Part shown: positions 1 to 64,000 of the stretch, in pieces
How the letters are laid out: each line of letters starts with the position of its first letter
Position numbering within the stretch: position 1 is the stretch's first letter
Assembly (NCBI GenBank): GCA_900469625.1
Contig: UBXV01000040.1
Coordinates: 1-64,000 of the forward strand
Length of the DNA: 64,000 bases
Direction: 5' to 3'
Source: Hyphomicrobiales bacterium
GTDB taxonomy: Bacteria; Pseudomonadota; Alphaproteobacteria; Rhizobiales; Rhizobiaceae
The notes under the pieces: model-generated
The model's input: the letters and a program-made list of their open reading frames with translations, nothing else
Told to the model about the DNA's origin: nothing
Databases searched by the model: none
Position numbers and translations under genes: made by a program

Positions 1-310
1 CGCTCACCGGACGCTCACGAGAATGCGATGGGACCGACGGTTCCGAGACAACGGGCTGGGCTGCAGGTGTGGCCTCCGACACGATTACAGGCACCAACGT
101 GTTCGCCGTCTGCATCGACGGCTCCTCAATACGACAAAACTCCTTGCGCCAACGGAAGAGCTGACTGACGTGGATCCCGGCTGCGCGGGCGATCTCGGAG
201 AGCACTGCGCCCGGTTCAAGGCAGGCAGCGACGAGGCGTTCCTTGTCGTCGCGGGACCAGCGCCGCCGGCGCTCGACGGACGTGATCACTTCAATCGGAT
301 GCTTCGTCAT
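1..310 (-). CDS. tnpA: IS66 accessory protein TnpA (partial)
   Basis: This frame starts at 310 and stays open to the window edge, giving about 103 residues without a stop. The N-terminal half is a helix-turn-helix of the IS3/IS66 TnpA type: a basic segment (VERRRRWSRDDKERLV), then a helix with AGIHVSQLFRWRKE. In IS66 elements this protein works with TnpB and the large TnpC transposase, and its exact role is poorly known. The C-terminus and tnpB/tnpC lie outside the window, so I cannot tell whether the element is intact. An 18-base perfect palindrome sits 10 bases upstream of the start codon. Confidence 0.7.
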   Translation of the reverse strand, partial: MTKHPIEVITSVERRRRWSRDDKERLVAACLEPGAVLSEIARAAGIHVSQLFRWRKEFCRIEEPSMQTANTLVPVIVSEATPAAQPVVSEPSVPSHSRERPVS

Positions 311-319
311 ATGACTACT

Positions 320-337
320 CCTAGTGCTAGCACTAGG
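320..337. repeat. 18-bp perfect palindrome upstream of tnpA
   Basis: CCTAGTGCTAGCACTAGG equals its own reverse complement over all 18 bases. It lies just upstream of the tnpA start, inside the IS end. It could be an operator for the transposase operon, or a hairpin that limits transcription or translation entering from outside. Both roles are inference. Confidence 0.7.
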
Positions 338-453
338 ACTTCCGATGTTTGGTATCACCTCACAAGACGGCCTTCACCGGAGGCTTACATTCGTTCGAGC
401 ACTGAGCAAGGACCTTTACTTGGTAGGACCTTGCAGCTTCGAGATTTCAGATC

Positions 454-1392
454 TTAGTCACTCCACATGCTATTGTAGGCCGGCCGGAACCGAGGTTCCG
501 CTCGCTTGGCGAGTATCTCCATTACCTCCAAGACCCTACTCAAGTATTTGCTGTCCTTATTATAGTCGCCGATGGTCAGCTGGACTCGCATGTAATTAGG
601 CTCTTCAAAATGGTACCTCCAAGAATCTGACAGTTTTTCCGTGCCCAGCTTAACGCTTTCCTCATCAGTCAACGCTTTAGACGAGGCCACCTGCATAATA
701 CCAGTTGTACGCTTTTGCCTCCAGAAGCACAGACGTTCGATCGTCCGCATAGAAGGCGGCCGGCAATAATCCTCATAAATGAGGATAGAATAGGCTATGA
801 GCTTAAGCTTTTCTTCGGAGATACTCTCGTTAATGAGCGCTCCATATAAACGTTCCGCGCTATTATAGCTTCGCTGTATGAACGCATTGCGCCTCCTGTC
901 TCCAGGTCCACCAGACACGGTCACTTTGTTGGCGGCGGCGTAGAGGAAGGCGAAAATGGCCAGCCACAACTCATTCCCGGCTGCATCAAGATTCGGCAGC
1001 AGAGATCGATTGGGAAGGATCAGGGACTGGTAGGTCAACCACGCGGCTCCAAGGCCGACGGCCGAATGGAAAACGAACCGTGGCCAACTGACAAGCCGTT
1101 GCATGTTCATAACTAAGATGTAAATGGCGCGAAGCGCATAATAATAGATCGCGATCCAATAGATGCCGACGCGAAGGTCTGCATAGCCTGCAGCGACAGT
1201 CGCCGCCGACAGCGCCACCATGAACACAGCCGGAGCAAGTGCCCGAATAAAAAAATTTAGGGCAAGCGACTCGTTCGGCTCCTCGAAAAGGGTGGTGCTG
1301 GCATAACCAAAATCAGTGGCATGCTCGCCGATCCAATTGACCAGCTGGAACAATATCAGTGCTAAGGCGATGTGCGCTGCGGTCAGTGCCAT
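454..1392 (-). CDS. Integral membrane protein of unknown function, defence-island neighbour
   Basis: The protein has 312 residues. The N-terminal ~165 residues hold about five hydrophobic segments: near 5-22, 45-70, 75-98, 105-128 and 140-160. A hydrophilic C-terminal half follows and is probably cytoplasmic. That half contains a conserved-looking stretch with YEDYCRPP and, about 20 residues later, TTGIMQV. I recall similar motifs from uncharacterised membrane proteins and from lysozyme-like folds, but I cannot name a family. The gene lies about 90 bases downstream of the EVE-HNH endonuclease on the same strand, so the two may be co-transcribed. A membrane effector beside a nuclease and a SIR2 protein would suit a phage-defence locus, but this is inferred from context only. 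Confidence 0.7.
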   Translation of the reverse strand: MALTAAHIALALILFQLVNWIGEHATDFGYASTTLFEEPNESLALNFFIRALAPAVFMVALSAATVAAGYADLRVGIYWIAIYYYALRAIYILVMNMQRLVSWPRFVFHSAVGLGAAWLTYQSLILPNRSLLPNLDAAGNELWLAIFAFLYAAANKVTVSGGPGDRRRNAFIQRSYNSAERLYGALINESISEEKLKLIAYSILIYEDYCRPPSMRTIERLCFWRQKRTTGIMQVASSKALTDEESVKLGTEKLSDSWRYHFEEPNYMRVQLTIGDYNKDSKYLSRVLEVMEILAKRAEPRFRPAYNSMWSD

Positions 1393-1481
1393 TCTTACGT
1401 GCTCGGTTGGTTTTGTTGCGAAAACTCTTGTTTGGTCTTCCGCTAGATTGCAAGCGGTCGTATTCCTGCGCGGTCAACCCT

Positions 1482-3836
1482 TCAAATCATGCCCTCGCTA
1501 ACCTGCAATGCCTTCGAGACGCACTCCGCTTCGCCGATGGTATCCCTGGCATCCGTGGTTTCGGTTGCCAAAGGGATCTTCGTTTTCATGATTTTCAGCG
1601 TGTCGGCAGGTAATCTGAAAATGAAGTGATCTTCATTGATTGTCACATCGACTTTGCCGTAGTGAACTTCGCGATGGTGGTTGGCGCAAAGTGTCACAAC
1701 GTTTGTCGCTGATAAGGTTCCGACCTCTTTAGTCGAAACGGGCATGACATGATGCGCTTCTACGTAGTGGCCGCCATTGCGCTTTTCGAAGCCCATCGGG
1801 TTTTGGTCCAGCGCCTCACAAATCTGACATTTGTGACCGTTGATCTTCTTGACCTGGTTACCGATCGGGCCACGTTCAATCCCTTTACTTTCGCGTGCTT
1901 TAACTTCCGGACTCGCGTTAAGGTATTTTTCCTCGAGCTCACGAAGTCTGGATGAGTCAGTTACTTGTTGCACTGGCCCCGCGACCCGATACAGGTCCTC
2001 GCCAATACTATTAACAATTGCGCTGAAGTCGTTACGAGATACACGGAAAGTGGCCGACTGAAACCCTTCCAATATCTGCGACGATAGGGTTGGCCTGATT
2101 TTGCGCATTTCCTCGATCGTCAAGGGGGCTGCCAAGTACTTGCGAAGATATCTAAGCTTAATCGTTGGCCAGCCTATTTCGCGGCTCTGGCCTTTTGCCC
2201 AATAGGGGCTATCGGCGCCTGTTCCCGGATAGGCCGAGCTTTCCACCTCACACAGCGCATAGATTCCCGGGTGAAGCGGCCGTCCCCCCTGCAATTCTGA
2301 TTTCGTGCGGCGATCAACACCTACGCGAACCAGACCCAGTTGGCCTGGCGCGAAGTGCTTTGCATCTGACTTGCTAACACTCCAGGTATCGAGCGTTTCG
2401 CTTGACGTAAGCAATTTCTCGATGTGCCAGATCTTGGGATTGCAAACGAAGACCCAATAAGGTGGCTCGTCACGCGCTCGCACAGACGTGGACACCAGCA
2501 CGCCAGTCGCTCTCGCTACTTCTATCTCGGCGACCAAGGCGGCAGATGCCTGGCGCAGTTGCTTTCGATTTCCGGCGTAGTGCAGCCAAACATCCTCTTC
2601 GAGTTTGCTACCGCCTTGCAGAATGCCCTTCCCTCCGACTTTGAATGCGGGATCCCATCGCCGAAAGTTCAACAGCTTCTTGGAGACGCCATTTGGGTTT
2701 CTCAACGTCGCGAAAGTTATGTGGCCACGAATGATCGCTAGATCTCGTAGCAACTCTGACAGACGAATGACCTCGGGATGTTCTGTTGGATATGAGGTGC
2801 CCTCAAGGCGAAAATAGAGATCGAGCCCAAGAAGATGTTCCTCCCAACTCCATTTGTGTGAACGTGCCGGCGTGAACGTAGCTGGCTCTACTTCAATTTG
2901 AGACTCTCGCGGGCCACCACCCAAGTTGTATGCCCATGCTCGGATACTCTCCTCGTTGGACTTCATCGCCACGTTCCAGGGATCGCTCGCTCGTCCTGGC
3001 AGCTCCCGTGTTGTCAGTACTAGGCGGTCGAAATCTCGCTCGTTCCAACGAAACTCCTTTGCTGCACGCTGCATCTCATCAACTGGATAGGGCCAATCCC
3101 GTCCTTGCTGTTGCCACGCCATCGAGTATTGAAGGTCGGCCGTGAGGCCTAGCGGAGGGACCCCGTTCAAGTAGCAAGCAAAATCGACCCGCGATTGAAC
3201 CTGACCACTGTGACGGTCGGCGTTCTCCCGTTCCAGAACACCGGCGGCTTGTGCGTTGGTGTATCCACGCAAGAAGCCGGAGTTCGCATCCGCCCGTTCT
3301 TTAAGCCAACGCAATAGCTTCTCGGTATCGCGCTGAATAAGTTTGTTCGCTGCGACGGGCGGGCTATTGGTTAGCGTCGGCTTGCCCAACGTACGACGAG
3401 CATACCAAATTGCACTGGGCGTAAAATACTCTTCGTATGCGTCTACGATGTCTTCGAAGGCCGTAGCCCCTTCTTTGGCCAATTCCCGAAAGCCCTGTCT
3501 TGGAGAGGAGGTTGATACCGCTCTCTCCGCTGTGGCGATCAACCCGTACGTTCTGAGTTGCGCAATCGTTCGCCCGGCATTGCTACCTAGCAGTTTTTTT
3601 ACGCCAACATACTCGCAAACGACTTTGAAGAGCTGCCGCTCTGCTGGATTGAAATTATCAGGAATGAGGTCGGTGTTATCGAGAATGAAGGCCTCGGCAA
3701 GTTCGCGTGCGCGTCTCCGTAGCGCATCAGAAAAGCGCGCACTTAGTTCACCTTTTTGTGAGGCTTCCTTTTCAAGCCTTCGAAGGGCTTTGAAGTCATG
3801 AGCATGGTCGGGTGAGATGTTGAGCGTAGCATCCAT
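1482..3836 (-). CDS. EVE-HNH endonuclease, probable modification-dependent (type IV) restriction enzyme
   Basis: The protein has 784 residues. I start it at the ATG at 3836, which has AAGGGGAC at a good ribosome-binding distance, rather than at an in-frame start 14 codons earlier. Residues ~455-600 look like an EVE/PUA-like domain (YWVFVCNPKIW near its start), a fold used to flip and read modified cytosine. Residues ~669-727 are an HNH nuclease with CQIC, EAHHVMPVS and NVVTLCANHHREVHYG, giving the paired CxxC/CxxH-type zinc ligands and the catalytic His. The region before the EVE domain holds a helical segment (WSWEEHLLGLDLYF) common in large HNH restriction proteins. EVE-HNH proteins such as VcaM4I restrict phage DNA with 5-methyl- or 5-hydroxymethylcytosine; here that specificity is inferred. 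The gene is divergent from the SIR2 gene. Confidence 0.8.
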   Translation of the reverse strand: MDATLNISPDHAHDFKALRRLEKEASQKGELSARFSDALRRRARELAEAFILDNTDLIPDNFNPAERQLFKVVCEYVGVKKLLGSNAGRTIAQLRTYGLIATAERAVSTSSPRQGFRELAKEGATAFEDIVDAYEEYFTPSAIWYARRTLGKPTLTNSPPVAANKLIQRDTEKLLRWLKERADANSGFLRGYTNAQAAGVLERENADRHSGQVQSRVDFACYLNGVPPLGLTADLQYSMAWQQQGRDWPYPVDEMQRAAKEFRWNERDFDRLVLTTRELPGRASDPWNVAMKSNEESIRAWAYNLGGGPRESQIEVEPATFTPARSHKWSWEEHLLGLDLYFRLEGTSYPTEHPEVIRLSELLRDLAIIRGHITFATLRNPNGVSKKLLNFRRWDPAFKVGGKGILQGGSKLEEDVWLHYAGNRKQLRQASAALVAEIEVARATGVLVSTSVRARDEPPYWVFVCNPKIWHIEKLLTSSETLDTWSVSKSDAKHFAPGQLGLVRVGVDRRTKSELQGGRPLHPGIYALCEVESSAYPGTGADSPYWAKGQSREIGWPTIKLRYLRKYLAAPLTIEEMRKIRPTLSSQILEGFQSATFRVSRNDFSAIVNSIGEDLYRVAGPVQQVTDSSRLRELEEKYLNASPEVKARESKGIERGPIGNQVKKINGHKCQICEALDQNPMGFEKRNGGHYVEAHHVMPVSTKEVGTLSATNVVTLCANHHREVHYGKVDVTINEDHFIFRLPADTLKIMKTKIPLATETTDARDTIGEAECVSKALQVSEGMI

Positions 3837-4009
3837 ATTCGTCCCCTTTTCACGAAGGCAGTCTTGCCTCCAGATCAATCAGGGATTGTTGAATTTTTTG
3901 ACAATGCCTGCTTCGCCTCGGGCGCGGGCTTCAACGTAGGGATGCGCTTGTATGGCGTGGAATTACCCGATAGCTTCTGCACGAAGAGCGTAAGTGCCGG
4001 AAGAAGTGT

Positions 4010-6019
4010 ATGCCACAGTTTATAGCCGATGGCCCGATTGTTCCCGACAAACTAGTACATGACCTAGAAGACGATCGAGTGGTAATCTTCTGTGGCGCAG
4101 GAATCTCTATGGGAGCCGGGCTGCCCAGCTATGCCGGTCTCGTCAAACATTGCTACACCGGCCTAAGGCAATCACTGCCAGACGATCAAAGCAGGGAGTG
4201 GGACTGGCCAGATCGGATGCTTACCGCACTTGAAAGCCGCTTTGGCGCTGACCAGGTCCGACCGCTTGTATCTAAGAGGCTGACGAAGCGACCAAAGGAT
4301 CTGCCAGTTCACCATGCGATCCTTCGTCTTGCGCGATTGCGACGGCTTGAAGGCTTGCGGCTGGTAACGACAAACTTCGACACCTTCTTTGAACGCGCGG
4401 CAAAAAGTAAGGGTGTCAAATACGAATGGCACACCGGTCCAATGCTGCCGATCCCCCGAAATGATCACCGGGGGTCGTGGCGAAGTGCCGTGTATTTGCA
4501 CGGCCGTCTCGGACGCTCCCAGCTCGTTCTGAATAGTGCCGATTTTGGTGCTGCTTATCTTACCGACGGGTGGGCTGCTCGGTTTGTTTCCCGCCTTTTC
4601 GCGGAGTTCACGGTGCTTTTCATCGGGTACAGCATGAACGATCCTGTGTTGAGATATATGACGGATGCATTCGCGGCTGAAGCCGCTGAAGCTCGATCAT
4701 CAGTGGCCCGCGGACCGGCTTACATATTCGTATCCCACAAGGATGGGGAGATACCAAAGTCTGAGTTTTACAAAGACCGTAATCTTCATCCCATTTTCTA
4801 TAATGAAGGCGCGGACGAGGCGCATACTGCATTGCGCGACACACTTACCGCGTGGGCAAATTTCCGTTCTGACGCGCTAGCAAGTGTTTCTGGGTTGATC
4901 AGTTCGATCGCTGTTCAGCGCCCGGATGCAATCAATCCAACAGACACCTCCAACTTGCTCTGGGCGGTTTCAGAGCGGCCGAACGACAATGGCCACGGTG
5001 GCAAGGTTTTCTCAGAGGTCGAGCCGACGCCGCCAATTCAGTGGTTTGATGAATTTGAACGTCGCGAACGCGAGGTATGGGCAGACCACAATAAAGCGTG
5101 TCTCGAAGCCGACAAATTTGGGCGCCATAGGCCGCCAAAGCCGGAGATGCATTTCGGGGCGCTTTTCCCACAGCGGGCTGATGGTGAAGTACGGCTTTCA
5201 CCTACGTCGCTGCACCTCGCAAGTTGGCTGGTACGGCATCTTGGCGATCGCGGTCTTGTGGAGCGTGTAATTGGAAAGCGTCGTGCTGGCTATCAGCTAC
5301 ACCCGCGCCTACGCGGTACTATACGTCAGCGTCTTCGGGACGGCTCGGCATTGCCTGCCGGGTTTCAGTTGTTCTGGAAGCTAGTAACAGCTGAAGCAAT
5401 CACGATGCAAGCAAACGCGCAACCCGAGTTGACAGACGAGTTACTGCAAACACTTGTAGTTCCCTTAGACAATCGGTGGCTCAGGCATACACTCTGTGAG
5501 GCTTTTCGACCATTGCTGACTTTATCGCCATCGTTTGATTGGCCCGAGGAAAGCAAGAAACAAGCGTACGATCATCTTTCTCAACTGGTGGACGCCGAGG
5601 TCGATTTGTGTGGCGGGAAGGCCCTGCAATATGCGGCGTCAGAGGTTATCTCACATGTGGCGGATGACGCGTTCTGGGTAGCTACGGTCGATGATCTAAC
5701 ATGCTTGCTTCGACAAACCCTTGATCTCTACGGTTTGGCAGAAAAAGCTAACGCTCGCTCCGATCCGAGCATCTACCATCGTCCTTCCATAACTCCCCAC
5801 GTCCAGAACAAGGGCTTTCGCCTTTGGACCGTGCTTATTGACCTATTGTGGCATGCCTGGATTCGAGTAGACGCTAGTGATCAGAACAAGAGCAGGTCTT
5901 GCGTTATGCAGTGGAGCAATCTGCCCTATCTTGCATTCAGAAGGTTGGCGCTCGCTGCGATGCAACGCAGCCGGAATTTCACTGCAAAGGAGCGCCTGGA
6001 GTTACTGATCAATGGTTGA
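4010..6019 (+). CDS. SIR2-domain defence protein, N-terminal part (split from the next frame)
   Basis: The first ~270 of 669 residues form a SIR2-type NAD-binding domain: GAGIS at 29-33, TNFD at 121-124, a catalytic-type His in LHG at 164, and GYSMND at 206-211. Bacterial SIR2 defence proteins typically deplete NAD+ on phage infection and abort growth. The rest is helical and matches what I recall of the DUF4020 region that follows SIR2 in proteins of about 1,250-1,300 residues. The frame ends at a TGA at 6017-6019, and family similarity continues at once in another frame starting at 6012. The protein therefore looks cut in two, either by a frameshift or by translational coupling. It is divergent from the EVE-HNH gene, with about 170 bases between them. 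Confidence 0.8.
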   Translation: MPQFIADGPIVPDKLVHDLEDDRVVIFCGAGISMGAGLPSYAGLVKHCYTGLRQSLPDDQSREWDWPDRMLTALESRFGADQVRPLVSKRLTKRPKDLPVHHAILRLARLRRLEGLRLVTTNFDTFFERAAKSKGVKYEWHTGPMLPIPRNDHRGSWRSAVYLHGRLGRSQLVLNSADFGAAYLTDGWAARFVSRLFAEFTVLFIGYSMNDPVLRYMTDAFAAEAAEARSSVARGPAYIFVSHKDGEIPKSEFYKDRNLHPIFYNEGADEAHTALRDTLTAWANFRSDALASVSGLISSIAVQRPDAINPTDTSNLLWAVSERPNDNGHGGKVFSEVEPTPPIQWFDEFERREREVWADHNKACLEADKFGRHRPPKPEMHFGALFPQRADGEVRLSPTSLHLASWLVRHLGDRGLVERVIGKRRAGYQLHPRLRGTIRQRLRDGSALPAGFQLFWKLVTAEAITMQANAQPELTDELLQTLVVPLDNRWLRHTLCEAFRPLLTLSPSFDWPEESKKQAYDHLSQLVDAEVDLCGGKALQYAASEVISHVADDAFWVATVDDLTCLLRQTLDLYGLAEKANARSDPSIYHRPSITPHVQNKGFRLWTVLIDLLWHAWIRVDASDQNKSRSCVMQWSNLPYLAFRRLALAAMQRSRNFTAKERLELLING

Positions 6020-7802
6020 TGGTGGACTACTTTGGACCAGTGGTGCTCGAAAGGAAGCGCTTGAGCTGCTGGTTGAGCTTTGGTCTCACGCAGAGCTGCG
6101 TAACGAGATTTCGGGCGCGATTCTGGCCGGGCCTCCTTCAGTATTGATCGATCAGATACATCCCGACGAGCGTGAGAAGTCACGCGATCGGCGTATTTTT
6201 GATCGAATAGCAGTGCTTGAGCGCCTGCCCCATCAGGAACTTACTCCTGAACTCAACATTGAGTGGGAGCGATTGCGGAGCACCTACCCAAACTGGCAGG
6301 TCGCGAATGGCGAACAGGCACTATTTAGTGTTTGGACATCTAGTGACTGGGGTGGCGCGCGCAGGTCATATTCAGTCGATAGCCTCCGCTCGCTCGATGT
6401 TCTTGACGCTATTGAGGTGCTGGAAAAAGCGGGTGATGACGAAGATGGTGTGCTGGAGACCTGGCGCGAGCTCGGCAATTCGGATCCAGATCACTCTTTA
6501 GTCATCTTGGAGGAGATGGCACGTACATACCGTTATCCCGTCGAGGTTTGGCAAAAGGGCCTTTGGGGTATCAGGGAGTCGGTTAAACACTCGAACGCGA
6601 AGCAAAAGGTGTTTAAGCTACTTTTGTCGCTGCCTGAACAATTGTTGAATGACCCCAGAGTTTCCGATGCAGTTGCGGATATCGTGGATGCTGCATCTGG
6701 TGCGTCCCTAAATGCTGACGAACGCAATAGCTTTTGGCGGTTGTTTGATTTGGCGCTCGGGAAGGCGGCGCTTGACAACCGCAACAGCGAGGCGCCCGAC
6801 GACGACGAGTGGGTTAGTTCCGCTCTCAACTGTTCAATGGGGCGTCTTGCGACGGCTTTCTTTGCGGCCCTATTTGAAAGGGATCTGAGAGTAGGGGCAG
6901 GAATTCCTAACGATCTGCTTTCCAGACTTGATCTGTTGATCTCTCCTGCCGCTATCAGCCACAGACCTGCACGAGTTATAGCTGCCTCGCGCCTTTCTTA
7001 TCTCTATGCGGTTGATCCCAAATGGGCTCGGGGCGCACTTATTCCAAGTTTCAACTGGGAAGATGAAACTGAATCTCTCGCTGTCTGGCAGGGATTTGGT
7101 TGGCAGCCGCGTATCGACGAGAAGCTTTGGCAAGTACTGAAGCCACATTTCTTCTCTCTGTTTACACCGGAGAGGGTTGTTCGGTTAGGCGACTTCGGTG
7201 AGAGGCACGCCCAATTGCTCGTGGTTGTTGGAATTGAGTTTGGTGCGGAAGAGTTGCCTTTGGAGGACGCTCGAAACGCAGTATTGGCAATGCCTACACG
7301 GATCCGCTCAGAGGCCCTTTCCTGGATCGCGGAGTATCTTAGCCACCGCGGAGAGGAGATCGATCAGGTATCGGTGATGGGAGACGGTTCGCGGGCACCG
7401 CAGAATGTTGATCGGCTCTGGGTGACGCGCGTTTGGCCGCTTATTGACAGAATATGGCCACTTCAACTGGCGGAGCAGGTTGCAGAAACATCAATCCAGT
7501 TTGCTCGAATCGCCATTGGCACCGAGGATCGTTTCGCTGAGGCGGTGACTTCGCTTCGACCTTTCTTTGTGCCGGGACCCGAAGGCGGATTCTTGCGCGA
7601 GCTAACAGGGAAATCGCACCCAGAGCGCTTTCCTGCGGCAACATTTGAACTCATTGATAGGGCAGTCGATCCATTGGCGCCTCGCTATGGACAGCGCTCG
7701 CTAGGAGGGATCTTGACCAGGATTCTACAATCGCGTCCGGAGGTTGCCCAATCTATACGTTTCGCAATTTGGCAACCTTTTTTAGCCGAATCTGCACCAT
7801 GA
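6012..7802 (+). CDS. DUF4020-type C-terminal part of the SIR2 defence protein
   Basis: This frame encodes 596 residues and overlaps the end of the SIR2 frame by 8 bases (ATG at 6012, TGA at 6017-6019). Its first residues (DGGLLWTSGARKEALELL, then AAILAGPPS shortened here as AILAGPP) resemble the segment that follows RLELL-type sequence in full-length SIR2-DUF4020 proteins. I therefore read the two frames as one ~1,260-residue gene interrupted at about 6010-6020. The sequence is otherwise intact, with no further stops and ordinary codon use, which suggests a recent frameshift, a sequencing error, or a genuine two-subunit arrangement with coupled translation. No ribosome-binding site is obvious upstream of 6012. 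No catalytic residues are recognisable. The role is probably sensing or oligomerisation. Confidence 0.65.
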   Translation: MVDGGLLWTSGARKEALELLVELWSHAELRNEISGAILAGPPSVLIDQIHPDEREKSRDRRIFDRIAVLERLPHQELTPELNIEWERLRSTYPNWQVANGEQALFSVWTSSDWGGARRSYSVDSLRSLDVLDAIEVLEKAGDDEDGVLETWRELGNSDPDHSLVILEEMARTYRYPVEVWQKGLWGIRESVKHSNAKQKVFKLLLSLPEQLLNDPRVSDAVADIVDAASGASLNADERNSFWRLFDLALGKAALDNRNSEAPDDDEWVSSALNCSMGRLATAFFAALFERDLRVGAGIPNDLLSRLDLLISPAAISHRPARVIAASRLSYLYAVDPKWARGALIPSFNWEDETESLAVWQGFGWQPRIDEKLWQVLKPHFFSLFTPERVVRLGDFGERHAQLLVVVGIEFGAEELPLEDARNAVLAMPTRIRSEALSWIAEYLSHRGEEIDQVSVMGDGSRAPQNVDRLWVTRVWPLIDRIWPLQLAEQVAETSIQFARIAIGTEDRFAEAVTSLRPFFVPGPEGGFLRELTGKSHPERFPAATFELIDRAVDPLAPRYGQRSLGGILTRILQSRPEVAQSIRFAIWQPFLAESAP

Positions 7803-8109
7803 TCGAAAAGCAGGTCGATAAAGCTTTTTCACTGCTCTCTCCCGCGCACGTCCAAGTAGTCGGCTGGGTCCTGCAAATATTTTCAGCGCGGATGACAATG
7901 CCGCCGCTTCTTATAAGCCGCGAGGGAGTTGCAAATTCACACACTGTTAACCATCTGAATTAACGCCTACAATCTCGTGAACGGAATTGAACTCATCATT
8001 AATTTCCGCCATCCAGACGCCGATTTCCGCGCCTTATCACTATCGATAGGGACAAGGTATCGATAGTGATGGTTTTGGAGCCGCCAAGCGCCTAGAATCC
8101 GGTGAAAGG
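7803..8109. other. Intergenic region after the SIR2 gene
   Basis: No convincing gene is present. A 54-codon frame continues from 7801 but lacks a ribosome-binding site and family likeness. The notable content is the perfect 13-base inverted repeat with a 9-base spacer at 8036-8070, annotated separately. Confidence 0.5.
8036..8070. repeat. Perfect 13-9-13 inverted repeat, possible recombinase core site
   Basis: ATCACTATCGATA (8036-8048) and its exact reverse complement TATCGATAGTGAT (8058-8070) flank the spacer GGGACAAGG. Two inverted arms of 11-13 bp around a 6-9 bp spacer is the layout of tyrosine-recombinase crossover sites (dif, loxP, integrase core sites). The remains of a tyrosine recombinase gene begin about 40 bases downstream. 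A hairpin or a repressor operator are alternatives, but no U-tract follows. Confidence 0.5.
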
Positions 8110-9279
8110 TGCTGGACACGCAAAAACGGCAAAAACATCGCTTCCGCTTCCGTTCACCACCGAGCGGAAGAGCTGTGCCTCGACGTACTCTCGCCCTTCG
8201 ATCGGCGCGATCAGCTCGCCACTCTTCTGACCGGCGACGACTTTGCCACACTGAAAGCATCTCGCCAGCGAAGCATAAGCGGCAACACACTCCGGGCGCT
8301 CGCCTCCGATCTCGGCTATTTGGAGACCTTGTGTCAGCTCACCACCGGCCGCCCCCTGCCCCTCGCCAGCGCCGGAAAGTTTTCTCCGGAAGTTCGTCGC
8401 GCCATACCTGGCATCCCGCCAGGCGAGCTGAGGATCCATTCCACGGCATGCCAGTCGAAGTGGAAGCTGGCCTGCGGTCGCAGCTGCCTCTGCGTGCCGA
8501 CGGGCCGCATGCCCCGGGACTGTTTGACGCCGGCTAACGAGCTGGCCAATCCTCACCCGCTGGCGTGGCCTGACCGGAGCCTTCGATGGGGCGTCGCTCA
8601 AACCGGCGCTGCGACTTGCGGTCCGTGCCAGCGGCCGGCCGCGTCAACGAAAGAGCAAAAAGGGCGGTGACCGCCGATATCCTGACCAAGGTGCTGCAGG
8701 TCTGCGCCGGCGAGCGCACGGTCGATCTGCGCGATCGGGCTTGTTTCTGACGGCTTTCGCCTCCGGTGGCCGCCGCCGGTCGGAAGTCGCGGCGTTGCGC
8801 GCCGAGGACCAGATGCAGGAAGACACCGTCCAAGCCGATCCGGCCGACCCTCACTCCCCTTCCCCTGCCCTGCCTGTCAATACGCCTCAGTCGCACGAAG
8901 GCGACGACGAATGACGACAACGAACAAGTTATCCTCATCGGCCGGCCAGTGGTGGCGTCGCGACGCTGGCTCGAGGAAGCCGAGATCAAAGACGGTTCGG
9001 TATTTCGCCGTATTGACCAACGGGGAACATCGATCGGCGCGCACTCACCCCGCAATCGGTCAACTGATCCTGAAAAGCCGTTGCAGGCAGGCCGGGTTCG
9101 ACCCAGCACTGTTTTCGGGGAATGGCCTGCGATCGGGCTATCTCACCGAGGCCGCCAATCGCGGCATACCTCTGCCTGAAGCCATGCAGCAGTCGTTGCA
9201 CAAATCGGCGACGCAGGCGGCCCGCTACTACAATGATGCGGAGAGGAAACTGCGCAGCGCAGCGCGATTGGTCTTTTAG
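8110..9279 (+). pseudogene. Decayed site-specific integrase (tyrosine recombinase)
   Basis: Pieces of one integrase occur in order on the plus strand in more than one frame. The N-terminal SAM-like part (LTGDDFATLKASRQ, NTLRALASDLGYLE) is at ~8215-8330. The middle part (GERTVDLRDR, then LTAFASGGRRRSEVAALRAED) is at ~8705-8810. The C-terminal catalytic part (LEEAEIKDGSVFRRIDQ, NGLRSGYLTEAANRGIP and ARYYNDAERKLRSAARLVF) ends at the stop at 9279. The catalytic Tyr lies in ARYYND and the second Arg in GLRSGY. The His expected just before GLRSG is Asn. At least three frame changes and a TGA at ~8747 mean it cannot make a working enzyme. This integrase family is common on rhizobial plasmids. Confidence 0.75.
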
Positions 9280-10026
9280 CGCCCCCTTGAGCAGGAGCGC
9301 TGCCGAGCGGCAGAAAAGAGCCTGGCCAGTCGGCATTAGTTGCAGGGGTAATCGAAGCCGCTGAAGTCGGCGGTCAAAACGGCAAGCCCAGTCTTTGCGC
9401 CTGGAGAAACAAAACGCGGTGGTGGAGGCTCGCAGCCCAACACAGCGGTGGTAGCCCTGCAACCGACAAGACATTCTTGATAACAAGCGGCCGGCCCAGA
9501 ATGCATCAGGCGTGAACACGCGATGGGCTCGAAACGACAATCTCTCTCGTTGCCTACATGTCTTCGGCCATGCGCAGGTTCAACGGAATGCGAAAGCGGA
9601 GCCAAACTGCGTGAGCGATGATCTCTGCGGTTACGCGGTCGCAGTGGTAGATGGGTCCCGATCGGTCATGGCCGAGTTAACTTGACGATGCCGCCACGCC
9701 TCCAAAACTGCCGTTTGCGGCGAAAGACCTTGCCATCGTGCACAATCTGCGCTGCTGACGATAAGTCAGGTCTTCCAAAGAGAGACATTACATTGGCGGC
9801 GTCGCCTGGCGACCTAGCACATACTCGTCTTCGCCAACGCCGTTTTGCCGCTGTGGCCGGAACCCATTTCAAATGGCCCTGCCCGTCGCCTTGCGACGGC
9901 TGGAACTGCGCCCCATGCTCGGCGCCGCGGCATCCTGGGCAAGATGCGATCGATGCGTTCCGGTTGCGGCGCTGATGGCGGCAAGCGAGCCGAAAGACGC
10001 ACACGCTTTCCTGGCAGGTGTTGTTT

Positions 10027-10042
10027 GTTGTCAGCTGACAAC
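10027..10042. other. parS: parS-like partition site 1
   Basis: GTTGTCAGCTGACAAC is a perfect 16-bp palindrome. It fits the consensus GTT-N4-GC-N4-AAC reported for RepB-binding centromere sites of repABC plasmids. Flanking bases (TTT before, ATT after) are shared with the site at 10522. Confidence 0.75.
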
Positions 10043-10101
10043 ATTGGTCGCAACGCGAGCGGCCCGGCGCACGCCAGCTCTACGTTGGGGAAAAGGTCGA
10101 C

Positions 10102-10117
10102 GTTGTCAGCAGACAAC
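10102..10117. other. parS: parS-like partition site 2 (one dyad mismatch)
   Basis: GTTGTCAGCAGACAAC matches GTT-N4-GC-N4-AAC. It differs from the other two sites by one base, which breaks the perfect symmetry at one position. It lies 60 bases from site 1. Confidence 0.65.
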
Positions 10118-10521
10118 ACGCCTTCCCAACCCAGACACTCAACAGTTGGCGATGAGAACACTCGACAAACAATTCCTAAAAGCCACCGCAAGCAGGCAGC
10201 GAACTGCAACGTAGCAAGCTGCCGTCACCGCAGGGGGCCTCGGCAAAATCGTAGCTCTTCCGCTTCGCGAGTCGGCTCACAGTCGGCCCGACGCCGCGGC
10301 AAATGTCTAAGCGCGAGGGTAGCGCACTTGGCTAAGCCGTTCAGCGCCCCAGCGCCGACGGTCGGGCCTACGACTTGGCGCAGCCGCTATGGCACGGCAA
10401 CTGCGTGACGGCCCGGATCCGACAATTTCCACTCGTGCCTTTCGCGCAGCAATGCGGAACACAATAGGGCGCGCTCCACACGAGAATGGAGGCCGAACGA
10501 CAGCGACCCAAACGTCGGTTT

Positions 10522-10537
10522 GTTGTCAGCTGACAAC
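10522..10537. other. parS: parS-like partition site 3
   Basis: This is an exact second copy of GTTGTCAGCTGACAAC, with the same flanks as site 1. The cluster lies about 4-5 kb beyond the end of repC, which is within the range seen in repABC plasmids, where parS may lie inside or outside the operon. Confidence 0.75.
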
Positions 10538-10801
10538 ATTCAACACCATGCTGTCGGACCAGGTCGCGAGCAACTCTCCCGCTCGCCGCGATTTGTCATT
10601 GGCAGATGCTCCCAGCGCATTCCGCGTCCACCGGAGCGACGCGAAAGCGCCGTGCCACTGGGGCAGGGCACGACACTTGGAAAGCGAAGTGAAAAAATCC
10701 TGAAGTGTTCCTCTTCCATTTCCCGGTTTCCGGCCTAACTTCCACGCCACATCAACGCTGCACGGACGACCGGTCCGACAGACTTTTCTAGGGAAGATGT
10801 T

Positions 10802-11008
10802 ATGGCGACTGGCACCGTGAAGTGGTTCAACGCGACAAAGGGCTACGGTTTTATTCAGCCTGACGATGGTGGCACCGACGTCTTCGTTCATGCGTCCGCA
10901 GTCGAGCGGGCGGGCATGCGCGGACTGAACGACGGGCAGAAGATCAGCTACGACCTTGTCGAGGATCGAAAGTCAGGCAAGATGTCGGCTGACAATCTGC
11001 GGACCTGA
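10802..11008 (+). CDS. cspA: Cold-shock protein (CspA family)
   Basis: The protein has 68 residues, the usual length of a single cold-shock domain. RNP-1 (KGYGFI at residues 13-18) and RNP-2 (DVFVHASAV at 26-34) are present, with the typical start [14 protein letters not shown]. It binds single-stranded RNA and DNA and acts as an RNA chaperone or antiterminator in the cytoplasm. A GGAAG ribosome-binding site precedes the ATG. It is monocistronic and lies next to the parS cluster. It looks intact, and rhizobia usually carry several paralogues, so which stress it serves is unknown. Confidence 0.92.
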
Positions 11009-11318
11009 CGCCGGAGCGCCGTTGGTTCGGGCGCCGGTCAAGCGAAGTGCCGGTTCACGCCCGTTTCAGCCTGGGGCAAACGATCGGGAAGGTGCGGCAT
11101 CTACTTGATGCGGCCGCATCATGGGCCGAGATCGCACCGTCAGGGCAAACCTTGACAGGGTCAGAGCGTGGCCGGCTGCGACAGCTGGCATGGTGCAGCC
11201 TCTAGTCCGCACCGACATATGCTGAACATCGCCCCATTCTGCTGTCACAGTTCGCCTCCGGGAGGAGGGGAGGGGACCGCGTCGACGGTACAATTGACGG
11301 CCGAGATTGGGCCCGAGT
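11009..11318. other. Intergenic region downstream of the cold-shock gene
   Basis: An imperfect GC-rich hairpin just after the stop (around 11012-11038) could end the csp transcript, though it lacks a T-run. No gene is visible in the remainder. Confidence 0.35.
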
Positions 11319-11756
11319 CTAAGCGATGAAAAACGCCGACAGACGAGACCAGATGCTCCTCGGCCGATCGGCAAGCAAAGTGCGGACTTGCCGTGCGGCC
11401 GCCGCCGCACTCACTGTCGTGCCAAAGCGGCAGTAGCATACGATGTCATGAAGCTCGTCATCACTGATCTCGAAAAAGCGCTTCGCCTCACCGAAGGTAT
11501 CGTCCGTCATTCCCGCGTCCTGAAGAACCGGGTCCCTGAATGCGATGGTAATCGGTGAATAGTCGCTTCGCAGTGCGTCTCGCTCGTCAGGCATCTGGAA
11601 TTCGGTCTCATGAAGCGTGTCAAGGTGTCGATGCCTGACGCCTTCCAGCAACTCCGCCCACCGCTCCAGCCGCGGCCGTCGCCCCGCCAAGGACGGCGCG
11701 AACTGTGGGACAATCTGGGCGATGTTATGCAACTGATCCAAGCTATGATGCTTCAT
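11319..11756 (-). CDS. Conserved rhizobial hypothetical protein
   Basis: The protein has 145 residues and I do not recognise a function. It is probably a real gene: GGAGGCGACA precedes the ATG at ideal spacing, and the sequence (MKHHSLDQLHNIAQI at the start; SDDELHDIVCYCRFG near residue 100) resembles a family I recall from Rhizobium genomes, usually left unnamed. It is soluble and has no signal peptide or membrane segment. It is mostly helical by appearance, with a Cys pair (CYC) near the centre of the C-terminal half. It stands alone on the minus strand in a gene-poor region. Confidence 0.65.
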   Translation of the reverse strand: MKHHSLDQLHNIAQIVPQFAPSLAGRRPRLERWAELLEGVRHRHLDTLHETEFQMPDERDALRSDYSPITIAFRDPVLQDAGMTDDTFGEAKRFFEISDDELHDIVCYCRFGTTVSAAAAARQVRTLLADRPRSIWSRLSAFFIA

Positions 11757-14692
11757 TGTCGCCTCCGGTCAAACGACGCTCGTTATATCCAGCCCAACAC
11801 CAGCCTGTGCCTTCTCTTTGAACCTGTCCAATCACGATGATGCCAAATCGCACGCACCGGCGCCCGGATTGCCATCAAGCCAGATCGGCGACGAACCGAT
11901 GCCTTCGTTCGGGAACAGCAAGATCAAACAGGGGACGTCGATCGCGCGGCAATCGCAGCACCGTCAGCCGCTGGCCCTTTGAAACGCATGGAAAGTTTGA
12001 TGGCGAAACGACGTTTGGAGGCCACAACACTTCGTGCAGACCTGCGAATGACGTGGCGCCACCGTCGCATCCCATTGGCGCCACTCACACCTAACGGAAA
12101 TTAACTCCGATATGACTTCAGTTACGGGAAGAATGATAAGGCTATCATATGGTTAACAATGCATGAATTGCATCATGAGCGCGAAATCACGGCATCGCAG
12201 CGCATTTGTGCGGACCTGGAAGCCGAGGCAAGCGAAGTTTTGGGCGGCGCGACATGCGATTACAATAAGGGCATCGTTCGAATTCGTTGGACGCGTCAGC
12301 CAATAGCGGGGGAGGGGGAGCAAGAGTCAGTATTGCAGCCTCTCCGGCAGCGACGAGACCGCGGCATTCATCAGAGGCACGATACTGCTGAACGACGGGC
12401 GACCGCGTAGGCTTGTTAATCCAGAGCAGGCTATCGTACCGCAGCAGCGCTTTCCGAGCCCATCGTGCACCGGCTCCGAAAAACGTTGCTACACGCTCTC
12501 GCGCATCGCCCATCAGCGGCGCGTCTCGCCATTCCCTATCTCCGACATTTCAAGCTTTCGGCAGCAAAGATAGGCACGAAGCGGGACAGGCGCTTATCGA
12601 CGGCACTTGCCTCGAAATGAGTTCGGGAATTCGAACTGAAGCACGAGAAGGGGAGGGGAGGGCGAAACCGTCTTGAGTGTTCGGTCGGGCCGCCGGGCCC
12701 GCTCGCATTAAACACGGATCCACATCAGCACACGCGTCATCATGCATTGCAGGCGACGCGTGGGTCGCCCTTGACGCGCGCCAACGACATCGACCCAGGC
12801 AGGGAAGGCGTCGCTCACCCCAGACTATGACCGATTTGCCGCTGAGACGATGGCAAAGGCCGGGGCAACAGCGGGAAAGAATGGTCCACCTCGCGGTCCG
12901 ATATAGTCGTCACGTTTTGCCGGAGGCAACGTTCCCGGTCGATCTTGGACGACGGGCTGTACCGGCCACCGCGGCTCCTGCGCATCCGGTCGCGGTTCTG
13001 CGGCACGGTCCATGGAAGCACCAAACCTTGCCACAGTGCAGACCCATCGCAACGCCAATTCGGTCATGATCACAACCGCGGGGTCCATACGACGACGCAG
13101 AAATGTGGAAATGGCGACAGAGCTTGATCTGGTGCGCACGCGCTCTCCCTCATGCCTTTCGGCAATCTGTCCCAGAAACATTTGGCAGCGTGCACTCTGT
13201 CACGCATCACACACTACCCTGCACAAGCGGGGTCTCCATGCGCGGCTCTGAAATATCGCGTTGAAAGCAAGCGCCGCCTGCACGATCTGAGGCCCGATGC
13301 CCAATACCTGACGCGGAAACCGTTGCGTTGCAGAGCCGAGAAGTCACAAAGAGATTGGTCAGATTTTTTCTACGGTGATTCCTTGTCTCAGCTCACAGGC
13401 GTTTCGGCCATCGAGGGACGAATTTGGTTTGATGGTCAGCAGCGGTGATTGCCTGCGCTCTTCCCACAAACCAGCCACGCATTCCTCCGACCGAGAATCG
13501 CAAGGATCATCAGTGCACTCGCCCAAGATCTTTCGATCTGACTACCAATGGCAAGAATGCTGAGACTGCTTGGGCTTTCGAAAATCGTCAACAATCGTCT
13601 CTACCCTCTGACTGCCACGCGGAATCTGACAACAGCTGTTCAAAATCCTGATGGAGAAACCAACCGGGACATCCGTCTGATCGGCGGCACGACTGCTGAA
13701 CCTCGCGCTTGGCCGCTCGCGGAAGAAGGCGGTGCAGTTGAGCGGCCTCTCAACCGCTCACGAAGCAGCGTATAGACTAAGATCCATGCCGTCGGTCGAT
13801 CGTTGTCGCCGTCCCGCGCAATTGCCTTGCGAAGAATATCTGGTCAGCGCCGATGACGCGCCCACTGCGGTCCCGCTGACTGAGGCGATGTCTGCGAACA
13901 GACTTTACGCCGTTGTTGCTGCATATGGCAGCCACACCAATCTTGGGCAGCCTCGAGGATTGTCGTCGCATCGTACGTCGACTGCGCATGACCACTTTCC
14001 GAGTAACAGCCTTCGCTGCCCCCGTCATAGCGGGCTCAATCGGGTCTGGTCCATAACGCTCCCGGTTTTTCGGGAGCATCACTTCATAGCGGAGCCTTAT
14101 TGCTCGGAGCCCGCACCGTGACAACCGCCAGTCTGCCCAATTCCGAGCTCTAGTCGTACTCCGATGACTTCGGACCATGCTGCCGATCTCTGCTTGATCC
14201 GTGCGGGCCGAGTGATCTCCTCTTGAGAGGAGGAGGGTGAAGTGTGTCGGAGACGGGCATCGACACCCGAAGATGCGACGCATCTGTCGCGCTCAACGAA
14301 CCTTGAGCCGGGCCGCGCGTAATTCGCGGACACCAAGTTTTCGTCCCTGTCGGCATCCCAACTTGTTGCCCATGGTCCTGTCATCGCCAACACTACGGCG
14401 CCTTGGTTAACCGGGCATCGAACAGAGATCCGAAACCTGGTTTGCGTCTCTGTCACCACGTGCTGCAGAGCCGGTGAGACCGACGCCAAAACATTCCCGT
14501 CACCGGTTTCCGCGAGCCGCTCGGCAACGCTGCCATCGGCAGGCTCAATCTGTGATCCCGGCCAGACCTACGCCCGACCGATTATCGGCCCCGCCACATC
14601 GCTGCAGTTTTCGACCTGCATTTCCGCCGTGGAATCCGACCGCTCCGATCGCCATCGCATTTCAGGGTGACGGCATCAAGTCATCACGCAGG
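11757..14692. other. 2.9-kb region without convincing genes
   Basis: Every frame here is short, overlapped by equally long frames on the other strand, and lacks family likeness. The least poor candidate is 12159-12410 on the plus strand (MHELHHEREITASQRI at its start), but it has no clear ribosome-binding site and turns low-complexity after ~50 codons. A small inverted repeat (TGATA-AGGC-TATCA) lies near 12132-12145. The region is best read as eroded DNA between the parS/csp segment and repC. Confidence 0.45.
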
Positions 14693-15910
14693 TCACGATG
14701 CGGACGCCAGGTTGGATGGCGGTGCCCCGCGAAGCAGCGCCATCAGCATCGGCCCCATGGAAAACTCCCCGCGCCGTGTTCGCCGCGTCAGATCCCTGAG
14801 GTAGCCGCCGGCAGAATTGATATGCCCGGAGCGCTCGTAAATGCACGCAACGACAGCAGCTGCCGTTGCCGGACCCATCACCTCGCAAGCTTCCTCATAG
14901 GCCGTCGGGCTGATGCCGAGCATCGAGCGCACCGTCACGGCGGCCATCATCAGGTCGCGCCAGTTCGAAACGTCCCCGGACGGCCCGAAGGGTTTGATCT
15001 CGGGGCAGGCGCGCAAGACCATCTCCAGCGGGAATGGCTGAATTCCCTTCGGCTTCGTTTGGTTGTCAGCACTCGGCTTTTCGCCCTTCTCTTTTTCAGA
15101 GCAAGGTTCAAATTCATGGATGGATTCGGGTTTTGAATTCTGTATGTGCCGCTCAAATGGACCAGCATTGCCAGTCATATTTTCGGAAATTTCGTTTTCA
15201 TCCAGCATGTTGACGACTTCTTCGTGCAAAAGTGTCAGCTCGTCGGCGATGCTGAGCAGATCTTCGATCGTCGGAGAGCGAGGAATTCGCCCAATGAGCG
15301 CTACGAACAGCCCTTCGGCATGCGCCCAGTCACCTGCCGCACCCTCTTCGATTGCGGCCGTGATCAGCTTGCGAATGTCTCTTCGGCAGAGCGATACACG
15401 CTCCTTGGCGATCAGAAAGCGCCGGCGGGCGGCCGCGACATCCTGGGCCATGCCGGCCAGTTCTTCCGAACGGGCGAGCAACGGGGCAAGGTCGAAACCA
15501 TAAGCTTGCTCGATGCCGCCATCGCTGTCCTTGCGGGCATAACGTTTGCCGTTCGGACTGTCCTTGCGCGAAACGAGGCCAGCGTAGACCAATGCGGCGA
15601 GGCTGCGGCGAAGCGTGCTGCCGCCGATGCCATTGGCTCGGTGCGTCAGTTGCGCGTTCGACGGGAACACGATCAGATCCTTGCCTTCCGCCAGTTCGCT
15701 CTGCGGATAGAACGACAGAAGCGCGTTCAGCACCGCAAGCGCACGGTCCTGGACGCCAAGAAGCGTCCTCGCCTCGCAGACATCGCGAAGCACCTTCCAT
15801 TTGTCGACGGTCTTGCCGGCCTTGATGCCGGAGGATCTGATCTGCCCCTTCACCAGGGCAAGCGACATCGGCCGCCGCCCGAAGGGCGTCGTTACTGATA
15901 ACCTGTCCAT
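14693..15910 (-). CDS. repC: Replication initiator RepC
   Basis: The protein has 405 residues, the usual RepC length. The start MDRLSVTTPFGRRPMSLALV is typical of the family, and AAGGTAAGG precedes the ATG. The N-terminal domain is a winged-helix DNA-binding region (IVFPSNAQLTHRANGIGG, then STLRRSLAALVYAGLV). After a variable charged linker (~240-290), the C-terminal domain holds GHINSAGGYLRDLTRR. RepC is the essential initiator of repABC replicons and acts mainly in cis at an origin inside its own gene. Expression is held down by the counter-transcribed RNA encoded upstream and by RepA/RepB autorepression. The gene is third in the operon, 204 bases after repB. Confidence 0.95.
   Translation of the reverse strand: MDRLSVTTPFGRRPMSLALVKGQIRSSGIKAGKTVDKWKVLRDVCEARTLLGVQDRALAVLNALLSFYPQSELAEGKDLIVFPSNAQLTHRANGIGGSTLRRSLAALVYAGLVSRKDSPNGKRYARKDSDGGIEQAYGFDLAPLLARSEELAGMAQDVAAARRRFLIAKERVSLCRRDIRKLITAAIEEGAAGDWAHAEGLFVALIGRIPRSPTIEDLLSIADELTLLHEEVVNMLDENEISENMTGNAGPFERHIQNSKPESIHEFEPCSEKEKGEKPSADNQTKPKGIQPFPLEMVLRACPEIKPFGPSGDVSNWRDLMMAAVTVRSMLGISPTAYEEACEVMGPATAAAVVACIYERSGHINSAGGYLRDLTRRTRRGEFSMGPMLMALLRGAPPSNLASAS
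15060..15230. other. oriV: Putative origin of replication inside repC
   Basis: A markedly AT-rich stretch sits in the middle of repC, over the variable linker region. In characterised repABC plasmids the origin maps to such an AT-rich part of repC. No experiment-like signature such as iterons is visible, so the limits are approximate. Confidence 0.45.
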
Positions 15911-15980
15911 TTCAGCCTTACCTTCTTTCAGGCAAAGGAATAGCGGTCACCGAAACGGCGCCAAATCTCGTGAGAGAGTC

Positions 15981-16009
15981 TTGACTGTGAATCCCGGAAG
16001 TGCGAATCT
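15981..16009 (+). promoter_or_regulatory. Promoter of the counter-transcribed RNA
   Basis: TTGACT at 15981-15986 and GAATCT at 16004-16009 are separated by 17 bases. They point away from repA and repB into the repB-repC gap, antisense to the operon. This is the expected place for the incompatibility RNA promoter. The -10 box is a weak match. Confidence 0.5.
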
Positions 16010-16015
16010 CGAAAT

Positions 16016-16067
16016 CGCCAAATGACGAGAAAGGGCCTTCAGAGACGGTGTTTCGGGGGCCTTTTTT
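16016..16067 (+). ncRNA. repABC counter-transcribed RNA (incompatibility antisense RNA)
   Basis: It lies in the 204-base repB-repC gap, antisense to the operon. A promoter-like pair upstream predicts a start near 16016. A stem AAAGGGCC (16030-16037) pairs with GGCCTTTT (16058-16065, one G-U pair) and leads into a T-run, making an intrinsic terminator. The predicted length, about 50-60 nt, matches the ctRNAs of characterised repABC plasmids, which pair with the repC leader and reduce repC expression. The exact ends are estimates. Confidence 0.7.
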
Positions 16068-16114
16068 CTTTTGCCGGTGGTGCTCCTCTAGATCTCAGTC
16101 TTCAGTCCAGTGCC

Positions 16115-17131
16115 CTACTCGGGACCGTTCTGTTTTTCCTTCAGCGCTGCCTCGTATGCCTGAAACAGCTCGGGCAGTTTCGCCGTCAGATAATCGGCAA
16201 ATCCATCATTGCGATCGCGCCGGATCGACAGGCGCCACTGCTTGTCGGTCGTGGCAACCCTTCCGATTTCGGCGCCCGATCCGCTGGTGACGATTTCAGG
16301 CGTCGCCGCTGTCGTCGGCTTGACGTCGGGCCTGGCGGCGGCCGCCAATGCGAGGATGAAGCGGTCGTCCGTTTCCCGCGCGGCAAAGCCTGGTTTCGTC
16401 GTCGCCTCGAGCGCACGCGCCAGGGAAGACTCGCTGCCGACGGCATCGGCAAGCGACTGCCACCGGCCACGGCCGACCTTCGGCGCGCGGCCGATCGCAT
16501 CGACAAGTTCACCGGGCAGCGCGCGCGCAACGGCAACGAGCTTCGAAACCTCCGCGCGATCGACCGACAGCGCCGACTGGATCAGCGCCCGGGCAAAGCC
16601 GGCGTCTTCCAGACGCCGCGCAAACACCGCCCGCTCGATGAAGCTCAGATCTTCGCGCGCGGAATTTTCCACGCCTTGCGCGACAACCAGATCTTCATCG
16701 GAAAGCGCGCGGACATAGGCCTTGACCGGAATGTTGAGCGCACGAGCGACGCGAACACGGCGGTGGCCGTAGGCGCTCTGGTAACGGCCTGGTGTCGAGG
16801 GGTGCTCCCGCAGCAGCACCGGGATCTCCTGACCCCGTTCCCGGATCGAGGTCTTCAACGCCTCGAAGCTCGCTGCGTCCTGTTCGCTGAAACGATCGGC
16901 AAGCGGCGAAGGATCGATCAGTGAGGGATCGATCTCAACGGCAACCTGGCCCGAGGCGAGTTTGTCCCGGAGCGCTTGATACTCCTTCTCGACATCGGAA
17001 AACGTATCCTTGAGCGAGCGTACGGCGCCGGAACTGACGCGCGGCAGCGAAGGCCTCTTCAGGTCATGATCGACGGCCTGTTCACTCTGTCCCGAAAACA
17101 TCGAGCGGATGGACTGGGTGCGTTTGCTCAA
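16115..17131 (-). CDS. repB: Partition protein RepB (ParB family)
   Basis: The protein has 338 residues, standard for RepB. A ParB N-terminal nuclease-like/CTPase region (~70-165) includes RERGQEIPVLLREHP and GHRRVRVARAL (the GERR/GHRR box). It is followed by a helix-turn-helix (ALIQSALSVDRAEVSKLVAVA) and a C-terminal dimerisation region. RepB binds the parS palindromes and works with RepA to segregate the plasmid and repress the operon. It lies about 90 bases after repA. Three candidate target sites are at 10027, 10102 and 10522. Confidence 0.95.
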   Translation of the reverse strand: MSKRTQSIRSMFSGQSEQAVDHDLKRPSLPRVSSGAVRSLKDTFSDVEKEYQALRDKLASGQVAVEIDPSLIDPSPLADRFSEQDAASFEALKTSIRERGQEIPVLLREHPSTPGRYQSAYGHRRVRVARALNIPVKAYVRALSDEDLVVAQGVENSAREDLSFIERAVFARRLEDAGFARALIQSALSVDRAEVSKLVAVARALPGELVDAIGRAPKVGRGRWQSLADAVGSESSLARALEATTKPGFAARETDDRFILALAAAARPDVKPTTAATPEIVTSGSGAEIGRVATTDKQWRLSIRRDRNDGFADYLTAKLPELFQAYEAALKEKQNGPE

Positions 17132-17222
17132 GGCAAGGACCTCCTCGAAAAAGGCGAAACGCTGCCTTCAGACAGCCGTTGTCGCCCAAGGGGAAAGAAA
17201 ACCGGGGAGGGGGTGCAACGGC

Positions 17223-18431
17223 TCATCGCTGCCACACCTGCGAAATCAGATCGATGATCTCGGCGTTGACGGCGTTGACCGATTCCATCGCGCGGTCATA
17301 AACCGATCGCCCGACGGCGCCCTTCGACAACTCGAACAGCGATTGCTTGGTGAGCCCGGCATTGGCAATGGCCGTCGACTTCCAGGCGGTCGCATTGAGT
17401 ACGTCGCTGCCGAAGAGGTCGCGCAACAGGCCGACGATCTCCTGTTCGGGCACATCACGCGGGTCGTGTCTGGTCACGACGAATTTCATGAAGTCGTAGT
17501 CCAGGTGCGCGCCGGCATCCTCGATGACCGCGATCAGATCCGCCGTCATCAGCAGGAACTGGCTCATCGACGCGACATCGACCATCTGCGGATGGATCGT
17601 CACCAGCATGCCGGTCGCAGCGTTGAGCGCGCCCATGGTCAGGAAGCCGAGCTGTGGCGGGCAGTCGATGACGACGACGTCATAATCCGCCTCGACTTCG
17701 CTGATTGCTGCGGCGACCCGGCGGAAGAACAGATCCTCGGGGCCAGAACGCTTGCCCATGGCGCGTGGCGTTTCGTGTTCGAACTCCATGAGCTCGAGAT
17801 TGCCGGGCACAAGGTCGATGCCCTCGAAATAGGTCGAACGGATCACCGAACGCATGTCGACCCGCGCCTCGTCGTAGCGGATCGCCCCATAAAGCGTGGT
17901 GTTCTCGGCAATGTCGAATTCCGGCTGGTAGCCGAACATCGCAGACAACGACGCCTGGGGATCGAGGTCGATCGCCAGCACGCGGTATCCCTGCAGCGCC
18001 AGCCCCTGTGCGAGGTAAAGCGACGACGTCGTCTTGGCCGAGCCGCCCTTGAAGTTGGCGACACTGATGATCTGGAGCTTGTCGCCTTCGCGCCGGCGCG
18101 GCCAGAACTTCAACGCTTCCTTCGGGCGCGCTTCAGCCAGATAGGCGCGAAGCTCGTTGATCTGGCGTAGCGTATAGGAGCGGCGGCCTGCCGTGCCCAG
18201 TTCCGGCACCGGCCCAAGGCCGTCCAGCGACAATTGGCGGAGGTAACCGTCCGACACACCGACGATCTGAGCCACTTCGCCCGATGAGAACGACCGCAGC
18301 GACTTCATCGCCTTCGGCGGAAAAGCGATCTCTCCAACAGCTCGCAAACGATCCGAAAGCGCGCTCGCCTGGCGCGTGATACGCTCGGACGTCGTCTCGT
18401 TTTCAAACTGGGGATTCGTGGGCTTTAACAT
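17223..18431 (-). CDS. repA: Partition ATPase RepA (ParA family)
   Basis: Starting at the ATG at 18431 gives 402 residues, the usual RepA length. The frame extends 37 codons upstream, but that part is unlike the family. A MerR/HTH-like N-terminal region (FSSGEVAQIVGVSDGYLRQL) precedes the deviant Walker A (NFKGGSAKTT, ~residues 126-135), Walker A' (VLAIDLDPQASLS) and Walker B (VVVIDCPPQLG). RepA drives partition and represses the operon promoter with RepB. It is first in the repABC operon, and the promoter should lie between 18432 and 18650. Confidence 0.95.
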   Translation of the reverse strand: MLKPTNPQFENETTSERITRQASALSDRLRAVGEIAFPPKAMKSLRSFSSGEVAQIVGVSDGYLRQLSLDGLGPVPELGTAGRRSYTLRQINELRAYLAEARPKEALKFWPRRREGDKLQIISVANFKGGSAKTTSSLYLAQGLALQGYRVLAIDLDPQASLSAMFGYQPEFDIAENTTLYGAIRYDEARVDMRSVIRSTYFEGIDLVPGNLELMEFEHETPRAMGKRSGPEDLFFRRVAAAISEVEADYDVVVIDCPPQLGFLTMGALNAATGMLVTIHPQMVDVASMSQFLLMTADLIAVIEDAGAHLDYDFMKFVVTRHDPRDVPEQEIVGLLRDLFGSDVLNATAWKSTAIANAGLTKQSLFELSKGAVGRSVYDRAMESVNAVNAEIIDLISQVWQR

Positions 18432-18904
18432 CGCGGGCTCTTCAAAACGGTTTCTTCGCGTCTGACGCATTCTTTCCGTCTGGAAGTAGAGACACGATTC
18501 TATATCGACCGACAAGCTGTTTCGCCAATGGCAAGCCCCCATCCGGCATCGCCGGATTGGCTCATCCTCTTCGCAAAGGCCGAGTTAAAGCTATGATTAT
18601 CAATGTCTTATGCAAACCAGCGAGGCGTTTCCCCGTTGCTGGGTCCCCCGGTTTTCCGCAATGCTCGTGTCGCGTTGTCAACCGTTTCCTGCGCTGGCTC
18701 GGCATCGACGACGCGCGGAACGACGGAATCGCCCGCGTGCTTTCGGTCGACTCGCGCGAATCGCATCAGTGATTCGAACCGATTGCGGCCATACGAAGTG
18801 TCTTTTGGCCTCGCCTTTCCGCGACACGGGGCCGGCGGATAGGGGAGTTGCGTCTTGCAAACCAGCCGCTATCGTTCCAGCGCGATTCGTCGCCTGGAGG
18901 AATT
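18432..18904. other. Upstream region of repABC
   Basis: This divergent spacer should contain the repABC promoter and RepA/RepB operator. An AT-richer stretch at ~18585-18625 is the likely promoter position. A 6-bp inverted repeat CGAATC/GATTCG with an 8-base spacer lies near 18758-18777. No protein gene is supported here. Confidence 0.4.
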
Positions 18905-19078
18905 ATGCGTCAGCAGACTAAGCCATTCATCGTTGAAATTAAGTCATCCCGCCGGATGAAGAGCGATCAGCAGAAGACATCGATCTGGGGAACACTGGAT
19001 CTGACGCTCGAGCCCGATCCGCGCCCGGAACCCATAACTGCCGAGCAATCCGCCGTGGTCCAGGTCAAAGCAGACTAA
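18905..19078 (+). CDS. Small conserved hypothetical protein beside repA
   Basis: The protein has 57 residues. The ATG at 18905 has an excellent ribosome-binding site (GGAGGAATT). It begins MRQQTKPFIVEIKSSRR and contains SIWGTLDL. I recall small proteins with this pattern (basic N-terminus, then S-I-W-G-x-L-D-L) in many rhizobial genomes, with no known function. It has no signal peptide, membrane segment or Cys. It is divergent from repA. DNA or RNA contact through the basic N-terminus is possible but speculative. Confidence 0.6.
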   Translation: MRQQTKPFIVEIKSSRRMKSDQQKTSIWGTLDLTLEPDPRPEPITAEQSAVVQVKAD

Positions 19079-19160
19079 ACTGCCGGCATCCCATCTCGCA
19101 CGTGCACCGGGCCAGGCTGCGACGGAGACCCGCCTAAGGTCGATCGGAGATCGCATGCCC

Positions 19161-19194
19161 AAAAAAAATGGGCCAGCGGAGATCCGCGGCCCAT
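19161..19194 (-). terminator. Strong intrinsic terminator without an assigned gene
   Basis: On the minus strand, ATGGGCC pairs with GGCCCAT and an inner GCGG pairs with CCGC to form a long GC-rich hairpin (19168-19194), followed directly by eight T residues (19168-19161). This is a textbook rho-independent terminator for leftward transcription, yet no protein gene is recognisable immediately upstream on that strand. Confidence 0.75.
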
Positions 19195-19809
19195 GAAGTG
19201 TGAAGGTCATAAAACCTCCAGAGGGGAACAGCTGCTGCGGTGGCACTGGGAGGAGAAGCCACCAAAAAATGCATCAGCTGCGGGCGTTATGATCGTTTTT
19301 TGATCACTTGGAAAACATTTTTTGTGCAATGCAGCTATGCGTCTGCTGCGCTGCTCGGAAAAAAGCGCGTCCGCGTCAAGGTGACAACGCCGCGCTCGGC
19401 CAAGAAATGGCGAAAGGCGAAGCGTCCCGACGACATCGTCCATCATCCTTGTGTGCTGCCGAACTGGTTCAATCGCGACGAGCTCCGCGCCCATGGCGCA
19501 AATTCGTCGAAGCGATCGCCGCCATCTGGACGTCCACGACGCGCTTCGGCCCGCAGGACAACCTTTGGCGAAATACCCAGAGCGACCATCTGCCAAATGG
19601 CAACGGCGGCCCGCATCGGCCGGCCGGATGGCGCGACATTGAAAGCGGGCAGGAGGCGTCGGCACGTCGTGGCGCTGTCGTCCGCGCGCGATTTTCGCGG
19701 CGCCGCAGAAACCCACTAGCCTCAATTTTAGGATAATGTAATTTGACGCGAGCCCCTTGAAGGCTGCGTCCATGGCCTGCCGTCCTTCCGCGCTACGGAG
19801 ATGTGATTG
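19195..19809. other. Intergenic region with a possible leftward short transcript
   Basis: No convincing protein gene is present. On the minus strand a good ribosome-binding sequence (CTGGAGG) precedes an ATG at 19210, but the frame then runs through the terminator hairpin. AT-rich A- and T-tracts at ~19255-19340 could form a promoter. The leftward terminator at 19161 suggests a small RNA or short leader transcript from this area. The right end carries the promoter of the polysaccharide genes. Confidence 0.4.
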
Positions 19810-20721
19810 ATGCGCTTCGCATTCCTGGGGACGGTCGAGGGGTCGAGGATCGCACTTGAAGCGCTGATAGCGGCCGGGCATGCGCCGGGGCTGCTGCTGA
19901 CGCTACCTCCCGACAAGGCAAACCGCCATTCGGATCATGCCGACCTGCTGCCGATCGCGCAGGCGGCCGCAATCCCGGTTGTGGAAACGCACGACATCAA
20001 CGACGACGCCACGCTCGCGCAACTGCGTCAATATGCACCCGATGTCGTACTGGTCATCGGCTGGTCGCAAATCTGCCGCGCTCCTTTTCGCAGTGTCGCT
20101 ACCCGCGGCAATCTTGGCTTCCATCCGGCCGCCCTGCCACGGCTGCGCGGGCGCGGTGTGATCCCCTGGACCATCCTTCGCGACGAGAAGGTCGCCGGGT
20201 CGACGCTCTTCTGGCTCGATGACGGCGTCGACAGCGGCCCAATCCTGCTGCAGCGCCTGTTCGATGTGGCGGCCGACGAGACGGCGCGCACCCTTTACGA
20301 CAAACACACACGCAATCTCGGGCAGATGGTCGTTGAGGCCGTCGCGCTTCTCAAGCAGGGTGACGCCCGCGGCACTGCGCAGGACGAGCGCGACGCCAGC
20401 TACTGCGCGCGCCGGACAGAAGCGGACGGGCTGATCGATTGGCGCAGTTCGGCAGCAGAGATCGAGCGTCTCGTTCGCGCGGTCGGAGATCCCTATCCCG
20501 GCGCGTTCACCTTCTTCCGCGAGCGCAGGATCGTCGTCAGCCGCGCTGCCGTCCATGCGAACGCCGGCCGCTATATCGGCCTGACGGGGCAGGTCCAGAC
20601 CAACACAGAGACCGGCTTCCTCGTCCTTTGCGGAGACGGCAATTGCCTCGAGATCCTCGGCTGGCAAGGGGAAAGGCCTGCAGTGCATGGCAAGCTGACG
20701 GACGGACGGCCGCAGCTCTAG
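19810..20721 (+). CDS. Formyltransferase-family protein, probable amino-sugar N-formyltransferase
   Basis: The protein has 303 residues with the fold of methionyl-tRNA formyltransferase and sugar N-formyltransferases (formyl group from N10-formyl-tetrahydrofolate). The core motif is GFHPAALPRLRGRG (~103-116), with D141 in DDGVDSGPIL. H105 and D141 match catalytic residues, but the Asn expected two residues before the His is Gly103. A C-terminal FMT-C-like domain (~200-300) follows. I start at the ATG at 19810; a TTG one codon earlier is also possible. It heads a three-gene operon with an ATP-grasp and a HAD gene. In this setting it more likely formylates a nucleotide amino sugar than initiator tRNA. 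Confidence 0.75.
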   Translation: MRFAFLGTVEGSRIALEALIAAGHAPGLLLTLPPDKANRHSDHADLLPIAQAAAIPVVETHDINDDATLAQLRQYAPDVVLVIGWSQICRAPFRSVATRGNLGFHPAALPRLRGRGVIPWTILRDEKVAGSTLFWLDDGVDSGPILLQRLFDVAADETARTLYDKHTRNLGQMVVEAVALLKQGDARGTAQDERDASYCARRTEADGLIDWRSSAAEIERLVRAVGDPYPGAFTFFRERRIVVSRAAVHANAGRYIGLTGQVQTNTETGFLVLCGDGNCLEILGWQGERPAVHGKLTDGRPQL

Positions 20722-20771
20722 GAAGGGCGAATGACCAGGGGATGGCGGACACGCCAGCGGAGGGCCTTGCG

Positions 20772-21743
20772 ATGAGCAGACGGGAGTTGTGCGTTCTTTT
20801 TTCATCCGCCGGGCGGCGGGTAGAACTCATCCAGTGCTTTCGCGCTGCCGCCGAACGGCTGGACCTGTCGCTCAGGGTGATCGCCTGCGACGCGAGCCCG
20901 GACCTCAGCGCCGCCTGTCATGCGGCCGATCGCGCTTTCGCCGTGCCCCGGTGCGATGACGCAACATTCATCGATGCCGTCATCGACATCTGCCGCGCCG
21001 AAAACGTCGATCTCGTCATCCCGACCATCGACACCGAATTGTTGCCATACGCCCTTCATGCCGGACGCTTCGCCGAGGCGGGAACACGGGTGCATGTCAG
21101 CTCGCGTGAGGTGGTGGATGCAGCAAGGGACAAGTTGCGCACGATGCAGACGTTTCACGCCGCCTTTCTGCCGGTCCCCCGCACCGATGCGCTGGAAAAC
21201 GTCCTTCAGGCGACGGCCGACTGGTCGTGGCCGGTTTTCGTCAAGCCGCGCTCAGGCAGCGCCAGCCGCTCCATCAGCGTGGTTCGCGAACCTGGCGGTC
21301 TTCCCCGACATTGGGCCGAGCCGATGATCGTGCAGGAGTATCTCTCCGGCCCCGAATACACGATCAACATGTTCGTCGATGCGATGGGGCTGATCCGTTG
21401 TTGCGTCGCCCACCAACGGCTTTCCGTGCGGGCGGGTGAAGTCGAAAAGGGCCGGACCGTGCGCCTGCCGGAACTTGCAGACCTCGCCCGCGGCATATCC
21501 CGGGCGCTTCCCACCGCCCGCGGCGCCCTTTGCTTCCAGGCGATGACCGACACGACTGGCGGCTTGCGGATCATTGAACTCAACGCACGGTTCGGTGGCG
21601 GATATCCGCTCGCTGATCGGGCCGGTGCGGTCTTTGCCCAATGGCTGCTGGAGGAGGTCGCCGGCATGCCCGTTACCGCCAATGACGGCTGGCGCGATGG
21701 TGTCCTGATGCTGCGTTACGACGCCGCTTTCTTCAAGGGGTAA
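20772..21743 (+). CDS. ATP-grasp protein (carbamoyl-phosphate-synthase-like)
   Basis: The protein has 323 residues starting at the ATG at 20772, which has GGAGGG at ideal spacing. An N-terminal Rossmann-like preATP domain (LCVLFSSAGRRVELI; DLVIPTIDTELLPYA) precedes the ATP-grasp fold. Lys in FVKPRSGSASRSI and the metal-binding IIELNARFGGGYP are visible. Members with this layout form an acyl-phosphate and ligate it to an amine or alcohol, and they often sit in polysaccharide clusters. The substrate is unknown; adding an amino acid or carbamoyl group to a sugar is plausible. It is 50 bases after the formyltransferase and 4 bases before the HAD gene. Confidence 0.75.
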   Translation: MSRRELCVLFSSAGRRVELIQCFRAAAERLDLSLRVIACDASPDLSAACHAADRAFAVPRCDDATFIDAVIDICRAENVDLVIPTIDTELLPYALHAGRFAEAGTRVHVSSREVVDAARDKLRTMQTFHAAFLPVPRTDALENVLQATADWSWPVFVKPRSGSASRSISVVREPGGLPRHWAEPMIVQEYLSGPEYTINMFVDAMGLIRCCVAHQRLSVRAGEVEKGRTVRLPELADLARGISRALPTARGALCFQAMTDTTGGLRIIELNARFGGGYPLADRAGAVFAQWLLEEVAGMPVTANDGWRDGVLMLRYDAAFFKG

Positions 21744-21747
21744 GCGC

Positions 21748-22434
21748 ATGAGCATCTTTGTTCGTGGGCTCATCTTCGATCTCGATGACACGCTCTACCT
21801 CGAGCGCGACTTCGCTTTCAGCGGCTTTGCCGCGGTGGGCGCCTGGTGGCAGCACAGAACCGGAGAGAGGGATTTCGCCGCGCGATGCGGTCGGCTCTTC
21901 GAGGCGGGCGTCCGCGGCCAGATCTTCAATCAGGCGCTTGCGGAAATGGATGGCAAAACCGATCCGGCGCTCGTCGAGCAGTTCGTCGCCGTCTATCGCG
22001 ATCACCGGCCCTCGATCGCATTGGCGCCCGATGCCATGCGGTTTCTCGCCCACCACCGGGACGGCGATTTTGTCGGCATCATCACCGATGGGCCGGCACC
22101 GACCCAGCGCGCCAAGATCAGGGCGCTCGGTCTCGAACGGCAGGCCAATCTCATCCTGTGCACGGACGCCTGGGGCATCGCCTTTCGCAAACCGCATCCA
22201 AGGGCCTTCGAAGCGATCGAGGCCGCGTCCGACCTGACGCCGTCGCGCCTGATCTATGTCGCCGACAATGCCGCCAAGGACTTTGTCACGCCCCGCGCGC
22301 GCGGCTGGAAAACCGTGCAGATCCTGCGTCCCGACCGCGTCCACACCGGCGCCGCGCCGACGCCGGCGCATCAGGCACAATCACAAATCTTTACATTCGA
22401 CGACCTTGAGCAGGCGATCGCGGGCATTTCTTGA
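21748..22434 (+). CDS. HAD-family hydrolase
   Basis: The protein has 228 residues. Motif I is FDLDDTLYLERDF (nucleophile Asp in the first DLDD), motif II is GIITDGPAPTQRAKI, and motifs III/IV appear as FRKPHPRAFE and YVADNAAKDFVTPR. A helical cap lies between motifs I and II. The protein probably removes phosphate from a sugar phosphate or nucleotide in the cytoplasm. It follows the ATP-grasp gene by 4 bases, so the three genes 19810-22434 should be translated together and act on the same intermediate. Confidence 0.8.
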   Translation: MSIFVRGLIFDLDDTLYLERDFAFSGFAAVGAWWQHRTGERDFAARCGRLFEAGVRGQIFNQALAEMDGKTDPALVEQFVAVYRDHRPSIALAPDAMRFLAHHRDGDFVGIITDGPAPTQRAKIRALGLERQANLILCTDAWGIAFRKPHPRAFEAIEAASDLTPSRLIYVADNAAKDFVTPRARGWKTVQILRPDRVHTGAAPTPAHQAQSQIFTFDDLEQAIAGIS

Positions 22435-22784
22435 GCGGCCTAACTCCGGATGCCCGCGTCGTGAAAACGTTAAGCCCTTGATATTGATCTCGAATTTCCA
22501 TCATCATTAAACTCGATAGATTATATACACTATTTTTACCGCCCCAAAGGATTAATCCTTCAAAGTTAGTTTACATACGAAAACCAAAGTGTTTTCTAGG
22601 CTTCACTGCAAATAGGAAAAGTACATCGCGCTCCGAACATTGAAACAGTCGAGGGCGTAAAACTTTTTTTATTGTATGGAATTGCCAGATCTCCATCAAC
22701 AGTAACGCATATACTTTCGGTTGTATTGTTCGCCCGGCCCATTGTGGCACCCGGCAAGCCAAGCCATGTCGAAGGAGGGGCGTT
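22435..22784. other. AT-rich promoter region
   Basis: This 350-base stretch is much richer in A and T than its surroundings (runs such as TTATATACACTATTTTTACC near 22520). It contains no gene. It is likely the promoter/regulatory region of the dehydratase-glycosyltransferase operon that starts at 22785. I could not define a single promoter. Confidence 0.45.
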
Positions 22785-24968
22785 ATGTTTCGCATTCCGA
22801 CCGCCGTTAAGGCGTTTTACGGTACGTGGGCATTTCGTGTAGTGAATCGCAGAGCCATCACAGATCGCCCGACGTTTCCGGCAACCGCCCAGGACGCTGC
22901 GGTGTCGCTCGCGCAACTCGGGGTCAGAAAACTCAAGTCGGCCGCCCGCGGCGCCCGCAAGAACGCCTTCCTTTACGCGATGGACCTGGCGTCGGCAGCC
23001 GTGGCGCTGCTCGTGGCGCTGTTCCTGCGCTACGGCCCCGGGGGGCTCACCGATCGTCCCGACACGATCCAGATTCTCGTCTGGTCGTCGGCTCAGTACC
23101 TTGCAGTCTGCGCGGCGATGTTCCCCCTTTCCGGCCTCTACAGCCGGAACTGGAAATACGGGTCGATCAGCGACCTCGTGATCATCATTCGCGCCGTGGT
23201 GCTGACCTCGCTGGTCCTGATCGCTCTCCTGTTCTTCTCGACACGCCTCACCGACATGCCGCGCACCGTCGTGCCGCTGCAGTCGCTGCTGTTGATGGCG
23301 TTTCTCGCGACATCGCGATTGAGCTTCCGCGCCGACGAATTTCTGCCCGTCAAGAACAAGCGGTCCGACAAGGATGACGCCGATGGCCATCGCCATCGCG
23401 TTCCCTTGCTTCTGGTCGGCGCCGGCAACGCTGCGGACCTTTATCTCAGAGCTCTGTTTCGCGATCCGTCAGCGCCCTACGTTCCGGTCGCCTGCCTGGA
23501 CCGCAACGAAACTCAGGTCGGGCTGATGCTGCATGGCGTGCCGATTGCCGGCAGGCTGCAGGATCTGGAGCAGGTGGTCGCCGAGCTCAGGGCCGTCGGC
23601 AAGCAACCGTGCCACATCGTCTTCACCGAACCGCTTTCGTCTTTCAACGACGTCGCTTCGGGAGAATTGCTGCAGGCCGCCGAGCGTCTCGGCATCGCGG
23701 TCTCGCGGCTGCAAAGCGGCACGGAGTTCAAGCAGACAAGCAACGACAATCCGTATGAACTGCGTTCGATCGAGATGACCGATCTGCTCGAACGGCCCCA
23801 GGCAACGCTGGACAAGGACGCAATCCGCCGCCTGGTCGCCGGCCGCCGGGTTCTCGTCACCGGTGCAGGGGGATCGATCGGCAGCGAACTCACGCGACAG
23901 ATCGCCGCCTGCGGCCCGGCCGAAATCGTTCTGGTCGACAATACGGAATTCAATCTCTACTCGATCGACCTCTGCCTGAAGGAAGAGTTTCCCGATGTCC
24001 GCCATTCGAACTGCCTGTGCAGCGTTCGGCGCAGCCAGCGGGTCAACGAGATTTTCGAAGCGCACCTGCCGGAACTGGTGTTCCACGCCGCAGCCCTGAA
24101 GCATGTGCCCATGGTGCAGATCAACCCGTGCGAAGGCGTTCTGACCAACGTCATCGGCACCATGAACGTCGCCAATGCCGCCAAGCGCTTCGGTGCGCTC
24201 GCCATGGTGCAGGTCTCCACCGACAAGGTGGTCAATTCCTCCAGCATCATGGGAATGACCAAACGGCTTGCCGAACTCTATTGTCAGGCGCTCGATCTGG
24301 ATGGCGTCACCAGCGGGCGGGGCCCACGCTTCATGACCGTCCGTTTCGGCAATGTGCTGGGGTCGAGCGGCTCATTGATCCCGCTCTTCAAGCACCAGCT
24401 TTCCAAGGGTGGCCCCTTGACGGTGACCGACCCGCGGATGACGCGGTTCTTCATGACCATCAGAGAAGCGGTCGAACTGACGCTGCAAGCCTCGGCATAC
24501 GGCTTCCAGAAGCAGATCGGCCAGGGCGAAATCTTCGTGCTCGACATGGGTGAACCCGTCAAGATCATCGACATCGCACGTCGCATGATCCGGCTCGCCG
24601 GTTTCGTCCCGGACAAGGACATCATGATCGAGATCGTCGGGGCAAGACCGGGCGAAAAACTGTTCGAGGAACTCTTCGATCCCACAGACAAGCGCATTGA
24701 GTCCGCCATTCCCGGCGTGCTTGGAGCCGTGCCCGATGCTGTGCCGTCAAGTGTGCTGAAGAGTGCCTTCAGCCGGATGCAGCGTGACGCCGAACGCTGC
24801 GACGAGGGGGCTGTTCTGGCCGCAATCTCGCAACTCCTGCCGAATGCGGAGATCCCCCAGAGCAACAACACGCGCCCCAGAACGGCTGGCCGGCGCACGG
24901 CCGGCGTCATTGCGCTCGGCAAGAAGACGACGGCGCGGCCGCAACCAAGCGGCCGGGCGCGGCAGTAG
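22785..24968 (+). CDS. Membrane nucleoside-diphosphate-sugar 4,6-dehydratase (CapD/FlaA1/PglF type)
   Basis: The protein has 727 residues with GAAGGAGGGGC before the ATG. Four hydrophobic segments lie within ~60-200, then a CoA-binding-like Rossmann domain (~205-340), then the extended-SDR catalytic domain with TGAGGSIG at 359-366 and STDKVVNSSSIMGMTKRLAE. In this family the usual YxxxK is MxxxK, as seen here. Relatives convert UDP-GlcNAc to UDP-4-keto-6-deoxy-HexNAc at the membrane. That product would feed the DegT aminotransferase encoded at 50079. The C-terminal ~90 residues are basic and low-complexity. It leads an operon with two glycosyltransferases. Confidence 0.88.
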   Translation: MFRIPTAVKAFYGTWAFRVVNRRAITDRPTFPATAQDAAVSLAQLGVRKLKSAARGARKNAFLYAMDLASAAVALLVALFLRYGPGGLTDRPDTIQILVWSSAQYLAVCAAMFPLSGLYSRNWKYGSISDLVIIIRAVVLTSLVLIALLFFSTRLTDMPRTVVPLQSLLLMAFLATSRLSFRADEFLPVKNKRSDKDDADGHRHRVPLLLVGAGNAADLYLRALFRDPSAPYVPVACLDRNETQVGLMLHGVPIAGRLQDLEQVVAELRAVGKQPCHIVFTEPLSSFNDVASGELLQAAERLGIAVSRLQSGTEFKQTSNDNPYELRSIEMTDLLERPQATLDKDAIRRLVAGRRVLVTGAGGSIGSELTRQIAACGPAEIVLVDNTEFNLYSIDLCLKEEFPDVRHSNCLCSVRRSQRVNEIFEAHLPELVFHAAALKHVPMVQINPCEGVLTNVIGTMNVANAAKRFGALAMVQVSTDKVVNSSSIMGMTKRLAELYCQALDLDGVTSGRGPRFMTVRFGNVLGSSGSLIPLFKHQLSKGGPLTVTDPRMTRFFMTIREAVELTLQASAYGFQKQIGQGEIFVLDMGEPVKIIDIARRMIRLAGFVPDKDIMIEIVGARPGEKLFEELFDPTDKRIESAIPGVLGAVPDAVPSSVLKSAFSRMQRDAERCDEGAVLAAISQLLPNAEIPQSNNTRPRTAGRRTAGVIALGKKTTARPQPSGRARQ

Positions 24969-24999
24969 CGTCAAGGGACGCAGGAGGAAGGAACCGGGC

Positions 25000-26199
25000 A
25001 TGGCAGGTATCCCCGTACTCCATTGCATCACGGGCCTGAATGTCGGCGGCGCCGAATACATGCTTGCACGGTTCGGCGCCAAGCTCACCCAAACGAATTA
25101 TGACCCCCGTGTACTGTCGCTGATGGCGCCGGGACCGATCGCCCGCGACATGCAGGCCGCCAATATCGCGGTCGAAACGCTCAACATGCACCAGTCGCGG
25201 CCGGGTCCGCGCGCCGTGGCGAGATTGCGCGCGATCATGCGGTCGTCGGCGCCAAGGCTGCTTCACGGCTGGATGTATCACGGCAACGTCGCGGCATCGA
25301 TCGGTTCGCGGCTCGCCGACCGACAGCCGGTCATCTGGAGCATCCACCACTCCATTGCCAATCTTGCTTCGGAGAAGCTGCTGACGCGCGCCGTGATCCG
25401 CATCAGCGCCGCGCTTTCCAGGCAGACCAGCGCAATTTCCTATTGCTCACGGGTATCCGCCGACCAGCATGAAGCGCTCGGTTTCGACCCGGCCAAGCGG
25501 CGCATCATCCCCAACGGCGTCGATTGCGATCAGTTCCGACCGGGCGCCGGCGCCCGACAATATCTCTGCGACGCGCTGCGCTTGCCGAGGGAGCGCCTGC
25601 TTGTCGGCAACATTGCCCGTGCCCATCCGATGAAGGATCACGAGACCTTCGTGCGCGCGATCGCCAGGCTTCGCGCCATGGGCCTCGATGCTCACGGCGT
25701 GCTGATCGGTGACGGCCATCAGAACGGCGTCGTGCAGCGCGTTGCGGCCGAACTCGGCATCACGCCGATGATCACTGTTTCACCCGCGCGCGCCGACATA
25801 GACAGGCTGATGCCGGGCCTCGACCTGTTCATGCTGTCTTCAGCATGGGGCGAAGCGTTTCCGCTGGTCGTCGCCGAGGCCATGGCGAGCGGCGTCCCGG
25901 CGATTGCGACGGATGTGGGCGATTGCGCCTGGCTTTTGGGTGACCGGCAGATGGTGGTCGAACCGGGAAACGTCGATGGCCTTGCCAAGCTCGCCGCCTC
26001 TTTGCTCTGCCTGCCGCAAGAGGCCCGCCGTCAGCTCGGCGAGCGCGCGCGCCGACGTGTGATCGAGCGGTTTTCGCTGAACGCCTATGTCGACAGCCAC
26101 CTCTCTCTTTACGAAGAAGTGCTCGAGCAGACCGTCCCCAAGCCCGCGCGACAGATAGGCTGGCAGGCTTCGGTCAGTGCGGCGCGGCGCATGTGGTAG
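25000..26199 (+). CDS. Glycosyltransferase family 4
   Basis: The protein has 399 residues from the ATG at 25000 (GGAAGGAACC upstream). It begins IPVLHCITGLNVGGAEYML, a GT4 donor/acceptor loop with the GGAE/GGxE signature. The C-terminal half holds the nucleotide-sugar site: SSAWGEAFPLVVAEAMASG carries the paired Glu of the E-x7-E motif. It is a retaining, GT-B-fold enzyme that acts at the inner membrane face on an undecaprenyl-linked oligosaccharide. The donor sugar cannot be told. It ends 5 bases before the next glycosyltransferase start. Confidence 0.9.
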   Translation: MAGIPVLHCITGLNVGGAEYMLARFGAKLTQTNYDPRVLSLMAPGPIARDMQAANIAVETLNMHQSRPGPRAVARLRAIMRSSAPRLLHGWMYHGNVAASIGSRLADRQPVIWSIHHSIANLASEKLLTRAVIRISAALSRQTSAISYCSRVSADQHEALGFDPAKRRIIPNGVDCDQFRPGAGARQYLCDALRLPRERLLVGNIARAHPMKDHETFVRAIARLRAMGLDAHGVLIGDGHQNGVVQRVAAELGITPMITVSPARADIDRLMPGLDLFMLSSAWGEAFPLVVAEAMASGVPAIATDVGDCAWLLGDRQMVVEPGNVDGLAKLAASLLCLPQEARRQLGERARRRVIERFSLNAYVDSHLSLYEEVLEQTVPKPARQIGWQASVSAARRMW

Positions 26200-26204
26200 C
26201 GGCC

Positions 26205-27452
26205 ATGAAAAAGGCGAGCCCATTGCCCAGTCATTCCCCGGTGCTACGACCGAAGATCGTGCTGATCGCCAGCCTGACCTCGTCGCTCACGAACTTTCGT
26301 CGCGAACTGATAAAGGATCTCCTGAAGGCGGGCTTCGACGTCGTCGCCATGGCCCCAGACCGAGATCCGCTCGTGGAACAGGAGCTGGAAGCGCTCGGCG
26401 TGCGCTTTGTCCCGATCCCGATGTCGAGGGCCGGGGTGAACCCGTTTGCGGATCTGACCACGCTCGCGGCATTGGTCCGCCAACTCCTGAAGGAGCGGCC
26501 CGCCGCCATTCTGCCCTACACGATGAAACCCATCATCTACGGCGGCATTGCCGCGCGGCTTTGCGGCGTGCCGCACCGGTTCTTCCTCGTCACCGGACTT
26601 GGCCACATGTTTGCCGTTGAGCCCGCAGAACGTGCTTTTCGCAAATTGCTGCGCTCGATGTGTGTCGGACTTTACCGCTGCGCGCTCAAGCGGGCGAAGG
26701 CCGTCTTCGTCTACAACGACGCCGACCTTGCCGACATCAGGGAGCGACGGCTTGTGGACGATCTCTCGATCGTGTCGATGGTGCCGGGTTCGGGCGTCGA
26801 TCTCGATCATTATCGCGCGTCGACGCCCCCGCTCAAACCGATCGTGTTTCTCCTCATCGCCAGGCTTCTGCGTGACAAGGGGATTCCGGAATATGTCGAG
26901 GCCGCGCGGACGATCCGCGCCCGCCATCCAGATGCCATCTTCCAGTTGCTCGGCCACTACGATCCCAACCCGACGGCGATCAGCGAACGAGACGTCAAGT
27001 CCTGGGTCGAAGAGGGGGTGATCGAATATCTCGGGACCACCCGCGACGTGCGCCCGTATCTGTCGGCCTGCAGCGTGTTCGTGCTGCCGTCCTATTATCG
27101 CGAGGGGATCCCCAGGAGCATACTTGAGGCGATGGCGACCGGACGCGCCATCATCACCACCGACCTGCCGGGGTGCAGGCAAACGGTCGAGCCCGGCGTC
27201 AACGGGCGTCTGATCGAGCCGCGCAGCGTCTCCTCACTTGCCGCTGCATTGACGAGCTTCATCGAGAACCGTTCGGCCATTGCCACCATGGGCCGCGCGT
27301 CGCGCCGGATGGCCGAGGAAAAATTCGATGTCAGGCTGGTCAACCGGCTGCTGCTTGCGCGCATGCAGCTGGATGAAAGACCCTTGAAGGGAAGCGCCGA
27401 CGCCGGTCAGCACCACCCTTCCGGCGGCGCCGCCGCCCAGGCGACGAAGTGA
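26205..27452 (+). CDS. Glycosyltransferase family 4
   Basis: The protein has 415 residues from the ATG at 26205; a GTG four codons earlier overlaps the previous stop. The N-terminal domain begins KIVLIASLTSSLTNFRRELI, and the C-terminal domain has LLIARLLRDKGIPEYVEAA and SYYREGIPRSILEAMATG with the E-x7-E pair. This resembles the WbpX/PglA-like branch that often transfers an N-acetylhexosamine-type residue early in the unit. Its last 46 bases overlap the 3' end of the convergent cysQ gene, an unusual tail-to-tail overlap. Confidence 0.88.
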   Translation: MKKASPLPSHSPVLRPKIVLIASLTSSLTNFRRELIKDLLKAGFDVVAMAPDRDPLVEQELEALGVRFVPIPMSRAGVNPFADLTTLAALVRQLLKERPAAILPYTMKPIIYGGIAARLCGVPHRFFLVTGLGHMFAVEPAERAFRKLLRSMCVGLYRCALKRAKAVFVYNDADLADIRERRLVDDLSIVSMVPGSGVDLDHYRASTPPLKPIVFLLIARLLRDKGIPEYVEAARTIRARHPDAIFQLLGHYDPNPTAISERDVKSWVEEGVIEYLGTTRDVRPYLSACSVFVLPSYYREGIPRSILEAMATGRAIITTDLPGCRQTVEPGVNGRLIEPRSVSSLAAALTSFIENRSAIATMGRASRRMAEEKFDVRLVNRLLLARMQLDERPLKGSADAGQHHPSGGAAAQATK

Positions 27453-28210
27453 GGATTGGCGAAGTCGCAGTCACTCTCCTGCCGGCACTTGCCATACCTC
27501 AGGATCGACCCATCAAGGCGCAGCACCGTGCCTCCTGCCGCCGCCAGAACCGCATCGCCGGCAGCCGTGTCCCACTCCATCGTCCGCCCGAAGCGCGGAT
27601 AGACATCCGCACGCCCTTCGGCCAGGAGACAGAATTTGAGCGATGAGCCGACGGAGGTGCAATCGAGAACGCGATGCCGGGCGAGGAACGTCTCGGTCTG
27701 TGCGCACGAATGGCTGCGGCTGGCCACCGCAATGATCGAGCCGTTTCGACCGCGGGTGCGGATCTCGCGCCGCTCGCGCACGCGGCCGGAATGATCGATC
27801 TCGAGACGCTGGGCGACACCATCGGCCGCGACGTAGGCGCGTCGCAAGGCAGGCGCGTAAACGATCCCGGCGATCGGCTTGCCGTTGTCGATCAGGGCAA
27901 TGTTGACCGTAAAATCGTCCCGGCGCGCGATGAATTCCTTGGTTCCGTCGAGCGGATCGACGAGGAAGAACGCACCCGCCTCGACCGACGGCGCGCACCC
28001 GGCGGCGGCCGCCTCTTCTCCGACGATCGGTATGCCGGGCGAAGCCCTGGCGAGGCGGTCGAAGATGACCGCTTCTGCCCTGAGGTCCGCTTCGGTGACG
28101 GGCGAACCGTCCACTTTCGCAACGGCGTTCGCGCCGGCATGGTAGACGTCGAGGACCGCGATGCCGGCCGCGAGCGCCGTCTCCTCGAAAAGTGCCGACA
28201 GCCCGTTCAT
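27407..28210 (-). CDS. cysQ: 3'(2'),5'-bisphosphate nucleotidase CysQ
   Basis: The protein has 267 residues of the inositol-monophosphatase superfamily. The metal-binding motifs are [17 protein letters not shown] and [15 protein letters not shown]. It hydrolyses 3'-phosphoadenosine-5'-phosphate (PAP), the by-product of sulfotransferases and an inhibitor of them, to AMP. It starts inside the end of cysN (4-base ATGA-type overlap), so it is translationally coupled to the PAPS-making genes. The arrangement cysD-cysNC-cysQ inside a polysaccharide locus with two sulfotransferases points to a dedicated sulfate-donor cycle. Confidence 0.92.
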
Positions 28211-30102
28211 TGCGACTGTCGCCGCGCGAGAAAATCCTCGATCTGAAGGGCGAGATCCGTCGGTTCGCTATCGATCGTCGAGAGATGCAACTCCGGGTGC
28301 TCCGGCTCTTCGTAAGGAGACGAGATCCCGGTGAAATTGGCAATCTTCCCGGCGCGCGCTTTTTCGTAGAGCCCCTTGGGGTCGCGGCGGGCGCACTCCT
28401 CGATCGGCGTATCGACGAAGATTTCGATGAACTCTCCCTCAGCCATCAGTTCGCGCGCCATGCGCCGCTCGTCGCGGAACGGCGAGATGAAGGAAACAAG
28501 GACGATAAGCCCGGCATCCGCCATCAGTTTCGCCACTTCCGCAACCCGGCGGATGTTTTCCACCCGGTCGACATCGGTGAAGCCGAGATCGCGGTTCAGC
28601 CCGTGCCTGACGTTGTCGCCATCGAGAAGATAGGTATGCCGGCCATGGGCGTTGAGGATGCGATCCAGCGCATTGGCGATCGTCGATTTGCCCGAGCCGG
28701 AAAGACCGGTGAACCAGAGCACCGCCGGCGCCTGTTGCTTCTGTGCGCTTCGCGCCTGCTTGTTGACATCCATGGCATGCCAGTGGACGTTGGCCGCGCG
28801 CCGCAGCGGGAAGTCGATCATGCCGGCGCCGACCGTGTCGTTGGTCAGGCGGTCGACGATGACGAAATTACCGGTGGTCTTGTTGTCCTTGTAGGCGTCG
28901 AAGGCAATCGGAGCCTGGGTGGAAATATTGCAGACGCCGATCTCGTTCATCGTCAGGGACTTCGCCGCCTCGCGGGCAAAGCTGTTGACGTTGACGCGAT
29001 GCTTGAGCTTGGTGACCGTCGCGTTGACGCTGTCCGTTTCGGTTCTCAGGATGTAGCTGCGACCGGGGAGCAGGGGGTTGGCATCGAACCAGATCACGTG
29101 CGCCTGCAACTGGTCGGCGACGAAGGGCCGCGCCGTCGGCGATGTCAGCATGTTGCCCCGGGATGCATCGACTTCGTCCTTCAGCACCAGCGTCACCGCC
29201 TGGCCGGCCTCGGCGCTTGCCACTTCGCCGTCATAGGTCACGATCGATTTGATCGCCGTCTTCTGCCCTGACTTGGCGACGGCCACCGGATCGCCGACGG
29301 CGATCCGGCCGGATGCAACCTCACCCGCATAACCGCGAAAGCTGGCATTTGGCCGATTGACCCACTGGATCGGAAAGCGGAACGGGGTGTTCGTGACCTC
29401 TTTGCCGACATCCACGGTCTCGAGATATTCGAGCAGGCTCGGGCCCTGATACCATGGTGTGTGGATCGACCTCGAGGTGACGTTGTCGCCATAGCGCGCC
29501 GATACGGGAATGGCCTGCACCGTTTCGAAGCCGAGCGTCAGCACGAATTTTCGATAATGCGTCTGCAGCGCTTCGAAAATGCTGGAGCGATAGCCGACCA
29601 GATCGATCTTGTTGACCGCGACGACAACGTGGCGAATACCGAGAAGCGAGGCGAGGTAGGTGTGGCGGCAGGTCTGCGGCAGCATGCCATGCTGACTGTC
29701 GACCAGGATGATCGCCAGATCCGCTGTCGAGGCGCCGGTGACCATGTTGCGGGTATACTCCTCGTGGCCGGGCGTGTCGGCGACGACGAACTTGCGCCGG
29801 GCGGTGGAGAAATAGCGGTAGGCGACATCGATGGTGATGCCCTGTTCGCGCTCCGCCTCCAGACCGTCGAGCAGCAGTGAATAGTCGAGGTGATCACCCT
29901 TTCCCTGTCTTTCGCTTTCCCGCCCGAGATCGGCGACCTGATCGTCGAGGACCAGTCCACCGTCAAAAAGCAAGCGGCCGATCAGCGTCGACTTGCCGTC
30001 GTCCACCGACCCGCAGGTGATGAAGCGCAGCAACGACTTGCTGCCCTCGACATCGAGCAGGCTCGCCACTTCTGGCGAAAACACCGAGGGTTGACCATGC
30101 AT
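28207..30102 (-). CDS. cysN: Bifunctional ATP-sulfurylase GTPase subunit / APS kinase (CysN/CysC, NodQ-like)
   Basis: The protein has 631 residues. The N-terminal GTPase domain has GSVDDGKST at 31-39, [12 protein letters not shown] and NKIDL, followed by EF-Tu-like beta-barrel domains. A C-terminal APS kinase begins around residue 460 with [16 protein letters not shown]. The enzyme makes adenosine 5'-phosphosulfate with CysD and phosphorylates it to PAPS. This fused form is typical of rhizobial NodQ/CysNC. The gene overlaps cysD by one base (TGATG) and cysQ by four, indicating tight coupling. PAPS made here could serve the two sulfotransferases in the locus. Confidence 0.95.
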
Positions 30103-31001
30103 CAGAAGTATCCTTCCCGCTTCTTCCTCTCCATGCCGGACGCTTCGTCGCGATCGACAAGCCGGTTGCGCCGTTCGGAGGAGCGGCTGAAGACCATCTC
30201 CTCGATGATCTCGGGAACGGTGGTGGCGCTCGACAGGATGGCGCCGGTCAACGGATAGCAGCCCAGGGTGCGGAAACGCACGTGTTGCCTGCGCACGACC
30301 TCGTCCGGCTGCAATGGCATGCGATCGTCATCGACCATGATCAGCATGCCGTCCCGTTCCACGACAGGACGTTCCTCGGCAAAATAAAGAGGCACGACCG
30401 GAATGCCTTCCTGAAGCACGTATTGCCAGACATCCATCTCGGTCCAGTTCGACAACGGAAACACCCGCATCGTTTCACCCGGGGTCAACCGCGTGTTGAA
30501 GGTCTTCCACATTTCCGGTCGCTGGCGCTTGGGGTCCCAGGCCTGGCCTGCAGTGCGCAGGGAAAAGATCCGCTCCTTCGCCCTCGACTTTTCCTCGTCG
30601 CGCCTGGCGCCGGCGATCGCCACGTCGAAGCGGTGCTTTTCGAGTGCCTGGCGCAGGGCCACCGTCTTCATGAGGTGGGTGTGAACGTTCGAGCCGTGTT
30701 CGAAAGGGTTGATGCCTTGCGCAACGCCGTCTTCGTTGATGTGGACGATAAGCCTCAGATCATTGTCTCTGGCGACCTGGTCCCTGAAGGCAATCATCTC
30801 CCGGAATTTCCATGTCGTGTCGACATGAAGCAGCGGAAACGGCGGCTTTGCAGGATAAAACGCCTTCATCGCCAGATGAAGCAGCACGCTTGAATCCTTG
30901 CCGACGGAATAGAGCAGGACCGGATTGGTGGATGTCGCCGCTACCTCCCTCATCGTATGGATGGCTTCGGCTTCAAGGCGGGCAAGATGCGAAAGTGCCA
31001 T
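30102..31001 (-). CDS. cysD: Sulfate adenylyltransferase small subunit CysD (NodP-like)
   Basis: The protein has 299 residues starting at the ATG at 31001 (AAGGGG upstream); the frame extends further but without family likeness. The PP-loop SVGKDS at 32-37 and the end ERKKREGYF are diagnostic of CysD/NodP. It forms ATP sulfurylase with CysN and makes APS from sulfate and ATP. It is first in the cysD-cysNC-cysQ operon. No nodulation genes are nearby, so it is likely dedicated to polysaccharide sulfation or is a spare sulfate-assimilation copy. Confidence 0.95.
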
Positions 31002-31175
31002 GCGACAACCCCTTATGTGTCGCGTTGCGAAATCGATCGATGCAAAACAAACATCAAAGTGGCAGCGGCATCGCCGCTTCACCGAAACAGGATTCGTAAT
31101 TGGTGATCGAATTTAAGGGTCGCGTGGGCCCGGTGGCAATTAGCGAGAACGGGTTAGCCTAAAGGGGTTGCCAGG

Positions 31176-32138
31176 TCAGGTGTGTTTTCTCTGCGCGCCC
31201 TTGTAATGATCGATGATTTCCTTTGCAGAAATTGGTTCCTTGGCCTTGCGACCGTAGAAATAGACGCCGCTGGCCCCATCCTCCGCGTAGCGCTCCGGAA
31301 TAATCGCATCGAGATACTGCGTCCAGAAAAAGGCGAGCTTTGCGAGTTTGCCGAGCAGCACCGACTGGAACACGCTACGAACGAGATAATCGACCGACCA
31401 CATGAACTGCGTTCCCGGCCCGCCATTGGCGCCGGACGAAATCGTCTCGAACCAGCGGAAGAGGTAGCGGTGGCCGCTTTCGCTGAAGCGGGTGAAATCG
31501 AACGCTCCCTCGTGCACCTGCTGCATGAAAGGCGTTTCGGCGTAAACGAGGCCCTCGTCGCGCAGCACGCGCCATATTTCCGAAACGACCTGCGCCGGCT
31601 GAAGCACGTGCTCGAGGACGGCCTGAATGACGACGGCATCGAAAAAGTCGTCCGGCAGCGGAATATGATGGGCATCCGCAATGAACTGAATGAGCGGAGA
31701 GGCATAGACGTCGAACGCATAGACGCCGATCTCCCGCTTTTCGTAGAGCGGCTCCATACCCTGCCCGATGCTGCCGCCTCCGATGACGAGAAGCTTGGCC
31801 GGACGCCCGGCTGTCGCCTGCAACTCGCCGAGCAAACGATTGACGTTGGTGACCGTGGACTTTTTCGTGGGCGAGAGCAGCTTCTTGATCATCCCGGTCA
31901 AGCGACCATAGTGCTTGCGTTCGACGGGGCTTGCCGCCTCCGTGTGCACGATGTCACTCTCGTTGAAGACGGATTCGGAGAAATCGATCATCACCGGCTT
32001 GCCCCCGACGACGCGATAAGATGTCTCGGTATCGTCAGGATGTACCGGTTCCAGCTTGTCGGATGAAACGCGCTCAAGCTTCGAACCGGTGCGCGGGCAG
32101 CGCAATGCATCCAGGCATTCTTGCTCGTTGACCAGCAT
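31176..32138 (-). CDS. SAM-dependent methyltransferase with N-terminal Trm112-like segment
   Basis: The protein has 320 residues. The N-terminal ~60 residues (LDALRCPRTGSKLERV; VVGGKPVMIDF) look like a Trm112-type zinc-ribbon domain, though most zinc ligands are missing. The class I methyltransferase core follows: KLLVIGGGSIGQGMEPL (~115-131, SAM binding), then DDFFDAVVIQAVLEHVLQP, and a YAETPFMQQVHEGAFDFTRF segment. Enzymes with this layout are often found among glycan genes, and a sugar O-methyl group or a methylated precursor is the likely product. It lies between cysD and the polymerase on the same strand, with 89 bases to the polymerase gene. Confidence 0.75.
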   Translation of the reverse strand: MLVNEQECLDALRCPRTGSKLERVSSDKLEPVHPDDTETSYRVVGGKPVMIDFSESVFNESDIVHTEAASPVERKHYGRLTGMIKKLLSPTKKSTVTNVNRLLGELQATAGRPAKLLVIGGGSIGQGMEPLYEKREIGVYAFDVYASPLIQFIADAHHIPLPDDFFDAVVIQAVLEHVLQPAQVVSEIWRVLRDEGLVYAETPFMQQVHEGAFDFTRFSESGHRYLFRWFETISSGANGGPGTQFMWSVDYLVRSVFQSVLLGKLAKLAFFWTQYLDAIIPERYAEDGASGVYFYGRKAKEPISAKEIIDHYKGAQRKHT

Positions 32139-32227
32139 AGCTCATCCTCACGCCGCGCGAGGAATGGGTTCCACGGCTGGCGTTGCGATAGAAACTTGCG
32201 TCCGCTCAAACAGTTCCCTGAGGCGAA

Positions 32228-33559
32228 CTATGGAATGGGGTTAAGCGCCGAACCGAAGGCGCGTTTGGAGCGCGGCGCACGAACAGGCTGCATCGCTCCA
32301 CGAGCAAGGTTCTTGTTTCCCACCGCATCACAATAACTCTTCGCCAACGCCAATGTAAGGATTACGGGAACGGTCCAGAACCGCCCATAAAGGTGAGGAA
32401 ATGCATTAGCCATCAAGGCAAACATCGATACGCTGATAAAGGCACAGGCCGCGTAGGCGGACCCGCCCGGGGCGCGAAAGGTCCGCATGATCGGCTGGAA
32501 CGTGGCAGCGATCATGACGACAAAGCCGATCGCAGAAATCATGCCGCCTTCCGTGGAGAGCAGCAGGTACAGGTTATGGACCGGCTGTTCGACAACGCTT
32601 GTGACCTGAAACTGATCGGCTCCGAGCCCGACCCACATGTTGGCTTGCAGGCGATCGAGCGCCTCGTGGATCAACTCGACGCGATGGTCGAAGCTTCCGG
32701 CCTGGCTGAGGTCACCCGTCTCCAGTGCGCCGAGCACACGCTTCTGGAAGACGACAGGCAGGTAGTCGCGCCCGGCGTGCCCGATCCAAATGGCAAGGGG
32801 CGCCAGACACGCAGCCCCGACCACGACACGCTTCCACTGGCCGCTCAGCAGCATGAAGCCGAGGATCGCATAGGCAAAGCTCGCAAGGCCGGTGTTCGAG
32901 CCGGTGAGCAAGATGCCATAGGCCATCGCAACGGCGACGATCGCCGCGTAGACTTTTCCGATACGGCCGGTGGAGGCCAGCAGCAACAGGATCGGCATTG
33001 CCAGCGCAATAACCGCCGAGCACTCGTTCTCGCGCTCGACAAACCCGGTGAGCCGCCCATTACCGCTCACGAACGCCGTGTTCTTCTGACCATCGAACTG
33101 GATCAGATAGACCCCGTGCAGGCACATGAGAAAAATGGAGAGAACATAGGCCTTGGCAAACAGCACCATCGCGCGCAGGTCGCGCCCGCAAAGGGCGATC
33201 GCGATCGCCAGGTAGGCAAACAGGTATTGCCCTACAATGACGATCCCGCGGATCGGCGCGGTGGACAACAGGCTGCTGACCATCAGCCCCGAGCAGAGCA
33301 TCAAAAGCCCGCACAGCCACACGACCGACGACGCCCGACCCCAGAGCCTGAGCGGCAGCCCGGTCGAACACGCGCGCAGAACGAGGCTGATGCAGAAAAA
33401 CAGATCACTCAGCGTGAAGTAGAAAAGGTCGAGGCGGAGGAAATTCACCGCCGAAAGGAAAACTGCCGTAACGGCACAGGCTAGCTCGATCCTCTGCCAA
33501 GGCGTTTCTTGTTGATATGGGCTCGACTGGAAACCGGTCGCTCGTGAAACATCCGCCAT
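32228..33559 (-). CDS. Polysaccharide polymerase, Wzy/ExoQ-like (O-antigen ligase family)
   Basis: The protein has 443 residues with about ten to twelve hydrophobic segments spread along the chain and a large loop near 265-330 (GDLSQAGSFDHRVELIHEAL; GLGADQFQV). That loop carries the Arg and Gly-rich signature of the Wzy_C/O-antigen ligase family. It would join lipid-linked repeat units on the periplasmic side of the inner membrane. It is divergent from the ExoP/Wzc-like gene, the classical partner for chain length, with about 210 bases of shared promoter space. Confidence 0.8.
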   Translation of the reverse strand: MADVSRATGFQSSPYQQETPWQRIELACAVTAVFLSAVNFLRLDLFYFTLSDLFFCISLVLRACSTGLPLRLWGRASSVVWLCGLLMLCSGLMVSSLLSTAPIRGIVIVGQYLFAYLAIAIALCGRDLRAMVLFAKAYVLSIFLMCLHGVYLIQFDGQKNTAFVSGNGRLTGFVERENECSAVIALAMPILLLLASTGRIGKVYAAIVAVAMAYGILLTGSNTGLASFAYAILGFMLLSGQWKRVVVGAACLAPLAIWIGHAGRDYLPVVFQKRVLGALETGDLSQAGSFDHRVELIHEALDRLQANMWVGLGADQFQVTSVVEQPVHNLYLLLSTEGGMISAIGFVVMIAATFQPIMRTFRAPGGSAYAACAFISVSMFALMANAFPHLYGRFWTVPVILTLALAKSYCDAVGNKNLARGAMQPVRAPRSKRAFGSALNPIP

Positions 33560-33769
33560 TGACGTCGACTACAACCATTTGGAAGTGCGGCCAGAATATC
33601 TGAACGCTAGACGTTTGAGATAATGCTTAAATTGTATCCCCTAAAATTCCCTTTGACATTGATCCCAAACTGCTCCCAAGTAAATACACGAATATGAAGC
33701 CTGACATCACTTGTTGACCGGCCGACGTGGGTGCAGATGGCTCCAGCGAAGGGCTCGAGATAGGCCATC
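33560..33769. promoter_or_regulatory. Divergent promoter region of polymerase and copolymerase genes
   Basis: This AT-rich stretch (~33600-33700) lies between two divergent genes. On the plus strand TTGACA at ~33654 is a good -35 hexamer; the best -10 is about 18-19 bases further on and weak. No gene is present. Confidence 0.4.
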
Positions 33770-36046
33770 ATGCTGACATATGACCGTGAATTCGAAGCCG
33801 ATGAGAGGGGCGGTCGCCGGCCCGGGCCGACAGCGCCGATTACGCGCGATGCCTCGTCCTATGAAATGGCAGCCCTCTACGACTTCTTCTGGCGGCACGC
33901 CAAACTCATCCTGATCACGACGCTGCTGGGCACCCTGCTCGCGACCATCATCACCCTGTCCTTGACAAAGATCTACACGGCCTCCTCGACGCTGGTTTTC
34001 GATCGCAACGATATCCGGCCGTATGAGGCCGTGGTCGAACTGCAGAAACAGGAGCGCGACAAGTCTGCGATGGAGACCGAAATGGATCTCATCCAGTCGC
34101 GCGAGTTTCTAGGTTTCGTCGTCGACGATCTCAATCTGATGGACGACCCGTATTTCAACACCAAATTGCCGCCGGACACCGATATCCAGCAAGACACCTC
34201 ATCGTTCTGGGGATGGCGATGGTCGCCGCGCAAGGCGCAGGCAGGACCGCGTCGCGTGACGACCGGTGAGGACGTGCAGCGTCCGAAAACCCTTGATCCC
34301 ATCAATCGCGACCGGGTCATCACCAAACTCGCAGCCGCCATTTCCGCCGACCGCAAGGGCGAAAGCCTGGCGATGACCATTTTCGTGCAGCACCCCCTGG
34401 CGCTCTATGCAGCCGAGATCGCCAATGGCGTGGCAGCGGACTACGTCGTGTGGTCGACGCAGATGAAGGAACTGGCAGCGCACGCCACGGTCGATTCCCT
34501 TCGCACCCAGGCCAAGGACCTTGTGCTGTCCATCGCCAAGAAGGAGCGTGAGATCGCCGATTTCACCACCCGAAGCGACCTCACTTTCGATCCGCGTGAC
34601 GATGTGCTGCGCGCTCGCACCGAACAGCTCAACCAGCAATTCACGCTGGCACGGGTCGACGAAGCGGGCGCATGGGCGAAAGTCGGCGAAGCCAAGAGCG
34701 TTCTTGCCACGACCGGCCTCGACTCCGCCGGCCGCGCGATGACGTCCGACCTGCTTGATTCGCTCAGGACCGAACAGGGGCGGCTGGAGCGCAGCCGTGC
34801 GCAACTGGCCTCGAAATTCGGAAAGAACCATCCGCAGGTGATCGAGATCGATGCGGAGCTGGGGTCCAACCGGCAGGTCATCGAAGGCGAAGTCAACCGC
34901 ATCCTCCAGGAGCTGGAAAACGATGCCAAGGTTGCGACGGTCAGGGTTAGAAAATTCGAGGAAGAGGTCGGCCGGCTGCAGAAGCAGATGCAGGACCGGA
35001 ACCTGGATGAAATCCGCCGGCGCGAACTGGAGCGCGATCTGCTGACCGAGCAGAAGCGCTACGACGCCGTCGTCCTGAGGCTCGGCACGCTCGACCCGGA
35101 AAAGGATGAGATCAAGGCGACGGCCCGCATCGCCTCCTTCGCCGAAGTTCCGATCGACCCGTCGTTTCCCAAGCCCGGTCTGCTGATCCCAATCGGCGGC
35201 CTTGCTTCGCTCCTGCTCGGCCTGGTCGGTGCGATCGCCGTGGAGGCGGCGGACAAGCGGGTGCGTACCGCGCGCGCCGTCGAAGCGATTGTCAACCAGC
35301 CAAACTACCTCTCGATCCCGGATCTCTCGGCGACGTTGAAGCCGGAGCAGACGCTTTACCGCTCCATTCTCTCCGACCCCCGTGCGCCGTTTGCGCGTTC
35401 GATGCGCTCCCTCTGCCTCGGTTGGAAGAGCCAGGACGCATCGAAGGTCGTCATGTTCTGCTCAGCCTCGGCGGGCGAGGGCAAGACCACCTGCGCCGTG
35501 GGGATGGCGACCGTCGCCGCCTTGAACGGCCTTCGCGCCGTAATCCTGGACATGGACCCAGGTCCGACCGGCGCAACGACTGTGGTCGGCGCACCGCAGC
35601 GGCCGTTCAACCTCGATCTTGTGGTCGACGGCGCGACCGATCCGGTGTCGATCAGTGCGCAGGCGCCCGATTTTCCCTTCGTCCATGTGCTCACGTCGCG
35701 CCTGACGCTGCAGGATCAGGAACGGGTCTTCGGCGAGCTTCGCCGGCATTTCGATCTGATCGTCGTCGATACGCCGGCCGCCGAAAACGACGATGATGCA
35801 ATCTGGCTCGCGAGCCATGTCGACGCTGTGTTTGTTGTCGCCGCAGCGGAACGGACCAACGAGAAGGACCTTGTCGACCTCGTCGAACGGTTGACGACCA
35901 GCCGCGCACGGATCATCGGAAGCATCTTCAATTTCGCAGGCTTCTATCGGCCGAAGTCGGCGGGCAAATTGGCGCTGGACTGGCTGAAAGCCAGACTTGG
36001 CGCCTGGCGAAGCGGCAATTTCGGACTTAACGTCCGCCGTTCGTGA
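33770..36046 (+). CDS. Polysaccharide copolymerase ExoP/Wzc-like
   Basis: The protein has 758 residues. TM1 (LILITTLLGTLLATIITLSL, ~45-64) opens a Wzz domain. A long periplasmic coiled coil (~230-440) and a second TM (~465-485, LLIPIGGLASLLLGLVGAIA) follow, then a cytoplasmic ATPase (~550-750). Walker A is SASAGEGKTT, Walker A' is VILDMDPG and Walker B is DLIVVDTPA. This is the one-piece layout of Wzc/ExoP tyrosine kinases. The usual C-terminal tyrosine cluster is absent: the tail is NFGLNVRRS with no Tyr, so phosphorylation control may be lost or different. It sets chain length and opens the export path with the ExoF-like protein. Confidence 0.9.
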   Translation: MLTYDREFEADERGGRRPGPTAPITRDASSYEMAALYDFFWRHAKLILITTLLGTLLATIITLSLTKIYTASSTLVFDRNDIRPYEAVVELQKQERDKSAMETEMDLIQSREFLGFVVDDLNLMDDPYFNTKLPPDTDIQQDTSSFWGWRWSPRKAQAGPRRVTTGEDVQRPKTLDPINRDRVITKLAAAISADRKGESLAMTIFVQHPLALYAAEIANGVAADYVVWSTQMKELAAHATVDSLRTQAKDLVLSIAKKEREIADFTTRSDLTFDPRDDVLRARTEQLNQQFTLARVDEAGAWAKVGEAKSVLATTGLDSAGRAMTSDLLDSLRTEQGRLERSRAQLASKFGKNHPQVIEIDAELGSNRQVIEGEVNRILQELENDAKVATVRVRKFEEEVGRLQKQMQDRNLDEIRRRELERDLLTEQKRYDAVVLRLGTLDPEKDEIKATARIASFAEVPIDPSFPKPGLLIPIGGLASLLLGLVGAIAVEAADKRVRTARAVEAIVNQPNYLSIPDLSATLKPEQTLYRSILSDPRAPFARSMRSLCLGWKSQDASKVVMFCSASAGEGKTTCAVGMATVAALNGLRAVILDMDPGPTGATTVVGAPQRPFNLDLVVDGATDPVSISAQAPDFPFVHVLTSRLTLQDQERVFGELRRHFDLIVVDTPAAENDDDAIWLASHVDAVFVVAAAERTNEKDLVDLVERLTTSRARIIGSIFNFAGFYRPKSAGKLALDWLKARLGAWRSGNFGLNVRRS

Positions 36047-36175
36047 TCAGCCGAAGCCCGGCCCGTCAGGCAAGGGCGTGGAAGGGCGGTCATCAGGCAG
36101 AACTGGCTGCGCCCTTTCGCGCAACGGTCGAGATCGGGCGACCAGTGTTCAATAATGAAAACGGGCAATGGGTGC

Positions 36176-37030
36176 TCAGGTCGCCGGTCGCTTGTTGACC
36201 GCAGGTACGCTCTGAAGCCACTGCCCCAGATCACGCCCAAGCAGATTGCCCAGGCGCTCGGTCTCCGTTTCATAATAGCCCACCATGCGGGCGGAAAGTT
36301 CACGGGTCAGCGGCACATACTTGAACTCGTCTGAAATCACCGAACGCAGAGCCTCGAAGCCCTTGGTCTGGCGAAAGGGTGCCACGATCGGTTTCAGCGG
36401 TTTCAAGAGCCGCCGCAAGCGGGCGTCGACGAGCGGCTTGGTCTTGTCCTTCACCCTTTGCGCAACCGGTTCGAACGCCGGATTCTCCTCCAGCGTGAGA
36501 AAGCGGCGCAGATCCCTGACCTGGCCTGCCGCGTCGCTTCTGATGTCCTCGTAGAAGAGAACGAGCATGCGATCGGCCGGGAAAAGATCGAGAAACCGGC
36601 GCAATTGCTGGAAGTATAGCCCGCCCTCCAGAAACCGGCCACCAGCGCCGTGGCGCGGATCGAGGTAGCGATCGATGTCGGCGGTTACCTCGCCACGGCG
36701 ATGCAGCATGCAGTAGTCCGAATAGGCCCGTTCGACGGGATTGCGCAGCTGCGCTACCAGCCTCACGTCTGGCAGGCTCCGGTGAATCCGCTCCGCGGCA
36801 GCGGGCGTGTCGAGGTAGGAGTTCGATTTCTCGCCGATGACCAGCCCCGGGCTCGCCGGATTGAAATTCTCCAGGTACCAAGGGTCACCCCGGTCGTGAT
36901 AGCGGCTGAAGTAGTGGATTTCCGGATCCGGCATATACACCCGCGGATCCAGCTGCAGCGATTGTTGCAGCCAGGTGGTGGCGCTCTTGGTCGCGCCGAT
37001 GATCAGGAAGTCGATGTCGCGCAGTTCCAT
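36176..37030 (-). CDS. Sulfotransferase (PAPS-dependent)
   Basis: The protein has 284 residues from the ATG at 37030, which has AAGGAG at ideal spacing. The 5'-phosphosulfate loop is IGATKSATTW (11-20) and the 3'-phosphate site is RNPVERAYSDY (96-106). The Glu/His region around EIHYFSRY resembles heparan-type and related carbohydrate sulfotransferases. It is cytoplasmic and probably sulfates a lipid-linked sugar unit, using PAPS from cysD-cysNC. It is followed on the same strand by a glycosyltransferase gene (the two are 23 bases apart, glycosyltransferase upstream), so they likely share a transcript and act in sequence. Confidence 0.88.
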   Translation of the reverse strand: MELRDIDFLIIGATKSATTWLQQSLQLDPRVYMPDPEIHYFSRYHDRGDPWYLENFNPASPGLVIGEKSNSYLDTPAAAERIHRSLPDVRLVAQLRNPVERAYSDYCMLHRRGEVTADIDRYLDPRHGAGGRFLEGGLYFQQLRRFLDLFPADRMLVLFYEDIRSDAAGQVRDLRRFLTLEENPAFEPVAQRVKDKTKPLVDARLRRLLKPLKPIVAPFRQTKGFEALRSVISDEFKYVPLTRELSARMVGYYETETERLGNLLGRDLGQWLQSVPAVNKRPAT

Positions 37031-37053
37031 CGTCTGCTCCTTGGTAGCCAAAG

Positions 37054-38349
37054 TCAGAGTGCTGTCGTTCGTATTCCGGCGTTGCGACTGCGGCGTCCGG
37101 CCATGCGCCCGTAAAGCTGGCTGATGCCCTGAACATGCGTGTCGGTGCCGTATTTCGTCAGGGCGTTGGCACGGGCCGCCGAACTGATCCTGCGATGCTC
37201 GCCCGGCTTCATCAACAGCTTTTCAAGGGGATCGACGAACGCCTCCGGCCGTTCGGGCTCCACCAGAAACCCTGTGATACCATCGAGGATCGCCTCGACA
37301 TTGCCGCCATGACGCGTGGCGATCACCGGCGTTTCCAGAAGCATGGCTTCGATCAGCGTGCGTCCGAACGGCTCGTTGATTGCTGGCACGAGCAACGCGT
37401 CGAGTGCGCCTATGCAGGGTTCGACCGGTGCCCGGAACCCCATCATCTTGATACGATCTTCCACCCCGAGTTCCACGGCGCGCGCGAGCATGGCCGGCTC
37501 CGGGTTCGGGAGATTGGGCGACGGCTCTCCGAAAACGAGACCGACGAGGGGGAAATCCGGGAAGCGCTCAAGGAACGCGTGCACGGCCTCCACAAACCTG
37601 ACCGGCCGCTTCCTGTCGATCAAAGAACCGACATAACCGACGAAACGCGTCTCGCTGGCAAGGTCGAACTCGCGGATGAATTCGCTCCGACAGGCATCAC
37701 GGTCAGGCAACAGGGCTGGATGGTCGAAAGGGCTGTGCAGCACGCTTAGCTTGTGGGAGACAGGCAGGATCGGGCGCGTCGGCTGCACAAAGCGCGAGAC
37801 CGTGACGATGTGATTGGCGAGAACAGGCGCGACGGTGTTCACGCCGAAGGCATTGGGGTCGCCGCGGTGGTGCCATAGCAGCCGCGCCCCGGAAAGTCGG
37901 GCAGCAAGCGCCCAAGTGGCGTGTATCTGGCCGTCATTGGTATGAACGATGTCGACCCGGTTTTCGCGAAGAAACCGCCTCAGGCGCGCGGTGGTGATAA
38001 TGTAGTCCAGCGAGCGAGAGAGATTGCCGGCGACGCCGGCGGAGCGCCGTGGCGACATGACGGCAACCTCGGGCGCCACGACGAAATTCAGTCCGCGTTC
38101 GCGCAGATAGTTTTCCAGCGCCTCGCCGGTCCGATGCAGGACAATGAGAGGTTCGAACGTCGAGCGGTCAAGCGCGAGGATCAAGCCGACGGCGGAAATG
38201 TGGCTGCCGCCGACTTCATCTCCCACGAATGGATAGGCCACCACGAGGCGGTCACCGTCGCTCAGGATTTCTCCCCCCTGGATCGCGCCTCCGAGGCGCG
38301 GCGTCCGTTTCTTCGTCTTTTCGAATGTAATGCCGCTGTTCCTGATCAT
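37054..38349 (-). CDS. Glycosyltransferase family 4
   Basis: The C-terminal domain is clear: VGYVGSLIDRKRPVRFVEAV, then DALLVPAINEPFGRTLIEAML with the E-x7-E pair, then TPVIATRHGGNVEAI. The N-terminal domain begins LVVAYPFVGDEVGGSHIS. The reading frame extends far upstream to 38736, but the first ~129 codons show no family likeness and overlap a probable promoter region. I therefore place the start at the ATG at 38349 (431 residues). Its ribosome-binding site is poor, so the start is uncertain. It is co-oriented with the sulfotransferase 23 bases downstream. Confidence 0.82.
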   Translation of the reverse strand: MIRNSGITFEKTKKRTPRLGGAIQGGEILSDGDRLVVAYPFVGDEVGGSHISAVGLILALDRSTFEPLIVLHRTGEALENYLRERGLNFVVAPEVAVMSPRRSAGVAGNLSRSLDYIITTARLRRFLRENRVDIVHTNDGQIHATWALAARLSGARLLWHHRGDPNAFGVNTVAPVLANHIVTVSRFVQPTRPILPVSHKLSVLHSPFDHPALLPDRDACRSEFIREFDLASETRFVGYVGSLIDRKRPVRFVEAVHAFLERFPDFPLVGLVFGEPSPNLPNPEPAMLARAVELGVEDRIKMMGFRAPVEPCIGALDALLVPAINEPFGRTLIEAMLLETPVIATRHGGNVEAILDGITGFLVEPERPEAFVDPLEKLLMKPGEHRRISSAARANALTKYGTDTHVQGISQLYGRMAGRRSRNAGIRTTAL

Positions 38350-38622
38350 CCGCGTTTGCGTCCGGGAAAGACACTCTGCACCAATCTCTCTCAACGGCTG
38401 GAGCGGACCTTGGATCCCTCCGGGCATTCTGCATGTCATTTTCGCCGCCCGGAAACCTCGCATCACGACGGCCAGAAACGCGTTATGAGTATGACGCAAG
38501 AGAAATGGTAATCTATAATCATTTATGCGTAGTACATTTGGATAAAGATGAAATAAGTTAATCTTTACAGGTTGGTCTTTCATCACAATATCGCCAACCC
38601 GTCCGATTTTCGAGCAAATGTC

Positions 38623-38710
38623 TTTGACCTCAGGTCGAAGGGAAGAATATAGTCTCTCGGAAACGCGATCTCCGAGCCTTACTTCTTCTTTCGAGAGGCA
38701 CAATCGTATG
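38623..38710 (+). promoter_or_regulatory. Promoter/leader element, copy A (shared with 47224-47311)
   Basis: TTGACC (38624-38629), an 18-base spacer and TATAGT (38648-38653) form a sigma-70-like promoter. The following leader contains CTCGGA/TCCGAG, a 6-bp hairpin, and CTTTCGAGAGGC just before ATG at 38708. The whole 88 bases align without gaps to the region in front of the export gene at 47309, about 62 of 88 bases identical by hand count. It probably drives the MBOAT operon starting 300 bases downstream. Confidence 0.65.
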
Positions 38711-38950
38711 ATGGGATTAACGAGCCTATTGGGCACATTGAGCCCGACGGGAAAAATTTCCGTTTCCCGCGACGCGGTGTTTGTTGGTTGCTGGCCAGGC
38801 TCGGACGCCCGAAGACGGGCAGATGCGGAAATACCGTCGGCTGCGGGCGAAATGCGATCGGCTCATGCTCGATCGCTGGATTTCTCGGGCGGCAGCGACC
38901 CCCATCAGATTCATGCCGGATCCGTGCTGGAAAAAGACGCAGGCGGCTAG
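38708..38950 (+). CDS. Possible small leader ORF upstream of the MBOAT operon
   Basis: The 80-residue frame begins at the ATG that corresponds to the start of the export gene in copy B, with GAGAGGC as ribosome-binding sequence. It reads MMGLTSLLGTLSPTGKIS and then becomes charged and low in hydrophobic residues. It has no family likeness. It may be a translated leader, the remnant of a duplicated export gene start followed by unrelated DNA, or not translated at all. The next gene starts 63 bases downstream. Confidence 0.3.
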   Translation: MMGLTSLLGTLSPTGKISVSRDAVFVGCWPGSDARRRADAEIPSAAGEMRSAHARSLDFSGGSDPHQIHAGSVLEKDAGG

Positions 38951-39013
38951 TCCTGCCCGAAGCCCAGCCATCCTCACCCGGGGATTGCCAGGAGAGTAGT
39001 GGAGAGGTCCGAT

Positions 39014-40582
39014 ATGATCTTTATCGATCCGCTGTTTCTTTTTGTATTTTTGCCCGCAACACTTTTGGCTTTCTACCTCGCCACGTGGTTCTGGGGGCGA
39101 AACGCCGCCCTGCTCGTCATCTTTCTTGCTTCGCTGATATTCTACGTGCCCTATGGGATCTCGTCCGCCGTGCTGCTGCTCATGGCGCTTCTGGTCAACT
39201 TCAGCGTCGCCGTGGCACTTCTGCGGCTACCCGACGGCCATCCGCGCCGCGGCAGGTTGTATGGGCTGGGACAGTTCTACAACATCGCGTCACTGCTTTA
39301 CTTCAAGTACAAGATCGTTTCCGTGATCCTCGGCGGAGGCGGCAATCTCATGACCGATGTCGCCGGCGTTGCGATCCCGGCCGGCATCTCGTTCTACACC
39401 TTTCATCAGGCAGCCTTCCTCGCCGACGCCTATGGCCGCGAAAAGAGCGTGGTCGAATTTTTCCAGGACATCAGGTCGCTCAAGGCCGGCTTTTGGGCTT
39501 TCTGCCGCTATGGCGCATTTGTCAGCTTTTTCCCGCAGCTGATCATCGGACCGATCACGTATTTCCACGAGTTCCACCCGCAGGTCCGATCCCGGAAGTT
39601 CCTGCATTTCGATCCGGTCAACATTGCCGTCGGACTGGCATTCGTCTCGATCGGCATGTTCAAGAAGGTCGTCATTGCCGACAACATAGCGCCGACGGTC
39701 GACATCGTGTTCGGCGCTGCGCAGGTGGGGGCGGTCATGGACCCGGCGCACGCCTGGATCGGCGCGCTTTCCTACATGGCGCAACTCTATTTCGACTTCT
39801 CCGGTTACTCCGACATGGCGCTCGGCTTGGCCCGCATGTTCGGTCTGCGCTACCCAATAAACTTCTTCTCTCCCTTCAAGGCGACGGGCATCATCGATTA
39901 TTACCGCCGCTGGCACATGACGCTGACGCGGGTGATCGCCCGCTTTCTGTTCACGCCGCTGTCCATCGCCGGGACCCGCTACAGCCTTGAACGCCGGCTG
40001 CCTCCGGTGCCTGCGCAGATCGTCAGCTTGTGGATCCCGATCATGATCAACTTCCAGATCATCAGTCTCTGGCATGGCGCGACATGGACCTTTGTCGCGT
40101 TCGGCGTGATGCACGGCCTGTGGTACGCAAGCGAAGCGCAAATCCGGGCCAGCAAGACATACAGGACCATGCGCAAGACGGCTTCGCCATTCGTCCGGCT
40201 GTCGATCGAACGTGCCATCTTCTTCGTGCTGCTCTGCCTGAGCCTTTCCATGTTCCGCTCGGAGAGCGTCGGCGCGGCCCTTCATCTCTACGCGCAGATG
40301 TTCGGCGCGTCGCCCGGAGCTCCCTCCACGTTCGAAATGCGCGAGCCGGTGTTCATTCTGCTGTGCGCATTTTCGATCATCTACTTCATGCCGAACGGCG
40401 TCGAGCTTTTGCGTCGCTACCGTCCGGCCATCATGACCTACGAGAATGAGAGTTACGGTTTCACATTCCTGCGCAGCCTGTGGCGGCCTTCCTGGGCGTG
40501 GGCCATGTTCGCTGGCGTCCTGACGGTCTCGTCGCTGTTCTATGTCGGGCGACAACCGCCGTTTCTATATCAGGGGTTCTGA
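39014..40582 (+). CDS. MBOAT-family O-acyltransferase (AlgI-like)
   Basis: The protein has 522 residues from the ATG at 39014 (GGAGAGG upstream). About ten or more membrane segments are visible. The family signature SLWHGATWTFVAFGVMHG gives the conserved histidines at ~354 and ~367. Upstream of it lie YDFSGYSDMA-like residues (YFDFSGYSDMALGLARM), PINFFSPF and DYYRRWHMTLT, all typical of AlgI/DltB. These proteins carry an acyl group across the inner membrane and hand it to an exported polysaccharide. It is followed by an SGNH-like partner, an acyl carrier protein and an FkbH-like protein, suggesting that the donor is an acyl-ACP rather than acetyl-CoA. Confidence 0.92.
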   Translation: MIFIDPLFLFVFLPATLLAFYLATWFWGRNAALLVIFLASLIFYVPYGISSAVLLLMALLVNFSVAVALLRLPDGHPRRGRLYGLGQFYNIASLLYFKYKIVSVILGGGGNLMTDVAGVAIPAGISFYTFHQAAFLADAYGREKSVVEFFQDIRSLKAGFWAFCRYGAFVSFFPQLIIGPITYFHEFHPQVRSRKFLHFDPVNIAVGLAFVSIGMFKKVVIADNIAPTVDIVFGAAQVGAVMDPAHAWIGALSYMAQLYFDFSGYSDMALGLARMFGLRYPINFFSPFKATGIIDYYRRWHMTLTRVIARFLFTPLSIAGTRYSLERRLPPVPAQIVSLWIPIMINFQIISLWHGATWTFVAFGVMHGLWYASEAQIRASKTYRTMRKTASPFVRLSIERAIFFVLLCLSLSMFRSESVGAALHLYAQMFGASPGAPSTFEMREPVFILLCAFSIIYFMPNGVELLRRYRPAIMTYENESYGFTFLRSLWRPSWAWAMFAGVLTVSSLFYVGRQPPFLYQGF

Positions 40583-40584
40583 AC

Positions 40585-41790
40585 ATGATTGAAAAAGCGG
40601 TCACGATGTCGGGACAGCCACCCGGCGGGACGCGCGCCAGCCGATGGACAGGATCGCGCGCGGACGGCATATCGCGCAAAGGCCCCGGCAGGCCCCGCTT
40701 GCGGGCCGCATTTCCGATGCTGGCAACCTTTGCCTTTATCTGGATGATGTATCTGTCGGCGGTCGTCGCCGTCATGGCTACCGACCCCTACGACATTTAT
40801 CGCTGGGGATCGAGGGTCCAGTTCACCGTGAACGACGTGCCGCGTGACAATGTCATCCGCCTGATCGATGCCATCGCCAAGAAGACCGAGATCAACACGT
40901 TCCTCGTCGGCGGCTCGACGACAGCCATGTACTCCCCCGATGATATCGAAGCCGCGTTGGGTGGCAAGACGGTTGCCTACAATCTGAGCTACGGGGGCCC
41001 ACGTCCGATGGATCGCGACATCGTTCTCGATCAGCTGGCCGACAACTCCCACAGCAAGCGCATCATCATCACCTTCGACTGGATGTACATTCTTGCCCCT
41101 GAAGCCATGCGTCACGGCTTTCCGGAATTCCTCTACGATCACGAGGTCGCCGACGATATTCGCATGGTCGACCTCGACGCGCTTGTCCGCACGCTGCAAA
41201 TCATGACGGGGCAAGATGAGTACGATTCAAGAGACGGTGAGCGTTACGCAACCTTCGTCAAACAGCAGTACAGGTCATTCCAGAAGCCGGCACAAATGTC
41301 CAAGTTGCGCTCGCTCGTCGAGCAATACAGGTCTGTCATCGACACGCCGAGCGGCAGGTCATGCACAAGCTTCAATGCGATCGACGAGCAGCTCGTTCCC
41401 AGGATCAGGCGGTTTGCGGCGGCCGGCGTCGAGATCGACATCGTCATCCCCATTCTTTCCTACGCCAACTACTACTCGCGCATGAGCGATACCAGCCCGA
41501 CGCTGCTGGACGAAGTCTTGCTTTCGCGGCGGTGCCTGGTGGAGGCGGTCGGCGGTCTTCGCAACGTGCGCATATTCGCGTTCGATGACGATCCGGCAAC
41601 CGCGGGGGATCTTGCGAATTTTCGCGACCCCGGCCACGTCCACAATCCTGAAGTCCTGAAGACGACCCTGTCAGCGCTTTCGACGGGCACGCACATGCTC
41701 ACGCGCGCCAATGTCGGAGCCTATGAGCGCCGCATCCGGACGGAAGTGAAGAACTATCATGTCTACAACAGTTTCCTGCGCATTCATTGA
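40585..41790 (+). CDS. AlgJ/AlgX-like SGNH acyl-transfer partner
   Basis: The protein has 401 residues starting 2 bases after the MBOAT stop. A single N-terminal membrane segment (~residues 43-62, FPMLATFAFIWMMYLSAVV) anchors a periplasmic domain. LVGGSTTAMYSPDD places Ser111 in a GGST version of the SGNH nucleophile motif, and FRDPGHVHNPE supplies D348 and H351. This is the arrangement of AlgJ/PatB/DltD-type proteins that finish the transfer begun by an MBOAT protein. The last residues overlap no other gene. The transferred group and the acceptor are not known from sequence. Confidence 0.75.
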   Translation: MIEKAVTMSGQPPGGTRASRWTGSRADGISRKGPGRPRLRAAFPMLATFAFIWMMYLSAVVAVMATDPYDIYRWGSRVQFTVNDVPRDNVIRLIDAIAKKTEINTFLVGGSTTAMYSPDDIEAALGGKTVAYNLSYGGPRPMDRDIVLDQLADNSHSKRIIITFDWMYILAPEAMRHGFPEFLYDHEVADDIRMVDLDALVRTLQIMTGQDEYDSRDGERYATFVKQQYRSFQKPAQMSKLRSLVEQYRSVIDTPSGRSCTSFNAIDEQLVPRIRRFAAAGVEIDIVIPILSYANYYSRMSDTSPTLLDEVLLSRRCLVEAVGGLRNVRIFAFDDDPATAGDLANFRDPGHVHNPEVLKTTLSALSTGTHMLTRANVGAYERRIRTEVKNYHVYNSFLRIH

Positions 41791-41854
41791 GGGCACGCCT
41801 GTCGAGACGGCAGGCCACTGCGAGGCGAACACGTTCACCCCGGGAATGGAATCG

Positions 41855-42100
41855 ATGTCTATTCACAACGCCTATCTCACCCAAGTCGCCGATATCATGC
41901 GAGATCTTTTCGATGAACATACCGGGCCAATCACCGAAGCGACGACCGCCCGGGACATCGCCCAGTGGGACAGCCTCTCGCATGTCAGGTTCATGGCGCT
42001 CGTCGAGCAGGAATTCGGGATCCGCTTCACCACGGCCGAAGTCCAGACGTTCACGAATCTTGGAAGTTTGATCGACGCATTGATCAAACGGAAAAGTTGA
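41855..42100 (+). CDS. Acyl carrier protein
   Basis: The protein has 81 residues from the ATG at 41855; an in-frame ATG three codons earlier is less well placed. The phosphopantetheine-attachment motif is QWDSLSHVRF with Ser40, and the small acidic four-helix pattern is typical of carrier proteins. It has 30 bases to the FkbH-like gene and 64 bases from the SGNH gene. In FkbH systems a dedicated ACP receives glyceryl from 1,3-bisphosphoglycerate, and this ACP is the natural partner. Confidence 0.9.
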   Translation: MSIHNAYLTQVADIMRDLFDEHTGPITEATTARDIAQWDSLSHVRFMALVEQEFGIRFTTAEVQTFTNLGSLIDALIKRKS

Positions 42101-42130
42101 TCGGAACGGCATCACAGGTGGGACGCAGCG

Positions 42131-44014
42131 ATGACCGACTTTCCCTGGCGCAAGCCGCTCGACGACGACTGGGGCGCGCAGATCGCAGAGATCGAAGCCA
42201 CGCTCAGCGCGGGAGGCGTGCCTGACTACGCCCGCACCAAAGCGCTCGCCAACCAGCGCCTTGGCATGCGGGAACAATTGAAGGTGGAACGGCTGGCGGC
42301 CCGCATGCGCGGGCGAGGCCAACAGGGTTTTACGCCCTTCAAAATCGGTCTGCTCGGTAGTCGAACCTTGAGCTATCTCGCAGCACCGCTTGCAGCCGCG
42401 GGTCTGGCGCGCGGCCTGATGGTGGAAGTGCAGGAGGCTCCTTACAACAGCGTCGCGCGTTTTGCGTTCTCCGCCCCTACATTCTTTGAGGGCGCGCTCG
42501 ATGCCGTTCTCGTCGTTCTCGATGAAAGCGCTCTTGGGCGGGCGCCCCGCCTCCTCGATGCAGCAGCCGAGGACGAGGCTCTGAGGCAGGCAACGTCGCT
42601 GGTCGACGCCATTGCTGCCGCTGCCCGTTCCAGGAACGGGTGCCCGGTGATCGTCGCGACCCAACCGCCGCCCTTGCAGATTGCCGCGGCCGACATCGCG
42701 ACACCGGGCTCGGCGGCGCGGTTCAACCTGCGCGTCAACATGATGCTCGCCGACGGCGCTGCTGAGGGACGCTGGCTGCTGTGGGATCAGGCGGCACTTG
42801 CCGCTTGGGTGGGGCTCGAGCGCTGGCTCGATCCGATTTCCTTTCATGCGGCAAAGGTCCCGTTCAACGTTCAGATGTGCCCGCTTGCCGCCGACAACAT
42901 AGCCGGCATCCTCGCCGCGATGAAAGGCAAGGCGGCGCGAGCCCTCGTTCTCGATCTCGACAACACGTTGTGGGGCGGTGTCATCGGCGATGATGGGATC
43001 GGCGGGATCAGGCTCGGCCAGAACTCGCCGGAAGGCGAGGCTTTTGTCGCCTTCCAGAACTTCGTCTTGAGCCTGCGCGATCGCGGCGCCGTCCTGGCGG
43101 TCTGTTCGAAAAACGACGAGGCGGTCGCGCGCATGCCGTTTGCGAACCATCCCGACATGATCCTGCGCGAGCAGCACTTTGCCGTCTTCCAGGCCAACTG
43201 GAACGACAAGGCGACCAATATCAGTTCGATCGCCCAAGCGCTCAACCTGGGTCTGGAATCGCTTGCCTATGTCGACGACAATCCCGCCGAGCGCGAGCGC
43301 GTGCGACAGGAGCTGCCGCTCGTCGCCACGATCGAGGTTGGCGAAGATCCTTCCTTTTTCATCGAACGCATCGCACGATCCGGCGTATTCCAGCACCTGG
43401 CGCTGAACGCCGACGACCTGGCACGCGCCAGCAGCTACGAAAGTTTCGCCCGGGCGGCAGACATTCGCACGCAGCTCGGCAATTATGACGATTACCTGCG
43501 GTCGCTTGAAATGCAGATGACGATATCGCCGTTCGACGCTGTCGGGCGCCCACGCATCGTCCAACTGGTCAACAAGTCCAATCAGTTCAACCTGACCACC
43601 CGTCGCTACAACGAAGAAGACATCCGGAAAATGCAGGAAGGCGCGGATGTCTTCGGTTGGCAGGTTCGCCTCGACGACCGGTTCGCGCAGCACGGCATGA
43701 TCGGGGTCGTCATCGTTCGCGAGCGCGCCGCCGAATGGGAAATCGACAGTTGGCTCCAGTCGTGCCGCGTGCTGGAGCGCGGGGTCGAGCAGTGCATGAT
43801 GAACACGCTCTTCACCGCGGCCTCGGCGGCAAAGGTCGAGCGTGTGGTCGCGCGCTATATTCCAACGGACCGCAACCAGATGGTGGCGGATTTCTACACG
43901 CGGTTCGGTTTTGAAGTGACGAAGCGCCATGAGGACAGCTCGGTCGAGTTTCTTTGCCCGGTGCCCGCATACAAGCCAAAACCCGTGTTCATCGAAACGA
44001 ACTTGAACTTATAG
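42131..44014 (+). CDS. FkbH-like HAD-superfamily protein (probable glyceryl-ACP synthase)
   Basis: The protein has 627 residues. An N-terminal ~270-residue region typical of FkbH-like proteins is followed by the HAD-IIIC catalytic core with LDLDNTLWGGVIGDDG (D275, D277), then VCSKNDE, FQANWNDKATN and YVDDNPAERERVR. A GNAT-like C-terminal segment contains KSNQFNLTTRRY and RFAQHGMIGVVIV. FkbH enzymes dephosphorylate 1,3-bisphosphoglycerate and load D-glyceryl on a carrier protein for polyketides such as FK506. Close relatives occur in glycan loci. Beside an ACP and an MBOAT acyltransferase it suggests glyceroylation (or a derived acyl group) of the polysaccharide. Confidence 0.88.
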   Translation: MTDFPWRKPLDDDWGAQIAEIEATLSAGGVPDYARTKALANQRLGMREQLKVERLAARMRGRGQQGFTPFKIGLLGSRTLSYLAAPLAAAGLARGLMVEVQEAPYNSVARFAFSAPTFFEGALDAVLVVLDESALGRAPRLLDAAAEDEALRQATSLVDAIAAAARSRNGCPVIVATQPPPLQIAAADIATPGSAARFNLRVNMMLADGAAEGRWLLWDQAALAAWVGLERWLDPISFHAAKVPFNVQMCPLAADNIAGILAAMKGKAARALVLDLDNTLWGGVIGDDGIGGIRLGQNSPEGEAFVAFQNFVLSLRDRGAVLAVCSKNDEAVARMPFANHPDMILREQHFAVFQANWNDKATNISSIAQALNLGLESLAYVDDNPAERERVRQELPLVATIEVGEDPSFFIERIARSGVFQHLALNADDLARASSYESFARAADIRTQLGNYDDYLRSLEMQMTISPFDAVGRPRIVQLVNKSNQFNLTTRRYNEEDIRKMQEGADVFGWQVRLDDRFAQHGMIGVVIVRERAAEWEIDSWLQSCRVLERGVEQCMMNTLFTAASAAKVERVVARYIPTDRNQMVADFYTRFGFEVTKRHEDSSVEFLCPVPAYKPKPVFIETNLNL

Positions 44015-44225
44015 CGACGTCCCGCGTTCGTCTCGATCCGGCCGCGTGCTGGGGGAGATGGATCGGTCCCGGCGGTCGGCAAAGCATGGCTTATCTCGGG
44101 AATGTGGTGCGACGGTCAACGCACGGAATGTGGTATAGAGCGGTGACCTGGAGTAAAAACCGATGTCGTTCGTCCAGCCGTCTTGTCGTGGCGAACCGGT
44201 GTGGAGCCCTAGCAGGAGATTTCAC

Positions 44226-45644
44226 ATGACCGATGCAGTGAGGGCGGTTTCGAGCATGAGTGGCCGGCGGTTGCGCGGCCGCCCCCGTAGATGGTGGGCG
44301 GGGCTCGCGCTGGCGGTTCTGGCGCTGGCCGTCTCGACTGGGCCGGCACCGGCGGAAGAGCGGCCGGCGTTCCCGGGAGCGGAGGGTTACGGAAAGGCGG
44401 CGACCGGGGGGAGGGACGGGGCGATCATCCCCGTTATCAACCTCAACGACGCCGGCCCGGGCAGCCTGCGCGCCTGCATCGATCTCAGCGGTCCACGCAA
44501 TTGCGTTTTCCGCGTCGGCGGAACGATCAAGCTGAAGAGCTCGCTGGTGGTGCGCGACCAGAACGCCAACCTGTCCATTCTCGGCCAGACGGCGCCGGGC
44601 GGCGGCATCCTGTTGACCATCGACCAGACAAACAGCGAGGGCATGCACACGCCGTTTGTGGTCAAGGGATCGGCCAACGTCATCATACGGCATCTGCGCA
44701 TGCGACCGCAGTTTCCCAATTCGATCCCCAATGTCGATGGCGTGACGATCGAGGACAGCCGGCTCGTTTATGTCGACCACGTTTCGACATCCTGGGCGAC
44801 CGACGAGAACATCAACGCCTATGCGACGACGACAGACCTGACGATCGCCAATTCTATTTTTGCAGAGGGGCTGAACAAGCACAGCAAATGCGCGCTGCTC
44901 GGCTCGGACCCGCGTGCACCCCAAAACATCAGCTTCTGGAAAAACGCCTGCGTTTCCAATCGCGACAGGAACCCCGATGACAACCATTATGGCGGCTCCT
45001 GCATCGAGATCGTCAACAATCTCTTCTTCAACGCGGCCTCGGAATGGGGCGAGATCTTCTCGCAGTTTCCCGGCGGAACCCCGATCTCCTTTGTCGGCAA
45101 CTATTTCAAGGCCGGGCCGAGCACCAATGAAGTGACCTATGCGATGAACTGGAACGACACGGCCAGCGTCGACAACCCGAAAATCTACAACAGCGGCAAC
45201 GTGACCTGGAGTTTCGGCAAGAAATCGATAGTCGCGGTCGCGCCCGACACGGTCGGCTTCATCGTCGACAAGCCACCCTGTCCCCTGGCGATCGCAAACC
45301 CCGAACCGGCTGAGGCCATGTACGCCTCGGTCACGGCAACCGCGGGCGCTTTCCCGCGCGATGGCATCGACGAAAGGGTGATCGCCGAAATCGGGCCGAT
45401 CGGTCAAAAGGGCGGCGGCAAGATGGTCCGGGCCCCGGGCGCCTTGCCACAGATTGCCGCTGGTGAACCCTATCTCGATTCCGACAATGACGGGATGGCC
45501 GACGCGGTGGAGCCGCAGTTTGGCGCCGCGGCCGCCCGCAGCGACCCCTGGGTCGATGGCGACGGCAACGGCTGGTCGAACTTCGACGATTTCATGCAAT
45601 GGCTCTCCGAAGAACGCATCGCCGGACGCTACCCGACCGACTGA
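44226..45644 (+). CDS. Secreted pectate-lyase-like beta-helix protein
   Basis: The protein has 472 residues from the ATG at 44226, with AGGAG upstream. A basic N-terminus and hydrophobic segment (WWAGLALAVLALAVSTGPAPA) form a signal peptide with a likely cut after APAEE-type residues (~45). The body is a right-handed beta-helix of the PL1 pectate lyase type (FPGAEGYGKAATGGR; NVIIRHLRMRP; DHVSTSWATDENI). The C-terminus carries two calcium-loop-like segments, DSDNDGMAD (~418-426) and DGDGNGWSNFDDF (~445-457). It may trim or release the polysaccharide made by this locus rather than plant pectin. It stands between the FkbH gene and the convergent flippase gene. Confidence 0.82.
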   Translation: MTDAVRAVSSMSGRRLRGRPRRWWAGLALAVLALAVSTGPAPAEERPAFPGAEGYGKAATGGRDGAIIPVINLNDAGPGSLRACIDLSGPRNCVFRVGGTIKLKSSLVVRDQNANLSILGQTAPGGGILLTIDQTNSEGMHTPFVVKGSANVIIRHLRMRPQFPNSIPNVDGVTIEDSRLVYVDHVSTSWATDENINAYATTTDLTIANSIFAEGLNKHSKCALLGSDPRAPQNISFWKNACVSNRDRNPDDNHYGGSCIEIVNNLFFNAASEWGEIFSQFPGGTPISFVGNYFKAGPSTNEVTYAMNWNDTASVDNPKIYNSGNVTWSFGKKSIVAVAPDTVGFIVDKPPCPLAIANPEPAEAMYASVTATAGAFPRDGIDERVIAEIGPIGQKGGGKMVRAPGALPQIAAGEPYLDSDNDGMADAVEPQFGAAAARSDPWVDGDGNGWSNFDDFMQWLSEERIAGRYPTD

Positions 45645-45666
45645 ATGGTCTTCTTCTGGCAAACGG

Positions 45667-47016
45667 CTAAACGTGCCGACGGTAGGCGACGTACATCGAC
45701 GCCAGCCAGATGGTCGACATGACGATGTGGGCGACATTGGCGCCCATGGCGCCGATCTGCGGGATAAAGATCAGCGCGGTCACATAGAAGCCGACGACCG
45801 AGACGATCACGCTCGACAGGATCTTGTGCTCCTCGCCCATCGCCAACAGCGCCGAGCGGAAGACGGCACCGACCAGCGTCATCGTTACGGCGATGGATTG
45901 CACGATGACAAGCGGTGCGGCGCCGACGAATTGCGGCCCCGCGGTCCAGCGCAGCAGCGGCTCTATCGTCACGTAAAAGGCGCCGATCATGGCGATGCCG
46001 AGTGCCAGAAGCAGCCACTGCGTCTGGAAGACGGCGCGGCGGAACTCTGCGCGCGCACCCGCGACCCACGTGCGCGCGAGTTCGGGATAGAGCACGGTCT
46101 GGACCTGAACGCCGGCCTGCTGCGCCAGGCGGCCGACGCGTTTGGCGATATGAAACAGCCCGGCAGACGCCGGATCGGCGAGATAGCCGACCAACAACGT
46201 GTCGAGTTCGTTGGCGCTGGCGCGAATTGTGAGCGAGATGTTGGCGGAGATCGCAAACTTCCAGAGACCCGGAAAGCGCGTGCGCAACTGTGCAAGCGAG
46301 GCCGTCGCCAGCCCGTCAAGCAAGCCTTCGCGCCGGAGCGCAACAAGGGAAAAGACGACGAGCGAAATCGAACTCAGCACCTGTGCCGCCATCCAGATCA
46401 ACGCGAACGCGAAGAGCCCTGCGCCAGCGAGATAGCCTAGAAGGCAGAGCAGGACGCGCAGCATGCTGGAAATCACCTGGCCATAGGCAAGCGATGTGAA
46501 CCGGCCGAAAAGCCTCAGCACTGCCGTCGGCATGCCGGAAAGCTGAAAGGGAAGGACAAAGCAATACATCAGCACCAGGCCGCGCGTCTCCTGCGACACG
46601 CCGATTAGCGGCGCTGCGAAAAGAACGAGCAGGACGGCGATCAGGCAACCGGCAATGGCGGCCGAAACATCTAGAAGCAGACCGAATTTCAGGATCACCC
46701 GCAGATCATCGTCGCGCCCGGCCTCTTTCGCCTCCGCTCCGAACTTGATCAGTGGCTGCCATGACTGGAAGCTGACGAGCCGTTCGACCGCCCGGGTGAA
46801 GGCAAAACACAAGGCAAGTACGCCATAGTCCGCCGGCCCGAGCGCGCGCGCCGTCAGCGCGAAACCGGCAAGACCGACAATTGAGCCGAGAAAATTGCCG
46901 GCCATCAGGTGCGCGACCGCCTGCAGCCGCTCCTTCAGGCTCTTTTCCCGGTTCGCTATTTCGCCAAACGCCTTCGTGGCGCGTCGTAGTTTCTTGCGGA
47001 TCGTCACGCACGCCAT
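45667..47016 (-). CDS. Polysaccharide flippase, Wzx/ExoT-like
   Basis: The protein has about 449 residues from the ATG at 47016; a TTG 12 codons earlier is an alternative. About twelve to fourteen membrane segments are present. Typical MOP/MVF elements are GNFLGSIVGLAGFALTARALGP near the start and FAISANISLTIRASANELD in the middle. It would flip the lipid-linked repeat unit across the inner membrane. It is convergent with the pectate-lyase-like gene and divergent from the export gene. Confidence 0.88.
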   Translation of the reverse strand: MACVTIRKKLRRATKAFGEIANREKSLKERLQAVAHLMAGNFLGSIVGLAGFALTARALGPADYGVLALCFAFTRAVERLVSFQSWQPLIKFGAEAKEAGRDDDLRVILKFGLLLDVSAAIAGCLIAVLLVLFAAPLIGVSQETRGLVLMYCFVLPFQLSGMPTAVLRLFGRFTSLAYGQVISSMLRVLLCLLGYLAGAGLFAFALIWMAAQVLSSISLVVFSLVALRREGLLDGLATASLAQLRTRFPGLWKFAISANISLTIRASANELDTLLVGYLADPASAGLFHIAKRVGRLAQQAGVQVQTVLYPELARTWVAGARAEFRRAVFQTQWLLLALGIAMIGAFYVTIEPLLRWTAGPQFVGAAPLVIVQSIAVTMTLVGAVFRSALLAMGEEHKILSSVIVSVVGFYVTALIFIPQIGAMGANVAHIVMSTIWLASMYVAYRRHV

Positions 47017-47223
47017 CCGAAAGCCCGAGCCGGGCACGCCGGTGAACAACAAAGCAGTCTGAGCAAGAGCAAGTTTCGACGACAGAGCCCTTGGTCTTCC
47101 ACCATCGAGACTTGGTATAACACTTCAGGAGTAATCCATCGGGGTAATAAAAAACGAAATAAGGCCCCCAACGGCATCGCGTATTATAATGTTACCGCTC
47201 CTTCTGCTTTTCAATCAAATTCC

Positions 47224-47311
47224 TTTGACGATTTGACGAATGGCAGAATATAGTCTGCCAGCAATACGATCTGCGAATGTTGTCTTTTCTTTCGAGGGGC
47301 GCAATTGCATG
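47224..47311 (+). promoter_or_regulatory. Promoter/leader element, copy B (shared with 38623-38710)
   Basis: TTGACG (47225-47230), an 18-base spacer and TATAGT (47249-47254) precede a ~50-base leader ending in CTTTCGAGGGGC and the ATG at 47309. Every element sits exactly 8,601 bases from its counterpart in copy A, with no gaps in the alignment. Confidence 0.65.
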
Positions 47312-48556
47312 ACGGCAATCATGAGTTCATTCGACAACCGCGGCCTGGCGAGACGGATATCAAAATATCTACTCGCAGCGATCCTGTGCCTTTTTCTCAG
47401 CCTGGCGGCCGGAGCAGGGATAACTGCGGAGTACCATCTGGCGACCGGCGACATCCTGACCTTCGACTTTCTCGACGATGCGGAACTCCCGGTGACGGTG
47501 ACGATCTCCAGCGACGGCGATGCCCAGTTTCCCTTGATCGGATCGGTCAAGATCGACGGGCTGACGGTCACGGCGGCGCTTGAAAAGCTGCGGTCTGAAT
47601 ATCGCTCGCGTGAAATCCTGATCGATCCCAAGCTTTCGCTCAACATTTCGACTTTCCGCCCGATCTTCGTTCTAGGCGAAGTGCGCAGCCCAGGATCCTT
47701 TCCTTTCTACAGTGGGCTGACCGTCGAGCAGGCCGTCGGTCTGGCGGGCGGCACCCAGATCGCTGCCGTCAACGCGTCCGACCGGATCGTTGCGCGGGCA
47801 CGATTGCGCGGCGAAATCGAGGGCTCTGACGCTCAGATCGTCTACGAGGCCGTTTATGCGGCGCGCTTGGTCGCCCAGCTGAAGAACAGCGCCAAGATCG
47901 ACCTGAAGGACGTGCCGGAAGTTGCCAGGGAGTTCGTCACGAACCTGCCCCTCAAAGGGGTTATCGAAGTGGAAGAAAAGATCCTGAACGCCGACCTTGC
48001 CGCCAACAAGTCACAGACCACCATACTGTCGGAAGGCATCGTGCAGGGCGAAGGCGCAATCGACATCCTTGAGCAGCTGGTGACGCAGCAAAAGGAAGTT
48101 GTCGACATCAACCAGAAGGATCTTGAGCGGGTGAGCTCGCTGCGCAAGCGCGAACTCAATACCGAAAGCGACCTGTCGCGCGCCAAAAACAACGCCTCGA
48201 ACGAAAAGTCGCAGCTGCTGGAGACCTTCGCGACGCTCGCCCGCTCGCGCCGGGAGCTGAGCGAAATGAAACTGCAGCTCGCCAAACTCAGCGCCGATCG
48301 TGAGAAGGAAATTCTGATGCAGCTGCAGGAGCGCGAGGTCGAGATCAAGAAACTGATCGCGACCCGGCAGGCCGCCCAGGAACAGATCCTGTTGATGGCG
48401 GCAGCGACGGCCGATGAGGCCAACAAGACCAATATCACCTACACCTACGAGATCCGCCGCAATCCCGTCGGCGGCAAGCCGGCGAGCCTCGAAGCTTCGA
48501 CACTGACGGAAATGCTGCCCGGCGACGTGCTGGTGGTGGCCATCACCGGCATGTAG
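47309..48556 (+). CDS. Polysaccharide export protein, ExoF/Wza-like with long coiled coil
   Basis: The protein has 415 residues from the ATG at 47309 (GAGGGGC upstream). The signal sequence is ISKYLLAAILCLFLSLAAGA. A poly_export domain (YHLATGDILTFDFLDDAELPV) and an SLBB domain (FVLGEVRSPGSFPFYSGLTV) are followed by a ~200-residue coiled coil (~220-380). This layout matches ExoF of Sinorhizobium rather than the shorter enteric Wza. It would form the outer-membrane/periplasmic part of the exporter with the ExoP-like protein. The ExoY-like initiating transferase follows 78 bases downstream. Confidence 0.88.
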   Translation: MTAIMSSFDNRGLARRISKYLLAAILCLFLSLAAGAGITAEYHLATGDILTFDFLDDAELPVTVTISSDGDAQFPLIGSVKIDGLTVTAALEKLRSEYRSREILIDPKLSLNISTFRPIFVLGEVRSPGSFPFYSGLTVEQAVGLAGGTQIAAVNASDRIVARARLRGEIEGSDAQIVYEAVYAARLVAQLKNSAKIDLKDVPEVAREFVTNLPLKGVIEVEEKILNADLAANKSQTTILSEGIVQGEGAIDILEQLVTQQKEVVDINQKDLERVSSLRKRELNTESDLSRAKNNASNEKSQLLETFATLARSRRELSEMKLQLAKLSADREKEILMQLQEREVEIKKLIATRQAAQEQILLMAAATADEANKTNITYTYEIRRNPVGGKPASLEASTLTEMLPGDVLVVAITGM

Positions 48557-48634
48557 GCCAGCATCGTCGCACAGGTTCAACAGCATCGACTGCAGCAAGC
48601 AACGCCCCGAGTGTAGCATCTGACGGAGAGTGGA

Positions 48635-49324
48635 TTGAGACGCAACGGCCGAACGTTGGAGATGGGGGGCATCGCTACGCCAGTTGAAAATGGTCGGATC
48701 GCCAGCGTTTTCGTCGCTGGCGCACTGTTCATCCTCTGCATGCCGCTGATGCTGGCGACCGCCATGATCGTGTTTGCCACCCTCGGTCGCCCGCTCATCT
48801 TCCGGCAATTGCGGGCCGGCATCGCGGCCAGGCCCTTTTCCATCATAAAGTTTCGCACCATGCGCGAGGACCGTGACGCGACCGGCCAGCTGTTGCCCGA
48901 TCACCTGCGCGAGACGCGGCTCACGCGCCTTCTGCGCCGAATACGGCTCGACGAGCTGCCGCAATTCCTGTCCGTCGCCCGAAACGAGATGGCCTTCGTC
49001 GGACCGCGCCCACTCGGACCCGTCACCATAGCGGGCTTCGGCGAACTCGGCCGCGTGCGGTGCCGGGTCCTGCCCGGCATCACCGGCTGGGCGCAGGTCA
49101 ACGGCAACACCCGGCTTTCCAACGAGGAGAAGCTGGCGCTCGACATCTGGTATGTCGATCATGCCGGCTGGTGGCTCGACACACGTATCCTCCTGTTGAC
49201 CGTATCGACCCTGATTGCGGGTGAGAAGCGAAACGCCACATCCATCCACGAGGCTGAGCGCCACGTCGCCGAACGCTACGGCGCCTGCGTGCTGCTCACA
49301 TCGACGGGAGAAGACCGCCGATGA
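48635..49324 (+). CDS. Initiating sugar-phosphate transferase, ExoY/WbaP C-domain type
   Basis: The protein has 229 residues. I use the TTG at 48635 because CGGAGAG lies at ideal spacing; an ATG at 48662 is possible but its GGAG is too close. One membrane helix (~24-50), IIKFRTMRED, RLDELPQFLSVARNEMAFVG and LPGITGWAQVNG are the hallmarks of monotopic polyprenyl-phosphate hexose-1-phosphate transferases. The enzyme attaches the first sugar to undecaprenyl phosphate. Its end overlaps the PIG-L gene by 4 bases. Confidence 0.92.
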   Translation: MRRNGRTLEMGGIATPVENGRIASVFVAGALFILCMPLMLATAMIVFATLGRPLIFRQLRAGIAARPFSIIKFRTMREDRDATGQLLPDHLRETRLTRLLRRIRLDELPQFLSVARNEMAFVGPRPLGPVTIAGFGELGRVRCRVLPGITGWAQVNGNTRLSNEEKLALDIWYVDHAGWWLDTRILLLTVSTLIAGEKRNATSIHEAERHVAERYGACVLLTSTGEDRR

Positions 49325-50055
49325 GCAAGCGCGCAAAGCCGAAAGGAAGGCCGGCACTGCCCGCTCCGCTCTCGTTCGGTCGGACACTGGTGATCGCGCC
49401 GCACCCGGATGACGAGGTTCTTGGCGCTGGCGGTACGATTGCGCGGCTGACCGCAGAAGGCGAACGGGTGTTCGTGGCGATCGTGACCGAGGGGCGGCCA
49501 CCGGCCTATTCGACCGAGAGTATCGCAACCGTCCGCGCGGAAGCCAATCAGGCCCACGCGCTTTTGGGGGTGGAGGAAACCTTCTGGCTTGGTTTCGAGG
49601 CCGCTGGCCTCGATCTAGCCGGCCATTCCGCGGTCAACGGCGCGCTCTCCGATCTTGTGCGCGTCCTGTCGCCCGAAACCGTTCTCCTGCCTTTTCCGGG
49701 CGATATTCACAAGGATCACCAGCTGGCTTTCCTGTCGGCGCTGGTGGCGAGCCGTCCGCACCAGGAGAGCTTTCCCCATCGCATCCTGGCCTATGAAACC
49801 CTTTCCGAGACCAACTGGAACGCGCCCTATCTGACGCCGTCCTTCACGCCGAACGTCTTCGTCGACATTTCACGTCATCTCGACCGGAAGCTCGAAGCCA
49901 TGGCGTGCTTCGCCTCCCAGATCCGCTTGCCGCCGCACGAGCGATCGACGCGCACGCTGTCGGCGCTGGCTCAACTGCGCGGGGCGACCGTGATGAGCGA
50001 CGCGGCCGAAGCCTTTGTTCTGGTTCGCTGGATGCTTCCACAGACGCGCTCGTGA
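49321..50055 (+). CDS. PIG-L/LmbE-family deacetylase
   Basis: The protein has 244 residues. The zinc-binding motif APHPDDEVLGAGG (H28, D30-D31) and a second site in DIHKDHQLAF are clear. Family members remove N-acetyl groups from GlcNAc-type sugars, as in GPI, mycothiol or bacillithiol synthesis. Here it could free an amino group on a hexosamine for later formylation or amino-acylation. It is coupled to the initiating transferase by an ATGA overlap, and the aminotransferase gene starts 23 bases later. Confidence 0.88.
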   Translation: MSKRAKPKGRPALPAPLSFGRTLVIAPHPDDEVLGAGGTIARLTAEGERVFVAIVTEGRPPAYSTESIATVRAEANQAHALLGVEETFWLGFEAAGLDLAGHSAVNGALSDLVRVLSPETVLLPFPGDIHKDHQLAFLSALVASRPHQESFPHRILAYETLSETNWNAPYLTPSFTPNVFVDISRHLDRKLEAMACFASQIRLPPHERSTRTLSALAQLRGATVMSDAAEAFVLVRWMLPQTRS

Positions 50056-50078
50056 CGCAGACGGTTCGGGGGATACAG

Positions 50079-51239
50079 ATGCATCGATGGCCGATCTACG
50101 ATGAACAGCAGATCGCGGACGTCTGTAAAGTCCTGCGATCAGGAGACGTCAACGCCTGGACTGGCCCCCATGTCCGCGCCTTCGAACAGGCCTACGAGCA
50201 CCATCTCGGCATGCGGCATGCGATTGCGCTTGCAAACGGCACAGTCGCTTTGGATCTCGCCCTGCACGCGCTCGGTCTGCAGCCCGGCGACGAAGTGATC
50301 GTGACCCCGCGCAGCTTCATCGCGTCGGCATCGTGCGTGGTAATGGCCGGGGGCAGGGCGGTGTTCGCCGATGTCGATGCCGATAGCCAGAACATTACGG
50401 CCGAGACCATCGGCCGTTGCCTGACGAAAGACACCAAAGGCATCATCGCGGTGCATCTCGCCGGTTGGCCCTGCGACATGCCGGCGATCATGGCGCTGGC
50501 TGCCGAGAGGGGCCTCTGGGTCATCGAAGATTGTGCCCAGGCGCATGGAGCCTCCATCGCAGGCAGCCCCGTCGGCACGTTCGCGGATATCTCCGCCTTT
50601 TCGTTCTGCCAGGACAAGATCATAACGACGGGCGGCGAAGGCGGCCTGATCGCCCTGAATGACGAAGCCATGTGGCAAAAGGCCTGGAGCCGCAAGGACC
50701 ACGGCAAAAACTACGACACGGTGTTCAATACCGAGCATCCGCCCGGGTTCCGCTGGCTGCACGGGTCGATCGGCACCAATTGGCGCATGACGTCGATACA
50801 GGCGGTTCTGGGAACAGCCCAGCTCGCAGACCTTGCCGGCACCCAGCGCATCCGGGCAACAAACGCGGCCATCCTTCACGACGCGCTCATCGACCTGCCG
50901 GCGCTTCGCATCCCTATGCCGCCATCGGGGTTCGTCCACGCCTGGTATCGCTTCTACTGTTTCGTCCGGCCGGACGCACTTGGGGACGGATGGGACCGGG
51001 ACCGGATCATCGCGGAGATCAACGACCATGGCGTGCCTTGCTTCAGCGGCAGTTGCTCGGAGATCTACCGGGAGCGCGCATTCACCGACATCGGCATGGG
51101 TCCATCATCCCGGCTCCCCGTGGCGCGCGCGCTTGGGGAAACGAGCCTGGCCTTCCTGGTCGACCCCAGCTTCGACGAGCAGGCGATGACGGCAATTGCC
51201 GACGTCGTCCGGCAGGTTATCGCGGGCGCGACCAGGTGA
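50079..51239 (+). CDS. DegT/DnrJ/EryC1-type sugar aminotransferase
   Basis: The protein has 386 residues from the ATG at 50079 (GGGGGAT upstream). PLP-binding Lys180 lies in SFCQDKIITTGGEGG, with ALANGTVALDLAL (phosphate cup) and VIEDCAQAHGA (cofactor Asp) in their usual order. It transfers an amino group to a keto-sugar nucleotide. The 4,6-dehydratase at 22785 would supply such a substrate. It is likely in one transcript with the export, initiating-transferase and PIG-L genes. Confidence 0.92.
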   Translation: MHRWPIYDEQQIADVCKVLRSGDVNAWTGPHVRAFEQAYEHHLGMRHAIALANGTVALDLALHALGLQPGDEVIVTPRSFIASASCVVMAGGRAVFADVDADSQNITAETIGRCLTKDTKGIIAVHLAGWPCDMPAIMALAAERGLWVIEDCAQAHGASIAGSPVGTFADISAFSFCQDKIITTGGEGGLIALNDEAMWQKAWSRKDHGKNYDTVFNTEHPPGFRWLHGSIGTNWRMTSIQAVLGTAQLADLAGTQRIRATNAAILHDALIDLPALRIPMPPSGFVHAWYRFYCFVRPDALGDGWDRDRIIAEINDHGVPCFSGSCSEIYRERAFTDIGMGPSSRLPVARALGETSLAFLVDPSFDEQAMTAIADVVRQVIAGATR

Positions 51240-51247
51240 CCGGCCCG

Positions 51248-52093
51248 TCAGCGGGAGCGCAGATCGAGGCCGGTGGGCACGAGAAGATGCTTTGCCGCTT
51301 CCGAAAGCCTCGTTTGGCACAGCTCGAGGATCCGGTCAGCCTGTTTCTCGCTGAGATAGTCGAGGAAACCGCCTGCCTTGCCGCGACGCATCCGCAGGCT
51401 TTCGTCATCGCCGCGATCGTAGTCGTGCGCCGGAATTCCCTCCACCCGCTCGCGGCTTTGCATCGCGTCGAACTGACCGGCGTGCACGGCCTTCTGCAGG
51501 CTGGCGTCATCGACCTTGCAGCCAAGAAATTCAAGAACGCGGCGGGTGTGCATGACTGGATCGGCGGAAAGATCCTCGTAGCTGAGAACGGTGTGCCGGC
51601 GGCGTTTCAGGCCACCCGCCCACCCGTTGAGGTACTGGATCAGGGCGGGCGCCCCCTGCGCGCTGTCCTCGATGAAGGCGCCGATATCCCCTTCGAAGCG
51701 GTGCTTGTGCCGCGTCGCATGAAAATAGGCGGAGACCAGCACGTCGCGCGGATCCCTGACCATCATCACCACCGGGCGCATGAGGAAGCGGCTGGCGCGG
51801 TAGTCGAGATGGCTGACGAGAATTTTCGGGATCTGCCCGGAGGCGAAGCGAAACGCCGGAAGCCCTCTTACCGTGTCGAGGTCGTAGTTCGGCACGATCG
51901 AAAACATGTTGCGCAGATCGACCGGTTCGCATCCCCCCGCGACCGACGCGAAATAATGGGACAGGATGAACCGAAACCAGGTCCGGCCCGACTTTGGATA
52001 GGAAACGAGAAAAGCGTCGGCCGAAGCCGCGTGCGACGTCAGCCGTACGCGCTTGCGAATGCGCCTGGCGACACGCTGCAGAATGCTGCTCAT
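51248..52093 (-). CDS. Sulfotransferase (PAPS-dependent), second copy
   Basis: The protein has 281 residues from the ATG at 52093, which has AGGGGG at good spacing. The 5'-phosphosulfate loop is YPKSGRTW (32-39) and the 3'-phosphate site is RDPRDVLVSAY (113-123). This is the estrogen/aryl-type sulfotransferase signature, distinct from the first sulfotransferase. It suggests a second sulfate position or a different acceptor. It is convergent with the aminotransferase gene, 8 bases away. Confidence 0.88.
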   Translation of the reverse strand: MSSILQRVARRIRKRVRLTSHAASADAFLVSYPKSGRTWFRFILSHYFASVAGGCEPVDLRNMFSIVPNYDLDTVRGLPAFRFASGQIPKILVSHLDYRASRFLMRPVVMMVRDPRDVLVSAYFHATRHKHRFEGDIGAFIEDSAQGAPALIQYLNGWAGGLKRRRHTVLSYEDLSADPVMHTRRVLEFLGCKVDDASLQKAVHAGQFDAMQSRERVEGIPAHDYDRGDDESLRMRRGKAGGFLDYLSEKQADRILELCQTRLSEAAKHLLVPTGLDLRSR

Positions 52094-52230
52094 CGACATC
52101 CCCCTGATCGCGCGCTGGAGCCCGTCGCCGCAGCGATAAAATCAGAATATACTGCAACAGCATTCACGAAAGTAGCAACCATCGGTAATTTGTCCAAGGC
52201 CGTGCGGACCGCGACGGGGAACATCGACGA

Positions 52231-53391
52231 ATGACAAAGAGCCCGGACGCCGGCGTCCAAGATCGTCAGGCCGAGCAGGTGATAAGGACGACGATCGTCG
52301 TGCCGGCACTGGGTGCGGGCGGCACCGAGCATGTCGTCAGCCTCGTGGCAAATCACTGGTCGCGGCAGGGCCATGAGATCACCATCATAACCTTCGAGCC
52401 GCCGGCATCCGAGGCCTATTATGCGATCGATCCGCATATCGATATCTGGCGGCTCGGCGGCGCCGGCAAGCCGCGATCCAAACTTCATTCCGGCCTGATG
52501 GCACTTCGCCGTATGCGCAGGCTCAGGGCCGCCCTTCGGGCGTCCCGCCCGACATTCATCCTCAGCTTCCTCACGCGGACCAACGTGCTCACGCTTTTGG
52601 CAGGCAAGCGGCTGGGCGTGCCGATCATCGTGTCCGAGCGCAACAATCCCGAATTGCAACCTTTTGGACGCGGCTGGCGGTGGCTGCAACAGCGTCTCTA
52701 CCCAACCGCCTTCGGCATGGTCACGATGACCCGTGGCGCACTCGAGACCTTTCCGCCAGCCATGCGCAAGCGCGGCTGGGTCGTACCCAACGCCTTCGAT
52801 CTGCCGCCGGGGTGGAACAACAGGCGAGAGGACACCGTTCTGACAGCCGTCGGACGCCTGACCCATCAAAAGGGGTTCGACCTGCTGCTTGAGGCTTTTG
52901 CGAAGATCGCGCCGGATCTGCCGGAATGGCATCTGCGTATCTGGGGGGAGGGCGAGGACAGGGCGAGCCTGGAAGCGCTCAGGGACCGGCTAGGCCTTTC
53001 CGACCGTGTCAGCATGCCTGGTGTCACCGGTCGCCCCGGAGAGTGGGTGGAGACCGCCGACGTCTTCGTCCTGTCGTCACGCTACGAGGGCTGGGGCATC
53101 GTGTTGCTGGAAGCGATGGCCGCCGGAATTCCCGCTGTGTCCTTTCGCTGCCAATGGGGGCCCGAGGAAATGATCAGCGATGGCGAAGACGGCATCCTCG
53201 TCGACAGGGAAGACGTCGATGCGCTCGCAGCCGCCCTTCGAAAAATACTCAAGGATCCGCTGCTTCGGTATCACCTTGGACGCAGCGCGGAACAGAGTGC
53301 CCGCCGGTTCACGCAGGAAAGGGTGCTGGCCGAGTGGGATGCGGTTGCTGCCGCTGCTCACGGCGCGTCGGCGAACCCAAGCAGCGGTTGA
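52231..53391 (+). CDS. Glycosyltransferase family 4
   Basis: The protein has 386 residues. VPALGAGGTEHVVSLVANHW is the acceptor-side start; VGRLTHQKGFDLLLEAF and SSRYEGWGIVLLEAMAAG give the GT-B donor domain with the E-x7-E pair. This is the PglJ/PglH/WcaL-like branch, which often adds N-acetylgalactosamine or a similar residue. The gene stands alone between the divergent sulfotransferase and the convergent glycine-rich gene. Confidence 0.9.
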   Translation: MTKSPDAGVQDRQAEQVIRTTIVVPALGAGGTEHVVSLVANHWSRQGHEITIITFEPPASEAYYAIDPHIDIWRLGGAGKPRSKLHSGLMALRRMRRLRAALRASRPTFILSFLTRTNVLTLLAGKRLGVPIIVSERNNPELQPFGRGWRWLQQRLYPTAFGMVTMTRGALETFPPAMRKRGWVVPNAFDLPPGWNNRREDTVLTAVGRLTHQKGFDLLLEAFAKIAPDLPEWHLRIWGEGEDRASLEALRDRLGLSDRVSMPGVTGRPGEWVETADVFVLSSRYEGWGIVLLEAMAAGIPAVSFRCQWGPEEMISDGEDGILVDREDVDALAAALRKILKDPLLRYHLGRSAEQSARRFTQERVLAEWDAVAAAAHGASANPSSG

Positions 53392-53557
53392 GACCGGCCG
53401 TGTATCCTGAGGAACGCAGGTCGCCCGACAGTAAATAGAGCGGGCGCAAATCCGGCCATTCCGTTTTTATCGGAAACGTTTGCGTCGAGACCGATAGTAT
53501 CGCGTCCCGTCTTCGGGAAGGCGAGGGGCACTTTGCCCCCCGCTGGTTTGAAAGGTG

Positions 53558-53579
53558 TGGCCTGCTTCCCGGCAGGCCA
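53558..53579 (-). terminator. Hairpin downstream of the glycine-rich gene
   Basis: TGGCCTGC and GCAGGCCA pair perfectly around a 6-base loop, just beyond the stop of the minus-strand gene. The following minus-strand bases include CCTTTC only, so the U-tract is weak. It may stop transcripts from both convergent genes. Confidence 0.5.
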
Positions 53580-53586
53580 GGCCTCT

Positions 53587-54168
53587 TTAATTCGCGATTG
53601 GCATGCTTCCGGTTTCGCTGCTGCCGCCGCCGCTCTCACCGGAATTGCTACCGGTGTCGCCTGCACCGCCAGTTGCACCGCCGGCATCTCCGGTACCACC
53701 ACCAGCACCGCCGGCATCACCCGTGCCGCTACCAGTGCCACCGCCATCTCCGGTACCACCACCGCTGCCGGCGCCATCTCCGGCACCACCGCCACCAGCA
53801 CCACCATCCCCGGTGCCGCCACCATCGCCCGTGCCGCCACCAGTACCACCGCCATCGCCCGCGCCACCACCGGTGCCACCGCCATCGCCCGTGCCACCGC
53901 CGCTAGCGCCGCCATCGCCCGTACCGCCGCCAGTGCCGCCGATGTCTCCAGCACCGCCGCTCTTGCCGCCGGTCTCGCCAGCACCGCCACTCTTGCCGCC
54001 GGTCTCTCCAGCACCGCCGCTCTTCCCACCGGTCTCGCCAGCACCGCCGCTCTTGCCGCCCGTTTCACTGGCGCCGCCGCTTTTGCTACCGGTGTCTGCG
54101 AATGAAGGTGCGGCATAACCAACCGCCACGATTGCGCAGACAGCAACTGTTTGAAGATACTTTTTCAT
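53587..54168 (-). CDS. Secreted glycine-rich tandem-repeat protein
   Basis: The protein has 193 residues from the ATG at 54168 (GGGAGAA upstream). A signal peptide (MKKYLQTVAVCAIVAVGYA, cleaved near SFA-DT) precedes a mature part of almost only Gly, Thr, Ser, Ala, Asp, Glu and a few Lys. The first half repeats a 10-residue unit like KSGGAGETGG about four times; the second half repeats GGGTGDGG-type units with many Asp. There are no Cys, aromatic or long hydrophobic residues after the signal. It is probably an extended, acidic, possibly calcium-binding extracellular protein. A role in the polysaccharide matrix is suggested by position only. Tandem DNA repeats make its length prone to change. 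Confidence 0.7.
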   Translation of the reverse strand: MKKYLQTVAVCAIVAVGYAAPSFADTGSKSGGASETGGKSGGAGETGGKSGGAGETGGKSGGAGETGGKSGGAGDIGGTGGGTGDGGASGGGTGDGGGTGGGAGDGGGTGGGTGDGGGTGDGGAGGGGAGDGAGSGGGTGDGGGTGSGTGDAGGAGGGTGDAGGATGGAGDTGSNSGESGGGSSETGSMPIAN

Positions 54169-54908
54169 GCCATTCTCCCAATATGGTTTGAGTACATGCC
54201 CAGCCGCCGAGCAATTACCCACTCCTCATCAACGAGGTTAGGCGCGGCCTACCGTGACCTCTACTAAACAGAGGTTGCGCGCACCGCTGACGGTGCCGAT
54301 TGCCGGCCCGAGTGCTCACGGGAACTTGATCGGCGAAGAAAGATAAACCTTTCGGTTGCCACGGCTTTTTCAGCCGGCGACAAACTGCGGAGCGCAGGCT
54401 GCGCGCAGAGTATATTTTTTCTCTTTTTCTAATTAAGCACTCAATAATTGAAAGATTGTGCTCTGCAACGAGCGCCCACTGGAACCATGACGTGTGCAAT
54501 CCGGACGAGGATCGCGGCTGATTCCCGACATGCAAGGCGTTGATCGGCTGCGCGGTCCACGTCGCACCACACGCGCGTCGCGGAAAAGCCACGCCCCGAT
54601 CCCGATCCGGACAACCTGCCCGCGTGACCGACATCCTGAAGGTCGCAGCCAGAGACTACGTTACAACCGATCAAGCATCGACACGTCGCGATTGCTGATG
54701 CGGCCCCGTTTCAGGTCGACGTTTACACCCGACCGTGCTCGCGCATCGGGTTTGATTTCGGATCAGAACTTCTTTTTTACAGACAGCCGGTATCTTGTCA
54801 GCCGGCCCTGGTTGACGTACTCGAAACCCATAAGAACCAGGCTGATGAACGATGCAGACTGGTGGCGCTGGGTTTCGGCGCCAGACACCTCAGGACGTTG
54901 GGATTGCG
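54169..54908. other. 740-base intergenic region upstream of acnB
   Basis: No convincing gene is present. An AT-rich part at ~54405-54470 (with the imperfect repeat CTCAATAATTGAAAG) may hold the promoter of the glycine-rich gene on the minus strand. A rightward promoter for acnB must lie between here and 54908, but I could not identify it with confidence. Confidence 0.45.
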
Positions 54909-57698
<2,790 letters not shown>

Positions 57699-57715
57699 GC
57701 TTCGGCCTCATGACA

Positions 57716-57746
57716 CAGCGCCCCGCGAATACATCGCGGGGCGCTG
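57716..57746 (+). terminator. Strong hairpin after acnB
   Basis: CAGCGCCCCGCGA and TCGCGGGGCGCTG form a perfect 13-bp stem with a 5-base loop, 18 bases past the acnB stop. A T-run is nearly absent (GTTTT 15 bases later), so it may act mostly as an mRNA-stabilising or bidirectional barrier facing the convergent receptor gene. Confidence 0.7.
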
Positions 57747-57873
57747 GACGGTAACGTTTTGAGCGAGCCTGCAGAGACCGCCGTGCGGTGCCGACCGCCG
57801 AAGCCCACCACGCCTTTTCGTCGGCCCCGCGTGACGCGGCCTTCAAGCCAGGCGCAATCTTCCCGGAAATACC

Positions 57874-60471
57874 CTAGAAGCGCTTCGTGAAACTCGCGCG
57901 GAACGTTCGTCCCGGCGATGGGACAAGGCCCGTCGACAGCGGATCGAGATAGTATTCGTCTCCGACGTTTTCGACGCTGAAGTCCAGCCACACATCCTCA
58001 TCGACCTTGTAGCTGCCGAACAGATCGAGGATCCTGTTTGCATGGTAACCCGGCGCCTGCGTATGCGAGCCGGTGTAATGGGAGTAACCACCGACGCGCT
58101 CCCCGAAAGCGTAAACCCGAGCGCCGAGCGTCAGCTTCTGATCGAAAAGACGCGTGCCCACCGTCAGGCTTCCCGAGTATTTCGGGGGAACATTCATCAT
58201 CCCGTAGTCGAACGGCAGTTTCTCGAAACCGCAACCAGCCGGAATGACCAGCGTGATCAGGTTGGCCTCCTTGTCGCGGCAGAAACTTACATCCGTGTAA
58301 TAGGTGAACGCCGCCTCGACGAAGAAGACTTCCGCGTCGTAGGATGCGGAGGTTTCGTATCCCCTGAACCGTGCATCGGCGATGTTGTCCCATCGATAGA
58401 GCCAAAAACCTTCCGGCGTGACGTAGCGCTCCCGCCCGATGAAACCGTCATAGCTGTTGTCGAAATACGTGACCTTGAGCCTCAGCGCGTCGCCGGCGCG
58501 CAGGATATCGTCCTGCTTGACGTTGAACCCGAACTCCATGTTCGACGACGTCTCGGGCTTCAGATGCGGGTTGGGCGTAAAGCCGGTCGAAACACCGGTT
58601 TCCCGCAGGCTGAGCGGCCGCCAGCCCTGAGCATAGGAGGCAAACAACTGGACGCCATCAAGGGGTTGCAGCGTAACACCGACCGACGGGTTGACCTGGC
58701 TCGCCGAAGCATAATCGAAATCGTGTAGCGCCACATGCGCCCCCTGATTGTCAAAATAGTCGAAGCGCAATCCACCCATCAGCGAAAGCCACTCGTTGAT
58801 TTCGAGCTTCGATTGATTGAATGCGCTCGCCAGAACGCGATTGCCGTTGGGATTTGCGCCGACATAGCTACCTGAGATGCCGAGCTCTCCGTTCTCCTTT
58901 GCTGTCTCGTAAACCAGCTCGACGCCGTTGGTCATCGTCAGCGTGCCGATGCCGGTCTCGAACTCCCAATCCGTGGAGACATCACCGCCCAGCGTCCTGA
59001 TCGCGCTTTCGACCTCCGTCAATTTTCTGCCGCCCGACGTCGTGCCGCCACTGTAGAAATTGACGATGCCACCCTTCGTGGCGACGTCCGTGAGCCACGC
59101 ATTCGCGTTCAGTGCGAGAAGGTTGTCGTGGGCGAACTGATATGCGTAGCCGGCTTTTGCCGTATGCGTCTGGGTTCTCGAGAGGTCGTTTTGCGCAAGG
59201 CGGTAGTAGGATGTCGGGCCGCTGATATAGGGCAGGAAGTTCTCGTCGATGTTGCCGTATTCATTGGCGTAGTAGATGTAGCTTAAGGACAGGGAGTGGC
59301 CGTCACCCCATTGCACGCTGCCCTTTCCTAGAAAGGATTCCATGTCCTGCGAGGTGTTAAAGACTTCCTTGCCGGGCTTGATCGGCGACAGAGCCTTGCC
59401 TGAATAGGTGGAGTGACCGTTCGAGCCGGCAAAATAGTTGCCCGACTTTCGCCGAGAAAAGCCGGTCAGCAGCTCATAGTCTTCCCCTGCCACGGCGCCG
59501 ACCATGCTTCCCGAGAAAGCGTCGCCGTTGAAAATGTCCGAACTTGCGTCACGAGGAAATGTGATCGGATTGAAACCGAAGCCGAGCGCCGAAGCTGGCG
59601 GAGCGATGCTGTTGCCGCCCAACCCTCCCTTGACGCGCAAGGCCCAGTCGTCGCCGGGCTTCAACAGATCGCCGCCCTCAAGCGTGCGCATGTTGACCAC
59701 CCCGCCCATGGCACCAACGCCGCCGGCACCGGCGCTCGGGCCCTTGGCGATGTCCACGCCGCCGAGAAAATCCGGATCGACGAACACTTCGTTGCGGCTG
59801 CCGCGATAGCCACGATAGGAATGGCTGCTCTGTCTGGTTCCATCGACCATGAGATTGACGCGGTTCTGGCCCTGAAGGCCGCGAATATTGACGTCGACCG
59901 ATGCGCCGACCCTGTTACCGGAGGCAATGACACCGGGTGCCGATTTGAAGATGTCGCCGACGGATGTCGGCGGAACCCGGTCGATCTGCTCGGCGCTGAT
60001 ATGGCTGACCGACCCCGCGGTTTCATAAGGGATATCAGAGGGGGTTCGACCACCCTTGACGACAATCGGGCTGAGCGCTGTCGCGCCATCCGGATCGGGC
60101 AGCGCATGAGCCGCGCTATCGCGGTCGCTGACGGAAACAGAACGCGGGCCACTGAAACGGTGCGTCAAACCGGTTCCCGAAAGCAGGGTGGCGACCGCCT
60201 GCTGCGCCGTCATCGTTCCGCGAACCGGCTGACCGGCCCGTGACGCATTTGGGGTTTCGCCAAAGACGACGTCGATGCCGGTGACGCGCACGATGTCGTT
60301 CAGGGCCTCGCGGACGGGCTTTTGCGGAATGTCGAAGTCATATGTCCTGACGGCGGCCTGGGCAAAAGCCGGGCTCGGATACGAACCTCCGCCGCCAGCC
60401 GCTACCAATACCGTCGTCGCCAACAGAGCGAACGCCCCGCGCCTTACTCGTCTGCCCGTCATCTTGAACAC
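57874..60471 (-). CDS. TonB-dependent receptor with STN domain (FecA-like; iron/haem uptake)
   Basis: The protein has about 865 residues. The start may be the GTG at 60471, with AAGGATGA upstream, or the ATG three codons on. The signal sequence (RGAFALLATTVLVAAGG) is followed by an STN signalling domain (~43-95, TYDFDIPQKPVREALNDIV) and a plug domain (~150-260, GDIFKSAPGVIASGNRVG; VDVNIRGLQG). A 22-strand barrel ends in FRASFTKRF with the C-terminal Phe. The STN domain means it signals to FecR/FecI when loaded. Residues such as NPHLKPETS and the haemoglobin-receptor-like barrel suggest a haem- or siderophore-type ligand, not resolved further. It is the third gene after fecI and fecR. Confidence 0.9.
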   Translation of the reverse strand: MFKMTGRRVRRGAFALLATTVLVAAGGGGSYPSPAFAQAAVRTYDFDIPQKPVREALNDIVRVTGIDVVFGETPNASRAGQPVRGTMTAQQAVATLLSGTGLTHRFSGPRSVSVSDRDSAAHALPDPDGATALSPIVVKGGRTPSDIPYETAGSVSHISAEQIDRVPPTSVGDIFKSAPGVIASGNRVGASVDVNIRGLQGQNRVNLMVDGTRQSSHSYRGYRGSRNEVFVDPDFLGGVDIAKGPSAGAGGVGAMGGVVNMRTLEGGDLLKPGDDWALRVKGGLGGNSIAPPASALGFGFNPITFPRDASSDIFNGDAFSGSMVGAVAGEDYELLTGFSRRKSGNYFAGSNGHSTYSGKALSPIKPGKEVFNTSQDMESFLGKGSVQWGDGHSLSLSYIYYANEYGNIDENFLPYISGPTSYYRLAQNDLSRTQTHTAKAGYAYQFAHDNLLALNANAWLTDVATKGGIVNFYSGGTTSGGRKLTEVESAIRTLGGDVSTDWEFETGIGTLTMTNGVELVYETAKENGELGISGSYVGANPNGNRVLASAFNQSKLEINEWLSLMGGLRFDYFDNQGAHVALHDFDYASASQVNPSVGVTLQPLDGVQLFASYAQGWRPLSLRETGVSTGFTPNPHLKPETSSNMEFGFNVKQDDILRAGDALRLKVTYFDNSYDGFIGRERYVTPEGFWLYRWDNIADARFRGYETSASYDAEVFFVEAAFTYYTDVSFCRDKEANLITLVIPAGCGFEKLPFDYGMMNVPPKYSGSLTVGTRLFDQKLTLGARVYAFGERVGGYSHYTGSHTQAPGYHANRILDLFGSYKVDEDVWLDFSVENVGDEYYLDPLSTGLVPSPGRTFRASFTKRF

Positions 60472-60615
60472 TCATCCTTCGATACAAGAGTGAAGGCATG
60501 GTCCTCTTGACGTCGTCTGCCTTCCCATAAGCTCAATCGCGGGAGAGGGGCGCAGACCCTCACAAAAACGACGGGAACCGAAAAGAAATTTTGGCGCGCC
60601 TATCCGGCGATCGGG

Positions 60616-61611
60616 TCAGGGGCCGATCAGCGTCAGTCGGCCGCCAAGATGCGTCACGCGCATTCCGACCGATGCTTGAACGGCGGCGAGTGCCGCGTCC
60701 GGATCGTCAAGAGAAACGTTGCCGCTGACGCGGCGTTGGCCAAGTTCGGAACCGAGCAGGACGATGCGGCCCTTGCGATATCGGCCAATCTTTTCGAGGA
60801 CATCGGTGAGCCGTTCGTTGGTGAATATGTAGCGGCCCGCGTGCCATGCCATGCTCGTTTCGAGATCGACGGTGCGTGCGCTCCCCAATCCGGCCGCGTC
60901 GTACTCGATCCTCTCGCCGGGTTTGAGGCGGACATCCAATTGCTGCCCGTTCAGCGACACGGCGACGCTGCCGCTCGCCAGCGTGACCGCCACTTTCCCG
61001 GAGCCGTCGAGCGCGACGTCGAACACCGTGCCGAGGACGAGCGCTTTGCCGTCACCGGCCTCAACGACGAAAGGCACGCCAGACGGCCGCACGTGAAGCG
61101 ATACGGCGCCACGCCGCAGCCGTATCCGCCGTTCCCCGGGGGTAATGACGCTGTCGATTGCCGTGTCGGCGTCGAGGAGCACCGAGGAGCCGTCCGCAAG
61201 CGTGATCTGGCGACGCTCGCCGCGCGCGGCGACATGGTCCGCGCCCAAGTCCTGGATTAAATGCGGATGATCGAGCCACAGCCAGGTTCCGAGCATGATT
61301 GCCAGCAGCGAACCGGCCACGGTACCGCCTTCGAGGCGGCGGTTTCGTCGCTGTCGCTGGATCCTCAGGAGAGGTTCGGCCAGTTCGTCGGCCGAGCCTC
61401 CTTCGACCGGCGAGCCGGCGGAACCCATCTGCGACCACAGCGCCTTCACGTCTTCAAAGGCCACCGCGTGCACCTCGGATACGTCGAGCCACCGGCGGAA
61501 ATCCCGCATCTCCGCGCGCGTGGGTTTGCCGTTCATGCGCGTGAACCAGGCGACGGCTTCCTTGTCGATCAGCGATTTGTCTCGCGGCGAAACAGCCGAA
61601 GGGTCTGCCAT
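60616..61611 (-). CDS. fecR: FecR-family anti-sigma/signal transducer
   Basis: The protein has 331 residues. The N-terminal cytoplasmic DUF4880-type region (KEAVAWFTRMNGKPTRAEMRDFRRWL) binds the sigma factor. One membrane helix (~100-117, GSLLAIMLGTWLWL) leads to the periplasmic FecR domain (RQITLADGSSVLLDADTAI) and a C-terminal secretin/STN-interacting region (IFTNERLTDVLEKIGRYRKG). It passes the signal from the receptor to FecI. It starts 17 bases after the fecI stop and precedes the receptor gene by 144 bases. Confidence 0.93.
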   Translation of the reverse strand: MADPSAVSPRDKSLIDKEAVAWFTRMNGKPTRAEMRDFRRWLDVSEVHAVAFEDVKALWSQMGSAGSPVEGGSADELAEPLLRIQRQRRNRRLEGGTVAGSLLAIMLGTWLWLDHPHLIQDLGADHVAARGERRQITLADGSSVLLDADTAIDSVITPGERRIRLRRGAVSLHVRPSGVPFVVEAGDGKALVLGTVFDVALDGSGKVAVTLASGSVAVSLNGQQLDVRLKPGERIEYDAAGLGSARTVDLETSMAWHAGRYIFTNERLTDVLEKIGRYRKGRIVLLGSELGQRRVSGNVSLDDPDAALAAVQASVGMRVTHLGGRLTLIGP

Positions 61612-61628
61612 GGATGGTCTTTTCTGAG

Positions 61629-62165
61629 CTATTCGTCTGTTGCCGGAGTGCCGCCGACGGCAGGATTGCGATGGCCTTGGCGGACGGATTGGCAGGCCAC
61701 GATAGCCTTGGCGATCTCTCGCTCGACCGTGCTGTAGGACACGCCGAGCCCGTGCGCGATTTCATCATAGGTGCACAGGTGGAACCTGTTGAGCATGAAG
61801 GCCTGGCGTGTTCGCAGCGGCAATCGGGCAAGCACTTGCTCAAGGCATTGCAGCTCCTCGCGAGCGGCAACCGCCTGGTCCGGCAGGACGGCCGGCGGCG
61901 CGTATTGCTCCTCGGTGATCCTGCCGAAGAAGGCCTTGCGCCGCGTCTCCGATCGAAAATGGCTGATCGCGACGAACCGCGTCGCTCTGGCGAGATAGGA
62001 AGGCGTGAGCGTGATGTGCTCTCTGGCTTTGGCAAGAACGGCGGCAAACACATCCTGCACGATATCCGGCGCCGCGACCGGGCCGATCCGCCTCGATGCA
62101 ATCTGCTGCAGTCGCGCGCGCTCGGTCACATAGAGCTTCTCGAGTTCTTCCTTGTTCGCGCTCAC
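61629..62165 (-). CDS. fecI: FecI-type ECF sigma factor
   Basis: The protein has 178 residues starting with GTG. Region 2 (DIVQDVFAAVLAKA; SYLARATRFVAISHFRSE) and region 4 (LPLRTRQAFMLNRFHLCTYDEIAHGLGVSYSTVEREIAKAI, listed here in part) are clear. It directs RNA polymerase to the receptor operon when FecR signals ligand binding. Upstream at 62218-62232 is a TGA-N9-TCA sequence matching the iron-responsive operator bound by RirA in rhizobia. fecIR would therefore be expressed in low iron. Confidence 0.93.
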   Translation of the reverse strand: MSANKEELEKLYVTERARLQQIASRRIGPVAAPDIVQDVFAAVLAKAREHITLTPSYLARATRFVAISHFRSETRRKAFFGRITEEQYAPPAVLPDQAVAAREELQCLEQVLARLPLRTRQAFMLNRFHLCTYDEIAHGLGVSYSTVEREIAKAIVACQSVRQGHRNPAVGGTPATDE

Positions 62166-62217
62166 CGTCGTGCGCCCCCTCCGTTGCTCGACGGGCGAGG
62201 CGCCTCCAGCAAAATCA

Positions 62218-62232
62218 TGACGTCAATTGTCA
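62218..62232 (-). promoter_or_regulatory. Iron-responsive operator (RirA-type IRO box) upstream of fecI
   Basis: TGACGTCAATTGTCA fits TGA-N9-TCA, the IRO box recognised by RirA in rhizobia. It lies inside a wider inverted repeat CATGAC/GTCATG (62216-62234) and 53 bases before the fecI start, where it would overlap the promoter. Confidence 0.55.
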
Positions 62233-62464
62233 TGTTTTACTAGCAGGCGCGTTTTGGATTCGCAATCGACCGCCCTGGTCATATTCCGAAGATTGATAGC
62301 GCGTCTCTCACCGCCCATGGCTGAGCATCTCAGCTGGCCTGCGGCGACGTTCCGCCTCTCGGCCGATTTGCGCGCGCTCCTCGCATCGGCGAGCGAGCGT
62401 GCCAGGCCCACCAGTCGCTGCACCTGGGTTTGGGGCGCGCAACCTAATAGATTGCAGCTATCAC

Positions 62465-62483
62465 ATTCATAGTGACTATGAAT
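62465..62483. promoter_or_regulatory. LysR-type operator candidate (T-N11-A dyad)
   Basis: ATTCATAGT and ACTATGAAT are perfect 9-bp inverted arms around one G. The dyad contains the T-N11-A pattern typical of LysR-family binding sites. It lies upstream of the SbtA-like gene, whose downstream neighbour encodes a LysR-type regulator. Confidence 0.5.
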
Positions 62484-62540
62484 TCGCACTATCTTCGACG
62501 ATATGGCAAATGCTCGACCAGAACGGACGGAAATGAACAA

Positions 62541-62637
62541 GTCCCGCGGGTTCGCCCGCACGTGAACAACTGCAGGGAGCCGTACCTTCGCAGGTTTTCA
62601 AAGCGGTACGACCGATGTCGTGCCGCTTCTTTTTTTG
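62541..62637 (+). promoter_or_regulatory. Structured leader with terminator/antiterminator upstream of the SbtA-like gene
   Basis: A hairpin GCGGG-TTCG-CCCGC (62546-62559) is followed by CGTACC (62581-62586). CGTACC can pair with GGTACG (62605-62610). The same GGTACG is part of a strong terminator: AAGCGGTACGAC (62601-62612), loop CGAT, GTCGTGCCGCTT (62617-62628, one G-U pair), then C and seven T. The two structures exclude each other, as in attenuators and riboswitches. The transporter ATG follows 25 bases after the T-run. No known riboswitch class was recognised. Confidence 0.6.
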
Positions 62638-62661
62638 AGACCTCCAACCTGACGGCACCCC

Positions 62662-63651
62662 ATGAACCTCTATTTGTCCATCGTCGAGCAGAACCTTCTG
62701 TCGCCGCCAGTCCTCTTCTTCTGCCTTGGCTTCATCGTCTCTGTCTTCGGAGCGTCGATCGCCCTGCCAGCCGGCGTGTCAAAGATGATCGCGATCTACC
62801 TGATGCTGGCGATCGGATTTAAGGGCGGGGCTGCGATCGGCATGGGCGCGCTCTCGACGGAGGTCATTCTGTGCCTGATCGTCGGCGTGGTCCTGTCCGG
62901 AGCGATGCCCTTCGCCGCATTTCGCCTGCTTGGACTTGTTTCGCCGCTACCGGCAACGGACCGGGCCGCGATCGCAGCCCACTATGGCTCGATTTCGATC
63001 GTCACATTTACGGCCGCGACCGATGCCTTGATCCGGCTGGGTCTCGACTACAGCGCCACCATGGCGGCGGTTGCTGCCGCCATGGAAGCCCCCGCGATCA
63101 TCAGCGCCGTCTATCTCCTGCAGAAGGCCGGATCGGGAAAATGCAGCGAGAACATGGTGGCCAGTCCAACGGTCATGCGCGAGGTGTTCTTCAACGTCAC
63201 GATTGTCGTCCTCGTTGGCGCCTTCGCCATCGGTGCGGTGACAGGCGAGCGCGGGCTCTCGGACGTCTCCGGCTTCCTCGTCGATCCCTTCGGGGGTGTG
63301 CTTTGCCTCTTTCTTCTCGACCTGGGCGCTGTCGCGGGGCAGGGGCTGCGCACCGGTTGGCGTTCGCTCAGCTTGCCGCTGGTGCTGTTTGCCGCCTGGA
63401 TGCCGGCGCTGTCGGCCATGCTCGCCTTTCTGTCGGCATTGGCGCTCGGTCTGTCGCATGGCAATGCTGCCTTGCTGATGACCCTTGCCGCCAGCGCCTC
63501 TTACATCGCGGCGCCCGCGGCCATGCGCATAGCCGCGCCGAGCGCGCGGCCGGGAATCTACCTGACCATGGCATTGGGGGTTACGTTCCCGCTGAATTTG
63601 CTGATCGGGGTGCCGCTCTATATTTCCATCACCAGCGTTCTCGCACCGTAG
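62662..63651 (+). CDS. SbtA-like sodium-dependent bicarbonate transporter family permease (DUF897)
   Basis: The protein has 329 residues with about ten membrane segments in two inverted halves. The pattern FIVSVFGASIALPAGVSKMIAIYLMLAIGFKGG at the start (quoted in part: ALPAGVSKMI, LMLAIGFKGG) and AAHYGSISIVTFTAATDAL in the middle is that of the SbtA family. SbtA proteins import bicarbonate with Na+ in cyanobacteria; in heterotrophs the substrate is not established. The ribosome-binding site is weak. Control is suggested by the LysR-type dyad, the terminator-like leader and the neighbouring LysR gene. Confidence 0.85.
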   Translation: MNLYLSIVEQNLLSPPVLFFCLGFIVSVFGASIALPAGVSKMIAIYLMLAIGFKGGAAIGMGALSTEVILCLIVGVVLSGAMPFAAFRLLGLVSPLPATDRAAIAAHYGSISIVTFTAATDALIRLGLDYSATMAAVAAAMEAPAIISAVYLLQKAGSGKCSENMVASPTVMREVFFNVTIVVLVGAFAIGAVTGERGLSDVSGFLVDPFGGVLCLFLLDLGAVAGQGLRTGWRSLSLPLVLFAAWMPALSAMLAFLSALALGLSHGNAALLMTLAASASYIAAPAAMRIAAPSARPGIYLTMALGVTFPLNLLIGVPLYISITSVLAP

Positions 63652-63699
63652 GATATTGCGCAGGGTCTCCAGCTCTGACCAGACCGATGACGACGCCCG

Positions 63700-64000
63700 T
63701 CAGGCAATGCCCTTCAGACGGGCGACTTCGTCCGCTTCACGCGCAAGGATCTCATAGTGGCGCTGTCGCCCGCTGTTTTCGCGCCAATAGAAGCCGACTT
63801 CGCGGCGTGCTGCCCAGTCCTCGATTTCAATCAACGTGACATCGTCGTCCTTGCGAAACTCCGCACGGGCATAGAGCTCCGGAAACAGCGAGCACCCCAT
63901 GCCGATGGAGACCATCTGCCGGATGGAATCGAGACTTGTGCCCTCATAGTCGTCGATGACCTGCGCATCCGCAGCGCTCGCGAGATGCCGCACGTTTTCA
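63700..64000 (-). CDS. LysR-type transcriptional regulator, C-terminal part (runs off the window)
   Basis: About 100 residues of the effector-binding domain are seen, open to the right edge. SIRQMVSIGMGCSLFPELYA is the typical 'G-x-G-x-x-L-x-P' segment of LysR proteins (OxyR-like branch), and the tail reads READEVARLKGIA. The DNA-binding N-terminus is outside the window. It is convergent with the SbtA-like gene 48 bases away. It may regulate that gene through the dyad at 62465. Confidence 0.82.
   Translation of the reverse strand, partial: ENVRHLASAADAQVIDDYEGTSLDSIRQMVSIGMGCSLFPELYARAEFRKDDDVTLIEIEDWAARREVGFYWRENSGRQRHYEILAREADEVARLKGIA

Follow-up and report, generated by a model that had tools for sequence, protein, structure and literature searches.

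A predicted Dlt-like glyceryl relay encoded within a sulfated polysaccharide cluster of an Ensifer relative

Four genes, for an MBOAT acyltransferase, an SGNH-fold protein, an acyl carrier protein (ACP) and an FkbH protein, form one uninterrupted row within a sulfated Wzx/Wzy polysaccharide cluster. They probably encode a Dlt-like envelope relay, with FkbH in the place of DltA and the DltX shuttle built into the MBOAT, that hands D-glyceroyl to an exported glycan. FkbH, ACP and MBOAT genes associate far beyond chance, in many orders and several phyla, and the ACP tracks FkbH, not MBOATs in general. Both patterns, together with the kept active-site residues, fit an FkbH-charged ACP feeding an MBOAT–SGNH pair.

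Composition of the cassette

The window (the whole 64,000-nucleotide stretch analysed) holds the four consecutive genes that an earlier note had reported, each at the position given there:

39014–40582, + strand: MBOAT acyltransferase, 522 aa (PF03062; DltB TIGR04091 below cut-off; PDB match; residues)
40585–41790, + strand: SGNH-fold protein, 401 aa, one N-terminal transmembrane stretch (alignment, AlphaFold2, Foldseek)
41855–42100, + strand: stand-alone ACP, 81 aa, Ser40 in WDSL (PF00550 above cut-off)
42131–44014, + strand: FkbH, 627 aa (TIGR01686, model, Foldseek, residues)

The host, an Ensifer relative, is related to root-nodule bacteria. Its genome has a single MBOAT and a single FkbH, adjoining each other.

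The carrier protein and its putative loader

The ACP, starting at 41855, matches PF00550 at E 8.1e-6, over the cut-off, and its serine is kept in all of the 73 ACPs found (73/73), bearing out its description as a stand-alone carrier with a DSL serine. FkbH, already recognized as an FkbH-like HAD protein, scores 299.6 bits against TIGR01686 (curated cut-off 146.65). It is differentiated into an N-terminal domain, a HAD phosphatase domain (D275, D277) and a C-terminal GNAT-like domain (Cys545), in a model of pLDDT 88.7; Foldseek matches its N-terminal and HAD parts to 3slr and its C-terminal part to GNAT folds. D275, D277 and C545 are kept in 80/80 relatives (the best 80 of at least 539). The HAD DxD pair and a C-terminal SCR cysteine, here Cys545, are marks of the FkbH family. 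The operon contains no adenylating DltA-type loader, with FkbH in its place. Judged by its family, FkbH would take phosphate off 1,3-bisphosphoglycerate and transfer D-glyceryl to the ACP phosphopantetheine.

The same relay could instead carry another acyl group, either because the three-carbon unit is altered before transfer or because FkbH uses another acyl phosphate, and we regard this as rather unlikely here. Methyltransferases lie near FkbH in 17/61 FkbH+MBOAT loci and short-chain dehydrogenases (SDRs) in 5/61; Pfam confirms six methyltransferase and three SDR loci, one of the latter three having no MBOAT. (Among the 61 regions, L074/L123 and L083/L121 are the same DNA twice and L132/L133 are near copies.) These neighbours resemble the glyceryl-ACP tailoring known in polyketide pathways, as presented in PMC7489565. 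The surrounding cluster also encodes a methyltransferase (31176–32138), but this gene is conserved in Ensifer canadensis, which lacks the cassette, and therefore probably serves the polysaccharide; the window cassette itself contains no tailoring gene.

A DltD-type SGNH protein

The SGNH protein possesses Ser111 (in GGST), Asn133, Asp348 and His351. An alignment of 26 SGNH proteins encoded next to such cassettes shows no variation at Ser111, D348 and H351, and its Asn133 column reaches at least 90%; the rows were preselected for GxS and D..H, leaving the shared columns and the Asn133 column as the only independent evidence. A heuristic gave SGNH candidates in 34/47 MBOAT loci, with coordinates prepared for 26; the alignment consists of 22 of these plus the proteins of the window, L020, L028 and L029, with L063, L087, L089 and L116 left out without test.

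Searches of Pfam and NCBIfam gave no match to the window protein at E≤1, Pfam DltD included; one SGNH relative scores 12.6 bits against Pfam DltD (cut-off 22.7). The AlphaFold2 model is of moderate quality (pLDDT 75.7), and the first four Foldseek ranks are all DltD, at TM 0.29–0.37 and an rmsd of ten-plus, with PAF acetylhydrolases just below. Ser111 precedes D348/H351, giving the Ser...DxxH order that accompanies a DltD-like fold, whereas the SGNH domains of AlgJ, AlgX and WssI are circularly permuted, with His before Ser (as described in PMC10302187). The earlier note had called this protein AlgJ-like, naming GGST and D348/H351; the residues stand, and the AlgJ likeness is ruled out by the catalytic order and the Foldseek ranking. 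Dlt, not Alg, is therefore the nearest logic. The protein lies next to the MBOAT, as the periplasmic SGNH partner does in MBOAT–SGNH pairs.

A shuttle motif fused to the MBOAT

Starting with the ATG at 39014, the MBOAT matches PF03062 at E 5.9e-15, above cut-off. Its sole NCBIfam match is DltB (TIGR04091, 115.9 bits, below the cut-off of 375), and DltB is also its top PDB match (6bug, E 2.7e-19). Of the former description as an AlgI-like MBOAT, the MBOAT assignment holds, with sub-cut-off DltB as the nearest family match. The catalytic His354, in WHG, is kept in 47/47 related MBOATs; one S. meliloti MBOAT has no histidine corresponding to H301. The sequence of the MBOAT was discarded as a cassette marker on its own, because MBOATs at large come almost as close to it as cassette MBOATs do.

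The very C-terminus reads FLYQGF (Y519), matching the FXYXXF acyl-shuttle motif, and a strict F.Y..F is found in 40/47 related MBOATs. A separate DltX-like microprotein is ruled out in the window by the 2-base gap between the MBOAT and SGNH genes; the motif sits on the MBOAT. This tail and the duplicated promoter described below are features beyond the earlier note. The MBOAT would draw glyceryl from the ACP at the cytoplasmic face onto its own Tyr519, in a tail expected, from PatA and DltB/DltX, to face the periplasm. From there glyceryl would pass to Ser111 of the DltD-type protein, which would esterify a hydroxyl of an exported glycan. We infer the chemistry at every step, and the acceptor likewise.

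Recurrence of the FkbH–ACP–MBOAT association

Within the best 80 of at least 539 FkbH relatives, 47 have an MBOAT no more than 3 kb from FkbH, and an ACP-like ORF lies in the fetched region of 45 of those 47 loci; the other 33/80 have no MBOAT nearby. An unselected sample of 337 genomes of the class contains 34 FkbH loci above cut-off, of which at least 15, counting that of the window, lie no more than 7 kb from an MBOAT match, while only 110/337 genomes have any MBOAT match. (The pairing drew on 38/39 FkbH rows, the omitted row being a second fragment of a gene already represented, and on 31 MBOAT rows, from genomes with FkbH.) An ACP is present in 14/14 fetched MBOAT regions with FkbH versus 0/26 without; the 14 are 13 of the 14 non-own pairs (G283 unfetched) plus G393, whose FkbH fragment is below cut-off, and the 26 were hand-picked from the class-sample MBOAT matches. 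This recurrence rules out chance neighbours. Conservation of the four-gene order elsewhere had been proposed as a check: the FkbH/ACP/MBOAT set recurs, with its three genes in nine orders over 53 loci besides the window rather than a fixed one.

FkbH-partnered MBOATs cluster in a tree (6 changes of label, with versus without FkbH, against 24 in shuffles), and the window MBOAT sits in a 40-row clade composed only of FkbH partners. Distances correlate over 54 loci (FkbH–ACP 0.62, FkbH–MBOAT 0.34, MBOAT–ACP 0.32), each value being reached in 0/2000 permutations; this is weak evidence of co-evolution because species kinship was left in. Among 199 genomes of its own order, the FkbH–MBOAT pair occurs in one, that of the window.

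These counts bear on an ordinary acetyl-CoA-fed MBOAT–SGNH O-acetylation with an unrelated FkbH–ACP pair alongside. Most described MBOAT–SGNH systems use acyl-CoA (according to PMC12148441), and the same shuttle motif occurs in 28/28 MBOATs without FkbH nearby. Against this stand the restriction of the ACP to the FkbH regions and an association that recurs in many orders and phyla, and we judge such a coincidence improbable. The comparative evidence thus upholds the earlier proposal of an acyl-ACP-fed route distinct from acetyl-CoA-fed alginate acetylation, leaving aside its AlgJ-type component. On balance we lean towards a modular class, spread over several phyla and drawing on a glycolytic acyl phosphate as donor, in which an FkbH-charged ACP, an MBOAT with a tyrosine tail and a DltD-type protein would place glyceryl (or an O-methylated, oxidised or reduced form) on exported glycans. 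It would constitute a second carrier-fed MBOAT–SGNH branch besides Dlt, present here as a plug-in under the sulfated polysaccharide's own promoter.

Promoter, slot and acceptor

The cassette occupies a slot whose content varies between related clusters:

20439–53391, no strand assigned: sulfated Wzx/Wzy polysaccharide cluster (Pfam; S. meliloti pSymB counterpart)
38293–44147, no strand assigned: slot of variable content between related clusters (blastn break points 38292 and 44148)
38599–38714, + strand: cassette promoter region, a diverged copy of the wza-type promoter region; TTGACC-18-TATAGT at 38624–38653 (blastn)
47200–47315, + strand: promoter region of the wza-type gene; TTGACG-18-TATAGT at 47225–47254, ATG at 47309 (blastn, hexamers)

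The cluster encodes CysD, CysN-C, two sulfotransferases, Wzc, Wza, Wzx, a Wzy-like protein and a sugar transferase, with a PIG-L deacetylase, an aminotransferase, glycosyltransferases and a pectate-lyase-like protein. The two promoter regions share 70.7% over 116 bases (blastn, E 1.25e-9), with promoter-like hexamers in the same register; the wza-type region is either the origin of the cassette promoter or a sister to it. In Ensifer canadensis pT173d the same slot is filled by ~11 kb of different genes, annotated as a sensor kinase, a regulator, a GDSL-type esterase, a carbamoyltransferase and a glycosyltransferase. Because the cassette lies inside the cluster, the wza promoter has been copied and the slot content is swapped for a different modification gene set in E. 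canadensis, the sulfated polysaccharide of the surrounding cluster is most likely the glycan that would be esterified in the window genome.

The relay could alternatively serve another acceptor (capsule, lipopolysaccharide, periplasmic glucan or a lipid), the cluster being only a convenient position. Cassettes elsewhere lie mostly away from recognizable polysaccharide genes: glycosyltransferase/Wz homologues of the window cluster occur in only 5/61 FkbH+MBOAT regions, a count from short flanks that sought only such homologues. Two Ensifer cassettes stand alone, outside polysaccharide clusters, and that of S. meliloti lies near capsule export genes, ~150 kb from the homologous sulfated cluster, with the promoter copy absent. 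SMb20840 of S. meliloti, assigned to PhaR module 2 in PMC12542648, is likely, by position, a cassette gene. The copied promoter and the exchanged slot content point the other way in the window genome, and we hold another acceptor to be a serious minority reading, with the sulfated polysaccharide preferred.

Relation to known systems

The predicted relay shares with the Gram-positive Dlt system (DltA, DltB, DltC, DltD, DltX) a carrier-bound donor, a DltB-like MBOAT, a DltD-type SGNH protein and an FXYXXF shuttle. It differs in having FkbH rather than adenylating DltA as loader, a shuttle fused to the MBOAT rather than a separate DltX, a predicted glyceryl donor and a Gram-negative host, with an MBOAT far below the curated DltB cut-off. 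In PatA/PatB and AlgI/AlgJ/AlgX, a C-terminal FXYXXF of the MBOAT likewise hands acyl to a periplasmic SGNH protein, but the donor there is acetyl-CoA and no carrier protein takes part (again according to PMC12148441).

FkbH proteins of polyketide and peptide pathways (FK520 methoxymalonate, tetronates, suomilide) also work with a stand-alone or fused carrier, 1,3-bisphosphoglycerate being the proposed source. There glyceryl enters a small molecule, whereas the partner here is a membrane acyltransferase; in the suomilide pathway, FkbH and MBOAT act separately. All characterised FkbH proteins in the literature searched act in such pathways, and the pair here might by analogy make a small secreted metabolite of tetronate or methoxymalonate type. 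This we find highly improbable, given that Pfam scans of cluster proteins recognized no PKS, NRPS, FabH-like or malonate-type genes.

Gellan gum offers a precedent for a glycerate ester on an exported polysaccharide (Kuo et al. 1986, as cited in PMC4432689). The configuration reported there is L, whereas D is expected from FkbH, and no paper naming a transferase for the gellan glycerate was found in the literature searched. Nor was any found that joins FkbH with an MBOAT–SGNH envelope system, in a search that reached few subscription journals; a glycerate-loaded route of surface-sugar decoration appears to be undescribed.

If the relay works as read, it would be a counter-example in Gram-negative bacteria and beyond, would tie surface chemistry to glycolysis and would supply candidate enzymes for esterifying exported polysaccharides with glycerate. 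According to PMC5498481, the homologous cluster of S. meliloti is under Clr control and directs a so-far unknown, probably sulfated polysaccharide considered to be a signal controlling legume infection. For this reason, the decoration could bear on symbiosis.

Composition and domain structure of the cassette

The row MBOAT–SGNH–ACP–FkbH that the earlier note described is borne out by coordinates, all on the plus strand, and for MBOAT, ACP and FkbH also by family scans, in which the SGNH protein has no curated match. A genome-wide search finds one MBOAT and one FkbH, both in this cassette.

39014–40582, plus strand, MBOAT (PF03062, above cut-off)
40585–41790, plus strand, SGNH protein (without curated family match)
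41855–42100, plus strand, ACP, a carrier protein (PF00550, above cut-off)
42131–44014, plus strand, FkbH (TIGR01686, above cut-off)

The N-terminal and HAD parts of the FkbH model (pLDDT 88.7) match 3slr, and its C-terminal part matches GNAT acetyltransferases. D275, D277 and Cys545 are conserved in 80/80 relatives; the cysteine would hold the glyceryl en route to the ACP.

The only notable solved-structure matches of the MBOAT, which ends in PPFLYQGF, are to DltB (6bug, 8jem); a fused shuttle motif and a carrier protein are both present in the gene set. The SGNH protein had been read as AlgJ-like. Its Ser111 comes first and D348/H351 last, whereas AlgJ, AlgX and WssI are described in PMC10302187 as circularly permuted, with His ahead of Ser; the Ser-first order rules the AlgJ-like identity out. 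Only G109, S111, D348 and H351 (and nearly so N133) are invariant among 26 aligned SGNH proteins, most sharing 11–16% identity with ours. A PDB search with the SGNH model (pLDDT 75.7) places DltD (3bma, 6o93) at ranks 1–4, at low TM-scores of 0.29–0.35, with PAF acetylhydrolases next.

Recurrence of the gene set

One-per-species genomes supplied the best 80 of at least 539 FkbH relatives, picked by likeness to the window FkbH, and these loci were scanned with profiles from four cassettes. MBOAT is present in 47/80, never more than 3 kb from FkbH and in 41 cases on its strand, and ACP in 73/80. The FkbH–ACP–MBOAT set is complete in 45/80 loci. Over 53 loci besides the window, these three genes are arranged in nine orders. 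In an unselected sample of 337 class genomes, with 34 FkbH loci above cut-off, at least 15 of these loci, the window's among them, lie no more than 7 kb from an MBOAT match. ACP accompanies 14/14 fetched MBOAT regions with FkbH versus 0/26 without (about 4e-11 if rows were independent; they are related, making the contrast strong but not exact). The shuttle motif is not discriminating, strict F.Y..F occurring in 11/14 MBOATs with FkbH and 28/28 without.

In a quickly built tree of 89 MBOATs, FkbH partners, drawn from seven phyla, cluster (6 changes versus 24 in shuffles; 0/500 as low), and the window MBOAT lies within a 40-row clade of them (support 90). Counting against the proposed reading, FkbH and MBOAT occur together in 3/16 genomes of the genus and, with contigs compared by eye, in 1/199 of an order sample, where FkbH is found in 15 and a DltB-like MBOAT in 64. 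ACP–FkbH pairs without MBOAT were seen at five loci (L021, L032, L033, L034 and L035); after the Paroceanicella pair come genes for a methyltransferase and a VOC protein.

Genomic setting

The cassette lies inside a cluster at ~20.4–53.4 kb encoding sulfate activation, two sulfotransferases, Wzx, Wzy-like, Wzc, Wza, a sugar transferase, a PIG-L deacetylase and several glycosyltransferases. Ensifer canadensis pT173d has this cluster on both flanks of the slot, with break points at window positions 38292 and 44148; over 42 kb compared, none of the four cassette genes was matched there, and its slot holds a sensor kinase, a regulator, a GDSL-type esterase, a carbamoyltransferase and a glycosyltransferase. 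Close cassette copies (79, 63, 69 and about 67% identity) lie on S. meliloti pSymB, near capsule export genes and ~150 kb from the homologous cluster, which PMC5498481 describes as Clr-controlled and for a so-far unknown, probably sulfated polysaccharide.

Several local features were also recorded. The S. meliloti FkbH counterpart is in two frames on 1021 pSymB (L019, ~23159–25029) and uninterrupted in the 2011 record; S. meliloti records (L020:21576–22805 and others) label the SGNH gene a TonB-dependent receptor, apparently wrongly. Window DNA at ~54790–57700 shares nearly 90% identity with aconitate hydratase 2 genes of Shinella and Rhizobium plasmids and is better conserved than the adjoining polysaccharide cluster. 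A frame at 53358–54146 has many RAAVLARP-like repeats and may run antisense to a repetitive protein. Two long adjoining frames at 4010–7802 have lower third-position G+C; the start of the first resembles a SIR2-type NAD-binding protein, perhaps a defence gene.

A copied promoter and the probable acceptor

Upstream of the cassette, 38599–38714 is a 71% copy of the wza-type gene's promoter region at 47200–47315; DNA upstream of E. canadensis wza matches at 72% over 156 bases. TTGAC(C/G)-18-TATAGT stands in register at both window promoter regions. With a 33-position consensus from these two sites, the score is 28 for E. canadensis wza and 25 for S. meliloti exoF3, against 21 for the next best in the window and 19–20 in three shuffles. 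At the S. meliloti cassette the consensus finds no such site (best score 22, inside a gene). The exoF3 match begins at pSymB 813529 and therefore spans a predicted PhaR-type site, 813544–813564, where binding is marked NE (PMC12542648, Table 3). After the copied promoter, an ATG at the expected wza start position opens a short frame (38708–38950) without visible Wza likeness; the MBOAT starts 300 bases further on.

Because the cassette carries the cluster's own export promoter in this genome, it would serve the cluster's polysaccharide, and this promoter is the best evidence for such service. Clearly, though, it is not tied to polysaccharide clusters of this type: homologues of the glycosyltransferases or Wz proteins in the window, the only ones sought and over short flanks, occur in only 5/61 other FkbH+MBOAT regions, 4/33 FkbH-only and 0/26 MBOAT-only regions. 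Two Ensifer copies, SGNH first, stand alone.

Predicted acyl group and relation to Dlt

Of 61 FkbH+MBOAT loci, 17 have a methyltransferase (relatives of a six-member panel, families by Pfam) no more than 3.5 kb from FkbH, and 5 have an SDR there; for the 33 FkbH loci lacking MBOAT, the counts are 4 and 3. Comparable oxidation and methylation of glyceryl-ACP is described for polyketide pathways in PMC7489565. The window cassette has neither a methyltransferase nor an SDR gene, and its acyl group is therefore predicted to be unmodified D-glyceryl.

Like Dlt, the Gram-positive D-alanylation system, the gene set has a DltB-like MBOAT, a carrier protein and an SGNH fold that ranks DltD first. It is not a Dlt member, because the loader DltA and the shuttle DltX are absent and MBOAT and SGNH fall below the DltB/DltD family cut-offs. 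The gene set is real and recurrent, apparently undescribed, and predicted to work like Dlt.
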